From contig NZ_LHZQ01000212.1 of assembly GCF_001580915.1 (NCBI RefSeq), forward strand, positions 1 through 64,000: a DNA stretch of 64,000 bases, given 5' to 3'. The stretch comes from Acetobacter tropicalis (GTDB taxonomy: Bacteria > Pseudomonadota > Alphaproteobacteria > Acetobacterales > Acetobacteraceae). Positions 1-64,000 of this stretch are shown piece by piece. A program made the translations under genes and the position numbers. Positions within the stretch are counted from its first letter, which is position 1, and each line of letters begins with the position of its first letter. The notes under the pieces are model-generated. The model was given only the letters and a program-made list of their open reading frames with translations. It made no database searches and was not told where the DNA came from.

Positions 1-39
1 CACTGGCACTGGCACTGGCACTGGCACTGGCACTGGCAC
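1..39. repeat. Tandem hexanucleotide repeat (CACTGG)n
   Basis: The unit CACTGG is repeated about six times without interruption and runs off the left edge, so its true length is unknown. Depending on frame it would encode Thr-Gly, Leu-Ala or His-Trp on the plus strand. It may be the end of a coding repeat in a gene left of the window or a simple slippage-prone repeat. Confidence 0.9.
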
Positions 40-487
40 GTTATTCAGCCAAGTTCCTGCGTCAACAGCACTGTGCGGTGATCGTCTCGGGTTGGACAAT
101 GCCCTCTCCATCCACGAGCGAGACGAGAAAATACCCCTCCCTCCCTGCCGCTCCATGCCTGAAGTGTCGGAACGCGAGGGTGAGCAACGGTCCGTGTTGT
201 TCCCACACAAGGAGACACTTTTCTCCTTCACCTGTTACGTGCTCTCTGGCAGGCTGCCGTCTTCTCCTCTTCCCGTGCCCCGATATGCCTGCATAATGGC
301 ATAGTCATTTCGCTTCCGAACACCTTGTGGATCGGATAGCCCCCTCTGTTTTTCTTCTGCCTCAGGGATACTTCGTGACCAATCCGACACTCCTTGTCTC
401 CGTTCCCTCCTGTTTTTACCCCTTCGGTGTTTCAGCAACACGCGCAGCGTGCTGCGCCGGGCTCCCCACAACGAAGGCTGTTCTGTC
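40..487. other. Intergenic, no convincing gene
   Basis: Short overlapping open frames run here on both strands but none has a recognisable motif, a good ribosome binding site or a hydrophobic or amphipathic pattern typical of a real protein. A frame continuing from the hexanucleotide repeat ends near 296-304 and could be the tail of a gene outside the window. The last part is the leader of the MFS gene, with GAAGG at 473-477. Confidence 0.5.
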
Positions 488-1624
488 ATGATCGCGCGGC
501 TTCTTGTGCTCTCTCTGGGGGCGGTTGTCTGGCAGGTGACGGAAATTCTGCCAATCGGGTTGCTGACAGATATCGCCCATGGGTTGAATGTCTCGGAAGC
601 GCAGGTGGGTATGCTGGTTACGGGCTATGCGTGGCTGGTCGCCCTGACTGCCATTCCGTTGACCATTCTGACATCCGGCATGGACCGCCGCTTTCTTGTT
701 GCGCTGCTTCTGGCTTTGGTGGGGGCCGTAAACCTGCTCTCAGCCATGGTGCCCAGTTACACCCTCATGGCACTGCTGCGCATTGTGCTGGCGCTGGGGC
801 ATGGCGTGTTCTGGTCCATTATTTCCGGTCTGGCCGTCAGGCTCGCGCCCGAACTCCCCATTGCGCGCGCAACGGCCATCGCTTTTACGGGCGTTGCCGT
901 TGCATTTGCGGGCGGTATTCCTCTGGCCTCCGCCATCGGGCACTGGATTGGCTGGCGCGCCGCCTTTTCCCTCAGCGGGGTTCTGGGCGTGGTGGTGCTG
1001 GCGGCTGCACTGGTGTTGTTGCCGCCGCTCCCCAGTGCCAAGCGACATATTGATATCCGCCACCTGATACGCCAGCCCGTATTGCGCTACATCGCCCTGC
1101 TGACTGCCTGCGCCGTCACTGCCCATTTTACCGCCTACACTTACGTGGTGCCGCTACTGCAAACGCTGGCGCACGCGCCATCAGTCCAGATTCCGCTCAT
1201 GCTAGTGGTATTTGGCGGAGCCGGTATTCTGGGTAACTGGGTTGGCGGGCGGCTCCCCTTCTCTGCCGGGCGGACAGTCGGGTTCTCCCTGATCGGCCTT
1301 GTGGCCAGCTTCGGGCTGCTGGTGCTTTCCGCTCAGTTCAATGCCGTGACCTGGGTTGATCTGACCCTGTGGGGCATGGTTTCCGCCCTTATGAATCTCG
1401 GTCTGCAAAGTTACGCACTGGAACTGGCCCCCAGCCAGCACGAAGCGGCCTCGTCATTTTGCGTCACGGGCTTTAACGCCGGTATTGGCACAGGCGCGCT
1501 GGTAGGAGGCATGGTGCTTTCTGGTGGCGGGGCCATAGCGGTTATGGTCTGTGGAGCCGTGCTGGCCTGCGTGGCCTGGGTTGTGCTGCAAAAAAAGCCG
1601 CAGCGCCAAGCCGCTTCCTCCTGA
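488..1624 (+). CDS. MFS transporter, DHA1 / sugar-efflux (SotB-like) family
   Basis: A 378-residue membrane protein with about twelve hydrophobic segments, the usual size for DHA1-type major facilitator antiporters. Early residues carry the pattern typical of SotB/AraJ-like exporters: TEILPIGLL in helix 1, then GYAWLVAL in helix 2 and a short MDRR cytoplasmic loop. I chose the ATG at 488 rather than an upstream in-frame ATG at 449 because GAAGG lies about 10 bases before it and the protein then begins at the first helix. It stands alone between an empty left flank and a terminator. The family exports sugars or drugs; the real substrate cannot be read from sequence. Confidence 0.85.
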   Translation: MIARLLVLSLGAVVWQVTEILPIGLLTDIAHGLNVSEAQVGMLVTGYAWLVALTAIPLTILTSGMDRRFLVALLLALVGAVNLLSAMVPSYTLMALLRIVLALGHGVFWSIISGLAVRLAPELPIARATAIAFTGVAVAFAGGIPLASAIGHWIGWRAAFSLSGVLGVVVLAAALVLLPPLPSAKRHIDIRHLIRQPVLRYIALLTACAVTAHFTAYTYVVPLLQTLAHAPSVQIPLMLVVFGGAGILGNWVGGRLPFSAGRTVGFSLIGLVASFGLLVLSAQFNAVTWVDLTLWGMVSALMNLGLQSYALELAPSQHEAASSFCVTGFNAGIGTGALVGGMVLSGGGAIAVMVCGAVLACVAWVVLQKKPQRQAASS

Positions 1625-1633
1625 ACTCGTCCA

Positions 1634-1663
1634 TAAAAAAGGCTCCTGCATGGAGCCTTTTTT
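1634..1663 (+). terminator. Rho-independent terminator after the MFS gene
   Basis: A GGCTCC/GGAGCC stem with a 4-base loop is flanked by A-rich and T-rich runs. It starts about 10 bases after the MFS stop codon. The A and T flanks make it usable from both strands, so it may also stop transcripts coming from the convergent hpnN gene. Confidence 0.85.
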
Positions 1664-1696
1664 ACGCACAGCCTGATGGCTCGGGGCAATCAGAGC

Positions 1697-4291
1697 TTAT
1701 TCCTTATCAATATCCCGCTTGGGCAGCAGAGCAGGCACAAACACCAACGTTGCCAGCAACGTGCAGCCCAGAGAGAGCAGCAACAGCCGCCCCATGCTGG
1801 CCGTGCCAGGGTGATGGGAAAGTGCCAGAGAGCCAAACGCGGTGCCTGTTGTCAGGGCAGAGAACAGAACAGCGCGCGCAGTGGGAGACGCCAGCGGGTG
1901 CTGCACACCATCCCGCCAGTTCATGACGAAATAGATGTTGAAAGACACCCCAACGCCCAACAGCAGCGGCAGGGCGATGATGTTGGCAAAGTTCAGTGTT
2001 TCCGGCAGCAGCACAATCAGGATCACCGTCATGAGGGCGGAAAGCATCAGCGGGGCCAGCACCAGCGCCATATCCCGGATACGGCGCAGAGCCAGAAAGA
2101 GGATCAGCGCGATCATGACAATGGCGGCAGCCGCGGCCTGTTCAAACGCCCGCACGATAGAGCGCGCGCTCTCCACAATATCCACGGCTGTCCCGGCAAT
2201 ATCGGGTGCTTCCTTTTGCAGGGATGTCACAAACTTGCGGAGCGCCCCACTGTTGGACATCACACCATTGGGGTGCACTTCCACCAGCGCACGGCCATCG
2301 GGCAGCAGGTAATCATCCGCCAGTTCAGGCGGCACGTCTTTCACCGTGACCGGCTTTGCCTGAAGCATCACGCGCAACTGGTCCAGTTCCTGCGGCAGGA
2401 AGCGCACCAGCGCCGTGTTGGCATCCTGCACAATCTGGTCAGATGACGTGGCCAGTTTCGCCAAAGCCGCCTGAATACGACGGAGCGGGTCCTGCTGCGG
2501 CAGTTTATCCAGAATACCGCCAAGAGCCGTGGCCGTGTTCTGCGCGGCATCCCGCAACGCCTGCGCATCTGGCGCTGGTTTGGGAGACGGCACAATCAGG
2601 GTGGGCAGCAAGACCGTCGCGGCGTCCTGAATCAGGGCGAGTTTTTCATCCTGCTTTTCCGGCACGAAGGAGCCCAGCCACATGGCATCATGCACGCCGG
2701 GCACTGCGGAAAGACGCGCAGCCTGCGCCTTGGCTTCATCCAGAGATTTCACCAGCAGTTCTGCACTGTAAGGCGAAGACTGCGGGTTTGTCATAAGCAG
2801 ATGCAGCGCCTTCATACCCTCGGAATTGGGGTTCTTGGTGTGCAGCGGGTCACCATCAAATTGCAGGCGCGGCACAAGGGCCAGCCCTGCCACAGCTACG
2901 GCACCAAAAATACCCAGCAGAATCTTGCGGTGATGGCGAATTTTCACATCCACCGGCTGCATGAAGGCATAGCCCATGCTCGGGCAATCCAGCGGTGGGT
3001 GAAAGATTTTCAGCAAGGCCGGAAGAAGGCTGGTGGTGCAAACAAATGCCACCATCATGCCAATACCCGCAATTAGCCCAAGCTGGGCCACGCCCAGAAA
3101 AGCGGTGGGCGTAAAGGCCAAAAACCCGGCGGATGTCGCCAGCGCAGCCACCAGAATCTGGTGCCCGGTTTCATCACCCGTTTCGGCCAGCGCGGCCAGA
3201 ATACCCTGCTCGCTTTCTCCATTCTGGTGCTGGGCCCGGAACCGGACCGAGAACTGAATGGCAAAATCCACCGCTATCCCGACAAATAGAATGGCGAACG
3301 CGACCGAGATCAGATTAAGCGTGCCCACCGCCACGGCGGCAAAGCCGGTGGTCAGCAGCAGCCCCACAACCAGCGTGACCACAATAGGCAGCACCACGCG
3401 CCAGGAATGCACGGCCAGCGTCAGCCATAACGTCACCAGAGCCAGAGACCCCAGTAACCCCGCCACCATGCCTTCGGCCACGGTGGCAAATTCCTCATCA
3501 TCAAGCTGCACCTGGCCGGTGAGATGCACCTTTACATGGCCGTTGCGCACAAACTCCAGAGACTGCGCCGCCTTGCTCATGGCATCCGCCGCTGCACCAC
3601 CCGGCTGGAAGGAGCCGTAATCCAGCTTGGGCTTGGTAATGACAAACTGGTAACGCCCGGCAAGATCAGAAAGCTTGCCACCCAGCAGATGCTCCCAGGA
3701 GAGAAGCTGAGGCTGGCCTGCCGCCGCTTTTTCCATGTTGTCCGCAAAGCCGGAAAGCGCGGTCTGAAAGCCACCCAGATCCGCCTGCCCCTGCTTCACG
3801 CCCTCGGCGATAAGGGAAAGGGTGCCAAACAACCCACGGGCAGAGGGGTCCTGCGCCAGAGCGGACAGGAAGGGCTGGGCCGTAATGGTGTCATTCAACA
3901 CCTGGGAAAGCGGCTGCGGGTCCAGAAACATCAGGCCGTTGCGCACCAGATACGGGTTTGCATCCGGTCGCTCGGCAAAGTTGAAGTGGGTGTGGTCGGC
4001 TGCAAGCCGCTCCGCCAGCAGGCGGGCGGTCTCACGCCCTTCCTCCGGCAGGTCGGCCTCAATCTCCGCAACCAGAAGGTTTTCCTTCTGCGGAAACAGC
4101 CGCCCCATTTCATCAGACCGCTGTTTCCACTCCAGCCGGTCAGAGAGCATCTTGCTGGTATCTGTGGTGACCCCCAGAAAATTCATGCCCGCAAAAACGG
4201 CACCACCCGAGAGAATGAAGAACAGGGCGACCACAGCGTAAGCGTGACGGGCGCAGAATGTAATGAAACGACCTATGGGTGCGGAGAGCAT
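1697..4291 (-). CDS. hpnN: Hopanoid-associated RND transporter HpnN
   Basis: 864 residues with the MMPL/RND superfamily layout: a first transmembrane helix near residues 15-37, a large periplasmic loop, a bundle of helices around 270-430, then a second helix, loop and bundle ending near 860. The opening, with a helix followed by the DTSKMLSDRLEW segment, matches HpnN as I know it from hopanoid clusters. HpnN is a homodimeric inner-membrane pump that carries hopanoids from the inner to the outer membrane. The gene follows hpnL by about 110 bases on the same strand, supporting the hopanoid role. Hopanoids are abundant in acetic acid bacteria and contribute to acid and ethanol tolerance; that link is general knowledge. 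Confidence 0.9.
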   Translation of the reverse strand: MLSAPIGRFITFCARHAYAVVALFFILSGGAVFAGMNFLGVTTDTSKMLSDRLEWKQRSDEMGRLFPQKENLLVAEIEADLPEEGRETARLLAERLAADHTHFNFAERPDANPYLVRNGLMFLDPQPLSQVLNDTITAQPFLSALAQDPSARGLFGTLSLIAEGVKQGQADLGGFQTALSGFADNMEKAAAGQPQLLSWEHLLGGKLSDLAGRYQFVITKPKLDYGSFQPGGAAADAMSKAAQSLEFVRNGHVKVHLTGQVQLDDEEFATVAEGMVAGLLGSLALVTLWLTLAVHSWRVVLPIVVTLVVGLLLTTGFAAVAVGTLNLISVAFAILFVGIAVDFAIQFSVRFRAQHQNGESEQGILAALAETGDETGHQILVAALATSAGFLAFTPTAFLGVAQLGLIAGIGMMVAFVCTTSLLPALLKIFHPPLDCPSMGYAFMQPVDVKIRHHRKILLGIFGAVAVAGLALVPRLQFDGDPLHTKNPNSEGMKALHLLMTNPQSSPYSAELLVKSLDEAKAQAARLSAVPGVHDAMWLGSFVPEKQDEKLALIQDAATVLLPTLIVPSPKPAPDAQALRDAAQNTATALGGILDKLPQQDPLRRIQAALAKLATSSDQIVQDANTALVRFLPQELDQLRVMLQAKPVTVKDVPPELADDYLLPDGRALVEVHPNGVMSNSGALRKFVTSLQKEAPDIAGTAVDIVESARSIVRAFEQAAAAAIVMIALILFLALRRIRDMALVLAPLMLSALMTVILIVLLPETLNFANIIALPLLLGVGVSFNIYFVMNWRDGVQHPLASPTARAVLFSALTTGTAFGSLALSHHPGTASMGRLLLLSLGCTLLATLVFVPALLPKRDIDKE

Positions 4292-4403
4292 AGCTGGCGA
4301 TCAGTTCCCAAAAATTCACGGCGCAAGGCCAAAAGCTGTTTTCGTTTGGCCCAACCGCCCCGCTTCATGCAAGGGATGATGTCAAAAGCAGGCACGTCCC
4401 GCG

Positions 4404-5444
4404 TTACAGACCAGAACGGGAAAGAGGATTTTTACCCACAGACTGAGCGCAGGATGCGGGCCGTTCGGCCCCTTGTGCGGGGGTATCCCACCTGTGTTCA
4501 AGCACCTGCCACAGGCAAAGGGACGGCACACCCCATGCAATTTCTCGCACACGTTTGATCAGGGAAAGCGCAATGGCGACGGGAGGCGCCACGCCAAACA
4601 GGCTGCCCACCAGAATATAGCCGCCTTCAGAAACACCAAGGGCGCCGGGCACGGCAAAGCCTGCGGATTTTGCGGCCTCACCCACGCCCTCAATCACGAA
4701 GCCAACGGCCAGAGAGCGGTCATGACCCAGAAAATGCAGAATCAGGCACACTTCCACCGCGCCCAGCGCCCACGCCAGATACTGAAGGATCAAAGCAGAA
4801 ACGGCGTTCCGCTTGACCTTGTAAAGGCCGAGCACTTCCTGATGCAGCCCGCGTATGCCATCCACACCGTTCCAGCCAAGATGCCCCGCGATTTTCACCA
4901 GCAGCACCTCAACAAACGCCACGGCCCCCAACCACTGGCTGGCGAACACCGCCAGCCCGATGGCCAGCGCCACCAGCGCGCTTTCCAGCAGTTCATCCGT
5001 CACATGGGAGCGTTTGACCAGAAACAGCAGCAGGCCCAGCCCCACGAAGGTGAATAATACCTGACTGAGCAGTTCGAGCGTGAGATCACAAATGGTCGCG
5101 GCGGCAGCCTTGCGCGTGCCAAGCCCGCGTTTGGCGAGCAGACGGCTGGACCACACTTCCCCACCCACCTGCGCGACTGGCAGAAGATTGTTGATTCCCT
5201 CCCGCACGCAGCGGAGGGCAAAATAGTCCTGCCAGGAGAGGGATGCGCCATGTTTATGGCCCGCAATGGTGCGCCATGCCTGCGCGGAAAGCGCGACCTG
5301 AATTGTGTGAAAAACTATGGCGGCCAGCACACCCCAGCCGCCTGTTACCATCAGGGAAAGGATGGAACGAGCGCCGAACTGCATCAGCATCCAGACAGTC
5401 AGCCCCAGTCCCAGAAGACCTGCGATGACGGTAACCCGCTTCAT
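4404..5444 (-). CDS. hpnL: HpnL-type membrane protein (LPG synthase transmembrane family)
   Basis: 346 residues with about eight hydrophobic helices and the conserved LPG_synthase_TM features: a REGINNLLPVAQVGGEVW segment near residues 85-103 and a VIEGVGEAAKSAGFAVPGALGVSEGG stretch, named here by its central GEAAKSAGF motif. These mark the UPF0104/HpnL group that is found in hopanoid clusters. Position directly upstream of hpnN supports that assignment. The biochemical role of HpnL is not established. The gene begins about 52 bases after the ribH stop, so it may be read through from the riboflavin operon. The last 25 residues are hydrophilic and rich in Ser and Arg. Confidence 0.8.
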   Translation of the reverse strand: MKRVTVIAGLLGLGLTVWMLMQFGARSILSLMVTGGWGVLAAIVFHTIQVALSAQAWRTIAGHKHGASLSWQDYFALRCVREGINNLLPVAQVGGEVWSSRLLAKRGLGTRKAAAATICDLTLELLSQVLFTFVGLGLLLFLVKRSHVTDELLESALVALAIGLAVFASQWLGAVAFVEVLLVKIAGHLGWNGVDGIRGLHQEVLGLYKVKRNAVSALILQYLAWALGAVEVCLILHFLGHDRSLAVGFVIEGVGEAAKSAGFAVPGALGVSEGGYILVGSLFGVAPPVAIALSLIKRVREIAWGVPSLCLWQVLEHRWDTPAQGAERPASCAQSVGKNPLSRSGL

Positions 5445-5496
5445 TCTTCCCCCTGCTTTTTCAGGACCGCGCGTTCACGCAGCAGCCCTGTTCTGA

Positions 5497-5979
5497 TCAG
5501 ACCTTAATCTGACGCAGCAAAGCAAGTGACTCCACACACGCAGCGGCCGCTTCACGTCCTTTGTTATGAATGTCATCGCGGGAGCGAAGTTCCGCCTGCT
5601 CATCGGTATAGGTGGTCAACACCCCAAACGCGATGGGCACTTCCGTCGCCAGAGAAGCCTGCATCAGGCCCATGGTGGTGCCCAGACTGATGAACTCAAA
5701 ATGCGCCGTATCACCCTTGATCACGCAACCAAGGCAGATCACGCCTTCATACCGACCAGATTTTGCCAGTGTCTGCGCCAGAAGCGGCATCTCGAACGCG
5801 CCGGGGGCTGCAAAAATATCGTTCTCACCTACGGTAATATTGTGCTCGGCCAGCCACGCAATGGCGCCATCGCGCAAGCCGCCCGTCACGTCCTCATTAA
5901 AGCGGCTGACAATCAGGGCCAGACGCGGGGCGGGAACCAGATTGAGGTCCGGCAGAGAAACCGGAATCCGTGTGCTCAT
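5497..5979 (-). CDS. ribH: 6,7-dimethyl-8-ribityllumazine synthase
   Basis: 160 residues, the normal length for lumazine synthase. It joins 5-amino-6-ribitylamino-uracil with 3,4-dihydroxy-2-butanone 4-phosphate, the penultimate step of riboflavin synthesis, in an icosahedral or pentameric shell. Visible signatures are SRFNEDVTGGLRDGA near 25-39, the substrate-binding GAFE at 60-63, and GCVIKGDTAHFE near 84-95 with the catalytic His93. It is the fourth gene of the rib operon, 46 bases after ribBA. In many proteobacteria nusB follows ribH; here hpnL follows instead. Confidence 0.95.
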   Translation of the reverse strand: MSTRIPVSLPDLNLVPAPRLALIVSRFNEDVTGGLRDGAIAWLAEHNITVGENDIFAAPGAFEMPLLAQTLAKSGRYEGVICLGCVIKGDTAHFEFISLGTTMGLMQASLATEVPIAFGVLTTYTDEQAELRSRDDIHNKGREAAAACVESLALLRQIKV

Positions 5980-6025
5980 AAAATCATCCTTGCTTTGCAG
6001 ACAGTCTCAAATTCAGGCGGCCGGT

Positions 6026-7363
6026 TCAGACCGCCGCGCTGACCGTGGCGTCACTCACGGAAAAGTTACTCAGCCGATGCCCCATGCGCTGCCGCTTGGC
6101 ATTCAGGTAAGCCCGGTTGAAGGGGTTAACAGGTGTTTCCAGTCCGATTCTCTTGCGCACCATGAACCCACGCGCTTCAAGCGCGCGCACCTTGTCCGGA
6201 TTGTTGGTGAGCAGATCAAGCTGCCCCACGCCCAGATCACGCAGAATGGCGGCGGCGGATGTCCAGTCTCGCACATCGGTTGCAAAACCCAGCTTGTGGT
6301 TGGCATCCACCGTATCAAGCCCGGCGTCCTGAAGTTCGTAGGCGCGAATCTTGTTTACAAGCCCAATGCCCCGGCCTTCGTGCCCACGCACGTAAACCAG
6401 CACTCCGGTTTCCGCCTGCCCTATGGCTTTCAGGGCTGCGTGCAACTGCGTGCCGCAATCACACCGCAAGGACCCCAGCGCATCGCCCGTCACGCATTCG
6501 GAATGCAGCCTTACCAACGGCACAGCACCGGGTGCTGCGGGGTTGCCCTTTACCAGCGCCACGTGCTCCACATCCTGCGCATCTCGGAACGCATGGATCA
6601 CCAGATCTTCCCCGCCATAAGCGCTGGGCAGCGAGGCTTCCGCCAGATCAACCAGCGTTTCTTCCGGTGAAGAGGCAGGTTCCGCGTCCGTTACATCAGA
6701 AGCCAGAGGCGTCAGCCCATGGGCGCTGATCCATCGCACCAGCTCGGCAATGGAGATAATGGGCATGTCATGCTTGCGGGCATACACTTCCAATTCAGGA
6801 CGGCGAGCCATGGTGCCGTCCTCATTCAGAATCTCGCAGATCACGGACGCAGGGCGCAGCCCCGCCAGCTTGAGCAGATCAAGCGAGCCCTCCGTATGGC
6901 CAATCCGTTCCAGCACACCGCCGGGGGCAGCACGCAGCGGAAAGATATGGCCCGGTGTCGCCAGATCAGCCGGGGTTGCGGTTTCAGACGCTGCAACCTG
7001 CACCGTATGGGAACGGTCTGCAGCGGAAATACCGGTGGAAACCCCTTCCCGCGCCTCGATTGACACCGTAAAGGCCGTGTGGTGGCGGGCAGTGTTGTCG
7101 CGCACCATCATGGGCAGCCCCAGCCGCTCCACCTGCTGCGGTGTAAGAGGCAGACACACCAGCCCCCGCGCATGGGTGATCATGAAGTTCATGGCCTCGG
7201 GCGTCATGAACTCGGCGGCCATCACCAGATCGCCTTCATTCTCACGGTCTTCATCGTCCGTCATGATAACCATGCGTCCGGCCCGCAGGGCTTCAACCGC
7301 CCGTGCCAGCGCCGCAGAGGGAAGAGCAGGCACCACAGCCGCCCCTTTCACTTTGTCTGGCAT
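6026..7363 (-). CDS. ribBA: Bifunctional DHBP synthase / GTP cyclohydrolase II
   Basis: 445 residues in two fused domains. The first (about 15-215) is 3,4-dihydroxy-2-butanone 4-phosphate synthase, with the acidic loop DDEDRENEGD at 36-45 that binds ribulose 5-phosphate and magnesium. The second (about 250-430) is GTP cyclohydrolase II, with the zinc cysteines C290, C301 and C303 in the ECVTGDALGSLRCDC segment and RGHEGRGIGL in the active site. Both catalytic sets are intact, so it should supply both entry substrates of the pathway. The ATG at 7363 lies inside the end of ribE, a 16-base overlap that suggests translational coupling. Confidence 0.95.
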   Translation of the reverse strand: MPDKVKGAAVVPALPSAALARAVEALRAGRMVIMTDDEDRENEGDLVMAAEFMTPEAMNFMITHARGLVCLPLTPQQVERLGLPMMVRDNTARHHTAFTVSIEAREGVSTGISAADRSHTVQVAASETATPADLATPGHIFPLRAAPGGVLERIGHTEGSLDLLKLAGLRPASVICEILNEDGTMARRPELEVYARKHDMPIISIAELVRWISAHGLTPLASDVTDAEPASSPEETLVDLAEASLPSAYGGEDLVIHAFRDAQDVEHVALVKGNPAAPGAVPLVRLHSECVTGDALGSLRCDCGTQLHAALKAIGQAETGVLVYVRGHEGRGIGLVNKIRAYELQDAGLDTVDANHKLGFATDVRDWTSAAAILRDLGVGQLDLLTNNPDKVRALEARGFMVRKRIGLETPVNPFNRAYLNAKRQRMGHRLSNFSVSDATVSAAV

Positions 7364-7950
7364 AGAACCTCCACGTATTTTGCAATCACATCCACTTCCA
7401 CGTTCACGGCATCTCCTACGGAAAGGGTGCCAAGCGTGGTGTGGGTCCAGGTATGGGGGATGATCATCAGCGCAATAGGAAATACGCCGTCTTTCACGTC
7501 CCCAATCTCGTTCAGGGTCAGGCTGATACCATCCAGTGTGATGGAGCCTTTTTCCACCATGTAGCGGCGCAGGTTTTCCGGCACCTCAAACACCACGCGG
7601 CGGGCATCGCCCGAGGGCGTACACTCGGCAAACCGCGCTGTGCCATCCACATGCCCTTGCACAATATGGCCTGAAAGCCGGGTGGCAGGGGTTACGGCGC
7701 GTTCCAGATTGACACGGCTGCCAGCCTTGAGCGCCCCAAGGGTGGAGCGGTCCAGCGTTTCACTGCTGATAAAGAACTGCGCCACGCCGGTTGCCGCAGG
7801 TTCAACTGCTGTCAGGCACACGCCATTCACGGCAATACTTTCGCCTTCAGCAATATCTGTGAGCCCCGTATCCACTTCCACCATCAGGGATTTGTCTCCC
7901 GGTTCGGCTTTCAGAACATGGCCAAGAGATTCAACTATTCCGGAAAACAT
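7348..7950 (-). CDS. ribE: Riboflavin synthase, alpha subunit
   Basis: About 200 residues beginning MFSGIVESLG, the standard start of this enzyme; I therefore place the start at 7950 rather than an upstream in-frame codon at 7977. The protein is two tandem lumazine-binding barrels: the first holds NGVCLTAVE and the second LDGISLTLNE, each preceded by the GHIVQGHVDG-type loop. It dismutates two lumazines to riboflavin. The start overlaps the end of ribD by 16 bases and its end overlaps ribBA by 16 bases, so the three genes form one tightly coupled unit. Confidence 0.95.
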   Translation of the reverse strand: MFSGIVESLGHVLKAEPGDKSLMVEVDTGLTDIAEGESIAVNGVCLTAVEPAATGVAQFFISSETLDRSTLGALKAGSRVNLERAVTPATRLSGHIVQGHVDGTARFAECTPSGDARRVVFEVPENLRRYMVEKGSITLDGISLTLNEIGDVKDGVFPIALMIIPHTWTHTTLGTLSVGDAVNVEVDVIAKYVEVLCQTK

Positions 7951-8987
7951 GCTTGCTCCTGCGTGCACCGAGCCCACTCCGGAAACAGAGCAAGCGGTGT
8001 GACATCATGACGGGTTGAAACGGTGTAATGGTCCACCCCGGCGGCGTTCTGGCGAATGGTCAGCCAGTCGTCCCACAAATTCAGTTCTTTCAGGGCGGCC
8101 AGAAGTGTTGGCCCAGCCTCCACCAGCACCCACAGGGCATCTGTCTTGGCCAGCAGGGCGGGAAGATCGGCACAGGAGCGGCAGAACAGAACATCAAACT
8201 GCTTCTGCCGTTCGGCCAGCCAGTCTTCCGGTGTGTGGGCCTTCTGGCCACACACCACCAGCAGACGGCGACGGTCCGCGTAATCAGGCACATGCCGCAC
8301 GGTAAAGGCAGGGTTATCCGCCATAACAGTGCCCGTGCCTGTCACCACGCCATCCGTAGCGCGGCGCAGCACATGCGCGAATTTCAGAGATTCGGGAGAA
8401 GTGAAGGTTGTCTGCCCTTCAGGCGGCACCATTGTGCCAGCACTGTTCACGGCCTGTTTGACCGTAATCCACGGTCTGCCTTCCGTCATTTTACAGGCAA
8501 ACGGCGCAAGCAAAGCCTTGCACAGAGCAAACAGGGCAACCCCGTTCGTGCTTTGGGCCAACCAGTGCACGGTAACGCCCGCTTCTGTCAGGCGCGCTCC
8601 GCCACCGCCCGCAACGGTGGGGTTGGGATCTTCACTGCCGATCCATACGGTTTTCACAGGAGACTCAAGCAAGGCTTCCGTGCAGGGGCGTGTGCGTCCG
8701 ATATGATTACACGGCTCAAGCGTGACCACGGCTGTCCGCACACGGTCAAACACACCAGCCTGCTTTGCCTGTTCCAGTGCAAGACGTTCAGCGTGCAGAC
8801 CACCCGCCTTGTGGTGGGCCGCAGCGCTCAGCACCTCGCCTTCCGCATCCAGCAGCGCGCACCCTACGGCGGGGTTAGGCGCTGTCTGCCCGATAAAGCG
8901 AGAAGCCTCCGCTACAGCCGTACGGAAAGCCTGCCCGATCTGCTCAGGCACAAACACTGGCGCAAAGTGCGAAGGATTTTCCTGCAA
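7935..8987 (-). CDS. ribD: Bifunctional riboflavin biosynthesis deaminase/reductase
   Basis: N-terminal cytidine-deaminase-like domain with zinc ligands in GGLHAERLA and TLEPCNHIGRTRPC, then a C-terminal dihydrofolate-reductase-like domain with GRPWITVKQAVNSAG and VVTGTGTVMADNPAFT. It performs the second and third steps after GTP cyclohydrolase II. The open frame extends up to a GTG at 9017, but a TTG at 8987 has GGAG eight bases upstream and is my preferred start; the true start needs an alignment. The end of the reductase domain looks shorter and more divergent than usual. It is the first gene after the FMN riboswitch, so it is likely the directly controlled one. Confidence 0.9.
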   Translation of the reverse strand: MQENPSHFAPVFVPEQIGQAFRTAVAEASRFIGQTAPNPAVGCALLDAEGEVLSAAAHHKAGGLHAERLALEQAKQAGVFDRVRTAVVTLEPCNHIGRTRPCTEALLESPVKTVWIGSEDPNPTVAGGGGARLTEAGVTVHWLAQSTNGVALFALCKALLAPFACKMTEGRPWITVKQAVNSAGTMVPPEGQTTFTSPESLKFAHVLRRATDGVVTGTGTVMADNPAFTVRHVPDYADRRRLLVVCGQKAHTPEDWLAERQKQFDVLFCRSCADLPALLAKTDALWVLVEAGPTLLAALKELNLWDDWLTIRQNAAGVDHYTVSTRHDVTPLALFPEWARCTQEQACFPE

Positions 8988-9094
8988 CGCCCTGTCTCCA
9001 TTATCTGCCTTGATCACACCAGACAGACTCAGGGCATACAGCGGCTTTCACCGCCTGCCGCCTTCCATACAGAAAGGGCAGACGCCGCCATCGT

Positions 9095-9235
9095 TCTCTC
9101 TCATCCGGACTATCACCGTCGGCTCCGGAATTACACCGGATCTGCTGACCCTGCCGTAGCAGGCGCTCGCGGGCTTATGGCAGGCTAACCTGACCACTTA
9201 CCGCCGGTAGGGAATTGCACCCTGCCCTGAGAACG
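9095..9235 (-). promoter_or_regulatory. FMN riboswitch (RFN element) upstream of ribD
   Basis: Read on the minus strand this holds the near-invariant parts of the RFN aptamer: CAGGGCAGGGTGCAATTCCC, then ACCGGCGGTAAG, GCCCGCGAGCG, GATCCGGTGTAATTCCGG, AGCCGACGG and a closing GATAGTCCGGATGAGAGAG. It lies about 110 bases ahead of ribD and transcribes toward it. FMN binding normally shuts down the downstream genes. The expression platform between 9017 and 9095 contains a GC-rich hairpin candidate (GCGGTGAAAGCCGC) close to the start codon, but I cannot tell whether control is by termination or by translation. Confidence 0.97.
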
Positions 9236-9677
9236 TCATACCCGCCAGAAAAGCGGATACAATTCGTATGATGGGGATAATACGCTCAGCATGCAAGAGA
9301 GAAATACATCACGCTTTTGAGCGAGCCTTTAGCGTGCTTCTCCAACCCTCTGCACCGGCTGGGTTTTGCCGCCCGTGCCCACGCTCTGCAATCTTGTAAA
9401 ATGTTTCGGTTTATTTATGATTGAACCCATAGCACGCTTCTCTACAAGACCGACCGAGGCCCGCATGATCTCCGTTACCATTCTTCCTGCAAAACCGATC
9501 ATAAAAGTCTGTATATGAGCCTTCCTGCCGGGAGTTTTGCAGCCTCAACACCTTGTTGTGCCGCAATAAACTTACACAGCCTGCTTTTTCCGGTCCTTGT
9601 CCCGCTGGTCCATTCCGCCTGATCTGGATACCATGGGGCCAAGACCCGGCCCCTCTCCGCATTCTATGGAACCACCC
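9236..9677. other. Intergenic region between the divergent rib and bc1 operons
   Basis: About 440 bases separate the FMN riboswitch from cytochrome b. It should hold the rib promoter (minus) and the bc1 promoter (plus). Open frames here, such as one on the minus strand at 9411-9704, overlap the cytochrome b start and have no recognisable features. An in-frame TTG at 9597 would lengthen cytochrome b but adds a sequence without homologous character. Confidence 0.5.
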
Positions 9678-10922
9678 ATGACCAAACCCAATATGGCAGG
9701 CCAACCGCCCTCGCGCTCAACAGAAGAAAGTTCTGGCGTGGCCGGGTGGATTGACCGCCGCCTGCCTGTCATCAGTGGTTTCAGGGCGGAGTATATTGAT
9801 TTCCGCATGCCGAAGAATCTGAACGGCCTGTGGAACTTCGGTGCGATTCTCACGGTCGTTCTGCTGCTTATGCTGGCAACCGGCACCTTTCTGGCCATGC
9901 ACTTCATTCCCACCGCAGCAGAAGCCTTTCTTTCTGTTGAGGCCATAGACCGGCAGTTGCCCGGTGGGTGGATGCTGCGCAGCATGCATATGGTCGGGGC
10001 CAACCTGTTTCTGGCAGCACTCTATATCCATCTGTTTCGTGGGCTGTATTACGGCTCCTACAAGGCCCCGCGTGAAATTCTGTGGATCAGCGGTCTCGTT
10101 CTGATGGTGCTGGTCATGGCCACGGCTTTTGCCGGTTACGTGCTGCCATGGGGGCAGATGTCCTTCTGGGGTGCAGATGTCATCAGCAAGGCCGTCGGCG
10201 CGGTGCCGGTTATTGGCAACACGCTGGAACATATTCTGGCGGGCAGTGACCAGTTGGGCGATATTTTTCTGCACCGCTTTTTTGTCATTCACTTCATTCT
10301 GGCATTTCTGGTTGTTGCCGTGGTGGGGGTGCACGTTGTGGCAGTTCATGTGGCGGGCTCCAACAACCCACTGGGCATAGAGCCCAAAACCCCCAAAGAT
10401 ACCGTGCCTTTTCATCCATACTTCACCAGCAAGGATCTGGTGGGGCTGGTGCTCTTCGCTCTGGTGTTTGCTCTGCTGATGTTCTTCTGGCCCGGCCTGC
10501 TGACTGAACCAGACAATTACGCCCCGGCAGACCCCATGCACACCCCGGCGGATATCGAGCCGGAATGGTACTTCCTGCCTTTTTATGGCATGTTGCAGTC
10601 CGTGCCGTCCAAGTTTGGCGGCCTGCTGGCTGCGGCTGGCTCCCTGCTGATTCTTTTTGCCCTGCCATGGCTGGACCGTTCCCCCGTGCGGTCCATGCGC
10701 TTCCGGCCTCTTTGCCGCGTCGGCCTGCTGGGGCTGGTCGTGGCGTTTGTGCTGCTGGCGCTGGTCGGCAAACACCACGCTCAGGGAAGCTGGATGGCGC
10801 TTGGGCGCGTATCTCTGCTCTATTATTTTGGCTATTTTCTTGTGCTCCTCCCCTTGGCACCGCGTCTGGAAAAAACACGCACCTTGCCTGCCTCCATTTC
10901 CGCTGCGCAGGGAGACGCCTGA
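9678..10922 (+). CDS. petB: Cytochrome b subunit of the bc1 complex
   Basis: About 414 residues from the ATG at 9678; an ATG at 9666 and a TTG at 9597 are alternatives. It has eight hydrophobic helices. The two pairs of haem ligands are visible: SMHMVGANLFLAALYIH (His 104 and 118 from 9678) and IHFILAFLVVAVVGVH (His 205 and 219). The quinol-oxidation site motif PEWY is at about 295-298. It carries electrons from ubiquinol across the membrane in complex III. The next gene starts on the base after its stop. In acetic acid bacteria this complex works beside quinol oxidases; bc1 without a visible aa3/cbb3 oxidase here leaves its terminal acceptor open. Confidence 0.96.
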   Translation: MTKPNMAGQPPSRSTEESSGVAGWIDRRLPVISGFRAEYIDFRMPKNLNGLWNFGAILTVVLLLMLATGTFLAMHFIPTAAEAFLSVEAIDRQLPGGWMLRSMHMVGANLFLAALYIHLFRGLYYGSYKAPREILWISGLVLMVLVMATAFAGYVLPWGQMSFWGADVISKAVGAVPVIGNTLEHILAGSDQLGDIFLHRFFVIHFILAFLVVAVVGVHVVAVHVAGSNNPLGIEPKTPKDTVPFHPYFTSKDLVGLVLFALVFALLMFFWPGLLTEPDNYAPADPMHTPADIEPEWYFLPFYGMLQSVPSKFGGLLAAAGSLLILFALPWLDRSPVRSMRFRPLCRVGLLGLVVAFVLLALVGKHHAQGSWMALGRVSLLYYFGYFLVLLPLAPRLEKTRTLPASISAAQGDA

Positions 10923-11747
10923 ATGTCTGTTCGCGCATTTTTAGGGGGCGCATGCCTGCTCTCGGGGCTGTTTCTGGCAACACCTGAGCAAACCGCTCTG
11001 GCCCAAACACCCTCTGCTCCGGCTTCTTCCCCGACGGCTGCACCGGCAGAACCCGCAGCCCCGCCACATCAGAAATGGAGCTTTGACGGAGCGTTCGGGC
11101 AGTTTGATCAGGCCAGCCTGCAACGTGGCTTTCTGGTGTATGACCATGTGTGTTCCACCTGCCATGGCATGCGCAGCCTGACCTATAATGATCTGGCGGG
11201 CATCGGCCTGAGCTCCAAAGCCATTTCAGACCTTGCGCATAGCAAGCAGTTCCCCGGGCCGGTAGATGAAGATGGGCAGCCGACAACCCGCCCCGGCACG
11301 CCGGATGACCACTTCAAATCCCCTTTCCCGAGTGAAGCCGCTGCGGCTGCCATGATGGGCGGCGTGGCCCCGCCTGATCAGTCCCGCCTTGCCCTGATCA
11401 AGCCCCACGGGGCAGACTGGCTTTACGCGTTCCTGACCGGCTACCGCATGCCGCCACCGCCCGGCGCGCCCATGGTGCCCGGCAAGTTCTACAATGAATG
11501 GGCTGACGGCCACCTGATTGGTATGCCCCCGCCCTTGGTGGAAGGCGGCGTGAGCTTTCCAGATGGCACCAAGGCCACGGTTGACCAGCAGGCCCGCGAT
11601 GTTTCAACTTTTCTGGTCTGGGCTGCTGACCCACACCGCAATGCACGCCACCATATTGGCAAAGGGGTTGTGCTTTACCTGATTGTTCTGCTTCTGCTGG
11701 TCATTGCATGGAAGAAGAAAATCTGGAACCGCCGGGACGGACACTGA
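10923..11747 (+). CDS. petC: Cytochrome c1 subunit of the bc1 complex
   Basis: 274 residues with a signal peptide (about 1-28, ending ALA-QT), a Pro/Ala-rich spacer to about 48, the covalent haem site CSTCH at 77-81, and a Met axial-ligand region GHLIGMPPPL near residues 196-205. A single C-terminal helix (about 246-264) followed by KKKIWNRRDGH anchors it in the membrane facing the periplasm. It passes electrons from the Rieske protein to a soluble acceptor. It directly abuts cytochrome b and is followed by the Rieske gene after three bases. Confidence 0.95.
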   Translation: MSVRAFLGGACLLSGLFLATPEQTALAQTPSAPASSPTAAPAEPAAPPHQKWSFDGAFGQFDQASLQRGFLVYDHVCSTCHGMRSLTYNDLAGIGLSSKAISDLAHSKQFPGPVDEDGQPTTRPGTPDDHFKSPFPSEAAAAAMMGGVAPPDQSRLALIKPHGADWLYAFLTGYRMPPPPGAPMVPGKFYNEWADGHLIGMPPPLVEGGVSFPDGTKATVDQQARDVSTFLVWAADPHRNARHHIGKGVVLYLIVLLLLVIAWKKKIWNRRDGH

Positions 11748-11750
11748 GAG

Positions 11751-12422
11751 ATGGAAAACACCCCCCCTACACCGCAGGACACGCCTGAAACGGATACCCC
11801 CGAACAGGCACCCGGCCGCCGTGATTTTCTGGGCATGGTCACCATTGCCGGGACCGTTACGGGCGTTGCCGCGTGCTCCATCCCGTTTGTAGAAAGTCTG
11901 ACACCGCAGGACAGCGCCTCCGCCCATCTTCCGGTGGATGTGGACCTCTCCAAACTGGCCCCCGGCCAGCAGACCACCGTGGTCTGGCAGGGCAAGCCCG
12001 TGTTCATTCTGCACCGCACGCCAGAAGACATTACCAAACTACAGGACGCCACGCTGACAGACCGCCTGCGGGACGGTGACTCGCATGATCTGCAACAGCC
12101 TGCCTATGCCAAAAACTGGCATCGGTCGCTCACGCCTGAATACGGGGTGTATGTAGGAATCTGCACCCATCTGGGGTGTGTGCCGTCCTACGCCCCGGCT
12201 CCCGGTGGCGCGCCGCCTGACGCCAAAACCACCCCGGCGGGTGGCTACGCCTGCCCGTGCCATGGCTCAAAATTCGATCTGGCTGGCCGCGTGTTCAAAG
12301 GCGCACCTGCCCCCTATAACCTGCCGGTGCCGCCCTATTTCATGCCCACCCCCACCACCATCCGGCTGGGTGAGAACCCCAAAGGGCAAGACTTCGACTT
12401 CTCAACCATCGTGCAGATCTAA
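11751..12422 (+). CDS. petA: Rieske iron-sulfur subunit of the bc1 complex
   Basis: 223 residues. The N-terminus has a twin-arginine-like GRRDFLGMV at 22-30 before the single membrane helix (about 28-45). The [2Fe-2S] ligands are in CTHLGC (138-143) and CPCHGS (168-173). The conserved tail holds PVPPYFM. It accepts one electron from quinol and hands it to cytochrome c1. The gene is last in the operon, whereas in most alphaproteobacteria the order is Rieske, cytochrome b, c1. Confidence 0.96.
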
Positions 12423-12882
12423 ATAACAAAACTCACCCCGTCAGCACCGCGCTGATAGTCTGGCAGGGGTGGGTGCGTTGTTCATCGACCTGATTGAGGC
12501 ATCCCATTTTAGCACTGAGGTGCCATTGATTTTCTGGCCTCGGTGCACTAGGCACCGGAGCGCTTGGCGTCCCTTTTCCGCCTTCAGATTTTTAGCGATT
12601 ATGCGGAAAAGCGGTCAGGGCTGATCAGGCTATCTTTTAGCGGCAGAATGCGTTGATTTTTCGTTCCGACACCGCCCACGGTGTCTTCATATCCACCGCT
12701 TCAACCTCAAAACCTCCATCTTCCCCGCAAGTGCTGATTTTCAACCAGCCCATTCGTCTGAGCCGGTTCTCCTCTTGCGTTAAAACCCTGGGATGCATGG
12801 CCGAACTCTTGCGGTGCTTCCTATCCAGAGCAGCTCCGTTTGCCTGATCCAGCAATGAGGCCGCCTTTCCTGTTTCTATGCC
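12423..12882. other. 460-base intergenic region with inverted repeats
   Basis: No convincing gene. Just after the Rieske stop lies a nested inverted repeat: CACCCC pairs with GGGGTG (12434-12471) around an inner TCAGC/GCTGA, without a strong T run. A second hairpin, CGGTGC/GCACCG, is at 12541-12557. A 72-codon open frame on the minus strand (12637-12855) has no motif that I recognise. The region may hold the bc1 terminator or the debris of an old insertion. Confidence 0.45.
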
Positions 12883-13512
12883 TCAGTGCACTTTGGCATG
12901 CCATGCGGTGACAGCATCCAGCGTGTTAGTAACATGCGTTTCCGGGTCCTGACTGGTATAGCTCAGCAGAATCTGGCCATCCGGCGCAATCACATAGGAT
13001 GTACGGTCGGAGTGCAGAAAGGTGCCCTGCGTGCTAAGTGATTTGTACAGACCGGCCACTTTCGCGCCAGGATCGGCCAGCACTGCAAACTTGTTTCTGC
13101 ACTCATCCTTTGAGAAATCAGCAACACGGTCCACATTCCCCGCTGTCACCCCCACAACGGTTGCGCCCTGTTTGGTAAAGGTATCCGTTGCCTCGGCAAA
13201 TGCATGCGCTTCCAGCGTGCATCCTTGGGTGAAAGCCGCCGGAAAGAAATAAAGCACCACGGGGCCTTTTTTCAGCGCATCCTTGAGAGAGAACGTCAGC
13301 GGTTTTCCGCCAAGCGCGCCCTGAAGCGTAAAATCAGGCGCTGCCGCACCTTCCGCCAGCGCCGCATGAGCGGAATGCGCCCCCACAAACGGCACAGCGC
13401 TAATGCACAGGCCTATCGCCGCTACAGCAGCACAGGACTGCCTCATCACTGCACGCATTACTTTGTTTTTCATCATGCTTTTAACCATCCGGTTCGAGTC
13501 ATGAGGCATCAT
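12883..13512 (-). CDS. Exported peroxiredoxin (AhpC/TSA, BCP-like)
   Basis: Up to 209 residues; several in-frame Met codons in the first 25 residues make the exact start uncertain. A signal peptide follows (hydrophobic core around AAVAAIGLCISAVPF, likely cleavage after AHA), placing the enzyme in the periplasm. The mature part is a thioredoxin-fold peroxiredoxin with FFPAAFTQGCTLEAHAF, where the Cys is the peroxidatic residue, and a second Cys in KDECRNKF. It would reduce hydrogen or organic peroxides formed by periplasmic oxidases. It is monocistronic, separated from the porin gene by about 95 bases. Confidence 0.85.
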   Translation of the reverse strand: MMPHDSNRMVKSMMKNKVMRAVMRQSCAAVAAIGLCISAVPFVGAHSAHAALAEGAAAPDFTLQGALGGKPLTFSLKDALKKGPVVLYFFPAAFTQGCTLEAHAFAEATDTFTKQGATVVGVTAGNVDRVADFSKDECRNKFAVLADPGAKVAGLYKSLSTQGTFLHSDRTSYVIAPDGQILLSYTSQDPETHVTNTLDAVTAWHAKVH

Positions 13513-13607
13513 GAGCCTAAACGGTACAATTCAACAATGCGCATCTTGATCACCCCCTGCCCGACGCTGGCAGCCACCCACCTTTCCCTCACCGCATATC
13601 AAGACAT

Positions 13608-15170
13608 TCAGAAGGCCCAGACTGCATCACAGTTAAACCACAGCATGTTGTTGGTGCCGTTTGTCACCACCGGGTTCTGCACCGTTCCAGCCTGATTGAA
13701 AGGCCGCGTACCATTGAGCGATTTATCCAGCCTGATTTCCGGCCGCAATGTCAGTTTGCCCAGCCCCAGATTTCTGTTGATGAAGTCCGGACGGTAAGAA
13801 GCCCCAACCGTCAACTCCCCATACGTGGTGGGGGGCGCGTTGTAATACGGGTAAGGCCGGTTGCTCAAAGAATGTGTGTAGGACATGAAACTGGCATATT
13901 CGCTGACAGTCCCACCCGTATTATCCCGGAAAACCTCGCCGCGCAGATTGAACGTCAGCCATGGTTTGATATCCCACGCCAGATAGCTGGTGACCCCATA
14001 CACGTCATCCCGTGTGGCGTTATCATGCAGATAGGTGCCGTCCACCGTAACGCTGAGCTTATCATTCACATGATAGGTGGCCATGATATCCCCATTATAC
14101 TGCATGAGGTGATTGGCATCAGAACCAAGGCCCGCGCTGGTCCAGCCGTCGGGGGATGTCACGGCCCGCCCGTTGTTCCCTTCCGGCCCGAACCGCCCCA
14201 TAGCGTGAATATCAAGCTTGCCATCCAGCAGATGGTTGAAGGCAAAGCCAAAATACCCTTTGGGTTTGTTATTGTTGCCTGCCGCGCTAAAGGTAGTGGA
14301 ATTTCCGGCATCCACGCCCAGAATCCAGTCCACATGCTTGCTGAGATGCATGGTGGCCACAATGCCCACTGTCTGGAAGGGCACAATATAATCAGAAGCG
14401 TAATTGAAGGTATAGAAAGGCCGGGCCAGCGCGGGCGTGCCTTCTGCGCCCACCAGGCCGTACATCTGGCCCACCTGCACATCAATGCCGTGTTTGAAAA
14501 TCCAGGGAAGATGCACGTCCACATGGGCCTGTGTGGGTGCCCACTGATACAACCCTGTAATAGCACCATCGCCCATGCCGATTGTAGGATCAAACCGTGC
14601 ATCGGAGCCGTACATGGCCTCCAGCACAAACCCTATGCCATATCCGCCACCAACGTCCGTTACCGGATGGGAGAGTGATCCCATAATCTGGTTCATTGTA
14701 ACGGTATTGGCGCGATCATTATAATACTGGCCAAAGTTTCGGCCTGACCGTGTCCATGGGTTGCCGGTAATTCCGGCTTCAATGGAAAGGTGTCCTTCCA
14801 GTCCATCCCAATAAGATGCTGCATGCCCCGGCCTGGGATGAAAGAGATTGCCAATATGGGGCTTGTCCTGCTGTGTCGCGGCAACAGGAGCCGCCTGCTC
14901 TGTCTGAACACTTTTAGGTGACAGGGGCAGGTGCTTTTCCGCAGGCGCTACTGCCGCAGGTGATATGGGCTGAGGCGACTGTCGGGGTTGCAGTCCCCTC
15001 TTTCCGGCACGGGCAGCGGAAGGATACAGGTGCGCGCGTGCGGGATGCGTCAGGGCCGAACGGGATTGAGGCGGATGCGCAAGCGATGATCTGGCATGCC
15101 CCTGCGGCATGCTACCCGTTATCATTACGCTCCCCAGAGCCACACCTGCCAGCCAGCTTTTATGCACCAT
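13608..15170 (-). CDS. Outer-membrane beta-barrel porin, BBP2/OmpL-like
   Basis: 520 residues. A signal peptide ends near ...GHA-RS (about residue 27). Residues 28-105 form a basic, Pro/Ala/Gln-rich spacer unlike a barrel. From about 115 the sequence alternates polar and aromatic residues and ends with the aromatic terminus ...AVWAF that is typical of outer-membrane barrels. The GLEGHLSIEAGITGNPW opening of the barrel and the many Gly-aromatic strands match the putative beta-barrel porin-2 family. Substrate unknown. The spacer may form a periplasmic linker. Confidence 0.75.
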   Translation of the reverse strand: MVHKSWLAGVALGSVMITGSMPQGHARSSLAHPPQSRSALTHPARAHLYPSAARAGKRGLQPRQSPQPISPAAVAPAEKHLPLSPKSVQTEQAAPVAATQQDKPHIGNLFHPRPGHAASYWDGLEGHLSIEAGITGNPWTRSGRNFGQYYNDRANTVTMNQIMGSLSHPVTDVGGGYGIGFVLEAMYGSDARFDPTIGMGDGAITGLYQWAPTQAHVDVHLPWIFKHGIDVQVGQMYGLVGAEGTPALARPFYTFNYASDYIVPFQTVGIVATMHLSKHVDWILGVDAGNSTTFSAAGNNNKPKGYFGFAFNHLLDGKLDIHAMGRFGPEGNNGRAVTSPDGWTSAGLGSDANHLMQYNGDIMATYHVNDKLSVTVDGTYLHDNATRDDVYGVTSYLAWDIKPWLTFNLRGEVFRDNTGGTVSEYASFMSYTHSLSNRPYPYYNAPPTTYGELTVGASYRPDFINRNLGLGKLTLRPEIRLDKSLNGTRPFNQAGTVQNPVVTNGTNNMLWFNCDAVWAF

Positions 15171-15543
15171 TGGTCCGCATCATTTCTTGTTCTTTTTGAG
15201 CCCGACCTCCCACGCCGGTCCGCCGGGCTCCTTGCCGCGTTCATGCGGCCATTTCATGGCGCACGGAAGTAAATCATTTGCCTCTCCGTACACCGCAGCC
15301 GTTAACCGCTTTCACATCTTGTAGCTCTCTACACGCATCTTTCAGAGGGGCCTGATCACACATCTGCCATGCCCCTCCCCACAGCACCTTCTGCCACAAA
15401 GCGCGCCTGTGCCACCTCACACCCAGAGTATGATATGACTTTTCATTAAGGCCGATTATCAAACAGAACGAAGGAAGCCATTGTGGCCCCCATGCCGATG
15501 GCCACGCCAGTAGCCACCGCTTCTGGTTCATGGAGAAAAGACT
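15171..15543. other. Divergent intergenic region
   Basis: About 370 bases between the minus-strand porin and the plus-strand flavodoxin-like gene. It should contain both promoters. I see no gene, RNA or clear operator. A GAGAAAAG stretch just before 15544 is the likely ribosome binding region of the reductase. Confidence 0.4.
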
Positions 15544-16101
15544 ATGGCTAATACTATTGTTGTTTATCATTCTGGCTATGGCCACACCCGCCGGGTGGCG
15601 GAACATGTCGCCAAAGGAGCCAATGCGGAACTTGTCGCCATCAATGAACACGGGGATCTGACGGAAGCAGACTGGGCCAAGCTGAATGCTGCCCACGCCA
15701 TTATCTTCGGCGCACCAACCTACATGGGAAACGCAAGCTGGCAGTTCAAAAAATTTGCTGATGCCTCCTCCAAAATCTGGTTCACCCGTGGGTGGGAAAA
15801 CAAGATTTTCGGTGGTTTCACCAACAGCGCCAGCCTGAATGGCGATAAAGGCTGCACTCTGGCATGGCTGAGCACGCTGGCCGCACAGCATGGTGGTATC
15901 TGGGTCAGTCTGGGCCTGTTGCCCAGCAACACCAAGGAAGCCAAACGCACGGATCTCAACAATCTGGGTGGCTCCGTCGGGCTGCTTGTGCAGAGCCCGG
16001 CAGATGCCAGCGTGGATGAAATTCCGCAGGGGGATTTGGATACAGCCGTCCATTATGGCAAGCGCGTTGCAGACGTAGCAGCCCGCTTCTCCCCCGCCTA
16101 A
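15544..16101 (+). CDS. Flavodoxin-fold NAD(P)H:quinone/FMN reductase, WrbA-like
   Basis: 185 residues with the flavodoxin phosphate-binding loop YHSGYGHTRRVAEHV at about 8-22, GAPTYMGNASWQFKKF near 56-71 and GFTNSASLNGDK near 95-106 lining the FMN. This is the pattern of the NADPH-dependent FMN reductase/WrbA group, which reduces quinones by two electrons and protects from redox cycling. It is monocistronic and ends at a strong terminator. The specific quinone or flavin substrate cannot be read. Confidence 0.85.
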   Translation: MANTIVVYHSGYGHTRRVAEHVAKGANAELVAINEHGDLTEADWAKLNAAHAIIFGAPTYMGNASWQFKKFADASSKIWFTRGWENKIFGGFTNSASLNGDKGCTLAWLSTLAAQHGGIWVSLGLLPSNTKEAKRTDLNNLGGSVGLLVQSPADASVDEIPQGDLDTAVHYGKRVADVAARFSPA

Positions 16102-16119
16102 CGTTCCCTCTTGTCAGCA

Positions 16120-16152
16120 GACGCCCCATGATACGGGGCGTCCTGTTTTTTT
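16120..16152 (+). terminator. Rho-independent terminator after the flavodoxin-like gene
   Basis: A perfect GACGCCCC/GGGGCGTC stem with a 7-base loop is followed by CTG and a run of seven T. It lies 19 bases after the stop codon. Confidence 0.93.
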
Positions 16153-16265
16153 GAGTCTCGTTGTTTTCAGCCCCTTGCATCCGATAACAGTTTCAGGCGT
16201 TTCAGCCAGAGTTACGGAAACAGATCACACCGTTCCTTACGGTGCCCTTGCAAGGATAACTGGTC

Positions 16266-16706
16266 ATGAAGAACACAGCATTCCGTGCCTGTTTTATTGC
16301 GAGCCTTCTGGTTATGGGCATGCCTGCCCCGCTGTGGGCCACCGGCAGAATGAGCCGCCTGCCCCATAAGCCTTTTGCCCAGTCCGGTGCCGCACCGCGT
16401 GCTCTCCCCCCAGCGCCAAATACCCCGCGGACTCCCACCTCCAGAACAGCCACGCCACCCCCGCGCTATTCAGATGGAACGGGCAATGAACTGGTTGACC
16501 GGCTCAATAATGCCCAGTTGAACCAGAACTATCGTGGCCCGTATTACTATCCCGGCCAACCTGTTCCCCCTTTTCAGGCTACCGCTCCTAATCGGCTCCC
16601 TGCTTTCAGCGCCACGCCTCCTTCTGCCACACCAAGCCTCCAACGGCCTGCGCCACCACAGCCTCCGTCAACCCTGCCTGCCTCCAAGGGAACGCCTTTC
16701 CGATAA
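16266..16706 (+). CDS. Small exported proline-rich protein, unknown function
   Basis: 146 residues. A signal peptide (1-25, core FIASLLVMGMPAPLW, cut after WAT or WA) is followed by a chain very rich in Pro, Ala, Thr and Arg with no predicted fold apart from a short helical patch NELVDRLNNAQLNQNYRG near 76-93. It resembles the low-complexity secreted proteins common in acetic acid bacteria. I know no family for it. Supported by a signal peptide, a start with AAGGAT upstream, and an isolated transcription unit behind a terminator. Confidence 0.6.
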   Translation: MKNTAFRACFIASLLVMGMPAPLWATGRMSRLPHKPFAQSGAAPRALPPAPNTPRTPTSRTATPPPRYSDGTGNELVDRLNNAQLNQNYRGPYYYPGQPVPPFQATAPNRLPAFSATPPSATPSLQRPAPPQPPSTLPASKGTPFR

Positions 16707-16908
16707 AAAGCCCCCCGCGTATCAGAGCGTTACAGAAAGCGCCCCGAACTGACCTCCAGACATGAGGGTAAACTTACGTAGTTTACCGACCGTTTTCTGT
16801 GTGAATAACTGCCATGCTCTCGCCACCGCTGTGATTTCGGGCTGCATGATCCCATCTCTAAAGCAGAGTTGAGTCCGAACAGGACAAGACCTGAAAAAGA
16901 GAGACATC

Positions 16909-17154
16909 ATGCCGCACGATAAAGCCCCACACGAAACGAGTTCATTATACCATCTGGCAGAGCGCACCCTTGCGCAGCCCAAACTGGCCACCAAAGCAGA
17001 GGTGCTGGAACTGGCGACATTTGTGCTGAAAGGCGGCGAACACGCCTCTGACGTGGAACGTGAAATTGCCAAAAAAGCGCAGCATAATCCCGAAGGTGTG
17101 ACAGCAGCAGAATTGCAGGGACTGGCAACAAAAGTACTGGCAGGCCGTAAATGA
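16909..17154 (+). CDS. Small helical protein of unknown function
   Basis: 81 residues, almost entirely predicted alpha-helical, with heptad-like Leu/Ala spacing (YHLAERTLAQ, LELATFVLKG, LQGLATKVLAG). No motif known to me. A GAGAGA ribosome-binding stretch lies before the ATG. Its stop codon TGA overlaps the ATG of the next small gene (ATGA at 17151-17154), which strongly suggests both are real and made together. Confidence 0.6.
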   Translation: MPHDKAPHETSSLYHLAERTLAQPKLATKAEVLELATFVLKGGEHASDVEREIAKKAQHNPEGVTAAELQGLATKVLAGRK

Positions 17155-17318
17155 GCCATCCATCCCACACTCCCCCGGCGCTGTCTTCCCTTCAGAAAGA
17201 ACTGGACGATCTGCAACGCAAAATTGCTGAGGCAGAAAAGAATGAGCCCAACCATGTAAGTGCTCTGCGCAAACGCGAACGTGAGGTTTCGGAAGAAATT
17301 ACCCGTCTTTCCCGCTAG
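17151..17318 (+). CDS. 55-aa coiled-coil protein, unknown function
   Basis: A short gene overlapping the preceding one by the four bases ATGA. The 55 residues start MSHPSHTPPALSSL and continue as a charged coiled coil (LQKELDDLQRKIAEAEK, then VSALRKREREVSEEI). It may pair with the 81-residue partner. No family recognised; the evidence is the coupling and the regular heptads, which are unlikely in a random frame. Confidence 0.6.
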   Translation: MSHPSHTPPALSSLQKELDDLQRKIAEAEKNEPNHVSALRKREREVSEEITRLSR

Positions 17319-17546
17319 GAAAAGCATTGCTGCCATGTAAGGCCCACCCACCCGGTATGGGCAGGCAATCTTCCGTGCCGGGGCGGAATGGGCTAGAAAC
17401 GCAGAGTTGTTTCTGTTTTCCGCTTTGGTAGGCGCAGTGCCTATTTTGCGCTGCGTATCGAGGCTTTTTATTTTTTGTCCGCGGCAACGTGCCCTCCTTT
17501 ACGGAGGACCACACAGCCCGATTTTATAGATGAGATGAGTATAGAT

Positions 17547-18248
17547 ATGCGCTTTATTCCCCTTATGGCCATCGCCGCCAGCCTTGCCGTAACACCGGTT
17601 GCCAGTCACGCCACATCCCTGCACACGCATTGGGAACAGTACAAGGCAGGTCGGGCATTCCGCCATCTATCCAATGATGGGCAGAAAGCCTTTGGCGATA
17701 TTCTCAAAGCGCGTGATCTGCTGGCTGCCGGTAACACGGATGCCGCCATCCCCGCACTGTATGATGCCAACAAGCGCCTGACCGCAGCGGGCAAGGCCAG
17801 CACCAAGTTCAAGGCAGCAGAAGCCTCTTTGCAGCCTGCCCCCCAGCATGCACCGGCATCTGGCCATGTGCCTGTCACTACGCCTACAGACTGGATTCCG
17901 GTAGGGGGTGAATTTATTGCAAGCGAAACGCTGGCTCCTGAGAAAAAGGCTGCCGTGGCCACCGCCAACAAGCAGCTTCAGGCTGGTGACACGCAGCAGG
18001 CAGCCCAGAGCATGCAGGTTGTGGGTGAAGATGTAGACTTCATTGTCGCACTGGCACCGCTGGCACAGACACAGGGCGCCCTTAACCGCGCCACTGTCTT
18101 CACGGAAGGCCGCCAGCCCAAGGAAGCACTGGATGCACTTGACCAGACACTGAACAACCTTGTCTTTGTGTCTCAGGATTTTGTGGAAACAGCTATTCCT
18201 GCCACACAGGGTGGCAAAGCGGCCTCAGCGCCGAAAGCACAGAAATAA
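17547..18248 (+). CDS. YfdX family exported protein
   Basis: About 233 residues from the ATG at 17547 (MRFIPLMAIAASLAV), giving a clean signal peptide cut near SHA-TS. An earlier in-frame start at 17475 would bury this peptide and is rejected. The mature chain is helical, with two related blocks: HLSNDGQKAFGDILKARDLL and, after a short linker holding DWIPVGGEF, a second block with KQLQAGDTQQAAQSMQVVGEDVDF. This is the YfdX family pattern. E. coli YfdX is linked to acid-stress (EvgA) regulation and has been proposed as a chaperone; its role here is not known. Confidence 0.75.
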   Translation: MRFIPLMAIAASLAVTPVASHATSLHTHWEQYKAGRAFRHLSNDGQKAFGDILKARDLLAAGNTDAAIPALYDANKRLTAAGKASTKFKAAEASLQPAPQHAPASGHVPVTTPTDWIPVGGEFIASETLAPEKKAAVATANKQLQAGDTQQAAQSMQVVGEDVDFIVALAPLAQTQGALNRATVFTEGRQPKEALDALDQTLNNLVFVSQDFVETAIPATQGGKAASAPKAQK

Positions 18249-18490
18249 GACTGCTCTCTCAAAGAGGTCTGATTTAACTATAAGGCCTTTTTTCAGAAAA
18301 AACAGTGTTGCAAGCGTTAAAGGCGACACCGTTGAGCCCAAAAACTCCTTCTATAGCCCCTACGGCCAAAAACTTCCGCAGCCGAACCTTACTGGGGCCT
18401 TTAGCCCGGGTGCCCGGGTTATTAAACTGGCGTGATGCAGCCTTGGCTGATACCGCCACTCCTTTTCTGAAACTCTGATAATCTCCCTTT

Positions 18491-19417
18491 TCAGGCTGGC
18501 TGCGGGCAACATAAATTATCAAACTTCTGCCTGAAATCTATTGTGAGCGCGACCTTCCATACCGCATCAAAAAAATCGGATGGGAGGCGCTCGTTCAGCC
18601 GCACCAGACCTATGGAGCCTGCGGAAAATCCAACCAGTCTGCGCATCTGCAATCTGCCAACGGGAGGCACCCTGAGCGGGAAAGAAGAAATAGGCAGGAT
18701 GGTCGCAAACCGGCCACTCATTATTTCAGCATGGATCACTTCAAGAGACCCGGTTTCAAGACGAACAATCGGTTTGATCCCAGCCGCCTGAAAACCAGTA
18801 TCCACCAGTTGCCTGCACCGCATGGTCTGACTAAGCAGCGCCAGCGGAAAATGTGCCGCGTCCTCCCAACTGATGTCACGTCCCTCCGGAAAAGCATACG
18901 CGGAGGTACCAGCCAGAACCTGTTCTTCCTCATAAAGGGAGCGAACAATAAAGGCCTGTGCCTGCGGGCACTCCTCATAATACATAATGGCGATATCAAG
19001 CTGCTTTTTGGTAAGCCGTTCAATAATATCCGCATTGGTCAGAACAGAGACATCACACGAACAATCGCCAATTTTTTCCTGAACCGCTTCCATAAGTGCT
19101 GGCACAATATGCACGGCGGTTGGAATAACCCCTATTTTGAGCGCACCGACCAGATCCTGCTTTGTCAGTGAAACTTCATTCTGCATTTCCGTAACACTGT
19201 GCAGAATATCATGTGCCCATTTCAGAATACGGGCACCTTCTACCGTAAAGCCAAACACCTTTTTCTTGCGGTCTATAATAACAACGCCCAGCTCCTCTTC
19301 CAATTGCCTTACGGCGCGGGAAAGCGCAGGCTGGGACACGTTACAGGCCACAGCCGCTTTTGAAAAACTTCTGAATTTTTCTATCTCTCGAAGATAGTAA
19401 AGCTGCTTCAGAATCAT
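18491..19417 (-). CDS. LysR-type transcriptional regulator
   Basis: About 308 residues starting MILKQLYYLREIEKF. Residues 1-60 form the winged helix-turn-helix (SFSKAAVACNVSQPALSRAVRQLEEELG); the rest is a periplasmic-binding-like effector domain. The arrangement is close to CynR-like regulators that accompany formate dehydrogenase genes. It lies at the end of the minus-strand moaA/fdhF group, about 100 bases after moaA, so it may control that group, but the usual divergent placement is absent. Effector unknown. Confidence 0.85.
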   Translation of the reverse strand: MILKQLYYLREIEKFRSFSKAAVACNVSQPALSRAVRQLEEELGVVIIDRKKKVFGFTVEGARILKWAHDILHSVTEMQNEVSLTKQDLVGALKIGVIPTAVHIVPALMEAVQEKIGDCSCDVSVLTNADIIERLTKKQLDIAIMYYEECPQAQAFIVRSLYEEEQVLAGTSAYAFPEGRDISWEDAAHFPLALLSQTMRCRQLVDTGFQAAGIKPIVRLETGSLEVIHAEIMSGRFATILPISSFPLRVPPVGRLQMRRLVGFSAGSIGLVRLNERLPSDFFDAVWKVALTIDFRQKFDNLCCPQPA

Positions 19418-19520
19418 ATGTACTCCGCAAAACACGCTCTACCTGAAGAGAGACGTGCCATAAATGAGACCAGCAGCCCCCGCCTTCTGCCATCAGAAAG
19501 ACCAGCCCCTTACACAGCCA

Positions 19521-20600
19521 TTACCCCCCGATGTAATGCATTTCGATTTTATCCTGCGTGTATGGTCTCTTCGGAATGGTTTTGCCCGCAGGGTGAGTAG
19601 CTCGTTCTTCGCTGTAGCGATCTGTGCGCTGGCTCCATATATGAGAGAGAACCGTGCGCAAAACCTCATCATCCCCAGCATGCCGCGGGTTACGCAGAAG
19701 CGCCCGCAAATCCGTGCCCTGCGTTGCAAAAAGACAGGTATAGAGCTTTCCATCTGAAGAAAGACGCGCCCGCGAGCAGGCACCGCAGAATGGGGCGCTG
19801 ACAGAGGAAATAAACCCGATCTCCCCCGCACCATCCACATACCCATAACGGCGCGCCACCTCACCCGGATAATGAGGAGAGAGTGCCGCCACCGGCCAGA
19901 TGGCGTTGATGCGCGTTAGCAATTCCTGAGAGGGCACAACATCCATCCTCTCCCACCCGTTACGGTTGCCAACATCCATGTATTCAATCAGACGGACCAC
20001 ACATTCTGTATTGCGAAAATGGGCAAGCAGATCAGGCACACCAGCATCATTTACGCCACGCTGCACAACAGTATTGATCTTTATATGTCCTTGAAAACCG
20101 GCCTGTTCTGCGGCTTCAATGCCTTTCATTACCGCAGCCGGGTCTCCCCTGCCACCGCTCATTCGCGCAAACACGGCGGGGTCAAGACTATCCAGACTGA
20201 TAGTCACGCGCTGCAACCCTGCCTGCCGCAGTGCCTGCGCGCAACGCGGCAACAACACCCCGTTGGTTGTCAGGGCAACATCCTCAATACCCGGCACATG
20301 GACCAGACGCTCTATCAGATCAGGCAAGTCGGCACGCAACAGCGGTTCACCACCCGTCAGGCGTATTTTGGTTACACCCAGACTGGCCGCAACCCGCGCC
20401 ACGCGCTCTATTTCATCAAAACCCAGCCGGTCCCTGGGGGCCAGAAACTGAAACCCTTCATGATACGTGCTCTCAGGCATGCAGTAGGAACAGCGGAAAT
20501 TGCACCGATCCATAACCGATATCCGCAAATCCCTTAGCGGGCGGCCATGCCTGTCAACATCCTGTGCAATGTTGCGCACTGGCTCTCTCCTGTCAGCCAT
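19521..20600 (-). CDS. moaA: GTP 3',8-cyclase MoaA (molybdopterin cofactor synthesis)
   Basis: 359 residues. The radical-SAM cluster motif CNFRCSYC is at 33-40 and the second C-terminal cluster motif is in PFCGACSRARLSSDGKLYTC near 272-291. The chain ends in the family hallmark Gly-Gly (YIGG). With MoaC it turns GTP into cyclic pyranopterin monophosphate, the first step of molybdenum cofactor synthesis. It lies 17 bases after the molybdopterin oxidoreductase gene on the same strand, matching cofactor supply to user. No other moa gene is present in the window. Confidence 0.95.
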   Translation of the reverse strand: MADRREPVRNIAQDVDRHGRPLRDLRISVMDRCNFRCSYCMPESTYHEGFQFLAPRDRLGFDEIERVARVAASLGVTKIRLTGGEPLLRADLPDLIERLVHVPGIEDVALTTNGVLLPRCAQALRQAGLQRVTISLDSLDPAVFARMSGGRGDPAAVMKGIEAAEQAGFQGHIKINTVVQRGVNDAGVPDLLAHFRNTECVVRLIEYMDVGNRNGWERMDVVPSQELLTRINAIWPVAALSPHYPGEVARRYGYVDGAGEIGFISSVSAPFCGACSRARLSSDGKLYTCLFATQGTDLRALLRNPRHAGDDEVLRTVLSHIWSQRTDRYSEERATHPAGKTIPKRPYTQDKIEMHYIGG

Positions 20601-20617
20601 AGCTGCCCGGCTGCCCC

Positions 20618-22921
20618 TTACCCGGCAATTTTGATAGGCGGTGCTGACGCCACACTTTCCACCACTTTTACGGGAATGGATTTGGCTGCGGGTGTGCCAC
20701 TGATTTCATCAAAATAATCCAGCGGCAAAAGAGGGTTGAGTTCCGGGTAGTATCCGGCAATCGCCCCACGAGACATGGGGTAAGCAATTACGCTCAACCC
20801 ATCCACATACCGCCTTACGCCATCCTCGCTATAGGTTTCCAGACCGATAACAGTACCGTTCTCCAAGCCCCGCTCCGCCATGTCTTCCTTATTCATGAAG
20901 ATAACAAGCCGGGTGTTATACACCCCGCGATACCGGTCATTATTACTGTAAATGGTGGTGTTATACTGGTCATGCGAACGGATGGTGGCCAGCCGCAACA
21001 TAGCCTTATCGGTTATGGGCTCATTTACCTCCAGCCCCGGCATGACGAGAAAATTGGCTTTACCATTAGGCGTTTTCCACACACGCCGGCGCGGTGGAAT
21101 ATCCAGATGGAAGCCTCTGGGGTTTTTGATCTTCTCCGCAAAATCAGCATAGATTTCGGGATACACCTCGGCAATTTTGTCGCGTATCGGACCGTAATCC
21201 ACCATATACTGCGCCCATGCCGTTTTAGAGTTGGGCAGTGCTTCCATGGCCATACGGCACACAATTTCCGTTTCCGGCAGAACATGATCACTGACCGGTT
21301 CAAACACCCCACGGGATGCCGTCACGTTAGACATGGCATCTTCAATAGTTATGAACTGCTCGCCTGCCGCCGTACGAATAATTTCAGACCGCGCAACAAC
21401 AGGCAGGATCAGCGCATCCTTGCCATGCACCAGATGCCCTCTGTTCAGTTTTGTGGCAATGCCAACCGTCAGGTTCAGCTTACGCATAGCGGCATAAGAG
21501 CGGGGGGTATCCGGCACGGCATGAATAAAATTGCCACCCAGACCAATAAACACCTTGGCCGTACCAGCTTCCATGGCTTCAAGAGCCTCAACCACATGGT
21601 GACCGTGCTCACGCGGGGGCTCAAACCCAAACGCATCCCGCACGCGGTCCAGATAAAGCTGGGTTGGTTTTTCATCTATCCCGACCGTGCGATCCCCCTG
21701 CACATTGGAATGGCCGCGAATAGGTGCAATACCGGCACCAGGTTTACCAAAATTCCCGCACAGAAGCAGAATATTGGCCACCTGCTGCAACAGGCGAGAG
21801 CCTTCCTGATGCTGGGTCAGCCCCATACCGTAGCAGATGATAGTGGCTTTAGAGTTTTTGTAAATTTCACCAATTTTACGGATCTGTTCTTCAGAAACAC
21901 CGGAAATACGGGTAATATCCGCCCAGGAACATCCCATCACATCCTCCCGCAACGCCTCAATCCCTGCGGTGTGTTCCTGAATGAAAGCGGTATCCAGCAC
22001 GTTCTCCCCACGCGCCTCGGCTTCAAACAGCACTTTCATCATACCTTTGAAAATGGCGAGATCTCCGCCAATCCGCACATGCACGAATTCGCTGGAAATT
22101 GGGGTTGAACCGAACGTACCCATCTGCAGCACGTCCTGCGGCTCCGTAAAACGGATGAGCGCCCGTTCCGGCATGGGGTTAATCAGGATAATCGGCACGC
22201 CGCGTTTGCGGGCTTCCACCAGATTGGTCATCATGCGTGGCGAATTTGTGCCCGTATTCTGCCCCACCACAAATATGGCCTCAGCGTGCTCAAAATCCGC
22301 CAGCACAATTGTGCCCTTGCCAATGCCTATAGATGGCGGCAGGCCACGGCTTGTAGGCTCGTGACACATGTTTGAGCAATCAGGAAAGTTGTTGGTACCA
22401 AATTCACGAATAAAAATGGAATACAGGAAAGCCGTCTCATTCGCGGTGCGGCCCGATGTATAGAACTCGGCCTGATGTGGGCTTTCAAGCGCCTGCAAAT
22501 GGCGGCCGATCATGGCGAACGCATTATCCCATGTGACGGGCACATATTTGTCTGTTGCGGCATCATACCGCATGGGCTCTGTCAGGCGACCCTGCATTTC
22601 CAGCCAGTAGTCACTTTTCTCCATCAGCTCCGTAACGGTGTAGCGCTCAAAAAAATCACGCGTGATACGCGCCTTTGTGGCTTCATGCGCAAGCGCCTTG
22701 GCACCGTTTTCACAAAACTCCAGTTTTTTACGATGATCCGCATCAGGAAAAGCGCAGCTTGGGCATTTAAAGCCCCCCGGCTGGTTCATGGCCAGAAGCC
22801 CGCGTGATCCCTTGACAAGAACACTTTGCTCCATCAGCACTTTTGCCGTGGCCCCTGCCGCCCCCCAGCCTCCTGCTGGATGATGATAGGGCTTGAATTC
22901 AGACTGTTTTTCTTTGCTCAT
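20618..22921 (-). CDS. FdhF/YdeP family molybdopterin oxidoreductase
   Basis: About 767 residues from the ATG at 22921 (MSKEKQSEFKPYHH); upstream in-frame codons reach 22972. N-terminal cysteines C53, C56 and C70 (CPSCAFPDADHRKKLEFC region) suggest an iron-sulfur site. NMCHEPTSRG is in the place where the molybdenum ligand sits in FdhF. Further motifs: FVVGQNTGTNSPRMM, PIRGHSNVQGDRT, GLGGNFIHAVPDTP. This is the Fdhalpha-like/YdeP group, a cytoplasmic enzyme often called formate dehydrogenase-like. In E. coli ydeP is linked to acid resistance; the reaction is not established. Selenocysteine is not used. Confidence 0.85.
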   Translation of the reverse strand: MSKEKQSEFKPYHHPAGGWGAAGATAKVLMEQSVLVKGSRGLLAMNQPGGFKCPSCAFPDADHRKKLEFCENGAKALAHEATKARITRDFFERYTVTELMEKSDYWLEMQGRLTEPMRYDAATDKYVPVTWDNAFAMIGRHLQALESPHQAEFYTSGRTANETAFLYSIFIREFGTNNFPDCSNMCHEPTSRGLPPSIGIGKGTIVLADFEHAEAIFVVGQNTGTNSPRMMTNLVEARKRGVPIILINPMPERALIRFTEPQDVLQMGTFGSTPISSEFVHVRIGGDLAIFKGMMKVLFEAEARGENVLDTAFIQEHTAGIEALREDVMGCSWADITRISGVSEEQIRKIGEIYKNSKATIICYGMGLTQHQEGSRLLQQVANILLLCGNFGKPGAGIAPIRGHSNVQGDRTVGIDEKPTQLYLDRVRDAFGFEPPREHGHHVVEALEAMEAGTAKVFIGLGGNFIHAVPDTPRSYAAMRKLNLTVGIATKLNRGHLVHGKDALILPVVARSEIIRTAAGEQFITIEDAMSNVTASRGVFEPVSDHVLPETEIVCRMAMEALPNSKTAWAQYMVDYGPIRDKIAEVYPEIYADFAEKIKNPRGFHLDIPPRRRVWKTPNGKANFLVMPGLEVNEPITDKAMLRLATIRSHDQYNTTIYSNNDRYRGVYNTRLVIFMNKEDMAERGLENGTVIGLETYSEDGVRRYVDGLSVIAYPMSRGAIAGYYPELNPLLPLDYFDEISGTPAAKSIPVKVVESVASAPPIKIAG

Positions 22922-23015
22922 GATATCAACCCTCTTGATAGGCGGCAGAGTAGTGCATGCCCCGCGCAGCACGGTTTTCTGATCGTCACTCTTTGTAAAA
23001 CAGCGTCAGCAGATA

Positions 23016-23480
23016 TCAGGCGTGTTCTGGTTGCAGCACGCCAAATTCCTTCATGGCAGGCACAAAGTTTTCGTTTTCATGCTTTGAACGTGCCAGTTTG
23101 ATCAGTGCAAAACGCTGAAGCGGCGTCAGCCCCGCCCATTGGGCTGGTGTGGGCGGCACCACGCCATCCACCTGCGCCTGCCCCATCACCGCCTCCGGCA
23201 TCCGGTCAGGCTCCTGCCAGTCTGCCAGAGTGGGGGCGTCCAGCGGCCGGAGGGGCTCATTACTGCGGGCGGCAATCAGGTGTGCCACAAGAGCGCGATA
23301 CGCGGCCTGTTCATCTGCTGTGGTGCAGGGGAGTTTCGTCAACGTCTCCCGGTCTTCACGCGAGAACTGGCTCCATTGCCGCAGGCTCAGCTTGATGCAG
23401 ACAATATCCAGCTTCTGTCGTGCAATCATTGGAATGCAACGCAATGACCCGGCAAAATCACGTTCAAACTCAAAAAGCAT
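23016..23480 (-). CDS. Nitrate-reductase-associated protein family
   Basis: 154 residues. The opening FEFERDFAGSLRCIPMIARQ, followed by KLDIVCIKLSL and QWSQFSREDRETL, then LPCTTADEQAAYR, is the signature I know from the nitr_red_assoc family first described next to cyanobacterial nitrate reductase and resembling the assembly factor NarM. No nitrate reductase is in this window. Its immediate neighbour downstream is the FdhF/YdeP molybdoenzyme, so it may assist assembly of that enzyme instead. That idea is inference from position only. Confidence 0.75.
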   Translation of the reverse strand: MLFEFERDFAGSLRCIPMIARQKLDIVCIKLSLRQWSQFSREDRETLTKLPCTTADEQAAYRALVAHLIAARSNEPLRPLDAPTLADWQEPDRMPEAVMGQAQVDGVVPPTPAQWAGLTPLQRFALIKLARSKHENENFVPAMKEFGVLQPEHA

Positions 23481-23534
23481 CGGACCCTGTCCTGAGTGAG
23501 CGGTGGAGGAAAGAGTGGCAAAAGCGTTGCCGCC

Positions 23535-23684
23535 CTACTTGGGAATCAACAAATGGAGGAGAGATGCAGCGGCAATGAACGCCGCCGTGCTGAGCGACCA
23601 GATGACCACAAACCAGCCAACCCGTGCGCCGGTCCGTTTGGGTGCGCCATCCCCATTGCCCTGAACAATATCAGTGATAGCCAT
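23535..23684 (-). CDS. Small cytochrome bd oxidase subunit (DUF2474/CydX-like)
   Basis: 49 residues, MAITDIVQGNGDGAP at the front and a single membrane helix GWFVVIWSLSTAAFIAAASL, ending HLLIPK. The ATG lies inside the last codons of cydB (14-base overlap). A one-helix small protein placed directly after cydB is typical of the CydX/DUF2474 accessory subunits that stabilise the haem site of the oxidase. Confidence 0.8.
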   Translation of the reverse strand: MAITDIVQGNGDGAPKRTGARVGWFVVIWSLSTAAFIAAASLLHLLIPK

Positions 23685-24690
23685 CTGTTTCCGTCACCTT
23701 TCCGCGAAACACGCGATAAGAGTAGATTGTGTAGGTCAGGATGATGGGCAGCAGGATGGCCGTGCCAACAAGCTGAAAAAACTGGCTTGATGGCGGAGAG
23801 GACACATCCCACAACGTCAGCCCCGGCGGCACGGCATAGGGCCAGATGGTAATGCCCAGCCCGGAGAGGCACAGAAAGAACCAGCCCAGCGCGCACAGGA
23901 ACGGCCCCTTGGAATGGTCCCGCCGCAGGCCCATGACCATCAGGCCACCAAGCAGCGCGACCAGAACAGGCACAGGCGCAACGAACAGCATATTGGGCCA
24001 CGCCGTCCAACGGCGCAGATAAGGCGCATGCAGCAGCGGGGTCCAGATACTGACAGCAACAATGCAAAGGAAGAGCCCCACAGCCAGACGCGCCGCCCAC
24101 CTGCGGCACGATGCCTCCAGAACGCCGGTTGTACGCCAGATCAACCATGTTGCACCCAGCAGGGCGTAGCCGCACATCACGGATAAGCCACACAGAATGC
24201 TGAACGGTGTCAGCCAGTCCAGTGGCCCACCGGCAAAAGCGCCATCCGTAACGGTAACACCCTGAACCACACCGGCCAGAATGGCACCCTGACAGAAAGC
24301 GGCCAGGCCGGAACCGACCATGAAACCAGTGGTCCAGAGCCGCTCACGCGGGGTGCCGCGCGTCATGACACGAAATTCAAACGCCACGCCCCGGAAGATC
24401 AACGCCAACAGCATCAGCACGATGGGCAGGTAAAAGGCGGGTAGCAGAGTGGCATACGCACCGGGGAAAACCCCATACAGCACGGCGCCGCCCAGAACCA
24501 TCCATGTCTCGTTCCCGTCCCATACAGGGGCGATGGTGTTCACCATCACATCCCGGCGGCCGGGATCACGCTCCAGCGCAAAGAGCATGCCGATGCCCAG
24601 ATCAAAACCATCAAGAATGACGTAAATACTTATGGCTGCAATCAGAATGACAGCCCAGACAATGGGGAGCCAGTATGCAAAGTCCATCAT
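23671..24690 (-). CDS. cydB: Cytochrome bd-type quinol oxidase subunit II
   Basis: 339 residues with eight to nine hydrophobic helices. The family start FAYWLPIVWAVILIAAISIYVILDGFDLG (given here by its DGFDLGIGML core) and GNETWMVLGGAVLYGVFPGAYA are the standard CydB signatures. It forms the membrane heterodimer with subunit I and helps place haem. Three bases separate it from cydA. The acetic-acid-bacterial enzymes of this group are the cyanide-insensitive CioB type, which I think applies here. Confidence 0.93.
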   Translation of the reverse strand: MMDFAYWLPIVWAVILIAAISIYVILDGFDLGIGMLFALERDPGRRDVMVNTIAPVWDGNETWMVLGGAVLYGVFPGAYATLLPAFYLPIVLMLLALIFRGVAFEFRVMTRGTPRERLWTTGFMVGSGLAAFCQGAILAGVVQGVTVTDGAFAGGPLDWLTPFSILCGLSVMCGYALLGATWLIWRTTGVLEASCRRWAARLAVGLFLCIVAVSIWTPLLHAPYLRRWTAWPNMLFVAPVPVLVALLGGLMVMGLRRDHSKGPFLCALGWFFLCLSGLGITIWPYAVPPGLTLWDVSSPPSSQFFQLVGTAILLPIILTYTIYSYRVFRGKVTETDGYH

Positions 24691-24693
24691 GGA

Positions 24694-26127
24694 TCAGGCT
24701 CCTTTGCCAGCAGACGGGTCAATCACATCCGGATGCATGCGGGCTGCCAGAATATCGGATGCGTGAGAGGGGGGAGTGTCATGTTCGCCTTCCTGCGGCG
24801 CACGCCCCAGCAGGCGCACCAGAATGCCCATGCCAGAACCAAACACCAGCACATACACCACCACAAAGGCCGTCATGGTCACAGCCATGCTGGACAAAGC
24901 AATGGGAGAAACGCTGTCTGACGTGCGCAGCAGGCCGTAAACAGTCCAGGGCTGACGGCCGACTTCGGTGGTGATCCAGCCGCACAGCAGCGCCAGAAAA
25001 CCAGCGGGAGCCATGCACAGGGCAACACGATGGAAGAGTGTATTGGTAAACAGGGTACTGTTGCGCCGTAACCAGAGGGACCAGAACCCCACAAGCGCCA
25101 TAAGCATGCCCAACGCCACCATGATGCGGAAGGAGAAGAAAATAACAGGCGATGGCGGCCGTTGATCACGGGGGAAATCCTTCAGCCCCGGCACCTTGCC
25201 TTCCAGACTATGGGTGAGAATGAGTGAGCCCAGCAGCGGCACCTTGACGGCATAATCCGTCCGCTCTTCCTTCATGTTGGGAATACCAAACAGCAGTTCC
25301 GGCGCACGCCCTTCTGACGTCCAGTCACCTTCCATCGCTGCAATTTTTGCGGGCTGGTATTTCAACGTGTTCAGGCCATGGGCATCCCCGGCCATGATCT
25401 GGATAGGAGCCACAATGGCGGCCATCCACATGGCCATGGAGAACATCACCCGCACAGGTTCGCTGGCAATCCGCCCTTCACGCCGGGCCTTGAGCATGTG
25501 CCACGCCCCGGTTGCCCCAACAATGAACGCCACGGAGAGAAACGCCGCCAGCCCCATATGCACCAGCCGGAACGGGAAAGAGGGGTTGAAGATAATGGCC
25601 AGCCAGTCCGCTGGCATGAAGCGGCCGGTTGTGGGATCAATACTGTAGCCGCGCGGCGTCTGCATCCAGGAATTGGAGGAAAGGATCCATGTCATGGAAA
25701 TCAGGGTGCCAATGGAAACGCAGCACGTGGCGGCAAAATGCAGCCCCCGTCCCACCTTGTTCATGCCGAACAGCATGACGCCCAGAAAACCCGCCTCCAG
25801 AAAAAAGGCGGTCATGACTTCATAGGATAACAGCACCCCGGTAATTGGCCCGGCCTTTTGAGAAAAGACAGACCAGTTGGTGCCAAATTCATAGGACATG
25901 ACCAGGCCGGAGACGACGCCCATGCCAAAGACAATGGAGAAAACCTTGATCCAGTACCGGTAAAGATCAAGAAAAACTGGTCTTCCGGTCTTGAGCCAAA
26001 GCCCCTCCAGCACAGCCAGATAGGCCGCCAATCCAATGGAAAAAGCGGGGAAAATAATATGAACGCCTACTGTAAAGGCAAACTGAAAGCGCGCCAGAAG
26101 AAGCGCAAGGTCATGGGCAGGCTGCAT
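24694..26127 (-). CDS. cydA: Cytochrome bd-type quinol oxidase subunit I
   Basis: 477 residues with about nine helices. The haem ligand His is in FTVGVHIIFPAFSIG (His23), the second in FRLVHMGLAAFL, and the conserved GRQPWTVYGLLRTSD segment precedes the last helices. The protein is shorter than E. coli CydA because the quinol loop is short, as in cyanide-insensitive CioA enzymes. It oxidises ubiquinol and reduces oxygen to water without pumping protons. In acetic acid bacteria this oxidase carries much of the flux from periplasmic dehydrogenases. The upstream region 26128-26460 is a shared divergent control region with the DyP peroxidase gene. Confidence 0.94.
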   Translation of the reverse strand: MQPAHDLALLLARFQFAFTVGVHIIFPAFSIGLAAYLAVLEGLWLKTGRPVFLDLYRYWIKVFSIVFGMGVVSGLVMSYEFGTNWSVFSQKAGPITGVLLSYEVMTAFFLEAGFLGVMLFGMNKVGRGLHFAATCCVSIGTLISMTWILSSNSWMQTPRGYSIDPTTGRFMPADWLAIIFNPSFPFRLVHMGLAAFLSVAFIVGATGAWHMLKARREGRIASEPVRVMFSMAMWMAAIVAPIQIMAGDAHGLNTLKYQPAKIAAMEGDWTSEGRAPELLFGIPNMKEERTDYAVKVPLLGSLILTHSLEGKVPGLKDFPRDQRPPSPVIFFSFRIMVALGMLMALVGFWSLWLRRNSTLFTNTLFHRVALCMAPAGFLALLCGWITTEVGRQPWTVYGLLRTSDSVSPIALSSMAVTMTAFVVVYVLVFGSGMGILVRLLGRAPQEGEHDTPPSHASDILAARMHPDVIDPSAGKGA

Positions 26128-26464
26128 TGGGTCTCATCCAAACATATGCATGTGGCTGCTCCACCAGAAAACAGCCTCCACAAACCCTGAAAGAAAGGGG
26201 CTGCTTCCTGCCATAAACGCCGCAGGGAACCATCCTGTTCCGCAACGAGCCACAATGCTCTTGCCCTGCACTAGATCAGCAAGAGCTCTGCCGTCCAAGA
26301 CCTTTTCCTTATATAATAATAAACAGCAGTTATAATGGTGACCCGTTTGTGATCATTCTGCTTATCTGTCGCATTCTTGTATCTTGCCACGCTGCGCTGC
26401 ATGCCTATGCTATGGCTCTGATATCGTTACACGATCGCGTTGTTGCGCGAGGAGCTTCAGACCG

Positions 26465-27493
26465 TTGGCCACACCTCAACCCATTGACACAAAACTGACC
26501 CAGGCCGCCCTTTTCCTGGTGGTAACCCTGAACAGTGATACCCCGGATGCCGCGGCCATAACGCAGATCAAGGCCCTTATGGGTGACCTGTCCTCCCTTG
26601 TTCGCGGTGTGGGATTCCGGGTGCCTGACGGCAGGCTAAGCTGCATTACGGGCATTGGGTCCAACGCGTGGGATCACCTTTTTGGCACACCACGCCCGCG
26701 TGAATTGCATCCCTTTCGGGAAATCAATGGCGTGCATCACGCCCCCTCCACACCGGGAGACCTGCTGTTCCATATCCGCGCCACCCGCATGGATCTGTGT
26801 TTTGAACTGGGCACGGCTATCGTGTCCCGGCTGGAAGGCGTCGCCTCCGTTGTGGATGAAGTTCACGGTTTCAAATATTTTGATGAACGTGATCTGCTCG
26901 GCTTTGTCGATGGCACGGAAAACCCCACCGGCCAGCCAGCCCTTGATGCGACCCTCATTGGTGAGGAAGACCCGGCTTTTGCTGGCGGCAGCTATGTCAT
27001 TATTCAGAAATACCTGCATAACCTGAAAAAATGGGATGCCATCCCAACTGAAGTGCAGGAACATATTATTGGCCGCAAGAAACTATCGGATATTGAACTG
27101 CCAGAAGCCGATAAACCAAGCTATGCCCATAATGTGCTGACCAATATTGAAGAAAACGGGCAACAGCTTCAGATCGTGCGCGACAACATGCCGTTTGGTG
27201 AAGTGGGTAAAGGAGAGTTTGGCACCTACTTTATCGGCTATGCGTGCTCCCCTTCCCGCACGGAACAAATGCTGCAAAACATGTTCGTGGGCAAACCACC
27301 CGGAAATTACGACAGACTTCTGGATGTCAGCACCGCCGTTACGGGAACGCTGTTCTTTATTCCCACAAGTGATTTTCTGGACGGCGCGCCTGATCTGGAA
27401 ACAGCCGATCAGCCAGCACCTGCCCCCACTCCAGCCCCTTCACCTACCCCTGATCTGCCGAGCGGCTCTCTTGGAATTGGGTCACTCAAATAA
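26465..27493 (+). CDS. DyP-type haem peroxidase with encapsulin targeting tail
   Basis: About 342 residues from a TTG at 26465, which has GCGAGGAG ten bases upstream; an earlier TTG at 26384 gives a Cys-rich extension that looks non-coding. The DyP signature GFVDGTENP is at about 146-154, with the catalytic Asp. The proximal haem His is in PSYAHNVL (about 222) and the distal Arg in IVRDNMPFG (about 239). After residue 312 a Pro/Ala-rich flexible linker leads to the last ten residues GSLGIGSLK, the known cargo-loading signal for family 1 encapsulins. The encapsulin gene follows 11 bases later. It is therefore predicted to be packed inside that shell and to act on peroxide. Confidence 0.95.
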   Translation: MATPQPIDTKLTQAALFLVVTLNSDTPDAAAITQIKALMGDLSSLVRGVGFRVPDGRLSCITGIGSNAWDHLFGTPRPRELHPFREINGVHHAPSTPGDLLFHIRATRMDLCFELGTAIVSRLEGVASVVDEVHGFKYFDERDLLGFVDGTENPTGQPALDATLIGEEDPAFAGGSYVIIQKYLHNLKKWDAIPTEVQEHIIGRKKLSDIELPEADKPSYAHNVLTNIEENGQQLQIVRDNMPFGEVGKGEFGTYFIGYACSPSRTEQMLQNMFVGKPPGNYDRLLDVSTAVTGTLFFIPTSDFLDGAPDLETADQPAPAPTPAPSPTPDLPSGSLGIGSLK

Positions 27494-27504
27494 GGAGTTC
27501 TGAC

Positions 27505-28299
27505 ATGAACAATCTGCACAGACATCTGGCTCCCATTTCCTCCGCCGCCTGGGCCGAGATTGAAGATGAAGCCGCCCGCACCATCCGCCGCCATCTGGCT
27601 GGCCGCCGGGTTGTGGACACATCAGACCCCAAAGGCACCGCTTTTGCCGGTGTGGGCACCGGCCGCGCCAAACAGATTGAAACACTGGGCGAAGGTGTGC
27701 GGAGCGTTCTGCGGGATGTTCTGCCGCTGGTGGAACTGCGTGTTCCCTTTACCGTATCACGCGATGAAATTGATGCCGTGGAACGCGGCTCCCTTGATTC
27801 AGACTGGCAGCCAGTCAAGGACGCTGCAAAGAAAATTGCCTTTGCAGAAGATCGCGCCATTTTTGACGGATATGCCGCAGCAGGCATGACGGGCATCCGT
27901 CAGGGCACGTCAAACACGCATCTCAAACTCCCTGCATCGGTCAAGGATTATCCTGCCGTTATTTCTGCCGCGCTCAATGAATTACGTCTGGCGGGCGTCA
28001 ATGGCCCTTATTCCATTGTGCTGGGAGCCTCGGCATTTGAGGCCGTCAACGGCGGCGATGATGAAGGCTACCCCATCCGCAAACATCTTGAGAGCCTGAT
28101 TGACGGCAAGATCATCTGGGCCCCCGCCATTGAAGGTGCGTTTGTTGTCTCCACCCGTGGAGGTGATCTGGCGCTGGATATTGGGCAGGATTTTTCCATT
28201 GGCTATTTGAGCCACACGGCTGAAACGGTGGAGCTTTACCTGCAGGAAAGCTTTGTCTTCCGTGTGCTGACAAGTGAAGCCACTGTCGCCATTGACTAG
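27505..28299 (+). CDS. Encapsulin shell protein (family 1, linocin M18-like)
   Basis: 264 residues with the HK97-fold encapsulin pattern: MNNLHRHLAPISSAAWAEIEDEA at the N-terminus, given by its LHRHLAPISSAAW core, which forms the cargo-docking helix; FTVSRDEIDAVERGS in the E-loop; AEDRAIFDGY in the spine; and a C-terminal SYL-like strand ending EATVAID. Such proteins assemble into a 60-subunit, roughly 24-nm compartment. It is co-transcribed with the DyP cargo, preceded by AAGGAG, and followed by a strong hairpin. The system is cytoplasmic and protects against peroxide or oxidises an unknown substrate. Confidence 0.96.
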   Translation: MNNLHRHLAPISSAAWAEIEDEAARTIRRHLAGRRVVDTSDPKGTAFAGVGTGRAKQIETLGEGVRSVLRDVLPLVELRVPFTVSRDEIDAVERGSLDSDWQPVKDAAKKIAFAEDRAIFDGYAAAGMTGIRQGTSNTHLKLPASVKDYPAVISAALNELRLAGVNGPYSIVLGASAFEAVNGGDDEGYPIRKHLESLIDGKIIWAPAIEGAFVVSTRGGDLALDIGQDFSIGYLSHTAETVELYLQESFVFRVLTSEATVAID

Positions 28300-28310
28300 T
28301 ACACCTAAGG

Positions 28311-28339
28311 CCGTAGCCGTCTCCACAAGACGGCTACGG
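28311..28339 (+). terminator. Strong hairpin after the encapsulin operon
   Basis: A perfect 12-base stem CCGTAGCCGTCT/AGACGGCTACGG with a 5-base loop lies 11 bases after the encapsulin stop. The T run after it is weak, so it may act with Rho or as a 3'-end stabiliser. Confidence 0.75.
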
Positions 28340-28676
28340 TTGATTACGCCCTACGCTCCCCGGTTTTCTGGATAGAACACAGAACGAGTTCTTTCCTCCA
28401 CTCGCCTGCCCCTGGCACTCGCCCCCAAGAATAAAAGCCCCCTCTCCTGCAAAAATTGATCACCGTTTGGGGCAAGCCTATCAACAATAGGGAGGAAAAG
28501 TGTGCATTGGTAATAGCGCCTCCCCGCATCTCCTTGAGAAGCACGGTTTTATCTGTCGTGTTATCCAGGTGGGAGATATGCCCCACTCATCCAGAAACAG
28601 GTAGTCACAGTGCCGGAATTATTGCCCCCTAAAGACAGTTTGAAAACTTGCTTCACACAAAAGGAAGACTCGTCTC
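28340..28676. other. Intergenic, no supported gene
   Basis: A minus-strand frame between 28344 and about 28610 stays open and reads DYLFLDEWGISHLD near its start, but has no start codon with a ribosome site and no family that I can name. It might be a decayed gene fragment. The rest should hold the promoter of the CsaA-like gene; AAAGGAAG lies just before 28677. Confidence 0.4.
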
Positions 28677-29015
28677 ATGACCACGATTTCCATTGATGAC
28701 TTCACCAAAATCGATATTCGCGTTGGAACAATCACTGATGTCCAGCCTTTCCCGGAAGCCCGCAAACCAGCTTGGAAACTAACCATTAACCTTGGCGCAG
28801 ACATTGGGCTGAAACGCTCCAGTGCCCAGATTACGGAGCTCTATTCCGCCGAGGCTCTGATTGGCCGGAAGGTTGCATGTGTGGTGAACCTGCCACCCCG
28901 CCAGATTGGCCCGTTTGTTTCTGAAGTTCTGACCTTGGGCTTCCCTGATGATCAGAAGCGCGTGGTTCTGACTATCCCTGAACGAGATGTGCCTGATGGC
29001 AGCCGCCTCTTTTAA
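28677..29015 (+). CDS. csaA: CsaA-like tRNA-binding-domain protein
   Basis: 112 residues, the usual length of stand-alone tRNA-binding (OB-fold) proteins of the CsaA/YgjH kind. Motifs: FTKIDIRVGTITDVQPFPEA, given by its IDIRVGTI core, then KPAWKLTINLG and GRKVACVVNLPPRQIGPF. In Bacillus CsaA is a dimeric secretion-related chaperone that also binds tRNA. It stands alone and ends inside a terminator, so context does not add to the role. Confidence 0.9.
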   Translation: MTTISIDDFTKIDIRVGTITDVQPFPEARKPAWKLTINLGADIGLKRSSAQITELYSAEALIGRKVACVVNLPPRQIGPFVSEVLTLGFPDDQKRVVLTIPERDVPDGSRLF

Positions 29016-29029
29016 AAAGGCGTTTTTTT
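29004..29029 (+). terminator. Terminator overlapping the csaA stop codon
   Basis: CGCCT pairs with AGGCG around an A/T stem (TTTT/AAAA) and a run of seven T follows. The stop codon TAA at 29013-29015 is within the hairpin. Confidence 0.75.
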
Positions 29030-29225
29030 CTTATAACTATACAGAACAATACACCCACTACCCGTTTTGGTATAAAGGTATCCCTTGATGGGTGTTGCTC
29101 TCTTATGAAAGAGCACTCTTTCTATTCAGAGTGGCGTGCGTCTGATTGAAAGGCCGTGCACATAATGACGCAAACGGCCTGCCCTCTGTCTGCTTGAAGC
29201 ATCACAGCACTGCGCAAACGCGCTT

Positions 29226-30320
29226 TCACTCCCCCTGAGGGGGCGACACACCTCTGTCTCGCAAAAGCTGCCGCAAAGCGAGAATAACGGGAAAAACTTC
29301 CACGTTATGATCGCCCCCCAGTTCCTTCCATGCTTGCTGTTCCAGTTCCACAATTTCACGATCTTCAAAGAAAACGCGCTCTGTAAAAGCAACCAGCACG
29401 GGCCATGCCAGATCAAGCAGAAAGGGCACTTTCAGCCGTTTAATTGATAACAGCCCGAAAACCCGGTTTGTCAATTCCTGCCTGTCTTGAGGAACATAAG
29501 AGATCCATAACTCCATGACAGGCTCATCAATACCCTGCGTTTCAATACGCAGGGTTTGATAGGGATACTGTGTGCGGATGGTCATCACATCCCTATAAGC
29601 GAAGTCCCGGCCATCCTTACGCCTCTGGCCGTAAATCAGGGCCTCACTCAAGGGTTGCTTGCCGCCTGTGCGGGCAAATGTATAACGCGCTTCTACAAAG
29701 TCCTCACCACGATCCATGCCAAGGAAACGGGGTTTCATTTTACCTACAAGCCGACTGTGCAACACCTGATGGTTCATATCCATCAGGTTTTCATGCATGA
29801 AACTGTAATGACAATTGACCACCTGCCCAAAACGTCTGGTACGATAACGTTTATCTCTTACACGTGGAAAATCAGGAAGCGGTTTGGTCTCGGCCAGCGC
29901 CTGATTGCCCATGAAAACAAAAATAAGCCCGTCTTTTTCCCGGCACGCCCACGGCTTGAGGCGAAGGAGACCCGCATCGGCAGCGCCATTTTGGGAAACA
30001 CACTGCCCTTTTCTATCATATTTCAGACCATGAGCCAGACAGCTTATAAAATCCCCACAAACAGCACCTTTGCTCAGCGGCACCTGCTTATGGGGGCACA
30101 AACCATCCAATGCGTAAGGAGCACCGTTTGTAGGCCGCACCACCACCAGAGGATGGCCCGCAAACTGAACACCAAGAGCTTTACCGGGGCGCACTTCACG
30201 GGACCACGCAACGGGGTACCAAAAATTCGGATCACTTCTGACCCGTCTTAAATCAGCTTTTTCTAATAATGCAGCCTGCAAGGAATTTATAGTAGATCCA
30301 TTTTTCATACTTATGGCCAT
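29226..30320 (-). CDS. Rieske non-haem iron oxygenase downstream of a cobalamin riboswitch
   Basis: About 364 residues from the ATG at 30320 (MAISMKNGST); a second ATG at 30308 is possible. Near residues 75-97 the Rieske [2Fe-2S] ligands appear as CPH and, 17 residues on, CLAH. The mononuclear iron site is HENLMDMNHQVLH around residues 176-188. This is the VanA/pheophorbide-oxygenase-like alpha-subunit type, which hydroxylates or demethylates a ring or methyl group using a separate reductase. No reductase gene is adjacent. The cobalamin riboswitch 330 bases upstream on the same strand, with no larger gene between, implies that B12 represses it. The substrate is unknown. A B12-independent substitute for a B12-dependent enzyme is one possible role. 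Confidence 0.8.
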   Translation of the reverse strand: MAISMKNGSTINSLQAALLEKADLRRVRSDPNFWYPVAWSREVRPGKALGVQFAGHPLVVVRPTNGAPYALDGLCPHKQVPLSKGAVCGDFISCLAHGLKYDRKGQCVSQNGAADAGLLRLKPWACREKDGLIFVFMGNQALAETKPLPDFPRVRDKRYRTRRFGQVVNCHYSFMHENLMDMNHQVLHSRLVGKMKPRFLGMDRGEDFVEARYTFARTGGKQPLSEALIYGQRRKDGRDFAYRDVMTIRTQYPYQTLRIETQGIDEPVMELWISYVPQDRQELTNRVFGLLSIKRLKVPFLLDLAWPVLVAFTERVFFEDREIVELEQQAWKELGGDHNVEVFPVILALRQLLRDRGVSPPQGE

Positions 30321-30461
30321 CCCACACAACGCGGCTCAGACACAGGAAAAAAGATCTTCCCCTTGTAAGGATAGGGCTTCTCCTGCTTTTTTCCTGAACG
30401 CGTATACTCAGTTATCCGTCTTGAAAAGCACGCATTCCCGTTTGATTTTTGAGCAGATGCC

Positions 30462-30599
30462 TCAGACGGTAGAAGCCTTCCGCTTAGGGCAAACACGAAT
30501 TTTACTTTTTTGCTGAGAAAAAGCGGAGCTCTTCAGGAACGTAAGCGCCCCTGACGGTTCTTGCGTGAAAAACGGCTGACACATGCAGCAGACAGACAT
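30462..30599 (-). CDS. 45-aa cysteine-rich ORF next to cobalamin riboswitch 1
   Basis: Begins MSVCCMCQPFFTQE, with three cysteines in the first seven residues, and ends KIRVCPKRKASTV. AGGAG lies nine bases before the ATG, a much better ribosome site than that of the oxygenase. This site begins directly after the predicted regulatory hairpin of the riboswitch, so it could be the translation unit that the riboswitch controls. The stop lies about 140 bases before the oxygenase. It could be a leader peptide or a small protein. No homolog known to me; real expression is unproven. Confidence 0.4.
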   Translation of the reverse strand: MSVCCMCQPFFTQEPSGALTFLKSSAFSQQKSKIRVCPKRKASTV

Positions 30600-30609
30600 G
30601 TCACTTTTC

Positions 30610-30860
30610 TCCTCCCTTCGGTACATCCCGCCCGACGGCTGGTGGCTGGACGATGGCAGGTCTCCTGGCTCGCGGATTATGGCTTGCTGATTCAACCTTC
30701 CCGTTTCCTGATGAAAACAGTGGCGCACGTTCTACGCGACCAAACCAGAAGCATACCGCCTACAGTTGCGGGAGCAGCCTCCGACTACGCCTTCAAGGTC
30801 ACTCATTGACCCCTTGAGCATGACGGTGTTCCCTATTAACCCGCTTGCACGGGACCATCG
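30610..30860 (-). promoter_or_regulatory. Cobalamin riboswitch 1, facing the Rieske oxygenase
   Basis: On the minus strand the aptamer shows, in order, GGTCCCGTGCAAGCGGG and TAATAGGGAA near the 5' end, GGCTGCTCCCGCAACTGTA, GCCACTG, ACGGGAAGG and the B12 box AGCCAGGAGACCTGCC at 30656-30671. About 20 bases further, CGGGCGGGATGTACCG at 30619-30634 forms the loop and stem of the regulatory hairpin; its GCGGGA can kiss the TCCCGC in the aptamer loop. The same 16 bases occur after riboswitch 3. Confidence 0.95.
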
Positions 30861-31295
30861 AAGCGTTTTGCAGATACATCATGGGCCTAACCACCCCTCC
30901 CGCGCAAGATGCAATATAACATGGTAGAAGAACATAGCCATTAGCTCTGTGCATGGACTATAAAGAACGAACATATAAGAACGCACCCATTCTAAAAGAA
31001 AGTAAATTCCTCAGACCTTAGAATAGGACTCAAAAATTCCGTCGAACGTTTTCACTAATATCACGCAGGCTGAGAACAGTATTGACATTATTCGCATAAG
31101 ACACAGAAACACAGACGTTCTTTTCCCTTTCAACAAGAAGGTCTGGATTAGGAAAAACGAGAGTATGGGTTGTAGCCCTTAAACACTTTCCAGATGCAAG
31201 AAGCAGAGGATCTAAAAAGGAACGCTTTGAAATCATGAATAAAAATGGTATAATTTTCATAATTATATAAATTATACGCATACACGGAGCATTGC
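30861..31295. other. AT-rich divergent intergenic region
   Basis: Holds the promoter of riboswitch 1 (minus) and of the MetR-like gene (plus). An 83-codon minus-strand frame (31030-31281) is open, but it has AT-rich codon use and no recognisable motif, so I do not call it. The inverted repeat GTATAATT/AATTATAC at 31248-31277 lies 20 bases ahead of the regulator's ATG. Confidence 0.5.
31248..31277. promoter_or_regulatory. Inverted repeat ahead of the MetR-like gene
   Basis: GTATAATT and AATTATAC form a perfect 8-base dyad separated by 14 bases. LysR-type regulators often bind such sites near their own start. It is AT-rich, so it could also be a -10 region by chance. Confidence 0.4.
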
Positions 31296-32195
31296 ATGCC
31301 TGTTCTTGAACGTAGCCATCTGGCCATTATTCAGGAAGTTGCCCGCGAAGGATCGCTTACGGCAGCCGCAGCCAAGCTTAATCTGACCCAGCCTGCGCTC
31401 AGCCATGCCATTCGCAAGCTGGAAGACCAGCTTGGCGTGAAAATCTGGCGGCGGGAGGGGCGCTCCCTTACCCCCACCCAAGCCGGTGAGTGGTTGTTAT
31501 CCCTTGCCAACCGCTTGCTGCCGCAGTTTGCTCTGGCGGAAGACAGGTTGGAGCAATTTGCCAATGGCGAGCGAGGCACCTTACGCATCGGTATGGAATG
31601 CCACCCCTGCTACCAATGGCTTCTGAAAATTGTCTCACCGTATCTGGATCAATGGCCCAAAGTGGATGTGGACGTACGCCAGAAATTCCAGTTTGGCGGG
31701 ATTGGGGCCCTGTTCAGCAACGAGATTGATATTCTTGTCACGCCAGATCCACTTTACAAACCGGGGCTGAGTTTCACCCCCGTTTTTGATTACGAGCTTG
31801 TTCTGGTTGTGGGGCCGGACCACCCCCTTCGGCACACCAAATTCATCCTGCCCCAGCAACTTGCCGGGGAAACCTTGATCACCTACCCGGTCCCTTCAGA
31901 ACGCCTTGATATCTTCACGCAGTTTCTTCAGCCTGCTGGCATCAGTCCACGCCAGCAAAAGCAGATAGAAACCACGGACATCATGCTGGTCATGGTCGCG
32001 CATGGGCGCGGGGTTGCAGCCCTCCCCGGTTGGCTGGTGGAGGAATATGCATCCCGCTTTAATCTTTATCCCGTCCGGCTTGGCAAAACGGGTATTGCCA
32101 AGCAGATTTTCCTTGGTCAGCGCGAAACTGATGCCGACATTGAATATATGCGCGCCTTCATCCAGTTTGCGGCAGGAGCCATACCAACCCCCTAA
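31296..32195 (+). CDS. MetR-like LysR-type regulator
   Basis: 299 residues. HTH: GSLTAAAAKLNLTQPALSHA at about 19-38. The effector domain carries RIGMECHPCYQWLL at 97-110, very close to the RIAIECHSCIQWL of E. coli MetR, plus SGL/PGLSFTPVFDYELVLVVGPDHPL and the TYPV...RLDIFTQFLQPAG stretch that also match MetR. MetR senses homocysteine and activates metE/metH. Its placement among three B12 riboswitches fits a B12-methionine theme, because methionine synthase exists in B12-dependent and independent forms. No metE or metH is in the window. GGAG is six bases ahead of the ATG. Confidence 0.85.
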   Translation: MPVLERSHLAIIQEVAREGSLTAAAAKLNLTQPALSHAIRKLEDQLGVKIWRREGRSLTPTQAGEWLLSLANRLLPQFALAEDRLEQFANGERGTLRIGMECHPCYQWLLKIVSPYLDQWPKVDVDVRQKFQFGGIGALFSNEIDILVTPDPLYKPGLSFTPVFDYELVLVVGPDHPLRHTKFILPQQLAGETLITYPVPSERLDIFTQFLQPAGISPRQQKQIETTDIMLVMVAHGRGVAALPGWLVEEYASRFNLYPVRLGKTGIAKQIFLGQRETDADIEYMRAFIQFAAGAIPTP

Positions 32196-32200
32196 CGCGC

Positions 32201-34459
32201 TCAGAACCCCGCCTGAACGCTAATGGAAAAAGAACGCGGAGCCCCCAGCAGAATCTGCCCCGGATAACTGGTGTCTGCCCACTGCACAAAATGCTTATTG
32301 CCTATGTTATCAATCCGGCCATACACCGTAACACCCTTGTAAGCATGCCATCCTGCAAAAACATTTACCAAGGCATAATCTTTCAGGCTCAGGGTGTTGG
32401 CGTAATCCCCTTTACGCGCGGAAACATACCGTAACCCGGCCCCCAGATCGAGTGGCAGATCCGCCACCTGAGACCAAATCCCCCACAGGTTGGCCGTAAC
32501 AGCCGGAACGTTGGGCACCTGATTACCAGAAGCATTCAGAGCGGCGCTGGGATGAAACGAACCATAACGTGAATAGGTGTACGCAACATTCCCGGACAGG
32601 CTCCAGTGCTGGTTCAGCACAAGATCACCCTGCCATTCCAGACCACGGGATTTCTGAACACCTGCCGTCGCCACCGTATCCGGGCCTGTTGCCACAAGCA
32701 TGCGGGTGCGCCGGATATCATAAAACGACAGCGTTGTTGTAAAACGCCCGTGCCATGTGGAGGCCTTGACCCCAATCTCGCCCTGACGGGAATGGCTCAG
32801 GCGGCTGAACTGCCCCCGGTTAGCAAGAAAAATGTTAGACCCCGGAGGATCTTCCGCCGTGGTGTAAACACCGTAAAGACTGATATCTTTTGTCAGATCC
32901 CACACCGGGCCAATACGGAAATTGTCGGGATTGTAGTGCCCCTTGAAACTGCTGGCCGCATTGTACCCACCGTTCTGATTGTAGTTCTGACGGTTAAGGG
33001 CAAGCCAGTCATACCGAAAACCGCCTACAATACGCAGATTATCCCGAACAGTGAGAACATCTTCCAGAAAAAGACCGGCCTGCACCATGGTTGTAGGTGA
33101 TTTACGGAAAGGATATTCGCCTGCAAACGTGCCCAGCGATGTCTGCTCTGGACTGACAAGAGAGACACTATCCGCATAGGACGCATCAGGAAAACCGCGA
33201 TTACGGATAAACCGGAGATAATAGGCATCTCCGCCTAACACAAACCTGTTTTTCATGCCGAATATTTTGAAATCAAACTGCGTATGGAGGGTATCTCCTA
33301 CCTGATGCTGGTTTTGATACACATAAAATCTGTCACGCCCAATCCGGCCTGGCGCGATATTGTTCCCTCCAGCATCCACCGCGCCTGTCTTGCCAATGTA
33401 GCTCAGGCTTTCGGCATTGTTCCAACGGCGCTTGGAATACACAAAATAACTGCTGTTATGAATCTGGATAGTGGGGCTTACCTGCCAGTCAAGATGCAGG
33501 GTGGGCGTTGCATTGACAGAACCCGCTCGTCCATCACGTACGTTATAATAGCGCCACAAGGACCCTCTGGTGACCCCCTGCCCCTTGGAGGAACTGAGCA
33601 AGCCGCCAACGCGCCCGCCTGTTTGTGCAAGAGAGACCAGTGGTGTGCCATAATAGGTGGAGAGACGGTCTGTCAGGTAATCCATGCTCAGGCGCGCGGT
33701 GAAACGGTTTGTTGGTTTCCACAACAGTGTGGTTGTAAAATCATCTGAATGTGGATCTGCGCCTTTTACAAACCCGTCGGATGACGTGCGGCTGAAGTCT
33801 GAGCGAATGGCAAGCGTTTTTGTAATGGGCACGGACCCACCCACACCTGCATTCCAGGTGTTGAAGCTGCCGTAGGATAAGAGCGCATTGGCATGGGCTG
33901 CATCAAAATCCGGCGTTCTGGCGCGCATGTCCACCGTGCCGCCGACTGCCCCTTGTCCGTACAGCACGGAAGAAGGACCCTTCAACACCTGCACGCTTTC
34001 CAGATTGAAGGTATTTTGGGGCCGGTTAACCATGGTTGTTGGCCCGAAATAAAGACCATCACGCAAGATGAGGATCTGGTTTCCGGTAAAGCCGCGCATC
34101 ATCAACTGTGCCGGGCTACCAGGAGAACCACCGGAGGATACACCCGGCGCACTGTCCGCTGCACTTTCTGCCTGCGCATAACCACGCTGCATCATCAGAT
34201 CATGCTGAATAACGTTAATGGTAGCAGGCGAATGCTGGATGGAAAGACCAAGCCGTCCACCAACACCAGCCACCGTTTTCAGGAAGGCCGTTTTCCCATG
34301 TGTGGTGATGTATTCCGCTTTTCCGGCGGATGTAACATTCTTGGAAAGAGGGCCGGTTACACTCTGTTTCTGACCAGAACCGGTTGTTTCTGCATGGCCC
34401 GCGCTCATGCAGAAAAGGCCAGACGCCATAAGCGTCACGATATAATAAACTGGTCGCAC
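32201..34459 (-). CDS. TonB-dependent receptor under a cobalamin riboswitch
   Basis: 752 residues. Signal peptide 1-23 (cut at GHA-ET). The plug domain covers about 65-180, with PATINVIQHDLM, MRGFTGNQILILRDGL and VLKGPSSVLYGQGAVGGTVD. The rest is a 22-strand barrel ending in aromatic Phe (ISVQAGF). By sequence it looks like a siderophore-type receptor, but the riboswitch ahead of it argues for uptake of cobalamin or another corrinoid. The convergent end lies six bases from the MetR-like gene's stop. Confidence 0.9.
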   Translation of the reverse strand: MRPVYYIVTLMASGLFCMSAGHAETTGSGQKQSVTGPLSKNVTSAGKAEYITTHGKTAFLKTVAGVGGRLGLSIQHSPATINVIQHDLMMQRGYAQAESAADSAPGVSSGGSPGSPAQLMMRGFTGNQILILRDGLYFGPTTMVNRPQNTFNLESVQVLKGPSSVLYGQGAVGGTVDMRARTPDFDAAHANALLSYGSFNTWNAGVGGSVPITKTLAIRSDFSRTSSDGFVKGADPHSDDFTTTLLWKPTNRFTARLSMDYLTDRLSTYYGTPLVSLAQTGGRVGGLLSSSKGQGVTRGSLWRYYNVRDGRAGSVNATPTLHLDWQVSPTIQIHNSSYFVYSKRRWNNAESLSYIGKTGAVDAGGNNIAPGRIGRDRFYVYQNQHQVGDTLHTQFDFKIFGMKNRFVLGGDAYYLRFIRNRGFPDASYADSVSLVSPEQTSLGTFAGEYPFRKSPTTMVQAGLFLEDVLTVRDNLRIVGGFRYDWLALNRQNYNQNGGYNAASSFKGHYNPDNFRIGPVWDLTKDISLYGVYTTAEDPPGSNIFLANRGQFSRLSHSRQGEIGVKASTWHGRFTTTLSFYDIRRTRMLVATGPDTVATAGVQKSRGLEWQGDLVLNQHWSLSGNVAYTYSRYGSFHPSAALNASGNQVPNVPAVTANLWGIWSQVADLPLDLGAGLRYVSARKGDYANTLSLKDYALVNVFAGWHAYKGVTVYGRIDNIGNKHFVQWADTSYPGQILLGAPRSFSISVQAGF

Positions 34460-34479
34460 GGAATAGCTCCACCAAACAT

Positions 34480-34745
34480 CACCGCGGTGGAGACGAGAGA
34501 GCTTCGCCTCGCCCCCGAATCACCCCGTTCGGCGGCTCCGTCCGTGACTTTTCTGCAATGGCAGGTCTCCTGGCTTGCTGGTCAACGGTGTGATGGATAC
34601 CTTCCCGAACACCCGAAGGGGTATTCAGTGGCGTCATGTTTCCAAAAAACCTCACAGCGCACAGTTGCGGGGGCAGCACCGGCTTTTAACCGGTTTCCCT
34701 CTTAGCCTTGCAGCATCCCAGCAAGAGGAGGCTGAAGGCACCATA
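34480..34745 (-). promoter_or_regulatory. Cobalamin riboswitch 2, facing the TonB receptor at 32201
   Basis: Minus-strand motifs in order: GAGGGAAACCGGT near the 5' end, GGTGCTGCCCCCGCAACTGT, GCCACTG, TCGGGAAGG and the B12 box AGCCAGGAGACCTGCC (34560-34575). Downstream, a GC-rich stretch with GAACGGGGTGATTCGGGGG can pair with the CCCCCGC loop. About 20 bases remain between the predicted platform and the receptor's start, compatible with translational control. Confidence 0.96.
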
Positions 34746-34872
34746 GCGATTGGCTGATAGACACAAACCCGTGAATTTTGTCAACGTGCGCGACATTTTT
34801 CCGAGCACTTCCCCAGTCTGCAAAGAATATTGCGGACTGCCCCATTTGTGTGCATTAGTTTGCTCACTTGTC

Positions 34873-35098
34873 GACAGTCCCGTGCGAACGGGCGAACAGG
34901 GAATGCCGTACGCCTTAGAGACCAAAGGCAAGTCGGCAGCTGCTCCCGCAACTGTATGCGGTATGGGTCTGATTTTTCCGCTGTAAAAGCGGGCCACTGG
35001 TGTCACCACCGGGAAGGCTGAATCAGAACCGATTATCCGCGAGCCAGGAGACCTGCTGTCGTCGTCTGACCGTGCCGCCGGGCGGGATGTACCGGAGG
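34873..35098 (+). promoter_or_regulatory. Cobalamin riboswitch 3, facing the BtuB-like operon
   Basis: Plus-strand motifs in order: GTCCCGTGCGAACGGG and GAACAGGGAATGCC, GCTGCTCCCGCAACTGTAT, GCCACTGG, ACCGGGAAGG and the B12 box AGCCAGGAGACCTGC (35042-35056). The regulatory hairpin at 35072-35099 has stem GCCGCCGG/CCGGAGGC and loop GCGGGATGTA; its GCGGGA can kiss TCCCGC in the aptamer and the 3' arm contains GGAGG. It diverges from riboswitch 2 with about 130 bases between, room for two promoters. Confidence 0.96.
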
Positions 35099-35117
35099 CT
35101 GGAGAGCGTACTGTGCA

Positions 35118-35180
35118 ATGTGCCGCTGTGTGGTGTCTGTCTCATGCCTTGAAAAACGCAAGGCTTTGTTCCTGCTTTAG
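35118..35180 (+). CDS. 20-aa cysteine-rich ORF after cobalamin riboswitch 3
   Basis: A short frame MCRCVVSVSCLEKRKALFLL starts 19 bases after the GGAGG that the riboswitch hairpin would hide; a second GGAG is 13 bases ahead. It has three cysteines in ten residues. The SVSC part recalls the SVCC of the ORF after riboswitch 1. It could be a leader peptide or chance. It stops 22 bases before the 137-residue gene. Confidence 0.25.
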   Translation: MCRCVVSVSCLEKRKALFLL

Positions 35181-35202
35181 CTGGCGGGGAGATTTCTGAG
35201 AG

Positions 35203-35616
35203 ATGATACTCGGTTTTCCTTCTCCACCCCGCGCCCGCACACCGCATGATGGTCTGCATCCGCTGGTGCGCACCATGATTGAACGCTGCCCGTCCCGTAC
35301 GGATGCGCTCAGGGCAGCCCTTATGGCGCACATGCCACCGCCCAATACAGAACCGGACATTGTTCAAAGCGGTTACAGCATTTTTATGAAAACCTTCGGC
35401 CCCTGCCCCCGCCCATACCAAGACAGAGGCACTGCACTGGAAGCGGCTTTTCGGCCCATGCTGGCCCATGCCCTTGATCTTCTGGACGCGCTACCGCCCA
35501 AGCTGGCCTTTCAGACCACGAAAGACGCAGAGCATATTGTGCAGACATATGTCACGGTGCACTGGACAGTTGGGGCCAGAGCCGCCGCCATGGCGCTTTA
35601 TGATGGCGTGACCTGA
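35203..35616 (+). CDS. 137-aa protein of unknown function in the B12-regulated operon
   Basis: Starts MILGFPSPPRARTPHDG with GGGGAG about 11 bases upstream. It has no signal peptide and is mainly helical after residue 35. Notable pieces: RTMIERCPSRTDALRAAL, SIFMKTFGPCPRPYQD with a CP motif, and HALDLLDALPPKLAF. I cannot place it in a family. Being the first full gene after the riboswitch and 63 bases ahead of the BtuB-like receptor, it is expected to be made only when B12 is scarce. Possible roles such as B12 handling are guesses. Confidence 0.6.
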   Translation: MILGFPSPPRARTPHDGLHPLVRTMIERCPSRTDALRAALMAHMPPPNTEPDIVQSGYSIFMKTFGPCPRPYQDRGTALEAAFRPMLAHALDLLDALPPKLAFQTTKDAEHIVQTYVTVHWTVGARAAAMALYDGVT

Positions 35617-35679
35617 ACCACGTTCTCTGATCCTGTCACGCATTTCCCGTTAAACTGCCTTGCTCCGGTTGCTCCCCTC

Positions 35680-37746
35680 ATGCCCGCACCCCGTTTTATC
35701 AGCCTCACCTTTCTGGTGTGGTTCCTTACTTCTGGCACTTTGCTGGCCGCAGAAAACACCGCCCCTTCCGCCATGCCGGCACACGTGACAAAAAATAAAT
35801 ATGGTTCCAAAAAGAAGAGACTACAGCATGAACATCTGACTGTGGTGGGGCATTCTCTTGAAGACACGCTCCCTGAACACCTTGCCCGCTCAGGGGTAAA
35901 AGTGGATGTTGTTCGGGCGCAAGCCATACGCAACGGAAACTATGTTGATGTGGCTCAGGCTCTCTCCGCCCTCGCGCCCTCCATGTCCGTCGCGCTCAAG
36001 AATGGTCCTTTCGATTACGCGGATGTTTCCCTTATGGGCTCACGCACCGAAGATGTGCTCTGGTTAGTGGACGGGGTGCGGATCAACAACCGCCTCTACG
36101 GTAGCACCCCGCCCCTTGATACACTGCCAGCCGCCATTGTTGACAGAATTGAAATTCTGGATGGAGGCCAGTCCCTTTTTTATGGCACGCAGGCCGTAGC
36201 GGGGGCGGTGAATATTGTTACCCGTCCTTTTTCCGATCATCTCACCGGCCAGATAACCGCATCTGGAGACAGCAACACCGGCAGACATCTTGACGGGTAT
36301 CTGGCCAATGCGATTGGGAAACATCGTTTTGTTGTCTATGCCTCGGGGGACGGAACAGACGGCTATCGCGCGTTTCGGAAACAGGATTATCAGCCTAGCG
36401 CAACACATCGGGACCGTAAATATTCCGTTTATACCGTTGGCGCAAAATACAATGTGGACATTACGTCAAAACTCAATCTGACAGCCACCTACCAGCATAC
36501 CATTGCCAACTTGGACTATGCCCGCCCTTACCGGGTGGCAAAAAATACAAATGACCGGGTGGAAGATCTTGCCACGCTCAAACTGGATTTTCATCCGCTG
36601 GAGCGTCTGAATTTCTATGTGAAAGGGTATTACCATAACTGGGATACCCATTATGACACGATTTATAATGATCTAAAGCACCCCGGCCAGCGTGATGTGC
36701 TCTACCGCAATGCCTATTGGGGGTATGAAGATTACGGCGTCAATGTGCTTGGGCGCGCCATCCTGCATCGGGGGCTGGAAGCATGGTTCGGCTATGACAT
36801 GCAACGCTATGGGGGGCAGGACAACGTTCTGCGTATTCTTCCGCAAACGGAAATGACCAACGCAGGCTTTGCACAACTCAGAATGACCCCAGATCTGCTT
36901 CCTCATGCCCATATTGCCGCGGGTTTCCGTTACAACAGCCCCACTACCGGACGCTCAGCCACAATCTGGAATGTGGTAGGGCGATATGATCTCCCCTTCA
37001 ATCTGTATGCAAGAGGTGAAGTGGGCACCAACTTCCGCCTGCCGACGGCTGAAGAACTGTTTGCTGATGATCCGCAGGATGAAAGAGGCAACCCGAACCT
37101 CAAACCCGAAAGAAGCCTGAGTGCCAATTTCTCCCTTGGCCAACGCCTGCAAAGTGGCCGTTTTGGAATACACTGGGACCTGACAGGCTTTGTTCGGCGG
37201 ATTGATAATCTGATTGACTACACAACCTTTGATGAAAAAACCGGCCAGGAGGTTTTTGGTAACGAGAACGGAACCGTACATGTGAACGGTGTCAGCATTT
37301 CAGGGGGAATGGAATTCAACCATAGTTTTTCATGGGACACCGCCTTTACATGGAACCACGCCCGCCAGAATAACGGGTTGCAAATGGTGCAGATTCCCCG
37401 CAGCCTCGTTAAAACCAGTCTGGATTACCACCCAAAGGATCTGCCTTTTGGGTTAACCGCAACATTTGTTTATACGGGGTCACAATATATCTCTGTTTCG
37501 GGGCAGAGAATAAACTATGGCAATTACCCTGTTCTGAATGTGTCGGGCCGTTATTATATTGATAAGGAGCGCCACCACACCTTGAATTTCAGCATTCAGA
37601 ATCTGACTGGCGCGGAATACGGCAGACCAAGCCGTGGATGCAAAGATACATCGACTGATGGTCCGTACGGATGCTCCCTCCCTTATCGGTATGTTTCTCT
37701 TGGGTGGCCACGCACGTTTCAGCTTGCCTATACCTATCGGTTCTGA
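35680..37746 (+). CDS. BtuB-like TonB-dependent receptor
   Basis: 688 residues, close to BtuB-type length. Signal peptide 1-24 (LLA-AE). The plug runs from about 50 to 180, with DVAQALSALAPSMSV, VLWLVDGVRINNRLYGS and IEILDGGQSLFYGTQAVAGAVNIV, given by their VDGVRINN and GTQAVAGAVNIV cores. The barrel ends in YTYRF. An unusual Cys pair, SRGCKDTSTDGPYGCSLP near 649-666, could make a disulfide in the last strands. Its stop overlaps the ATG of the PepSY gene (TGATG). The riboswitch upstream supports corrinoid uptake. Confidence 0.92.
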   Translation: MPAPRFISLTFLVWFLTSGTLLAAENTAPSAMPAHVTKNKYGSKKKRLQHEHLTVVGHSLEDTLPEHLARSGVKVDVVRAQAIRNGNYVDVAQALSALAPSMSVALKNGPFDYADVSLMGSRTEDVLWLVDGVRINNRLYGSTPPLDTLPAAIVDRIEILDGGQSLFYGTQAVAGAVNIVTRPFSDHLTGQITASGDSNTGRHLDGYLANAIGKHRFVVYASGDGTDGYRAFRKQDYQPSATHRDRKYSVYTVGAKYNVDITSKLNLTATYQHTIANLDYARPYRVAKNTNDRVEDLATLKLDFHPLERLNFYVKGYYHNWDTHYDTIYNDLKHPGQRDVLYRNAYWGYEDYGVNVLGRAILHRGLEAWFGYDMQRYGGQDNVLRILPQTEMTNAGFAQLRMTPDLLPHAHIAAGFRYNSPTTGRSATIWNVVGRYDLPFNLYARGEVGTNFRLPTAEELFADDPQDERGNPNLKPERSLSANFSLGQRLQSGRFGIHWDLTGFVRRIDNLIDYTTFDEKTGQEVFGNENGTVHVNGVSISGGMEFNHSFSWDTAFTWNHARQNNGLQMVQIPRSLVKTSLDYHPKDLPFGLTATFVYTGSQYISVSGQRINYGNYPVLNVSGRYYIDKERHHTLNFSIQNLTGAEYGRPSRGCKDTSTDGPYGCSLPYRYVSLGWPRTFQLAYTYRF

Positions 37747-39227
37747 TGCCCAGATTACCAAAATTGGCTTTACGCACCTTATATCTTACCCACAGGTGGA
37801 CCGGAATCTGCATGGGCCTGCTTATGGTTTTATGGTGCGCTTCTGGCATTGTCATGCTCTGGCACGGATGGCCGCAACCGGATGAGAAAGCCCAGCAGGC
37901 CGTTTATGCTCCACTGCATCTGCCGGATACTCTGCCTGATATTCCCAGCCTGAGCGCGCCCAATGCTCAGTTCCGTGGGTTTCGCCTTGCCTCGATTGGA
38001 GATGAACCTGTTCTGACCCTCTATCCAGCCAAGGGTTCATCCTTCGCAGTTGATTTAAGGACAGGACACACTGGAACAATTACCCCAGAAAACGCCAGCG
38101 TCAGCGCTCGACGCTATGCGCAGGCCACCGGCACCTATCAGGAACCCGTTTTTGATGGAACCACCACGGATGACCAATGGGTGCTGGATACGCATGGACG
38201 GCAGGATGGTTTTCACCGCTACCGCTTTGAAGATGTATCAAGAACTTATCTCTATGTTTCTCGCCTGACAGGCGATGTTGTGCAGGCCACCACGGCAGCA
38301 TCGCGGCGCTGGGCTTGGGTTGGTGCCATTCCTCACTGGCTGTACCCGGCACTATTACGCAGGCACCCCGCCCTATGGCAGCAGGTTGTTATTGTTTTTT
38401 CGGGCATAGGCGTGTTCCTGACCATAACCGGGCTTTTGGTGGGGGTTTTACGCCTGCGCCGTAAATGGCCGTTTTCCTATTATCGACGCTGGCATCTTGT
38501 CCACCATCTTGGCGGCACAGTATTTGGCCTTCTGGCGTTATCCTGGATTACAACAGGATTACTGACCATGAACCCGGCTGGACTTTTTGAAAGTGAGCAG
38601 GCTCTTCTCTACCCGCAACGTGTGAGTGGCGCTGTGAATGGGCGCACTATTCAAACATTTCTTCAGAAATTCATCACCACCCACCCATCCGCATGGACGC
38701 AGGTTCAGGGCGTGGTTCTGGCCGACAAAGTGTCATTACGTGTTGAAAAAAGAGACGGTCAGTCCGAGCGTTTGACCGCACAGCTTCAACCGGAACGTCT
38801 GACACCAGACATGCTGGAGAAGGCCCTCCACCAGCGGCATGTTCTTTCCCCACAGTCTGACCTCTCCCTCATAACGCGGCCCGATGCCTATTATTTTAAC
38901 CATGCCACACGCATCCGCACCTTCCCCGTTCTGAAAGGGACCGCGCCTGATGGCACGCTTCTCTACCTGAACGCGCAAACCGGAGAACTGGTCGCAGCGT
39001 TTGATACCCCCGCCAAACAATCCCGATGGATTGTTTACGGGCTGCATGACCTTGACCTATGGGAGTGGCTCCGCAAACCGGTTGCAAGATGGACTATTGT
39101 TTTTCCACTCCTATGCGGCGTCCTGCTGATTTACCTTTCAGGCGTTATCATTGCCGCCAAACGCCTGAAGTGGAAAATGGGCAGAAGAACAAGTTCATCA
39201 GGACAAAAAAACCTGATTAAATCATGA
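37746..39227 (+). CDS. PepSY-domain transmembrane protein (iron/flavin-reductase-like) in the B12 operon
   Basis: 493 residues from the ATG at 37746, which overlaps the receptor's stop as TGATG. Four main hydrophobic segments: about 18-38 (ICMGLLMVLWCASGIVMLW), 212-234, 261-281 and 452-472. Between them lie PepSY-type periplasmic domains with FRLASIGDEPVLTLYP and LYLNAQTGELVAAFD. HRWTGI near the front and HHLGGTVFGLLAL in the third helix supply likely haem-binding His. PepSY_TM proteins often sit beside TonB receptors and some act as periplasmic siderophore reductases. Here the cargo would be a corrinoid, so reduction of cobalamin at the inner membrane is a reasonable inference. Confidence 0.85.
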   Translation: MPRLPKLALRTLYLTHRWTGICMGLLMVLWCASGIVMLWHGWPQPDEKAQQAVYAPLHLPDTLPDIPSLSAPNAQFRGFRLASIGDEPVLTLYPAKGSSFAVDLRTGHTGTITPENASVSARRYAQATGTYQEPVFDGTTTDDQWVLDTHGRQDGFHRYRFEDVSRTYLYVSRLTGDVVQATTAASRRWAWVGAIPHWLYPALLRRHPALWQQVVIVFSGIGVFLTITGLLVGVLRLRRKWPFSYYRRWHLVHHLGGTVFGLLALSWITTGLLTMNPAGLFESEQALLYPQRVSGAVNGRTIQTFLQKFITTHPSAWTQVQGVVLADKVSLRVEKRDGQSERLTAQLQPERLTPDMLEKALHQRHVLSPQSDLSLITRPDAYYFNHATRIRTFPVLKGTAPDGTLLYLNAQTGELVAAFDTPAKQSRWIVYGLHDLDLWEWLRKPVARWTIVFPLLCGVLLIYLSGVIIAAKRLKWKMGRRTSSSGQKNLIKS

Positions 39228-39362
39228 TTTCCTGCAAGTTATATCCGTAAGGGATCATCAGCATAGCTCCTCGCTCTCCAGCAACATCCAGGGAAGAAAC
39301 AAGGAGTGCCTACATTTCTATCAAGCGTAGCGCATGACGACGCCACGCACCCGGTATAACAG

Positions 39363-40142
39363 TTATTGCAGCACCTTTTTCTGCTGTTGGGAAACAGGTT
39401 GCCTGTCCAGTAAAATGCCTTGTGCCAAACGGTCGAGAAACAACAGACCATCCAGCCAGCAACCAATCTCACTGTGGTTGCCTATATGCCCAACACGCCC
39501 GGCATCCACAAAAGTGGCCCCCCAATAGCGCGCCAGAAAGCGGGCTCGGCGGACACTCAGCCATGGGTCATTTCTGCTGGCCACAACAAGGGCCGGAAAA
39601 GGCAGGTGAGATAACGGAACGGGGCTAAAAGCTTCCACCCGATGCGCATCTTCCTGCGGGCTGTTCTCCACGTCCGCCGGGGCCACCAGAAGCGCCCCGG
39701 CCACCTTTGACAGAAGCCCTTTGTGGGCAGCATGCACAACCACAATACTGCCAAGACTGTGCGCCACAAGCAGAACAGGCTTTTTGCTACGGGCTACGGC
39801 GCTGGCAAGCTTTTTCAGCCAGCCATCATAAGAAGGCTTGGTCCAGTTTTCCTGCCGCACACGCCGTACAGCACAGTTATTCTGCGTAAACACCTTCTGC
39901 CAGCGAGATTGCCAATGCTTCGGCCCCGAACCATCCAACCCGGGCACAATCACAACCTCAAATGGGGCCAGGGAATAAGAAAGATGATGAAACACATCTT
40001 CCGGATCTGTGCTGATATCCCACAGTTTCCGCTCAATATGGCGGAGCGCTGTATGGTACGCAGCATTATCCCAAGGGGTGGCGGGAGATGACACGCGCTT
40101 TTCTCCCGCAGCATAAGTCAGGGGCTCATTCTTGTTCATCAC
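39363..40142 (-). CDS. RBBP9/YdeN-family alpha/beta hydrolase
   Basis: 259 residues. After a 60-residue N-terminal extension, the hydrolase domain begins VVIVPGLDGSGPKHWQSRW, the RBBP9/YdeN signature. The nucleophile is Ser129 in VAHSLGSIVV; the acid is likely in ASRNDPWLS and the His in GHIGNHSEIG. These are small serine hydrolases of unclear physiological substrate. The extension (with PWDNAAYHTALRHIERKLWD) is not usual for the family. It precedes the convergent B12 operon end; the peroxiredoxin gene lies just upstream on the same strand (33 bases), so the two may form an operon. Confidence 0.85.
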   Translation of the reverse strand: MMNKNEPLTYAAGEKRVSSPATPWDNAAYHTALRHIERKLWDISTDPEDVFHHLSYSLAPFEVVIVPGLDGSGPKHWQSRWQKVFTQNNCAVRRVRQENWTKPSYDGWLKKLASAVARSKKPVLLVAHSLGSIVVVHAAHKGLLSKVAGALLVAPADVENSPQEDAHRVEAFSPVPLSHLPFPALVVASRNDPWLSVRRARFLARYWGATFVDAGRVGHIGNHSEIGCWLDGLLFLDRLAQGILLDRQPVSQQQKKVLQ

Positions 40143-40175
40143 AGAATGCCTTGCGTTATCGGGCGGAACCGAAAA

Positions 40176-40832
40176 TCAGGGAACGGACGGTGTTTTGTGG
40201 TCTGCGGAAAGTTTGACCAACCGCAAATAGGGCTTGAGTGCCTTCCACCCTTGCGGAAACAGTTTCCGAGCCTCGTCATCACTCACGGATGGCGCAATAA
40301 TCACCTCTTCACCCGCGCGCCAATCAGCAGGTGTGGTGACTTTCTGGCTGTCTGTCAGTTGCAGACTATCCAGCACACGCAAAATCTCATCAAAATTCCG
40401 CCCGGCTGAGGGAGGATACGTCAGTGTGAGTCTGATTTTCTTGTTTGGATCAATAATGAAAACACTCCGGACCGTTACTTTCGGGTCGGCTTCCGGGTGG
40501 ATCATGCCATATAGGGTCGCCACCTTTTTATCGGCATCTGCCAGAATGGGGAAATCAACCGTGCTGCCCTGCGTTTCGGCAATATCGGCTTCCCATGCGT
40601 TATGATCTTTCAGTTCATCCACAGACAAGCCCAGAACCTTTGTGTTCCGCCTGGCCCATGCTGGTGCAAGACGAGCCACCGCCCCCAGTTCCGTTGTGCA
40701 GACAGGCGTAAAATCCTTGGGGTGACTGAACAGAATACCCCAGCCAGACCCAAGCCATGAATGAAAATGAATAGGCCCTTGTGTGCTGTCCTGCACAAAA
40801 TCCGGGGCCGTTTGTCCGAGTTGAATGGTCAT
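40176..40832 (-). CDS. 1-Cys peroxiredoxin (Prx6 family)
   Basis: 218 residues. The peroxidatic Cys45 is in SHPKDFTPVCTTELG, with the Prx6 C-terminal arm from about 160 (PADWRAGEEVIIAP, then KLFPQGW and LKPYLRLVK). No second catalytic Cys is seen, as expected. It reduces hydrogen peroxide and lipid peroxides in the cytoplasm. It may be co-transcribed with the hydrolase gene downstream. Confidence 0.93.
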   Translation of the reverse strand: MTIQLGQTAPDFVQDSTQGPIHFHSWLGSGWGILFSHPKDFTPVCTTELGAVARLAPAWARRNTKVLGLSVDELKDHNAWEADIAETQGSTVDFPILADADKKVATLYGMIHPEADPKVTVRSVFIIDPNKKIRLTLTYPPSAGRNFDEILRVLDSLQLTDSQKVTTPADWRAGEEVIIAPSVSDDEARKLFPQGWKALKPYLRLVKLSADHKTPSVP

Positions 40833-40992
40833 ATCCGCCGCTCCAAATCACATCAGGAAATATGAAATAAGTTAACCACATATTTTTGTCGTTGTAAAAA
40901 TTATAATTCAATATATTTAAGTGGATTGAGAGAGGGAGAGTCTTACCCACAGGAGGCTCTTATGGCTTATTCTGAGCAAAGGGAACGCGTGT

Positions 40993-41169
40993 ATGCTGAA
41001 AACAGCACTTTGGCCGGGAATTGTCGTGGTCAGTTTCTTGCTTGTGGCAAGTGGTTTGGTTGCATCCCAACCTGATGCAAAATCAGCCATGCTCTCTCTT
41101 TCTCAAGCCACATCATGCCTGTTTCAGTATGACGTGGTACAAACCACGTTTGAAACCGCAGCACGCTAA
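40993..41169 (+). CDS. Small exported or membrane protein, 58 aa
   Basis: MLKTALWPGIVVVSFLLVASGLVAS gives, by its IVVVSFLLVASGL core, a clear signal peptide or anchor; the remainder is ordinary (QPDAKSAMLSLS, one Cys). AAGGGAA is about eight bases ahead of the ATG, and an AT-rich promoter-like stretch lies at 40880-40920. No family known. It is convergent with the MFS gene that ends at 41195. Confidence 0.5.
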   Translation: MLKTALWPGIVVVSFLLVASGLVASQPDAKSAMLSLSQATSCLFQYDVVQTTFETAAR

Positions 41170-41194
41170 GAAGAGCGGACTGAAGTGTGTGCTT

Positions 41195-42337
41195 TTATTC
41201 CCGGTCTTTTACAAAAGGTTTCACAAAAGATGTGCAAACACTTGAAACAAGACAGAGCAGGAAACTGAGCACCCCTATCCACGCATAATGGCCGGCTGTA
41301 CCCGCAAACCCCGCCAATAACGTTGTGCCTGCCTGTGAGAGCATCCATGCCCCGCCGGAGCGGGCCGCCAGCCGCCCAGATGGGTCCACCAGGCACGTTA
41401 GCCCCACAAGACTGGGATAAATAAAGAACCACAGCGCATAATTTAACGAAAACGCAGCGCAAAATAGTGTTTTGGATGGTGGCCACGCCTGAAGAATGCA
41501 AATTAGGCCCGTAATGACAATGGTAGGGGCCAGAAACCGCATACTGGATGCGGTGCGGCTGAGTCTGACACTCGCCAGACAAACACCCAGCCCCAATATG
41601 TTTGCGAAAGCCGAGAGCGTGCCAAAGGCTGCCGGAACCAGTCCGACTGAAGCCGCAATCCGCTCCGTGAACGGCCATACGGCCAAGCTTCCCCCTGTGT
41701 AACATAATACGGCCAGCAGGGCTGCAGCCTCCTTGCCAGACATCTGCGCCCTGCTGTGGGCCACCGTTGGGGTTTTGCCGTGTGTATCTGGCAACAGAAG
41801 CATCAGGGGGGCCAACACAAGCACAATACACGCCAGCGTCAGGAAAATACCGGCCTGCCCGGCCGCTGTGCCAATATAGGGCAGGAAGAGGCTGGACGCC
41901 GAAAAAACGATGGTCTGCACCACCATGACAAAAGACAGCACAAAAACGGGACTGCCCAGCCGGCTGGCGCCAATGTTTACCACTGCGTTCAGCGCACCAA
42001 GCCCCAAGCCCGAGAGCACCCGCAGACCCAGCAAGCCCCAGAACACATGCATGACGGCGGAGGATGCCTGCGCCACAATAACAGCCCCAGCGGCCATGAG
42101 CGCCAGAGAGCGCAACCGCACGCGAGCGGCATAGGAGGCAATGCCGGTCATGGCCACAGCGTAGGAGAGCATTTCCACGCAACTCCACACACCTGCCTGC
42201 ACAACACTGACCTGATGGCTCTTAACCAGTTCTCCCACAGCAAAAGGGCCAAGCGAATTCATGCTGTGCGCTGCACAATCCGCCGCGCTGATAGCCGCTA
42301 ACGCCCAAAAACCAATTGTACGCGAGGAGCCAGACAC
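41195..42337 (-). CDS. MFS transporter in the choline-sulfate operon
   Basis: 380 residues with about twelve hydrophobic helices. Front: FWALAAISAADCAAHSMNSLGPF, by its AADCAAHSMNSLGPF core; a first basic loop AARVRLRSLAL; GLRVLSGLGLGALNAVVN in helix 4. It resembles YbfB/CynX-like small-molecule MFS proteins but the substrate cannot be read. It starts two bases from the stop of the TonB receptor, which in turn follows the choline sulfatase, so it probably carries the same substrate or its product (choline sulfate, choline or sulfate ester) across the inner membrane. Confidence 0.85.
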   Translation of the reverse strand: MSGSSRTIGFWALAAISAADCAAHSMNSLGPFAVGELVKSHQVSVVQAGVWSCVEMLSYAVAMTGIASYAARVRLRSLALMAAGAVIVAQASSAVMHVFWGLLGLRVLSGLGLGALNAVVNIGASRLGSPVFVLSFVMVVQTIVFSASSLFLPYIGTAAGQAGIFLTLACIVLVLAPLMLLLPDTHGKTPTVAHSRAQMSGKEAAALLAVLCYTGGSLAVWPFTERIAASVGLVPAAFGTLSAFANILGLGVCLASVRLSRTASSMRFLAPTIVITGLICILQAWPPSKTLFCAAFSLNYALWFFIYPSLVGLTCLVDPSGRLAARSGGAWMLSQAGTTLLAGFAGTAGHYAWIGVLSFLLCLVSSVCTSFVKPFVKDRE

Positions 42338-42339
42338 CC

Positions 42340-44730
42340 CTACAAAGCCCGCATGACTTCAAAGCCGAATGACCGTAAGTCACCGGGGTATCTGCTGATA
42401 TTCCGGTTAAAAAACCCGCCAAATGCGTTTGTGTATGTCATCTGGTTTATAATGTTATGTAACCAGAAAGCAACTTCAGTTTTTTCATCCACGGAGTGCC
42501 AGGCTATCCTGACGTTACCCGTAATAACCGGCTTTTGAGAAAAGGCGCGACGCACCAATGCCTGCGTCTGGGGTGAGGCCAGAAAAGCCGCCGGTGTAGA
42601 AGGATGCACATCAGACCATGCCTGAAACCGGTAACGGCTTGTGTAGCGCCAGTCTGTCTGGAGTGTAAAATCGCCAAAAGAAACGGGAATTTTATAGCTT
42701 AACAGAAAGTTGCTTGTCACATGGGGCGCCCGCTCCAGTGGCTGGCCGGAAAGATCCACCGGATTACCGCCATTGATAGGCGCAGGAGCACTGGCATTCC
42801 GAAAACTGGTGTAATGTGCATCCTGATAAGAGACACCAAACGAGCCGAACAGATTTTCCATCGGGCGCACCTGCCCTTCAAATTCAAACCCATTGGAAAC
42901 GGCACGTGCCGCATTTGTTGTATGGGTGCCAGTATTTTGCAGGATTGTTACCTGCATGTTGTTATAATCATAATGGAAGCCAGACAGGTTTAGCTGCGCC
43001 TTGCCGCGCCACAGCCGCGCCTTGAAGCCCCCTTCATAATCCGTGAGCACTTCAGGGTTATACAGGCTGAAATCAGAGGCCGTTGCAACGTAGGTGTTGT
43101 AATTGCCCGTCCGGAACCCACGCGCATACCGAAGATACCCGATAATGCCATGCGAGAAGCGATATTTCAGGCTTGCATCTTCACTGTCCCGATTAAAGGT
43201 TTTCTTCAAAGGTGGCCCACTGATGGCCTGCCCTGTTGCAGGGTCAATAAAGGTGCCTGTATTGGTGTTAATATACGTCAGCGCACGGTTGCCCGCATAA
43301 TAAGGGTTGGAATCCTGAGTGTTATAGGCCCATGCCTCGCCATTGGCATTGCGTGTTTCGGATGTAAAGCGGCCGCCAATATCAAGTGTCAGACGGCGTG
43401 TAAGATCAAACGACAAGGCCGAGAAAACAGCCGCATCCTGTGTGTTGATATTAAAACTGGACGCGTTACCGTTCGCCCCGAAATCAATAGGGCTGTAGAG
43501 AGGCTGCTGACTGTAGGATTGCGTCATGTTTCGCAAATAATATACCCCGCCAATATAGCGTATTTTCTTGTTCTGAGGAGATGCAACACGAATTTCGTTA
43601 CTTAAAACACGCCCAACTCCACCAATGTTTTCCTGATAATCAACAGGGGCCGGGCTGGCATCATCATCTGAAAAAACGTTGAAGTGATTCCATTCCAGCG
43701 CAAAAATGTTGCTCAGGCTCCAGCCGCCCGCAAAGTCATACCGTGCGTTGACGGAAAGGCCTGCCCGTCGGGTTGTGGCGTCCGTGCGGCCATTGTTCTG
43801 AATATTCCTGCGGGACCCTTGAGCATAGCCCTGCGCATCCACTCCGCCTTCCAACAACCCCACATGATCAATAGGCACTTCCGTTCTGTTACGCCCGATA
43901 TGCCCCTTTATCAGAATGGAAAAATTATCAACCGGCCTGGCCAGAATCTGGCCACGCATATCATAATACTGGTAGCCCCCGGTTGGGTTTTTGTGCGTTC
44001 CGTTATAATATTGCCCATCCATACGCCTGTTAACTATGGCAAAACGCGCCATCAGTTTATCTTTGATAATAGGGCCGCCAATCGCTCCTTCCTCACCCAG
44101 AAGGCCATAGTTGCCTGCTGTGCCACGCACATACCCATCCAGCGTGTTGGTTGGCTTTTTAGTGTAGTAGGACACCATGCCGGCGGTTGTGTTCTTGCCC
44201 TGCAACGTGCCTTGCGGGCCACGAAAGACTTCCACATGGTCCAGATCATAAATCGGTACGCCTTGGGAGGCACCACTATCCAGAAACACTTCATCCTCAG
44301 AAACACCAACGGCTGTTGTCATGTTTGCTGAAAAATCGTTCGTGCCGATCCCGCGCAGGCGGTAGCGTGGATTTGTGGAACCAGACGTACTTTCCGCCAT
44401 CAGACCTGGAATATCCCGCGCTAGAGAAAGCGCATCCCGCACCCCTGTTGTCTGAAGGGTCTTGCCGGTTAACGCCACGATGGAAGCCGGCGTGTTGTTG
44501 GCCTGCTGCGTACGCCTGTTTGAGCGCACGGTAATTTCTTCCAGACTGGCAGACCCTTTTTTATGAGGCATACCGGCTGATGCCTTCTGCGTGCTCTGCT
44601 TTTGCGGCACGGCTCTCTGCGCCGGGGAGACCTGATACCGCTCGGTTTCTGCGGCATACGCGCTGCACGTGGCCCCGACAGAAACAGCCAGAATAAATGT
44701 GGTCCGATACGGAAGGCGATAAAACACCAT
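42340..44730 (-). CDS. TonB-dependent receptor in the choline-sulfate operon
   Basis: 796 residues from the ATG at 44730 (MVFYRLPYRTTFILAVSVG), which gives a signal peptide cut at AYA-AE; longer in-frame starts would reach into the sulfatase gene and are rejected. Plug: TPASIVALTGKTLQTTGVRD, by its ASIVALTGKTLQTTG core, then RYRLRGIGTNDF and VEVFRGPQGTLQGKNTTAG. The barrel has many aromatic strands and the C-terminus is GFEVMRAL rather than a final aromatic. It starts seven bases after the sulfatase stop. By context it should import a sulfate ester such as choline sulfate; the family as a whole is mostly siderophore-like. Confidence 0.88.
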   Translation of the reverse strand: MVFYRLPYRTTFILAVSVGATCSAYAAETERYQVSPAQRAVPQKQSTQKASAGMPHKKGSASLEEITVRSNRRTQQANNTPASIVALTGKTLQTTGVRDALSLARDIPGLMAESTSGSTNPRYRLRGIGTNDFSANMTTAVGVSEDEVFLDSGASQGVPIYDLDHVEVFRGPQGTLQGKNTTAGMVSYYTKKPTNTLDGYVRGTAGNYGLLGEEGAIGGPIIKDKLMARFAIVNRRMDGQYYNGTHKNPTGGYQYYDMRGQILARPVDNFSILIKGHIGRNRTEVPIDHVGLLEGGVDAQGYAQGSRRNIQNNGRTDATTRRAGLSVNARYDFAGGWSLSNIFALEWNHFNVFSDDDASPAPVDYQENIGGVGRVLSNEIRVASPQNKKIRYIGGVYYLRNMTQSYSQQPLYSPIDFGANGNASSFNINTQDAAVFSALSFDLTRRLTLDIGGRFTSETRNANGEAWAYNTQDSNPYYAGNRALTYINTNTGTFIDPATGQAISGPPLKKTFNRDSEDASLKYRFSHGIIGYLRYARGFRTGNYNTYVATASDFSLYNPEVLTDYEGGFKARLWRGKAQLNLSGFHYDYNNMQVTILQNTGTHTTNAARAVSNGFEFEGQVRPMENLFGSFGVSYQDAHYTSFRNASAPAPINGGNPVDLSGQPLERAPHVTSNFLLSYKIPVSFGDFTLQTDWRYTSRYRFQAWSDVHPSTPAAFLASPQTQALVRRAFSQKPVITGNVRIAWHSVDEKTEVAFWLHNIINQMTYTNAFGGFFNRNISRYPGDLRSFGFEVMRAL

Positions 44731-44737
44731 GACGATA

Positions 44738-46271
44738 TTACCCGATACCCTGTGGCAACAGCCGAGCTTCCGCCTCAAGCTGCTCCAAAGGTCTGTGATT
44801 TCTGATATAAGCGCGATGCGCATTGGCAGGAGGCTGATAATCCCATGAGGTACAGCGCCCCGTGGCCAGCGCGCGCTTGACAAGTGCGCGCCGCTGTTGG
44901 CTCAGCAGCACACTTTCGGTAAGTTTCCCAAAATCCCAGCGCTGCAAAGCTTCAGTCCGGAATGCATGGGCTATGGCCGCATAAGCCGGAACCTGCGCAA
45001 GGTTCCGCTCTTCATCTCTATCTTCCGAAAGATCATATAGTTGATCAGGATCACCCGGCGTATGGATAAACTTCCATTTCTCCCGCCGGATCATGACCGT
45101 GGGTTCAAATGTGCCTTCCCCAAGATATTCTCCAAACACCTCATCCACGCCCCATTCCTGCCCTTTCAGCAAGGGGGTCAAATCCCGCCCATCTGTCTGC
45201 GGGGCGGCCGCGGCTCCCGCCAGCGCACAGAGTGTCTCCCCCACATCTGTCAGGTTGACGGCCTGTGTTATACGCAAAGGCTGATCATCATCAGGGGTGG
45301 ACATAATAAGCGGAATACGGCCAGCACCTTCGCGGAAAGACATTTTATACCACTGCCCATGCTCGCCCAGCATTTCACCATGGTCGCTGGTGAAAACAAT
45401 GGCGGTGGTTTTGTCCAAACCCGTTTCCCGCAGCACCGCCAGCAACTGGCCAAGCTGATGGTCCACATAAGAAATGGCTCCGTAATAAGCCCGTCTGGCG
45501 CGCAGGATATCCGCATTGGAAGGCGGCTGGGCTTCAATGCCACAGGCCGCGCGAATACGGTCTTCCGATGGATGAGCCTCCACTGCGGCAGGAACATTTG
45601 GCAGTGAAATTTCACTGTCAGCATACAGATCCCACCAGCGCGGTTCGATATTGAATGGATCATGTGGGTGAGTGAAGGAGACAACCATGCAGAAGGGGCG
45701 CGTGTCTTCCCGCTTACGCGCCAGATCAAACAGTTTGCGCCGGGCCGCATAGGCAACTTCTTCGTCAAAATCAATCTGGTTACTGCGCAATACCGGCCCT
45801 GCATTTAGAACGGAATCCATAGAATGGAACCAGTCAGGCCGGTCGGTCTTATCCTGCCAGTTGGGAACCCACGTGAAATCTGATGGATAAATGTCTGTTG
45901 TCAGGCGTTCCTCAAACCCATGAAGCTGATCAGCCCCGACAAAATGCATTTTGCCGGCCAAAATGGTTTGATACCCGGCATTACGCAGCCTATGCCCAAA
46001 GGTGGGAATATCTGAATGCCATTCACACCCATTATCAAAAATACCACTATGTGACGGTAAAAGACCGGTCATGAACGCCCCGCGTGAAGGCCCGCAGAGG
46101 GGGCTTGCCGTGTAAGCGTTGGCAAACACCCTCCCCCCGTCTGGCAAGGGACTCCAGAACAGGAGCCTTAACAGGCGAAGGGTCACGCCCGCCCAGTAGC
46201 GCGGGCAGCGCCAAGGCCGTTAGCTGATCCGCCACCACAACCAGAAAATTCAGAGGAGCGCCTTTTGTCAC
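44738..46271 (-). pseudogene. betC: Choline sulfatase gene with a frameshift
   Basis: Two overlapping frames together make a normal choline sulfatase. The first (from ATG at 46271) reads FLVVVADQLTALALPALLG and LESLARRG; the second continues VFANAYTASPLCGPSRGAFM with the catalytic Cys in the sulfatase signature CGPSR, then GKMHFVGADQLHGFEERLTTD (by its HFVGADQLHGFEERLTTD core) and FTSDHGEMLGEHGQW, all typical of BetC. The frames part at a run of six C on the plus strand (46133-46138). One extra base in the run, a sequencing slip, or phase variation would each explain it. If real, the second frame alone lacks the metal-binding Asp-Gln near the N-terminus and would be inactive. BetC hydrolyses choline O-sulfate to choline and sulfate. 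Confidence 0.85.
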
Positions 46272-46301
46272 GGTATCGTTTCCATAGTCTTATTTAACGA
46301 T

Positions 46302-46318
46302 TTGAAATAGTTTTTCAA
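46302..46318. promoter_or_regulatory. Inverted repeat in the betC/lysR intergenic region
   Basis: TTGAAA and TTTCAA form a 6-base dyad with a 5-base spacer in the 118-base gap between the divergent choline sulfatase and LysR genes. It is a candidate operator of the LysR protein, but the AT-rich context makes chance possible. Confidence 0.35.
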
Positions 46319-46389
46319 TCAAAAATAAACACATAATGTTTGTTGTTTGTGATGTATCTACGTACATATGTGTGATATAAGCCTGGGTT

Positions 46390-47322
46390 ATGACACCCAA
46401 TCAGGTAGAATATCTTCTGCGTTCCCTGCGGCTGCTTGAAACCGTAGGCCGATGCGGCAGCTTCAGTGCGGCCGCACTTGAATTGGGCATGTCTCAGCCC
46501 GCCGTAAGCCAGCAAATTGCACAACTGGAGAAAATTCTGGGGGTCACGCTGTTTGAGCGCCGCCATAGAGGCGTTTCTTCAACCGATAACGGGAAGGCCC
46601 TTTACACAACGGTGATGGAAGTTCTCAGCAAGATCCACACCGTTATGGACAAGATATATGAACAGAATACACGTGAAAAACTGACAGTCCTGACTGACTA
46701 TGGCTTCGCGGCCAACTGGCTCCTTCCCCGCCTGTCTGATTTTGAAGAGCAGTGCCCTGATGTGGATATCAGCCTGCTGACCACTCAGGTCCAGCAGGCC
46801 AGGAAGCCAGACCAGCACACTCCACCAGCCGATTTATCCATTCTGTTTGGAGAAAAACCACAGGTTCCGGAACAGGAATCCTTCTGCCTTTTCAGCGAAG
46901 AAATTTATCCGGTTTGCAGCCCTAATTATCTTGAACAGGCAGGCCCGTTTACAAAACATGTAGATATTGCACGCGGCCGCCTTCTGCACCTGAGCGGCCC
47001 TGACCGGAAATGGTTTACATGGGAAGACTGGTTCAAAGCCGTTAGCCTTCCAACTCGTTCCTCAATTCCCCTTAAAAATTCTCTCTCTTTTGGAAACTAC
47101 CCTCTTCTCCTTCAGGCTGTGCTGCAAGGGCAAGGGATCGGATTAGGTTGGAGGCCACTGATTGATGATCTTCTTGGAACAAAACAGATTGTTCCTATTT
47201 ATGCAGAGCCGCTAAGAAGTAGCCGCGGATATTTTGTCTCTGTCATTCAAAAGAAAAAGGAACACACAGCCTTTTTTATTGAATGGATTATCAGAGAAGC
47301 CCAAAAAAATGCTGCCATTTAG
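46390..47322 (+). CDS. LysR-type regulator of choline-sulfate use
   Basis: 310 residues. HTH in GSFSAAALELGMSQPAVSQQIAQLEKILG, by its SAAALELGMSQPAVSQQ core (about 26-42). The effector domain has LTDYGFAANWLLPRLSDF, a pattern shared by GcvA-like and choline-sulfate-utilisation LysR factors. Divergent placement from betC is the classic arrangement for the latter. It should activate the sulfatase-receptor-MFS operon in the presence of its substrate. Confidence 0.87.
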   Translation: MTPNQVEYLLRSLRLLETVGRCGSFSAAALELGMSQPAVSQQIAQLEKILGVTLFERRHRGVSSTDNGKALYTTVMEVLSKIHTVMDKIYEQNTREKLTVLTDYGFAANWLLPRLSDFEEQCPDVDISLLTTQVQQARKPDQHTPPADLSILFGEKPQVPEQESFCLFSEEIYPVCSPNYLEQAGPFTKHVDIARGRLLHLSGPDRKWFTWEDWFKAVSLPTRSSIPLKNSLSFGNYPLLLQAVLQGQGIGLGWRPLIDDLLGTKQIVPIYAEPLRSSRGYFVSVIQKKKEHTAFFIEWIIREAQKNAAI

Positions 47323-47699
47323 GATGAAAGAGGCGGGCACGAGAATGACCGCAGAAAAAAGCCCTTCCTTGCCTCCAAAGCGTTCATAAATGTTACGCCT
47401 TGATCCCCTTGGCCCGAAGACCTTTTTCGGCTGCCATCATACGTAAAAATGCGCCCTTTAGGGTATAGCAATATACCGTGCCATCATTAAAAAGATCGAA
47501 GATCTCTTACCCATGATTTTCGCTATAGAGCAATATTAATGGGTGGTGATCATCATTTAACTTGAAAGATGGATTCTGGAATTATCCAGCTTGGTCGCGG
47601 TTACGAAACCAGGTGCGGATAACACCTGGTTTCGTATCTAAGCGCAACAAGATATCAAACGGAGCTTTTACTGCTCCGAATGATCAGATCTAAGCGCCC
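47323..47699. other. Convergent intergenic region
   Basis: 377 bases between the ends of the LysR and aconitase genes. Apart from the hairpin at 47602-47636 I see no gene or RNA. It is AT-richer than its surroundings. Confidence 0.45.
47602..47636. terminator. Long hairpin between lysR and acnB
   Basis: Perfect 14-base inverted repeat TACGAAACCAGGTG/CACCTGGTTTCGTA with a 7-base loop. It lies about 65 bases after the aconitase stop and could serve as a two-way terminator, although there is no long T run. Confidence 0.6.
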
Positions 47700-50489
47700 T
47701 TAGTAATGCACGGACAAAGAGTCGAGCGGGGCAACTTTTGGTGGAGCGAACTTGGTGAGTTCGATCCCTTCAACCGCAGCCTTATATTCCTCCTTGGTCG
47801 GCATCCGACCAAGAATTGCCGACAACACGACAACAGGGGTTGAGGCCAGCAGGGATTCACCCTTCTTATCACCAGAGTCCTCAACAACACGCCCTTGGAA
47901 CAGACGGGTCGAAGTTGCCAGAACGGTATCGCCCTTTTCTGCCTTTTCCTGATTCCCCATGCAGAGGTTACAGCCAGGACGTTCCAGATAGAGGATGTTC
48001 TCGTATTCGGTCCGTGCGTTGGCCTTCGGGAGCAGGTCACTGAATTCGAAACCGGAATAGCGTTCCAGGATCTCCCAGTCCCCTTCCGCCTTCAGCTCAT
48101 CAATGATGTTGTAAGTCGGCGCAGCAACAACCAGCGGTGCCTTGAATTCTACCTTCCCCTGCGCTTTCTCAAGATTCTTGAGCATCTGCGCCACGATTTT
48201 CATATCGCCTTTGTGCACCATGCAGGAGCCCACAAAGCCAAGATCTACTTTTTTATTGCCACTGTAGTAGGAAACCGGGCGGATCGTATCATGGGTGTAA
48301 CGCTTGGACACATCCGGGTTATTGACATCCGGATCGGCAATCATCGGCTCGTTGATCTCGTCGAGATCGACCACCACTTCGGCAAAATATTTCGCATTGT
48401 CATCGGGGGCCAGCGCAGGCTTTTCACCCGACCGTATCTCGGCAATGCGTTTATCAGCTTTGGCAATCAGACCCTTCAGTGTGCCCGCGGCATTCTCCAT
48501 GCCTTTGTCGATCATGATCTGGATGCGCGACTTGGCAATTTCCAGAGATTCTATAAGCGGCTCATCCTGCGAAATACAGATCGCCGCTTTTGCCTTCATC
48601 TCTGCTGTCCAGTCAGTGAAAGTGAAGGCCTGATCGGCAAGCAGCGTGCCGATATGCACTTCAATAACGCGGCCCTGAAAAACGTTGTCGCCGCATTGCT
48701 TGAGCATCTGCGCCTGGGTCGCATGCACCACGTCACGGAAGTCCATATACGGCTTCATCGTGCCTTTGAACGTGACCTTGACCGATTGCGGGATCGGCAT
48801 CGTCGCCTCGCCGGTGGCCAGTGCCAGCGCCACGGTGCCAGAGTCGGCACCAAAAGCCACGCCCTTGGACATACGGGTATGGCTGTCCCCACCGATAATG
48901 ATCGCCCAGTCATCCACAGTGATGTCATTCAGCACCTTGTGAATCACATCCGTCATCGCGTGATAGACGCCCTTCGGGTCACGCGCGGTGATCAAGCCGA
49001 AGTTGTTCATGAATTTCATGAGCTTCGGGATGTTTGCCTGTGCCTTCTTGTCCCACACGGATGCCGTATGGCAGCCCGACTGGTATGCACCATCCACAAG
49101 AGGCGAAATGACGGTGGCCGCCATCGCCTCAAGTTCCTGCGCGGTCATCAGGCCGGTTGTGTCCTGAGAGCCGACAATATTCACCTTCACGCGAACATCC
49201 GACCCCGCATGCAGGGTCTTGCCCGGCGTTACGCCAACGGCGTTACGATTAAAGATCTTCTCGACTGCGGTTAGACCCTGACCGTCAACCGTAATTTCCT
49301 TATTGGGTGCAAAAACCCGTGGCGCTTCAATCCCCAGCGTCTGAGCTGCAAATGTCTGGAGCTTCTTGCCGAAAACAATAGCGTAAGAGCTACCAGCCTT
49401 CATAAACTCCATCTTCTGGGGTGTGAAGGACGCAGCAATATCGACCAGTTCCTTGCCATTCTCGTCACGGAGCTGCTTGTTCTTCACATCAATTGTCAGA
49501 ACAGTGCCGGTCGCAACCGAATATTTCTGCTCAAGGACAGGATTACCATCCTTGTCCAGAACTGGTTTACCGTCTTCGCCGGTCTTCCTGACCCAGTTTT
49601 TCAGGTTCAGACCGATACCGCCGGTCACATCAACTGTGGTTGCAAAAATAGGCGAGATGCCATTCGTCCCTGCGACAATAGGGGCGAAGTTAACGAAGGG
49701 CACATAGGGGCTGGCCCGCTTACCGGTCCAGAGAGCCACGTTGTTCACGCCCGACATACGGGAGGAACCAACGCCCATCGTGCCCTTTTCCGCAATCATC
49801 ATCACGCGCGCATCGGGGTGCTGCTTCTGCAGCGCAACGATTTCCTTCTGTGCTGCGGGCGAGATCATGCATTGGCCGTGCAGTTCGCGATCCGAGCGGG
49901 AATGCGCCTGATTGCCCGGTGACAGAAGATCGGTCGAGATATCGCCTTCAGCCGCGATAAAGGTCACAACCTTGATTTCGTCTTCAACATCCGGAAGCTT
50001 GGTGAAGAACTCAGCCTTGGCATAGCTCTCGAGCACGTCCTTCGCGACGGCATTGCCCGCCTTGAAGGCATCACGCAGCCGGAACATGTCTGCATCATAA
50101 AGGAATACCTGAGTCTTCAGTACTTCGCCCGCCTGCTGGGCGATGGGGCCGTTATCCCCCAGAGCGATGTCCAGAAGCACCTTGACCGAAGGGCCGCCTT
50201 TCATATGCGAAAGCAGCTCAAGGGCAAAATTCGGCGTGATCTCTGGCACGACCGTTTCGCCCAGAACAATCTTCTTCAGGAAGTCCGCCTTCACGCCTGC
50301 AGCACTCGTGGTACCGGGCAACGTGTTGTAAATGAAGAACTTGAGGGCATCGGCCCGGTGCTCGTTACCGGGCTCCTCAATCAACGTAATAATGTCACGA
50401 ACGAGACCGCCATCGTCGATTGGCTTGGGAGCAAGCCCCTGACTTTCTCTGTCCTTGATTTCGATCAGGTAATCTGAGTAGGCGTTCAT
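47700..50489 (-). CDS. acnB: Aconitate hydratase B / 2-methylisocitrate dehydratase
   Basis: 929 residues, near the usual AcnB length (about 865) with a few insertions such as DGKPVLDKDGNPVLEQKY near residues 317-334. AcnB-specific HEAT-like N-terminal domain (about 1-160), swivel domain, then catalytic core. Iron-sulfur cysteines are seen in VGSCMVHKGD and PGCNLCMGNQ. Also IIGGDSHTRMSKGVAFGADSG, by its GGDSHTRMSKGVAFG core. It interconverts citrate and isocitrate and can dehydrate 2-methylcitrate intermediates. It stands alone. Just upstream lie 750 empty bases and IS debris, so it borders a rearranged zone. Confidence 0.96.
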   Translation of the reverse strand: MNAYSDYLIEIKDRESQGLAPKPIDDGGLVRDIITLIEEPGNEHRADALKFFIYNTLPGTTSAAGVKADFLKKIVLGETVVPEITPNFALELLSHMKGGPSVKVLLDIALGDNGPIAQQAGEVLKTQVFLYDADMFRLRDAFKAGNAVAKDVLESYAKAEFFTKLPDVEDEIKVVTFIAAEGDISTDLLSPGNQAHSRSDRELHGQCMISPAAQKEIVALQKQHPDARVMMIAEKGTMGVGSSRMSGVNNVALWTGKRASPYVPFVNFAPIVAGTNGISPIFATTVDVTGGIGLNLKNWVRKTGEDGKPVLDKDGNPVLEQKYSVATGTVLTIDVKNKQLRDENGKELVDIAASFTPQKMEFMKAGSSYAIVFGKKLQTFAAQTLGIEAPRVFAPNKEITVDGQGLTAVEKIFNRNAVGVTPGKTLHAGSDVRVKVNIVGSQDTTGLMTAQELEAMAATVISPLVDGAYQSGCHTASVWDKKAQANIPKLMKFMNNFGLITARDPKGVYHAMTDVIHKVLNDITVDDWAIIIGGDSHTRMSKGVAFGADSGTVALALATGEATMPIPQSVKVTFKGTMKPYMDFRDVVHATQAQMLKQCGDNVFQGRVIEVHIGTLLADQAFTFTDWTAEMKAKAAICISQDEPLIESLEIAKSRIQIMIDKGMENAAGTLKGLIAKADKRIAEIRSGEKPALAPDDNAKYFAEVVVDLDEINEPMIADPDVNNPDVSKRYTHDTIRPVSYYSGNKKVDLGFVGSCMVHKGDMKIVAQMLKNLEKAQGKVEFKAPLVVAAPTYNIIDELKAEGDWEILERYSGFEFSDLLPKANARTEYENILYLERPGCNLCMGNQEKAEKGDTVLATSTRLFQGRVVEDSGDKKGESLLASTPVVVLSAILGRMPTKEEYKAAVEGIELTKFAPPKVAPLDSLSVHY

Positions 50490-51234
50490 CGCAATCCCAA
50501 CATCATTGAGGTGTATGGACCTGAAACATGGCCCTGCAAACCAGCTTTTGATAGCTTGGACTGATCCCAGCTACACCGGCATTTGTCATGTCAATTTTCC
50601 GGCACTGGGCATAGACTCAACCTATAAAATAGCGGCTTCGTTCAGGCCATGCAGAGAGACCTATTACTTAAAGCAATGACACCCAATTGATAGCTGCATA
50701 TCGGAACCCAACGTCAGAATAGTCATATCTCAAGCAGTTCAATGCCCCCTCCCGGCACCATGTGGGGCAAAAACGCCTGCCCCGTTTAAAAAACATTCAG
50801 AGAGACAGCAGACAGAACCAGCGCTCATTGTCTGCCTAGCTTGACATCAGGCCATGAGGACGTCAAACGGACACCTTGTGAACACCCCACGTATGAAAAC
50901 CACTCAAAGCCGAAAAGGTGCGGGCTGAGATCATGAGCCAGAGGGGAGTATAAAAACTTGCCTTAGTATAGGATTCTGGACGCCTGGCATCACCAACAAT
51001 AATCAGCATTTGTTATTGAATTACTGTTTTATCGTTACCGCTTAATAAAGAAAAAACATATGCAGCCCGCAGAAACCTGCGATTTATTGTGAGAAATATC
51101 TACTGGATATACCAACGCCTTAGCGCGACAGACTGGCGGAGAGAGAGAGAGTCAATCGAATTTTTTAGATATTATTCTGATTTAAATATATTTTATATAA
51201 CATAACCTTAAAAGATACCCCTCTTTATACCCCA
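50490..51234. other. 745-base region without a gene
   Basis: Upstream of acnB. No open frame of note, no RNA motif that I recognise. AT-rich towards 51000-51235. It should include the acnB promoter near 50500-50650. The right part may be the outer flank of the IS3 remnant. Confidence 0.45.
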
Positions 51235-51557
51235 ACATGCCTGCTGCTACATAACATGGTAATCAGATGATTGCGGGGACAGGATTCAATGGCATGACTG
51301 TGAGCGCTGGTGGTCGTCACCTTGAACCGTCGTATCCTGACAACACGAATGCCATACTCGCACATCAGGCGTCTAACGCGACGATGCCCGACAGACCGAC
51401 CAGCAGCCCGGAGTTTCTCTGTTATGCGGGGACGTCCGTAACTTCGCCTGCTCTAAGCGTGAATGGTGCGGAAATGCACCATCAGAATGTCATCCTGTCT
51501 TCTGCGGGCACAAACCAGGCCTCGTCGCCAGGCTCGCGAAGAACTGGGTAGCTTCCT
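51235..51557 (-). pseudogene. IS3-family transposase OrfB fragment
   Basis: Translating the minus strand gives ILMVHFRTIHA, a stop, then SRRSYGRPRITEKLR and VGHRRVRRLMCEYGIRVV, with RRFKVTTTSAHSH after it. These are the conserved HTH_21/OrfB parts of IS3-family integrases (the usual form is RxYGxPR and RVARLM). The in-frame stop, the truncated front and the missing rve (DDE) core mark it as dead. An open frame on the opposite strand (51267-51551) is its shadow. Confidence 0.8.
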
Positions 51558-52235
51558 AAGAAACAGCAGGCTCGGTGGCTGCAGGGATGGGATGCAGGAC
51601 AAACCCTAATGACTGCGCGCGTCGGTGGAGGTTGGAGACGACACGTTTACGATGGATTTCATCGTAATGTCCTGCTCCGGGATCGACATAAACCATGCCG
51701 TGCCTGAGGGTATTGTAAAACAGAACCGCTAATCTGCATGCCTGTGACACCGGTAATATCGGAGACGACGTGATAGAGTTGCAGGTTCATTTCCATCAGG
51801 GCTTTCTGCATGTGCTGGATATGCCCCGCAGCATACTCGACCAGACGCTCACGCTGACGCAGGTAAGCCCGCAATGCGGCAATATCGGCCTGAGGCCGAA
51901 AGCTTCCACGTAGCAGGCCATAGGAATGAAGTTTCTGGAGCCATGCTGCATCGCTCACGTCCGTCTTGCAGCCGCGTACATTCTTGGCGTAACGCGCGTT
52001 CACCGGAATGACGTCCAAACCATGCAGCTCAAGAATTTCGTAAACCGGAATCCAGTAGACGCTTGTAGATTCCATGGCGAACACTGGTGACTTTGCAGGC
52101 CTTGAACCATTCAGCTAAAGCGTGGAGATCCGAGGTGAATGTGCCAAAGGATCGGATTGGATCTTTTGCACTCTCAGGTGACACCGCCGCCATATGCATC
52201 CATGATCCGATATCAATCGTAGCGGCTCCGTGAAT
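51556..52235 (-). pseudogene. IS110-family transposase, broken
   Basis: On the minus strand the DEDD domain starts IDIGSWMHMAAVSPE, shifts frame near 52084, and goes on FAMESTSVYWIPVYEILE, then VIPVNARYAKNVRGCKTDVSDAAWL, by its CKTDVSDAAWL core. After about 51750 it jumps to a C-terminal piece, FYNTLRHGMVYVDPGAGHYDE. The Tnp20 domain between them is deleted. So at least one frameshift and one large deletion. It lies inside the span of the IS3 fragments on either side. Confidence 0.85.
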
Positions 52236-52479
52236 ATGACGGGAGAGCTCAGGGGGTGATTTTACAGATTTTCGAGGTATCGTAACATCTCCCCACAGTG
52301 TGCTGGAGGAGGGTGTAGAACATGCCAGTCAATCATCTTCCTAACCGGGATCACCGCAAGGCGGCGTCTCCATTCTCAAGTTCGCACAATTCCATGAACC
52401 ACGTTTTTTAACGGGGACGACCCCGCCAATAAGCGAACGGCCGCTACCCTCCTGTCCAGCACAATAGCATGGCCTGTTT
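52236..52479. other. Junction between IS fragments
   Basis: 240 bases between the IS110 remnant and the IS3 OrfA. No readable protein similarity. It may contain the real end of the IS110 element and damaged IS3 sequence. Confidence 0.4.
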
Positions 52480-52764
52480 CTATGCTGCACAGGCGGACAG
52501 ACGTCTGGGATCGTTTTTTATGAGCTCCCTCTCCTCCTGCAGCAGAAGGTTGTCCAAGCGTAATCTTTCATTCTCGCGCAATAGCGCCGTATGATCTGTT
52601 GTGTCAGCGACTACAGTATCAAGCTTCTGCGCATCGCGGATCCATTTCTTCAACGTCGAAGAGCCGATACCCAGATCCTGAGCAATACGCTCATGCGACA
52701 GACCGCGGCTCAGAGCTAAACGCACCGCCTCGTGCCTGAACTCAGCCTTATAAACTCGTCCCAT
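52480..52764 (-). mobile_element. IS3-family OrfA (HTH_Tnp_1)
   Basis: 94 residues: MGRVYKAEFRHEAVRLALS, a helix-turn-helix HERIAQDLGIGSSTLKKWI, and a leucine-zipper LRENERLRLDNLLLQEERELI, the standard OrfA parts. The end (KNDPRRLSACAA) does not match the usual frameshift region, so OrfB is not joined. It is probably the front half of the same element whose OrfB remnant is at 51235-51557. Confidence 0.85.
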
Positions 52765-53495
52765 TCCAAATCTCCTTCATGACCATCTTCGGTCTTAAAG
52801 GTCCGGAACTAAACCGTGACACGTCCAAATTCTTTGACGTGTGGTTGTTTACCGAGCGGTCTGTATGATTGGGATTCCGAGCGTGGCGAGGCAATTAAAA
52901 ATGGCGACGAGGATGTGAACTTTCGTGATCTGACAGTCGAAGTCCCGCGCCATCAGACGCTGCCCCAGCAATTTGATGCAATACCTTTTAGTCTCGACAC
53001 AGCTTCGTCAAGGATACCCGCTCCAATGTCGCCAGGACCGGTCCGAAGCGCTTTGATAGCCGCAAAGCTTCGTTTCTGAGCCGGGCGCCAGACACCGTTG
53101 GGTTCCAAGGTTTTGCAGTCTGTCGCCTCCAATGCCACCCGTGATTTAAACCCGCCAATACTGCTTGCGCGTAAGCTTTACCCATAAAGCTCGCCCTCTC
53201 TCAGACCGGATTATAACTTACGCTCCTGTTTGAAAAACCGGGGCCACCTCTATTAAAGATTAATACTAGATCTCACCGCCCTTCTATCATGCAAGGCTAT
53301 GCTTCGCATGATCGCACCAGTGAGCGATACCTTCTCACATGAGCCAACAGGTTCAGGATCTAAAAACAAACGACCAAAAAAATTCTACTTATGCAAGCCT
53401 TCATTAAACAGATGATAATTTCGATAAATAATGAAACTCTCAAGGGACTCGCTTTGATCCTCCATGCATGAGAACCGAAAAAATTGTTTGATCTC
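52765..53495. other. Non-coding stretch with possible IS debris
   Basis: Short open frames at 52816-53079 (plus) and 52953-53185 (minus) have no motif I can name with certainty. One minus frame reads GKAYAQAVLAGLNHGWHWRR and has the basic character of transposase pieces. Right of 53250 the sequence is AT-rich and holds nothing clear. Confidence 0.35.
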
Positions 53496-54266
53496 TTACT
53501 CGTGCAACATGCCTTCACTGAGCATTTCACCGTCAGCTTTAATCTGAAAATCGGCCGCCCCTTCTGTTACAAGTAGTCTGCTATATTCACATATACCCTG
53601 CCCTTTGCAGGACGTGACACGTTTGATCTTCAGCAGTACAGATCCTCTTGCAATATCCAGCCACTCACTCACATCATCAGCAGCCTGTGTCAGGCCGATA
53701 GATATATCAGCATGGCTTATCTGAAACTTGAAGATATCCTTTAAAATAGTAGCTGACGTTTTGCTGCCCGCAAGCTCAGGTGTCACCATTTTGGCAAGAT
53801 GGCCCGGATAAAAAACCTCCGTTACGCCGAGTGGTCCTTCTGCAGAACGATATCCGCGCCGAATAAACAGTACATCTCCTTGTTCACCAAACCCTTTTGC
53901 CATGTCCTCTGGTGGGGCCTGCATCCGATAATCCAGAAGCGTCATCCGGGGGCGCAGCCCTTTATCTGCCAGAATTTCAAAAAAAGAATGAATGGTCTTC
54001 TGGCGCCCCGGCCGATGCAATGCCCCGACAAATGTTCCTCGCCCATGCTGCCTTACAATCACATCTCTTTTTGCCAGATATGACAGAGCCTGACGCACTG
54101 TAATACGACTGACACCATAAAGCCGACATAGCTCGGCTTCGGACGGCAGTCTGTCCAGGAATCGTTCATCTTTACCAATCAAGCCGGAAATATGGTGGCC
54201 AACCTGCAGATAGAGCGGAGTTGGGTCATTCGGTTCCAGATAGGCGGAGAAGAGAGCGTCCGGCAT
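53496..54266 (-). CDS. GntR/HutC-family regulator of the purine operon
   Basis: About 256 residues from the ATG at 54266 (MPDALFSAYLEP), which has GGGA about seven bases before it. N-terminal winged helix: LPSEAELCRLYGVSRITVRQALSYL, by its ELCRLYGVSRITVRQAL core. The C-terminal half is a UTRA ligand domain with RRGYRSAEGPLGVTEVFY. UTRA proteins sense small sugars or nucleoside- and histidine-related ligands. Divergent from the receptor-permease-hydrolase operon with a 174-base gap, so it most likely represses that operon until a purine-type ligand arrives. Confidence 0.88.
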   Translation of the reverse strand: MPDALFSAYLEPNDPTPLYLQVGHHISGLIGKDERFLDRLPSEAELCRLYGVSRITVRQALSYLAKRDVIVRQHGRGTFVGALHRPGRQKTIHSFFEILADKGLRPRMTLLDYRMQAPPEDMAKGFGEQGDVLFIRRGYRSAEGPLGVTEVFYPGHLAKMVTPELAGSKTSATILKDIFKFQISHADISIGLTQAADDVSEWLDIARGSVLLKIKRVTSCKGQGICEYSRLLVTEGAADFQIKADGEMLSEGMLHE

Positions 54267-54324
54267 AAAAAATCCCATAAATATTTCGATTTTGCATTGA
54301 AAAGGATCGGGAAACGATTTAGTT

Positions 54325-54354
54325 AAGACGTCTTATAACAACACAATACGTCTT
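54325..54354. promoter_or_regulatory. Candidate GntR operator in the purine divergon
   Basis: A perfect 10-base palindrome AAGACGTCTT at 54325-54334 and a repeated half, ACGTCTT at 54348-54354, lie between the divergent GntR and TonB receptor genes. Size and symmetry fit a GntR/UTRA dimer site (GAC/GTC half-sites are common in that family). Confidence 0.55.
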
Positions 54355-54440
54355 TGTTGATCCTTCTCTCGCTTTTTTGTCTCAATCGGCGAGGTTATCC
54401 AGGTTTCCGGGCTCCTCCGTATCGTTCGAGAGTTTCTTTC

Positions 54441-56792
54441 ATGCGCACTTTAACCTTTCTGAGTACAGCCCTTGTTAGCAACCTCTTCTGGGTGGCAGCG
54501 TATGCTTCGCCGGATGCACCCACAAACCATAGCAGAGAGAAACGCCATTCTCACTCGGCTAGCAAGAGCGCAAAACAGCAAATCTCTAAAGCTGAAGATA
54601 TTCTTGTTTCCGCAAGAACGGTAGCAGGTGGTCGCATGGTGCCTCAAAATGGCACGAAATCGCGCAGCGAAATTACACAAGCCTACATTGCCAAGCAGGC
54701 TCCGACTCCAAACGTATTCAAACTTTTAGGCAATCTCCCCGGCGCCAATGTCGCAAGCGCCGACCCGTTTGGAATGGTCAGTGGTAATATGACAATCCGC
54801 GGCATGAACAGTGATCAGATAGGTTTTACCGTGGAGGGGGCTCCCCTGAATGATATCGGTTCCTATATGGCGTTTCCCACCGAATGGGTTGATTCAGAAA
54901 ACCTGAACGAAGTCACCATGCAGCAGGGGTCCGCCAATCTGGACTCTCCGGTTATCGGAGCATCTGGCGGTATTGTGACAATGAAGCTGATTGAACCATC
55001 TCACAAAATGGGCGCCACGATTGCCGGTTCATTTGGTTCTTACAATACCCATCGGGAATATGTCCGATTGCAAAGCGGGGACATCGGAAATACCGGAATG
55101 CGGGCGTTTGTCGCATGGTCTCACTTGGAAGAACCGCATTTTCGCGGCGCGGGTGATGACCATAAGCAGCATGTGGACGCCAAGCTGGTTAAAGACTGGG
55201 ACAATGGCAGTCGCAGCACTGTCGCTGTCACGTTCGATGATTCCATGAAAGTGGCCTATCTCAACCCTAGCCTGTCAGCATGGCAGGAATACGGAAGGCA
55301 CGCCAACTACACCGAAAATTTCTCTCCCACCGATACAAAATACTGGAAGCTGCATCAGAGCCCCTATCGGGTTCTGATCCTGAGCGCACCTCAGAATATT
55401 GTCATTAATGACAAGCTGGGCTTTGACTTCACGCCGTATTTCTATTGGAATTCCGGAACAATTGCCTCCGCCTCTCTCATGTCGGAAAATGCGATCTATT
55501 CCGGCACCCAGAAATACAGCATGGATCTGAACGGAAACGGGACCACGACCGATAAGGTCATGATGTATACACCGTTCGGCACACCATATGTCTATCGCCC
55601 CGGCCTGGTATCCAAAGTACATTATAATCTGGGCAGACATACTCTTGTTTTTGGATACTGGTTTGACTGGTCACGTGAGCGAATGGTCAACCCTTACAGT
55701 GAAGTCGGTGCGAATGGTGGTCCGGCGAATGTCTGGGGTTATCTGGGAAACGTGAAGCTGTCTGACGGCACCCGTCTGGCGAGTTATGACAATCTGACCA
55801 TTACCCGCGTCAATACGCTGTTTTTTGGAGATACCTTTAACGCCCTCAATAACCGCCTCCGCGTCGAGGCCGGCATCAAGGAATCCATGGTCAGCCGCAT
55901 CGGCTACAACTATCTGCCGGGGGCGCAATATCGCACCGGTATGAACGTAGCAGTTGCAACGCCTAACCTAGGCGCACGTTACCGTATTGACGATCACAGT
56001 CAGATTTTTGCTGATGTCGCCACCAACTTCCGCACCCCCACACTTAATGCGCTTTATAATACATACAGCGCAACCACGGGGAAAATCGTAACACAGGCTA
56101 ACCCAGGCCAGAAAACGGAGTACTCGATTTCGGAAGAACTCGGCTATCGCTATCAGGGTGGCCTTGTGAATGGATCTATCACGTTCTTCAACTATAATTT
56201 CACAAACCGTCAGGTGGCCACACAGGTTACTGTGAACAACGCCCAAATCACGCAGAACATTAACGCAGGCGGTCAGACATCCCGCGGCGTGGATATTGAA
56301 ATCGGCCTGCGCCCCTGGCACCATCTCCATCCCTATGTCTCTGCCGAATATCTGCATGCCACAATCGATAATAATTATCGGGTAGGCTCCGACTATCTGC
56401 CTACTGCTGGCAAAATAGCCGTGCGCAGTCCGCAGGTACAGGCTTCTGTCGGGCTAGATTATGATGATGGCACGTATTTTGCCGGATTTTCTGTCAAGTA
56501 TGTTGGTCGCCAGTTTTCAACCTTCATGAACGATCAGGCGATGCCCGGCTATGTGAGTGCTGATATGAATATTGGCTACCGTGCCCCAAAAATCCTGAAT
56601 ACACGCCCGGAAATCCGCCTAAACTTCATGAATGTGGGAGATAACAAATATCTCTCCGGGGTTGCTGGCATCGCGGCGTCCTCCAGAGCTACCCGCGGCA
56701 TTTACGGCAGCACTATCGCCTCGCAAGGGTCGCCAACCTATTATGTTGCTGGCAGCTTTGCCGCTCTTGCCACCGCCAAGATAGACCTCTGA
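54441..56792 (+). CDS. TonB-dependent receptor of the purine operon
   Basis: 783 residues from the ATG at 54441 (MRTLTFLSTALVSNLFWVA), which gives a signal peptide cut at YAS-PD; an upstream in-frame start is rejected because it precedes this peptide. Plug about 60-200 with SRSEITQAYIAKQAPTPNVFKLLGNLPGANV, by its TPNVFKLLGNLPGANV core, and MTIRGMNSDQIGFTVEGAPLND, by its MTIRGMNSDQIGFTVEG core. The barrel ends ALATAKIDL. It differs from the other receptors here and starts a run of nucleobase genes, so it likely imports nucleosides, nucleobases or a derivative. The next gene begins five bases later. Confidence 0.9.
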   Translation: MRTLTFLSTALVSNLFWVAAYASPDAPTNHSREKRHSHSASKSAKQQISKAEDILVSARTVAGGRMVPQNGTKSRSEITQAYIAKQAPTPNVFKLLGNLPGANVASADPFGMVSGNMTIRGMNSDQIGFTVEGAPLNDIGSYMAFPTEWVDSENLNEVTMQQGSANLDSPVIGASGGIVTMKLIEPSHKMGATIAGSFGSYNTHREYVRLQSGDIGNTGMRAFVAWSHLEEPHFRGAGDDHKQHVDAKLVKDWDNGSRSTVAVTFDDSMKVAYLNPSLSAWQEYGRHANYTENFSPTDTKYWKLHQSPYRVLILSAPQNIVINDKLGFDFTPYFYWNSGTIASASLMSENAIYSGTQKYSMDLNGNGTTTDKVMMYTPFGTPYVYRPGLVSKVHYNLGRHTLVFGYWFDWSRERMVNPYSEVGANGGPANVWGYLGNVKLSDGTRLASYDNLTITRVNTLFFGDTFNALNNRLRVEAGIKESMVSRIGYNYLPGAQYRTGMNVAVATPNLGARYRIDDHSQIFADVATNFRTPTLNALYNTYSATTGKIVTQANPGQKTEYSISEELGYRYQGGLVNGSITFFNYNFTNRQVATQVTVNNAQITQNINAGGQTSRGVDIEIGLRPWHHLHPYVSAEYLHATIDNNYRVGSDYLPTAGKIAVRSPQVQASVGLDYDDGTYFAGFSVKYVGRQFSTFMNDQAMPGYVSADMNIGYRAPKILNTRPEIRLNFMNVGDNKYLSGVAGIAASSRATRGIYGSTIASQGSPTYYVAGSFAALATAKIDL

Positions 56793-56797
56793 ATCTT

Positions 56798-58150
56798 ATG
56801 CGATATCCCAGATTAGATCGTTTTTTTGGACTCACGACCAGCGGAACAACCGTTGGTCGTGAAGTGGTGGCTGGTCTGACTACATTTGCGGCCATGGTTT
56901 ATTGCGTCGCCGTTAACCCGATGATTATGGCAGAAGCTGGCATGGACCGCGCAAGCGTTCTAAGCGCGACATGCCTCATTGCCATTTTCAGTACCACCCT
57001 GATGGGTCTTCTGGCCAACCTCCCGCTTGGCGTTGCGCCTGCAATGGGGTCAAACGTCGTCTTTGCCATCATTCTGGTCAAGCAAATGGGTGTGCCATGG
57101 CAGGCTGCGCTGGCACTCGTCTGCCTGACGGGTGTGATCTTCATGATCATGAGTCTGACGCGCATCCGCGAGCGCATTGCTCATGATATTCCAGACACCC
57201 TGCGTATTGGCATTCAGGTCGCCGTGGGGCTAGTCATCATGTTTATCGGCATGCGTAATTCCGGCTTTGTAGTTGCCAGTCCGTCCACATTTGTCACTAT
57301 GGGGTCGATCAGCAGCCCGAAAGTCCTCATGACGCTGGCTGGTTTTATTCTCACGCCCGTTCTGGTGGTCAGGCGTATTCCCGGCGCGTTAATTCTTTCA
57401 ATTATAGTAATCACCGCTGCCGGACTTTTTTTGCCTGATGGAAAAGGCGGCACTCTCACACACTGGCCTGCACATATTTTTGCCCTGCCGCAGTGGCCCT
57501 ATGCCACGGCCTTCCATCTGGAACCGCTCTATCTTATCCATAACTTCCTCTATGTGCTGCCCATGCTGTTCTTTTTCCTGTGTACAGAACTGTTTGGAAC
57601 ACTGGCTAATCTTCTCGGCGTCGTCACTGCAACGGGCATGATTTCAAAAAACGGACAGATCCCCCGTGCACGCGAGGCGTTTGTGACCGATGCTGCCGGC
57701 AGTATTCTGGCCCCTCTTCTCGGCACATCCATTGTCACCGTTTATTCTGAATCTATCACGGGCGTACATGCGGGTGGGCGTACCGGGTTGACGGCTCTGG
57801 TAATTGCGGGGGGCTTTTTTGCAGCCCTATTTTTATGGCCCCTTTTCATGATTATCCCGCCACAGGCAACGGCTCCGTCTCTGTTGATGGTTGGTATGAT
57901 GATGTTTCAGGGCGTCCGCCATCTTGATCTGTCAGATATCAAGGAGAGTACTCCAGCCGCCCTCACCTTTCTAACCGCTCTTTTGACAGGCAACCTCATC
58001 AACGGCATGGCAATTGGTACTTTGTCCTATACAACAATGGCTCTTACCACAGGTCGCGCCCGCACTATCTCTCCCGTTGTGTGGGGGCTTTGCGTCATTT
58101 TCATTCTATTCTTTATTGTTTCTGCCCACATGCACGGCCACCACGCCTGA
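56798..58150 (+). CDS. NCS2-type purine permease (AzgA family)
   Basis: 450 residues with about twelve to fourteen helices. AzgA-type signatures: GREVVAGLTTFAAMVYCVAVNP near 21-42 (by its AGLTTFAAMVYCVAVNP core), LPLGVAPAMGSNVVFA near 75-90, VDAAGSIL-like VTDAAGSILAPLLGTSIVTVY and ESITGVHAGGRTGL. AzgA carriers are proton symporters for adenine, guanine and hypoxanthine across the inner membrane. It follows the receptor by five bases, so uptake runs outer membrane to inner membrane in one operon. Confidence 0.92.
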   Translation: MRYPRLDRFFGLTTSGTTVGREVVAGLTTFAAMVYCVAVNPMIMAEAGMDRASVLSATCLIAIFSTTLMGLLANLPLGVAPAMGSNVVFAIILVKQMGVPWQAALALVCLTGVIFMIMSLTRIRERIAHDIPDTLRIGIQVAVGLVIMFIGMRNSGFVVASPSTFVTMGSISSPKVLMTLAGFILTPVLVVRRIPGALILSIIVITAAGLFLPDGKGGTLTHWPAHIFALPQWPYATAFHLEPLYLIHNFLYVLPMLFFFLCTELFGTLANLLGVVTATGMISKNGQIPRAREAFVTDAAGSILAPLLGTSIVTVYSESITGVHAGGRTGLTALVIAGGFFAALFLWPLFMIIPPQATAPSLLMVGMMMFQGVRHLDLSDIKESTPAALTFLTALLTGNLINGMAIGTLSYTTMALTTGRARTISPVVWGLCVIFILFFIVSAHMHGHHA

Positions 58151-58163
58151 AGGGAATTCAGCC

Positions 58164-59246
58164 ATGCTTTCAAAATTACGGTTTTCAACTTTTTTGGCTG
58201 GGCTGTTTGTTCTGCTCCCTCTTCATGGCCATGCGCAGACCCCCGAGGACCCTAATTACATCATTATTGATAATGATTTTGCCGGACCCGGTGGGACCAA
58301 CATTCAGTCCGTTATTCCGCTTCTTGGCCAACCAGATAAGGTAACCGTGCTGGGCTTTACTGTTGTGGTCGGAGATGGGTGGGAAAATGAGGCCGCAGCA
58401 CATCTGTCCCGTTTTCTGGAAATTGCCGGAAGTCCAGAGACACTCCCAGTCGTTCCCGGTGCCACTCAGCCTCTGGTCAACTCCCGTGCCCGGCTTCTGG
58501 CGTGGGAAAAATCCAACGGCAAAATGCCATGGAAAGGGGCATGGCGCGGTGATGCCCCGGATTTTCAGCCGCCGGTCAAACCTCTGAAAGAAGGCATGCC
58601 AGACCGAAAGGTCTCATCCGAAACAGCCGCCCTGTTTCTGATACGGCAGGTCCATACGCACCCACACCAGATCACGCTTCTGGCAGCGGGTCCACTGACG
58701 AATATTGCTCTTGCCATCAAGCTGGATCCGGAATTTGCTTCTTTGTGTCGCCGCCTTGTCTTTATGGGGGCCATTGTAGACGGTAACCTTTCGCAGGTTA
58801 TGCAAAGTGCAGACTACTACACAGACTTCAACTTCATGTTTGACCCGGAGGCCGCCAGCATTACTCTGGAAGCGCCCTTCCCTGAGGTTGTTTCCGTGGG
58901 GGGCGTTGCTAACCCCATTCGCATGACAGCGGAAGTCCGTGATCAGGCAACACGCTCAACTGGTCCTGTTGCAGACTATCTGCGCCAGTATTTCCACCCA
59001 CAACCCATGTGGGATGAACTGGCCGCAGCTATTTCTGTTGATCCAGCTCTGGTGACCGACAAGGTTGTGGCTTACATGGATGTTGATCTGACCCATGGAC
59101 CAAACTACGGCTATGCTCATGTCTGGCCGGAAAGCACGCGGCCCCATATCGGGGAACGTCCAGTTACAGTCGTCACCGCAGTTAACAAGGCCCGCTTTCT
59201 CAGAACCTTTGTTAAAGCAGCCAACCGGATGAATACGCATGGTTGA
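58164..59246 (+). CDS. Exported nucleoside hydrolase
   Basis: 360 residues from the ATG at 58164 with AGGGA nine bases upstream and a signal peptide (LSKLRFSTFLAGLFVLLPL core, cut at AQ). The frame continues far upstream in the permease gene, which I reject. Nucleoside hydrolase parts: IIIDNDFAGPGG at the front, VLGFTVVVGD, ITLLAAGPLTNIALAI, and the substrate loop TDFNFMFDPEAA. The usual front motif DTDPGIDD is altered: the first two Asp are kept but the DD pair is not seen, so metal binding could differ. It splits nucleosides into base and ribose in the periplasm, feeding the permease. Its end overlaps the adenine deaminase start. Confidence 0.88.
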   Translation: MLSKLRFSTFLAGLFVLLPLHGHAQTPEDPNYIIIDNDFAGPGGTNIQSVIPLLGQPDKVTVLGFTVVVGDGWENEAAAHLSRFLEIAGSPETLPVVPGATQPLVNSRARLLAWEKSNGKMPWKGAWRGDAPDFQPPVKPLKEGMPDRKVSSETAALFLIRQVHTHPHQITLLAAGPLTNIALAIKLDPEFASLCRRLVFMGAIVDGNLSQVMQSADYYTDFNFMFDPEAASITLEAPFPEVVSVGGVANPIRMTAEVRDQATRSTGPVADYLRQYFHPQPMWDELAAAISVDPALVTDKVVAYMDVDLTHGPNYGYAHVWPESTRPHIGERPVTVVTAVNKARFLRTFVKAANRMNTHG

Positions 59247-61014
59247 TGTCACCTGCTCACTCGCAGAACCAGAACTCCGTCGGCGCGCAGTAGATGCTGC
59301 CTGCGGGCGTGCACCATTTGATATTCTCCTCTGCAATGGCCGTGTGGCAGATGTTGCAACCGGAGAGCTTCGCTACGCAGATGTCGGACTGGTTGGCCCT
59401 CTTATAGCCAGCATGCACCTGACAGGTGAGCGTCAGGATTCAACAAAGCAGTTTGACCTGAAAGGCGCCATTCTTGCTCCGGGGCTTATTGACTCTCACG
59501 TACACATTGAAAGCTCCATGGTGACGCCGCGTATCTATGCGCAGACCGTGGTGCCACAAGGGACGACAACCATATGCTGGGATCCGCACGAAATCGGGAA
59601 TGTTAGCGGTTTGCCTGGTGTGAAATGGGCAATTGAGGCCTCAAAAGGGCTTCCGCTGCGTATTCTGGTGGAAGCACCTTCCTGCGTACCGTCCGCTCCC
59701 GGTCTCGAACGGTCCGGTGCAGATTTTGACGCAACCGCAATGGCTGAGATGCTGTCCTGGCCAGAAATTATTGGCGTTGCAGAAGTTATGGACATGCGGG
59801 GCGTTGTGAATAACGCTCCGCGCATGACGGCCATTGTCAATGCTGGCCTTAAAAGCGGCAAACTTGTCTGTGGCCATGCCCGCAATCTTGCAGGAAAAAA
59901 CCTTCAGGCTTTCATGGCGGCAGGTATTGAATCTGACCATGAGTTGACAAGCAAAACCGATATTCTGGAAAAACTCCGATCTGGTATGACTCTGGAACTC
60001 AGAGTTTCACACGAGAACATTCTCCCTGAGGCTGTAGCCGCGTTTGAAGAGCTGGGTATGGTTCCTCAGACTGTGACACTCTGCACAGATGATGTATTTC
60101 CCGATGATCTGCTACGGCGTGGCGGAATGGTGCATCATCTCAGATGTCTGGTCGCTTTGGGAATGAACCCGCTGGACGTCCTGAGATGCGCGACGTTGAA
60201 TACAGCTCAGCGTCTGGAACGCCGTGACCTTGGCCTTGTTGCTACCGGTCGTCGTGCTGATCTAGTCGTCTTTGATAATCTGACTGATTTTACACCGCTG
60301 GAGGTCTTTGCTTCAGGTGTTCATGTCGCGTCGCGTGGAACGCTGCTCACCACGCTGCCACCGGAATTGCCCGGCATGCCAGTAGATACTGTCAAACGCA
60401 CACCTGTCACGGTTTCTGACTTTAAAATTCTTCGTACAGGGAAATCTAAGGTTAAAATCAGAACTGTCAGCACACCCCGCACAACTCACTGGGGCGAACG
60501 GGAGATAGATTTAGAAGACGGGTATCTCACTCTCCCCCCTGATACCGCCCTTATGGCTGTTTTCAATCGCCATGGTGATAACTCGCCTCCGGGCCTTGGT
60601 GTTCTCGAAGGATGGGGAGACTGGTCAGCCACAATTGGTACAACTATTCTCCATGACAGTCATAATCTGGCCGTATTCGGGCGGGACCCGGAAGAGATGG
60701 TGCGTGTCGCCAATACTCTTATTGCCAGCGGCGGGGGTATGGCCGTGGCAAAAGCCGACAAGCACCTCGTGCAAGTCGCACTCCCCGTATGTGGACTTCT
60801 GTCCCCTGAAAATCTTGAAATAGTCAGCAAACATTTTACTGAAGTGCGTGATGCCGCAGCAACCGCCACCACATGGGATGGGCCAACCAGTATGATAAAG
60901 CTTGTCACGGGGGCTTCTCTAGCCTGCAATCCGGGACCGCATGTTACAGATATGGGCATTGCTGATGGTATGACAGGAGACGTTTTTTCTACGATGGTTC
61001 TGGACAACGCCTGA
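59239..61014 (+). CDS. ade: Adenine deaminase
   Basis: 591 residues, normal for prokaryotic adenine deaminase. Metal ligands: GLIDSHVHIESSM near 82-94, then ICWDPHEIGNV and CGHARNLAGK; the C-terminal ADE domain holds VFNRHGDNSPPGLG-like VFNRHGDNSP and the HDSHNLAVFG segment. It turns adenine to hypoxanthine and ammonia in the cytoplasm. It starts eight bases inside the nucleoside hydrolase gene and ends with TGATG shared with the next gene, so all are coupled. Confidence 0.95.
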   Translation: MVDVTCSLAEPELRRRAVDAACGRAPFDILLCNGRVADVATGELRYADVGLVGPLIASMHLTGERQDSTKQFDLKGAILAPGLIDSHVHIESSMVTPRIYAQTVVPQGTTTICWDPHEIGNVSGLPGVKWAIEASKGLPLRILVEAPSCVPSAPGLERSGADFDATAMAEMLSWPEIIGVAEVMDMRGVVNNAPRMTAIVNAGLKSGKLVCGHARNLAGKNLQAFMAAGIESDHELTSKTDILEKLRSGMTLELRVSHENILPEAVAAFEELGMVPQTVTLCTDDVFPDDLLRRGGMVHHLRCLVALGMNPLDVLRCATLNTAQRLERRDLGLVATGRRADLVVFDNLTDFTPLEVFASGVHVASRGTLLTTLPPELPGMPVDTVKRTPVTVSDFKILRTGKSKVKIRTVSTPRTTHWGEREIDLEDGYLTLPPDTALMAVFNRHGDNSPPGLGVLEGWGDWSATIGTTILHDSHNLAVFGRDPEEMVRVANTLIASGGGMAVAKADKHLVQVALPVCGLLSPENLEIVSKHFTEVRDAAATATTWDGPTSMIKLVTGASLACNPGPHVTDMGIADGMTGDVFSTMVLDNA

Positions 61015-62276
61015 TGGATTTTCCCCGTGACGTTACTGCAATGCGCCGTGAATTCCATCGGTTTCCAGAAACAGCATTTCTTGAATACCGAACGGCCGCC
61101 ATTGTCGCAAAACGCCTGTCTGAACTGGGTTACACCGTAAAAGCCGGTCCAGAAATCATGCACATGGATGGTGTGCGTGGTTTGCCGTCAGACCAGGCGT
61201 TCACTGCAGCAAAAGAGGCTGCGCTACAGGCCGGAGCGGATGAAAGATGGCTGAACAGAATGCCAGGTGGACAAACCGCTATCTGTGGTGAACTCCAGAA
61301 GGGGCCAGGCCCTGTTCTGGCTTTACGCTTTGATATGGATGCGCTGCCAGTTCATGAATCACAATCTGACCAGCATCCGCCAAACACCCAAGGTTTTTCT
61401 TCCATTCATCAGGGGCGTATGCATGCCTGTGGCCATGATGGACACACAGCGATCGGGCTTGCTGTTGCGGAAAAACTAGCGCAACCCGATGCCAGATGGA
61501 ACGGCACATTACGCCTTATATTCCAACCTGCAGAAGAAGGGGGACGCGGCGCACAACCGATTGTCGCGAGTGGCTTGCTAGATGATGTCGATATTTTTCT
61601 GGCCAGCCATCTGGGGTGCCAACTCCCCAGCGGGCAGATTGCATTAACGGCCGATGGATTTCTTTGGGCCGAAAAGTGGAATGTCATTTTTACTGGTCGG
61701 GCTGCACATGCTGCCATGTGCCCTGAAGAGGGACGAAACGCCCTTCTCGCTGCGGCTCTGGCAGTTGCTGGGCTGTACGCTTTGCCTCGTGACGGTCAGT
61801 CCGATACAAGGATTAATGTTGGACTGCTACAGGCGGGTCGAACGCGCAATGCTATTGCAGATCGGGCTTATCTGGAACTTGAATTACGTGCAGCCAGCAG
61901 TGAAGGGCTCCAGCGCCTGACAGAAGGAGCAAGACGCACACTTGAAGGCACCGCTCTGACACAGGATGTTAATGTAGAGATTGATCTCTACGGCAACGCC
62001 ATCAGTGCACAGTCAAATCCTGCCATTATGACACGACTGGAAACAGCGGCTCTTGCCACGAAGACAGGTAATATTGTCTCTAACTGGCCGATTGGTGGTG
62101 GAGATGATGCAACCTTCATGATGCAGCGTGTGCAGCAATGCGGCGGCCACGCTGGCTACTGCCTTATCGGGGCTGATATTGCAGCCCCGCACCACTCCAG
62201 CCTTTTTGACATTGACGAAAATGCTCTTGAACGCGCAGTCAGGTTATTGACGGCGTTTGTTGAAGACGCCGCATGA
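61014..62276 (+). CDS. M20 amidohydrolase, AbgA-like
   Basis: 420 residues. Its front half has EYRTAAIVAKRLSELGY and VRGLPSD, and the metal sites are MHACGHDGHTAIGLA and IFQPAEEGGRGAQPI, with GGGDDATFMMQRVQQ and a final His in APHHSSLFD. The layout, including the insertion between residues 45 and 85, is close to E. coli AbgA, the p-aminobenzoyl-glutamate hydrolase subunit. No AbgB-like partner is next to it. In this purine operon it may remove an acyl or amide group from a modified purine or handle a folate breakdown product. That role is inference. TGATG joins it to ade and ATGA joins it to the next gene. Confidence 0.88.
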   Translation: MDFPRDVTAMRREFHRFPETAFLEYRTAAIVAKRLSELGYTVKAGPEIMHMDGVRGLPSDQAFTAAKEAALQAGADERWLNRMPGGQTAICGELQKGPGPVLALRFDMDALPVHESQSDQHPPNTQGFSSIHQGRMHACGHDGHTAIGLAVAEKLAQPDARWNGTLRLIFQPAEEGGRGAQPIVASGLLDDVDIFLASHLGCQLPSGQIALTADGFLWAEKWNVIFTGRAAHAAMCPEEGRNALLAAALAVAGLYALPRDGQSDTRINVGLLQAGRTRNAIADRAYLELELRAASSEGLQRLTEGARRTLEGTALTQDVNVEIDLYGNAISAQSNPAIMTRLETAALATKTGNIVSNWPIGGGDDATFMMQRVQQCGGHAGYCLIGADIAAPHHSSLFDIDENALERAVRLLTAFVEDAA

Positions 62277-62962
62277 GCACCCTGACCTTCTGGCAGACTT
62301 TTGCGCCTGACGTTGATCTTAAGGCTCCCTATACAGACCGTTACAGAGTTTCTCTGGGGCACCATAGGCTGGACCTGCCACTCCGCCCTCTTCCTTCTGG
62401 TGAACTGGCGGTTGCATCGCTTCTGGTCAACCAGACATCCTTTCAGGTGGCAGATGCGATGTGTGCTGGTCTGGGGCGTCTGGCGGCAGAAATCAAGCCT
62501 GATCTGGTTGTCGGTATGCCTACTCTTGGTTTGGGGCTGGCTGCATATGTTGCGAGACACAGCGGACTGGAACGCTATGTGCCACTCAGCACCTCTCGCA
62601 AATTCTGGTACGATGAGAAGCTTTCTGCTCCCATTTCTTCCATAACCAGCCCAGGCACAGCAAAAAGACTTTATCTGGACCCCAACCTTCTTTCTCTGGT
62701 TCAGGCCGCAAAACGGATCATCATCGTTGATGATGTTATCAGTACAGGGACCTCTCTCTCTGCTGGCACGGATGTTCTCACAGCGGCTGGCGTCACGCCG
62801 CATGCCGCTCTTTGTGTTATGACGCAAAGCAACCGCTGGAAAAATCGTTTTCCTTTTCCAATCCTAAGTTGCTTTTCATCACCAATTTTCAGACGTGTTA
62901 ATAATGGATGGATTGTTGATTCTTATTACGACGTGTCGTCAGTTAAGCAGGATGATGATTGA
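62273..62962 (+). CDS. Purine phosphoribosyltransferase, C-terminus altered by an IS
   Basis: 229 residues. PRPP loop: RIIIVDDVISTGTSLSAG near 147-164, by its VDDVISTGTS core. The front has ELAVASLLVNQTSFQV and the middle DLVVGMPTLGLGLAAYVA. These are features of the adenine/xanthine phosphoribosyltransferase type I group. It would turn the released base into a nucleotide. The last seven or eight codons read into the IS5 remnant, so the natural end has been replaced. ATGA overlap with the amidohydrolase ties it to the operon. Confidence 0.8.
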   Translation: MSTLTFWQTFAPDVDLKAPYTDRYRVSLGHHRLDLPLRPLPSGELAVASLLVNQTSFQVADAMCAGLGRLAAEIKPDLVVGMPTLGLGLAAYVARHSGLERYVPLSTSRKFWYDEKLSAPISSITSPGTAKRLYLDPNLLSLVQAAKRIIIVDDVISTGTSLSAGTDVLTAAGVTPHAALCVMTQSNRWKNRFPFPILSCFSSPIFRRVNNGWIVDSYYDVSSVKQDDD

Positions 62963-63110
62963 GGCGAACTGCACGGCTGCGAGGAAGGTCGATTCCAGTT
63001 TATCGTAGCGGGTGACGATAGCGCGAAATTGCTTGAATTTATTGAAGAACCTGGAGGGATCGAAGAACCGTTTTTTTGAACTCCTGTTTCCTGATTTCAG
63101 GGCTATGACG
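62939..63110 (-). pseudogene. IS5-family transposase C-terminal fragment (a)
   Basis: Minus-strand frame ends FFNKFKQFRAIVTRYDKLESTFLAAVQFAS, by its FRAIVTRYDKLESTFLAAV core, the standard tail of one IS5 subgroup (usually FRRIATRYDK...FLAAVxLA). The stop codon lies at 62939, so the end of the element is just left of it, inside the phosphoribosyltransferase gene. Confidence 0.8.
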
Positions 63111-63185
63111 TTTTGATTGACGGTTGTCAGGGGAGTTTTTTCTCTGCATTTTGATCCGTGCTGGAATATTGCCCCCGCTGAGCTG

Positions 63186-63300
63186 CTACGCGGTCGCACT
63201 GATGCGCTCCAGGAAGATAAAGTGGCGTATGTTGTAGACGATGTTGGCCAACCCAATTTTCATGGTGGCCCGTGCGATACTGAATTGCCCCGGGTTGTTG
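63186..63300 (-). pseudogene. IS5-family transposase C-terminal fragment (b)
   Basis: A second, different tail on the minus strand: FSIARATMKIGLANIVYNIRHFIFLERI, by its MKIGLANIVYNIRHFIFLER core, ending with TAG at 63186. This is the usual tail of another IS5 subgroup. Its upstream catalytic part is missing. Confidence 0.75.
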
Positions 63301-63334
63301 ATTTTCTCTCAGGCTGCCTCTGGCACAGAGCCTG

Positions 63335-63957
63335 TCAGGGGCAGGTGTATGGAACTGACGCTGAATCAGATCCTATCGGCAGGGACGTTGCGGGTCTGGT
63401 CCCTTTGCCACGAATAACACCTTTCAGTCCCATCTGGCGCCTCAGCCGCTTTACCGTGCAGCGGGCGATAGTCCTGTCTTCGCGTCTGAGCTGATGCCAG
63501 ACCTTGCGCACTCCGTAGACACGGAAGTTATCGTTCCATATTCTGCTGATTTCATGACACAGCTCTTTGTCTTTCTGGTTGCACACAAAGGGATTTTTTG
63601 CCTGGCTACAGAAGCATAATAGACAGATGGCGTAATCGGTAGAACCTTGCAGATTGACCCGACACCATATGTCTGCCGGTGTTCCTTAATGAAGCGTGTC
63701 ATGGCCTGCCGCAATGCGCGGTTCTCACGCTCCAGTTGCCTGATCTTCTCCCAATCAGGAAGCTCACTTACCGCAGGTGCATTGGCCCGTTCATGAAGAC
63801 GGGGCCATTTTGACAGCGTGTCAGGATGAATATCCAGCTTTGGCGCTATCATCATCACTGCGGAACAACGGGACGGATGGTTCTTCTCTTCTTCCACAAC
63901 CATACGGGCTGCACTGTCGCGAAATTCAGGCGGAAAACGCTTCGATTTGTTACTCAT
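63335..63957 (-). pseudogene. IS3-family OrfA/OrfB, frameshifted and truncated
   Basis: OrfA from the ATG at 63957: MSNKSKRFPPEFRDSAARMV and LEREN...LRQA; it then joins OrfB without the normal overlap (RFIKEHRQTYGVGSICKVLPI). A frameshift leads into NFRVYGVRKVWHQLRRED and ARCTVKRLRRQMGLKGVIRG, by its CTVKRLRRQMGLKG core. OrfB stops at 63335 before the DDE core. The left end of the element may lie near 63960-64000. Confidence 0.85.
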
Positions 63958-64000
63958 AACTATCTCTTACCTATCGGGTCTGGCTGTCTCCACAAAACCC

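Follow-up and report, generated by a model that had tools for sequence, protein, structure and literature searches.

Vitamin B12 riboswitches often precede B12-free stand-ins, but to our knowledge no Rieske oxygenase has been described as one of these stand-ins, and none was named behind a B12 riboswitch in the literature searched. Why, then, does such a riboswitch stand in front of a Rieske oxygenase gene in Acetobacter tropicalis? The gene is part of a stretch of 64,000 nucleotides (contig NZ_LHZQ01000212.1, positions 1 to 64,000), which was analysed as a whole and is called the window here. A first-pass annotation, made from the letters of the DNA alone, had proposed a cobalamin riboswitch upstream of an intact Rieske oxygenase, the latter being the only large gene downstream. 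All of this was confirmed. The aptamer (RF00174; 30638-30874, minus strand) gave a full-length cmscan match of 91.3 bits (cut-off 31.5, E 2.5e-21) over model positions 1-189 of 189, and was one of six RF00174 matches in a genome-wide search of the window genome. The oxygenase gene (29226-30329, minus strand) encodes all metal ligands, and the next open reading frame, at 28677-29015, lies on the opposite strand. Elsewhere in the window, two B12 riboswitches face away from each other, one leading the gene of a siderophore-type TonB receptor (32201-34459, minus strand) and the other those of a BtuB-like receptor and a membrane protein of the PepSY type (35680-39227, plus strand). An FMN riboswitch was found at 9089-9238 (minus strand, 120.7 bits), and a DyP-type peroxidase gene is followed by an encapsulin shell gene at 26384-28299 (plus strand).

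In acetic acid bacteria, the oxygenase family was found to fall into three groups, P1, P2 and P3, with the window gene in P3. Three starts are possible for it, TTG at 30329 (367 aa), ATG at 30320 (364 aa) and ATG at 30308; residues were counted from the ATG at 30320. The Pfam domains Rieske (PF00355, 69 bits) and VanA_C (PF19112, 53 bits) were detected, and the Rieske ligands C75/H77/C94/H97, the bridging D181 and the iron ligands H184/H188 and D320 were invariant in 42 family members. The AlphaFold model (pLDDT 80.6) predicts an ordinary Rieske monooxygenase fold of the alpha-subunit type. The closest solved fold was dicamba O-demethylase (DMO, DdmC, PDB 3gb4) with Z 29.1 and rmsd 2.9 over 323 residues; other near folds were guaiacol O-demethylase, SxtT/GxtA and N-demethylases including NdmA. 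P3 has the same order of metal sites as dicamba O-demethylase and related Rieske monooxygenases, but the identity to dicamba O-demethylase is at most 24%, and the iron motif is H-x3-H, not H-x4-H. We know of no B12 control for any of these enzymes. The best NCBIfam match, covering residues 26-355, was the model NF052579 of SdmA, a Rieske 4beta-methylsterol monooxygenase (PMC10202945) from a family of Rieske oxygenases of ring triterpenoids, which P3 resembles over its full length. The assignment as SdmA itself was rejected, because the score of 121 bits is far under the curated equivalog cut-off of 600; moreover, no sterol genes were noted near P3, and the P3 family is linked to hopanoids, as described below. 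Pairwise dN/dS values of P3 versus its relatives were 0.05-0.11 where computable, and sequence comparison indicates purifying selection on both P3 and the MetE-N-domain gene that precedes it in some relatives.

How could the riboswitch reach the oxygenase? The expression platform (30600-30637, minus strand) consists of a hairpin of the form CC.UCGG...CCGA.GG and, following it, the Shine-Dalgarno sequence GGGAGGAG (30616-30609). Both elements are found 3' of the aptamer in A. senegalensis, A. malorum and N. cocois as well. It is this conservation that speaks for the hairpin, since its stability was no greater than that of shuffled sequences; the fold of the 361-nt leader was also unremarkable (z -0.61). 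The Shine-Dalgarno sequence serves a leader ORF of 45 aa (30462-30599, minus strand), which is presumably translated; the oxygenase start lies about 270-300 nt beyond the Shine-Dalgarno sequence. Between leader ORF and P3 start, the window has a gap of about 130-150 nt, which is not conserved among relatives. In these, the slot after the Shine-Dalgarno sequence is filled by a short leader ORF (Acetobacter) or a MetE-N-domain gene (Komagataeibacter). The equivalent Shine-Dalgarno sequence of Komagataeibacter opens a 360-aa MetE-N-domain gene (MetEN) with the oxygenase about 10 nt after it, and the leader ORF of Novacetimonas hansenii looks like a remnant of MetEN. As the platform Shine-Dalgarno sequence opens the first cistron, the riboswitch is anatomically translational and would act on that cistron. 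In the window its ribosome-binding site opens the 45-aa leader ORF, so that P3 would be controlled at the level of the operon at best. An uncoupling terminator or promoter, named in the first-pass annotation as the observation that would speak against the linkage, was not found on the minus strand between aptamer and oxygenase. Rho- or leader-mediated coupling is known at B12 riboswitch leaders with upstream ORFs, and leader ORFs at B12 riboswitches were studied for metE and ppe2 of M. tuberculosis (PMC11260477). Judged from the sequence, P3 in the window is likely under riboswitch control via its transcript, by Rho or coupling.

The linkage turned out to be specific for one clade. P1 is a core gene, and its tree follows the genera; the P1 copies of the window genome (3.56 Mb, 222 contigs) and of A. 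senegalensis are almost the same. P2 is about 50-56% identical to P3. P3 is monophyletic in acetic acid bacteria (branch SH-aLRT 100) with a long stem, and was carried by 9 of 49 genomes of the genus Acetobacter. In the initial search, RF00174 matched at a P3 locus in each of the eight genomes with P3. Among the 13 named P3 loci, which are not independent of one another, a riboswitch was present in the flanks of every one and directly upstream of the P3 unit in 12 (the exception being A. indonesiensis), compared with none of 67 loci of the paralogue P1. Co-occurrence of riboswitch and oxygenase clade in related genomes, on which the original proposal depended, was thus observed, and membership of P3 in the B12 regulon is well supported. 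P3 and P1 differ at 24 fixed positions, four of which (187, 190-192) are close neighbours of the iron-binding residues H184 and H188; with these differences, the substrate of P3 may have changed. In the window genome, P2 (L042:9919-11043) is next to pabB/pabC and P1 (L041:9883-10989) precedes metZ, and no hopanoid genes were found near either; in a relative (L021), P1 is followed by a SAM-alpha riboswitch. These are probably unrelated neighbours.

P3 also has characteristic neighbours. A MesX/MesD or MetE-N gene adjoins 11 of the 13 P3 loci versus 0 of the 67 P1 loci. One arrangement is common to A. malorum, A. senegalensis, K. rhaeticus and Gluconobacter potus: mesD-mesX are divergent from a unit of riboswitch, P3 and the small ORFs s139 and/or s92, and metR lies on the far side of mesD wherever the contig is long enough. 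Six further Acetobacter genomes have mesX (with mesD) divergent from riboswitch-P3, and the islands of one of them (G701) and of Gluconobacter potus additionally contain queH and metF. Islands uniting metR, metF, queH, mesD, mesX and riboswitch-P3 were noted at L063:706-5127 and L195:9322-15383. The riboswitch of Komagataeibacter and Novacetimonas cocois is followed by MetEN and then P3, and their island also holds other riboswitch-led units with metE (G135, L044), DUF2147, s92 and s139. Riboswitch-led genes for a stand-alone MetE N-domain protein (PF08267) without catalytic domain, under purifying selection, were observed at L055:4914-5996, L045:9829-10911 and L044:9507-10463. The small proteins s139 and s92 gave no Pfam matches, and no further mechanism emerged from s139, s92 and the MetE-N neighbours. 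An s139 homologue is also encoded at 35254-35604 of the window (plus strand), directly after the third B12 riboswitch (34858-35074), and members of this family are repeatedly found after such riboswitches in acetic acid bacteria. P3 islands are located on plasmids in A. ascendens, A. pasteurianus 386B and K. medellinensis, two of these plasmids being typed as conjugative. In A. pasteurianus plasmid records (e.g. NC_013210.1), several P3 copies are incomplete and unannotated; other strains have intact copies.

QueH is a cobalamin-independent alternative to QueG, the cobalamin-dependent epoxyqueuosine reductase. MesD/MesX form a methionine synthase that requires O2 but neither B12 nor folate (Price et al., 2021, PMC7857596). 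With these neighbours, the island represents a collection of B12-bypass functions. P3 shares with the MesD/MesX system the island, the B12-bypass logic, the O2 requirement and MetR alongside; however, MesX (PF08908) belongs to a protein family other than the Rieske oxygenases, and PMC7857596 names no Rieske protein. A second parallel is metE under B12 riboswitch control, where a B12 sensor also precedes a B12-independent stand-in and which is present on the P3 island of G135; P3 differs from it in being an oxygenase, not a methyltransferase, and the window has the intervening leader ORF. The earlier idea that the B12 regulon includes an oxygen-using stand-in agrees with the MesD/MesX, QueH and MetE-like neighbours, while its variant of an action on corrinoids or a role in B12 synthesis found no support. 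Replacement of CobG by P3 in aerobic B12 synthesis was rejected, since CobG (249 bits, cut-off 235), CobF and CobN are present in the window genome. NrdJ was likewise discarded as the enzyme replaced, with no match above the NrdJ cut-off in 20 genomes.

In the window itself, the methionine synthase is missing. Positions 30571-30868 align to the riboswitch of a relative and 31235-31400 to the start of its metR, which lie on the two sides of mesX-mesD there; the pair measures about 2.7 kb in A. senegalensis. The alignment leaves a scar at 30875-31234 between the riboswitch and the divergent gene for a MetR-type LysR regulator (31296-32195, plus strand; NF011950 216 bits, under the cut-off of 382), which is 85-88% identical to the metR beside mesD-mesX in relatives. 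On this alignment, the window has the Acetobacter island layout from which mesX-mesD were deleted. Neither MesX (PF08908) nor MesD or any other PF01717 protein was found in the window genome, whose clear B12-domain enzymes are MetH and HpnR (901 bits). An obligate partnership of P3 with MesXD or MetE was rejected for the window genome, which has neither of them but an intact P3. This bears on a broader role of P3 in B12-free methionine synthesis, where it would be an oxygenative demethylase or donor-forming enzyme acting with the MetE-N protein in Komagataeibacter or with MesD/MesX in Acetobacter, parallel to the O2-requiring MesX. Such a role would agree with the operon shared with the conserved MetE-N-domain gene, the divergence from metR-mesD-mesX, the O- and N-demethylases among the nearest folds (DMO, guaiacol O-demethylase, NdmA) and the fact that the methyl donor of MesD is unknown (PMC7857596). 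It is weakened by the persistence of P3 without MesXD or MetE and by the sufficiency of MesD and MesX in E. coli (PMC7857596). Furthermore, most mesXD loci examined have neither riboswitch nor P3, and the P1 relatives track hopanoid genes. We consider the methionine role unlikely.

Similarly improbable in our judgement is P3 as a mere passenger of a riboswitch that evolved for the MetE-N gene or the leader, with P3 in the window using its own start, under no meaningful B12 control and perhaps orphaned by the loss of mesXD. The Shine-Dalgarno sequence opening another ORF and the variable distance between leader and P3 would be expected in this case, and Acetobacter P3 islands are indeed broken in some strains, with stops in the L051 copy. 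Nevertheless, purifying selection keeps P3 after the loss of the first cistron and mesXD, the riboswitch is kept where these were lost, and the coupling described at other B12 riboswitches (PMC11260477) offers a precedent for control across a leader.

What P3 acts on is best approached via its wider family. Outside the acetic acid bacteria, a P1-like Rieske protein was found in 7 other alphaproteobacterial genomes of about 380. Squalene-hopene cyclase was present in all seven, in one of them (G342) as a two-part match slightly below the cut-off, versus 9 of 51 controls (Fisher p 3.8e-5); using one genome per genus and controls of at least 2.3 Mb the p-value was 0.0027. The cyclase is also present in the window genome (G000) and in G056. 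In G572, of another alphaproteobacterial family, the P1-like Rieske gene and hpnI are arranged tail to tail, and hpnN is close (L202:8030-9139; 6854-8041; 2902-5502), which makes its product a candidate hopanoid oxygenase or desaturase. G572 was the sole such case, with no hopanoid genes near the Rieske gene in the Burkholderia, Mycetohabitans, Streptomyces and other alphaproteobacterial neighbourhoods examined. Burkholderia cenocepacia has a Rieske homologue of 51% identity, and one of its hopanoids is unsaturated, with a putative annotation as delta-6 (PMC8560942). A survey from 2025 gives 49-82% unsaturated hopanoids in the acetic acid bacteria tested versus 0-3% in the three other Acetobacteraceae tested, calls the hopanoid desaturase genes unknown and puts forward another protein for this role, of 260 aa and from the 'sterol desaturase family', with a distribution that it describes as 'not 1:1' (PMC12583986). 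Cyclase co-occurrence, hpnI adjacency, the unsaturated hopanoids of Burkholderia and acetic acid bacteria and the best match to SdmA together make a hopanoid the best guess for the family substrate. A different small-molecule substrate in cells short of B12, for instance a corrinoid, a methylated thiol or a precursor of queuosine, would be compatible with regulon membership alone and with QueH in two islands. It is very improbable, as CobG already serves B12 synthesis, P3 has no cob gene next to it in the window and the family link is to hopanoids.

HpnR is the B12 radical-SAM hopanoid C-3 methylase; with HpnR in the window genome, a B12-dependent step acts on hopanoids there. An HpnR-sized B12-domain protein is also encoded in most relatives without P3, so that co-occurrence of HpnR and P3 provides no contrast. 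Our tentative preference goes to P3 as a B12-repressed, O2-dependent Rieske oxygenase of hopanoid type in a mobile B12-bypass module, made when B12-dependent enzymes such as MetH and HpnR fail. When B12 is scarce, the riboswitch would permit translation of the leader or first cistron, and the transcript would continue from there into P3. P3 would then be made alongside the B12-free replacements of MetH (MesD/MesX or MetE) and of QueG (QueH). Going by its family, it would most likely oxidise the hopanoid ring system, by desaturation or hydroxylation, and may thereby adjust membrane hopanoids when HpnR cannot work.

For acetic acid bacteria, the B12-bypass island predicts which functions fail without B12. 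It is further conceivable, though doubtful, that the unassigned enzymes which desaturate or hydroxylate the hopanoid rings belong to the P1/P2 family, which extends to Burkholderia, with P3 as a plasmid-borne, B12-controlled version that would switch from methylation by HpnR to O2-dependent oxidation when B12 is absent. At the level of the family, the link offers a concrete gene candidate for the delta-6/delta-11 unsaturated hopanoids, which are used as lipid biomarkers.

Follow-up and report, generated by a model that had tools for sequence, protein, structure and literature searches.

A candidate TonB-linked purine scavenging operon in Acetobacter tropicalis

Introduction

Do bacteria pay TonB energy to bring purines across the outer membrane? 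The known route of nucleoside entry at the outer membrane is passive diffusion through Tsx, and nucleosides figure in a 2024 review on TonB-dependent transport only with regard to Tsx, and purines and nucleobases not at all (PMC11658791). An earlier note on the DNA studied here expected a TonB receptor for nucleosides or a modified purine to be little described, and purines have hardly been reported as cargo of such receptors. None of the papers searched combined TonB with nucleoside hydrolase or adenine deaminase. The window, that is, the whole stretch of 64,000 nucleotides analysed (Acetobacter tropicalis contig NZ_LHZQ01000212.1, positions 1 to 64,000), contains at 53496-62962 a run of genes that raises this question directly. 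Here we argue that the run is probably a substrate-induced, horizontally mobile TonB-linked purine scavenging operon working by the steps set out in the Discussion: the Acetobacter block very probably serves to take up purine nucleosides or bases across the outer membrane by a dedicated TonB receptor and to convert them to hypoxanthine and nucleotide. The operon offers a directly testable case of TonB energy being spent on purines, on the grounds of a conserved operator, of the apparent mobility of the seven genes as a cassette, and of one enzyme trio being linked to several unrelated receptors.

Results

Layout of the locus

The open reading frames of Table 1 are, in coordinates, strands, gaps and overlaps, exactly those of the earlier note, to the base, and the family identities proposed there agree with the Pfam domains of all seven genes. 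The operon proper runs on the plus strand from the ATG of the receptor to the end of the phosphoribosyltransferase gene (54441-62962), with the regulator gene divergent. Gaps of 5 bases (receptor/permease) and 13 bases (permease/hydrolase) are followed by overlaps of 8 bases (hydrolase/deaminase), 1 base (deaminase/M20) and 4 bases (M20/phosphoribosyltransferase). The receptor frame also holds a longer, TTG-started version from 54354; we prefer the ATG at 54441, since the signal peptide and the relatives fit it. As judged by profile searches, the block is flanked in the window by transposase remnants of the IS110 and IS3 types.

Table 1. Features of the purine-linked block in the window.
Feature	Position	Strand	Evidence
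GntR/HutC-type regulator with UTRA effector domain	53496..54278	-	PF00392 52.9 bits, PF07702 45.1 bits
Putative operator TAAGACGTCTTATAAC (palindrome TAAGACGTCTTA)	54324..54339		regulator-receptor gap; alignment of related loci
TonB-dependent receptor, 783 aa	54441..56792	+	signal peptide, TonB-box-like EDILVSA, plug, beta-barrel
AzgA-like NCS2 purine permease, 450 aa	56798..58150	+	PF00860 104.9 bits
Secreted nucleoside-hydrolase-fold protein, 360 aa	58164..59246	+	PF01156 151 bits
Adenine deaminase, Agrobacterium 'adenine deaminase 2' type, 591 aa	59239..61014	+	PF01979+PF13382
M20 amidohydrolase, AbgA-like, 420 aa	61014..62276	+	PF01546+PF07687; TIGR01891 282 bits
Type I phosphoribosyltransferase (NCBIfam PRK06031), 229 aa	62273..62962	+	PF00156; NF004689 232.9 bits

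Conservation of the block and its predicted operator

To find related loci, we scanned the genomes of named bacterial and archaeal species with the receptor alignment. Ten more named genomes carry the seven-gene set in identical order and orientation, namely those of Gluconobacter frateurii, cadivus, thailandicus, cerinus, japonicus, wancherniae and sp. Gdi, Acetobacter musti, A. persici and Gluconacetobacter tumulicola. Such recurrence argues that the arrangement is not due to chance. The eleventh locus, in Acetobacteraceae KSS12, is a short version in which the regulator is followed by receptor, permease, deaminase and hydrolase, without the M20 and phosphoribosyltransferase genes. The regulator is divergent and ahead of the receptor in 11 of 11 related loci, and all 11 loci whose receptor is at least 64% identical have purine genes. 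Flanking genes are common only to three close Gluconobacter species, the other hosts sharing nothing beyond the seven genes; with these three set aside, the block thus acts as a unit with sharp borders. A comparison with other receptor-azgA clusters, suggested in the earlier note, yielded both these 11 loci and the variant joinings described below. When a plasmid collection was searched with the permease, the only matches were of ~41% identity or less, and the operon was not found there.

The divergent regulator and receptor genes are separated by 162 bases containing the element TAAGACGTCTTATAAC. It precedes the receptor in all 11 named loci with at most three mismatches, while just two other sites in the 2.09 Mb of fetched sequence come within three mismatches; the exact sequence has a single match in the window's own genome. 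The copy in the distant KSS12 is a perfect 16-base palindrome. Position and symmetry suggest that TAAGACGTCTTATAAC is the operator bound by the GntR protein, which has GntR HTH and UTRA domains and reaches no NCBIfam equivalog cut-off. A promoter scan gave no matches in excess of those in shuffled sequences.

The receptor and its paralogs

Both domains of the receptor score above cut-off (plug, PF07715, 43.5 bits; barrel, PF00593, 112 bits), and the TonB-box-like EDILVSA, identified from sequence only, lies near residues 52-58. The AlphaFold2 model (pLDDT 85.4) matches solved receptors with Z of 28-36, the nearest folds among the receptors ranked by Foldseek being PqqU (Z 36.3, rmsd 2.7, 633 residues), YncD (34.8) and FecA (33.5); as siderophore and B12 receptors are close behind, the ranking is a hint only. 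An ortholog of PqqU is ruled out, since the PQQ-binding residues are not kept: Y99, R304 and R365, which contact PQQ in PqqU (PMC12124388), correspond to a gap, I and V in an alignment of 19% identity that is weak in the loops. A heme receptor is ruled out as well, the TIGR01785 score of 58 bits being far under the cut-off of 317.

Of the paralogs whose cargo is clear, the nearest are thiamine receptors. This assignment is made by context: paralogs of 40-47% identity follow TPP riboswitches in Sphingomonas-type genomes and precede an APH-type kinase and a PnuC-family transporter, as they do in Acetobacter too. Paralogs of ~37% identity belong to GlcNAc/chitin loci (GH20, NagA, NagB, ROK), and others adjoin S15 peptidases or a phospholipase C-type enzyme. 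Since each paralog sits beside a pathway of its own, the receptor subfamily appears to serve organic nutrients; with cargoes as unrelated as GlcNAc and peptides, the ligand is not fixed by receptor kinship alone.

Permease and secreted hydrolase-fold protein

In AzgA, N131, D339 and E394 are substrate residues and D342 is a translocation residue (PMC11527162). The operon permease keeps N131 and E394, and its TM8 reads TELFG, with E at the D339 position and G at the D342 position; E. coli AdeP has N and D at these positions, and the second AzgA of the window's own genome D and D. The two altered positions suggest that the permease may differ in specificity from textbook adenine permeases. Its nearest solved relatives are Arabidopsis AZG1 (8irl) and AZG2 (9j12); AZG1 appears as a cytokinin transporter among the references listed by PMC11527162. 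The cytokinin-like ligand put forward in the earlier note gains no specific support from this kinship, which is expected for any AzgA member.

The protein that the earlier note took for a periplasmic nucleoside hydrolase does have a Sec-type signal peptide, and it has the family domain and the fold (AlphaFold2 model against 1mas: Z 31.7, rmsd 2.6, 283 residues), but the hallmark of nucleoside hydrolases, the N-terminal DXDXXXDD calcium/ribose motif (PMC10526354), is absent: the operon protein reads DNDFAGPGGTN, and its nucleoside hydrolase activity is only predicted. In the operon protein and its close relatives, T/S and N take the places of the hallmark's D14 and D15; relatives share DNDFxGPGxx(N/D) plus a C-terminal P(M/L/F)WDE, which is PMWDE in the operon. 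The same genome holds five members of the family, and a canonical copy elsewhere in it reads DTDPGQDD. The tryptophan ahead of the C-terminal Asp recalls the purine-specific IAG enzymes. In two genomes of another alphaproteobacterial family (L223 and L224), hydrolase relatives adjoin a receptor of the L060/L067 type described below (~44%), with xdhC nearby in L223. Two other genomes have relatives in purine clusters: in L225 the cluster holds xdhC, and in L226 hydroxyisourate hydrolase, OHCU decarboxylase and subunits of xanthine dehydrogenase. These settings favour a role with purines even though the motif is unusual. What emerges is a subfamily of secreted nucleoside-hydrolase proteins that has no canonical calcium motif and turns up repeatedly in purine-catabolic loci.

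Deaminase, M20 enzyme and phosphoribosyltransferase

The deaminase aligns with 3nqb over residues 8-588 (E 6.4e-190). H87, H89, E182, H213, H234 and D284, the metal ligands expected for the family, are invariant in a 14-row alignment. Its scores fall below the NCBIfam adenine-deaminase cut-offs (TIGR01178, 349 against 472.5 bits; PRK10027, 285 against 768 bits), marking a divergent adenine deaminase subfamily.

The M20 enzyme scores 282 bits with TIGR01891 against a cut-off of 153.75; its nearest solved structure is 3io1 (E 3.9e-97, residues 6-413), and the MHACGHDGHTA and HH metal motifs are kept. There is no second M20 gene, the AbgB partner, among the operon's seven ORFs. In another genus (L171) an M20 gene is divergent from and adjoins a deaminase of the operon type, which links the two enzymes. 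The genes around M20 elsewhere, for oligopeptide ABC transporters, an aldolase and a carbohydrate kinase in other genera, gave no pointer to the substrate. The phosphoribosyltransferase scores 232.9 bits with NF004689 (cut-off 175) and has the PRPP motif IIIVDDVISTGTS; its last ~15 residues are not common to relatives. Both genes are absent from KSS12, L060, L067 and L042-L045, where permease and deaminase remain. M20 and phosphoribosyltransferase are thus an optional module; what never varies in the purine clusters studied is the pair of permease and deaminase.

Four features of these proteins we counted against the main reading: the absence of DXDXXXDD from the hydrolase and of D342 from the permease, deaminase scores under the NCBIfam cut-offs, and an M20 gene that fits no evident step of adenosine degradation.

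Variant clusters and purine context

In the receptor tree the main purine-linked receptors form a single clade (support 96/89). Other receptors, too, are joined to the same kinds of genes. In Tanticharoenia (L117) a receptor of 36% identity lies beside two permeases, two deaminases, M20 and phosphoribosyltransferase genes, with a further receptor between, so that permease and deaminase are kept without a hydrolase; in Ga. tumulicola (L135) a receptor of 31% identity occurs with an M20 peptidase, a 27%-type deaminase and a permease. In L060 and L067 a member of a far-off receptor family overlaps or abuts hydrolase, permease and deaminase, head to tail. Purine-linked receptors thus arose more than once, and nothing speaks more strongly for a common function of receptor and purine enzymes than these independent joinings.

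The window's own genome has, on contig C31, a locus for degradation of the purine ring: besides XdhA, a xanthine permease and the second AzgA, it encodes PuuE allantoinase, an allantoate amidohydrolase and an amidase of the AtzE type. XdhA exceeds its cut-off in 14 of the 16 genomes tested, every tested full-operon carrier included. At the sequence level, the purine reading is well supported, being strengthened by conservation, operator, variant clusters and genomic context; these uphold the core of the earlier note's reading, a dedicated operon for TonB-linked purine scavenging. The thiamine cargo of the nearest assignable receptor paralogs, and the fact that PqqU and FecA, the nearest solved folds, take up small molecules, also count in its favour.

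Horizontal transfer

RpoB served as the reference marker; AcnB was dropped, as it had no match in Gluconobacter genomes at the set cut-off. RpoB of the window's genome is 91.2% identical to that of A. musti and 89.5% to that of Gb. frateurii. For the operon proteins the corresponding identities are 71% against 90% (receptor), 72% against 89% (permease) and 47% against 75% (regulator). The receptor tree nests the window among Gluconobacter (support 98/95, 99/99 and 100/100), contrary to RpoB, which argues that the seven-gene block has moved horizontally. An orthologous receptor is found in 3 of the 49 species genomes of the window's own genus; matches at the set cut-off occur in 42 of the 49, nearly all of them paralogs of at most 53% identity.

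Discussion

We propose that the TonB receptor would bind a purine nucleoside or base outside, most likely adenosine, adenine or a close relative, and bring it into the periplasm, where the secreted hydrolase-fold protein, non-canonical motif notwithstanding, would remove the sugar. The AzgA-like symporter would carry the free base across the inner membrane, as its family does, and the deaminase, by close family likeness, would convert adenine to hypoxanthine and ammonia. The phosphoribosyltransferase would turn the base into a nucleotide; alternatively, hypoxanthine may enter the xanthine dehydrogenase/allantoin pathway, the genes of which are present, and serve as a nitrogen source. The UTRA regulator would repress the operon at the conserved palindromic operator until a pathway metabolite binds. 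For the M20 enzyme, a possible task is to strip an acyl or amide group from some of the ligands or products.

With a hydrolase lacking DXDXXXDD and a permease lacking D342, the exact ligand is left between adenosine/adenine, the likeliest, and a modified purine. The latter could be an N6-substituted adenine, e.g. a cytokinin, or tRNA-derived t6A/i6A: the altered hydrolase and permease would handle it, the deaminase would free the N6 substituent, and the M20 enzyme would then hydrolyse an acyl or carbamoyl amino acid from that substituent. This would give the M20 gene a job, in keeping with its divergent position beside the same deaminase type in L171, and it would suit the changes in TM8 (at the D342 position) and in the ribose-binding motif, as well as the permease's likeness to AZG1 and AZG2, the first of which the references of PMC11527162 name as a cytokinin transporter. 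We nevertheless consider it unlikely: M20 is missing from KSS12, L060, L067 and L042-L045 while permease and deaminase stay, no cytokinin or tRNA-modification gene was recognised in the operon, and AZG-type kinship is common to all AzgA proteins. Another alternative is that the hydrolase-fold protein is a non-enzymatic periplasmic purine-binding or delivery protein, the receptor importing free bases. The replacement of D14 and D15 by T/S and N in the operon protein and its close relatives speaks for this, but it looks distinctly improbable: the first Asp, the Thr, the Asn and the C-terminal Asp are all retained, the second metal Asp persists in the relatives from L223, L224, L227 and G000:C57 (DNDFxGPGxxD), and conservation is strict over 12 sequences.

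A secreted hydrolase-type protein and TonB-linked logic would also fit the harvesting of ribose, with nucleosides cleaved in the periplasm for the sugar, as in the Bacteroides ribose-scavenging loci, and base handling secondary. This we regard as very unlikely, because the operon has neither a ribose transporter nor a ribokinase, and because permease and deaminase are the invariant core, retained in L117 without a hydrolase. Least credible is a receptor for iron, heme or siderophore that lies beside purine genes by accident: the similarity to heme-receptor models is weak and far under the cut-off, 11 genomes preserve operon structure and operator, the same enzyme trio is also linked to independent receptors, and paralogs sit in nutrient loci.

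Among known systems, purine scavenging as proposed here has in common with the Bacteroides ribose/nucleoside scavenging (rus) locus a TonB-type outer-membrane step and nucleoside cleavage; rus, however, has a SusC/D pair and ribose kinase logic, whereas this operon has a single receptor, a base permease and a deaminase. The likeness to a polysaccharide utilisation locus drawn in the earlier note likewise extends to the logic but not to the parts, as no SusD-like gene, and hence no SusC/SusD pair, was found among the seven ORFs, nor was surface glycan machinery. Tsx of E. coli also admits nucleosides at the outer membrane but, unlike the operon receptor, is a passive porin without a TonB box (PMC11658791). 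The PQQ transporter PqqU/YncD (9c4o, 6v81) is nearest in solved fold, and the PqqU cargo is a heteroaromatic small molecule without metal, yet identity to the receptor is ~15% (19% in the alignment used for the PQQ contacts) and the PQQ-binding residues are not conserved here. Agrobacterium adenine deaminase 2 (3nqb, 3t81, 3t8l) is of the same subfamily over the full length as the operon deaminase, but is a single enzyme, its entry itself showing no receptor or operon. The GlcNAc/chitin loci of acetic acid bacteria, with receptor paralogs of ~37% identity, are likewise one-substrate catabolic loci with an inner-membrane permease and enzymes, although cargo and enzymes (GH20, NagA, NagB, ROK) are unrelated. 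Finally, the TonB-linked thiamine loci (TPP riboswitch, receptor, APH-type kinase, PnuC/PnuT) employ the same receptor subfamily (40-47%) for a small nitrogen heterocycle and place the receptor beside a downstream transporter and enzyme; they have a riboswitch and a vitamin cargo, where the operon in the window has a predicted GntR operator and catabolic and salvage enzymes.

Variant copies of the operon and of its hydrolase in relatives

In Acetobacter persici JCM 25330 (locus L074, 10001-13500), the operon is 92-99% identical except that its frames for receptor and permease are fragmented, through either decay or an assembly error. Four related genomes (L042-L045) carry a trio of regulator, permease and deaminase genes, without the receptor, hydrolase, M20 amidohydrolase or phosphoribosyltransferase, and a search of these four loci for the operator motif did not find it. 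A subfamily of secreted proteins with the nucleoside hydrolase fold, with members at L225, L226, L223, L227 and G000:C57, has the motif DNDFxGPGxx(N/D) in place of DXDXXXDD, with some of its members located within purine-ring catabolic clusters.

At window 62915-63100, the C-terminal ~15 residues of the phosphoribosyltransferase have no counterpart in relatives, and transposase-like debris appears to lie directly 3' of the gene; therefore, an insertion may have replaced the 3' end of the gene.

Other TonB receptors and riboswitches

The overlapping receptor and sulfatase frames elsewhere in the window make up a further receptor-enzyme pair, whose substrate may be a sulfate ester.

Other features of the window
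Feature	Position	Strand	Remark
TonB receptor (847 aa) and sulfatase with choline-sulfatase C-terminal domain	42340-46186	-	frames overlap
TonB receptor gene	32201-34459	opposite to 35680-37746	near cobalamin riboswitches
TonB receptor gene	35680-37746	opposite to 32201-34459	near cobalamin riboswitches
Cobalamin riboswitches (three)	30638-35074		close to the two preceding genes
FMN riboswitch near ribAB-type riboflavin gene	9089-9238 and 6026-7363		

In A. musti, L205 (6300-11593) holds a 53% identical paralog of the operon's receptor; next to it lie a PLP enzyme-like frame and the gene for a secreted protein that resembles arylsulfotransferases.
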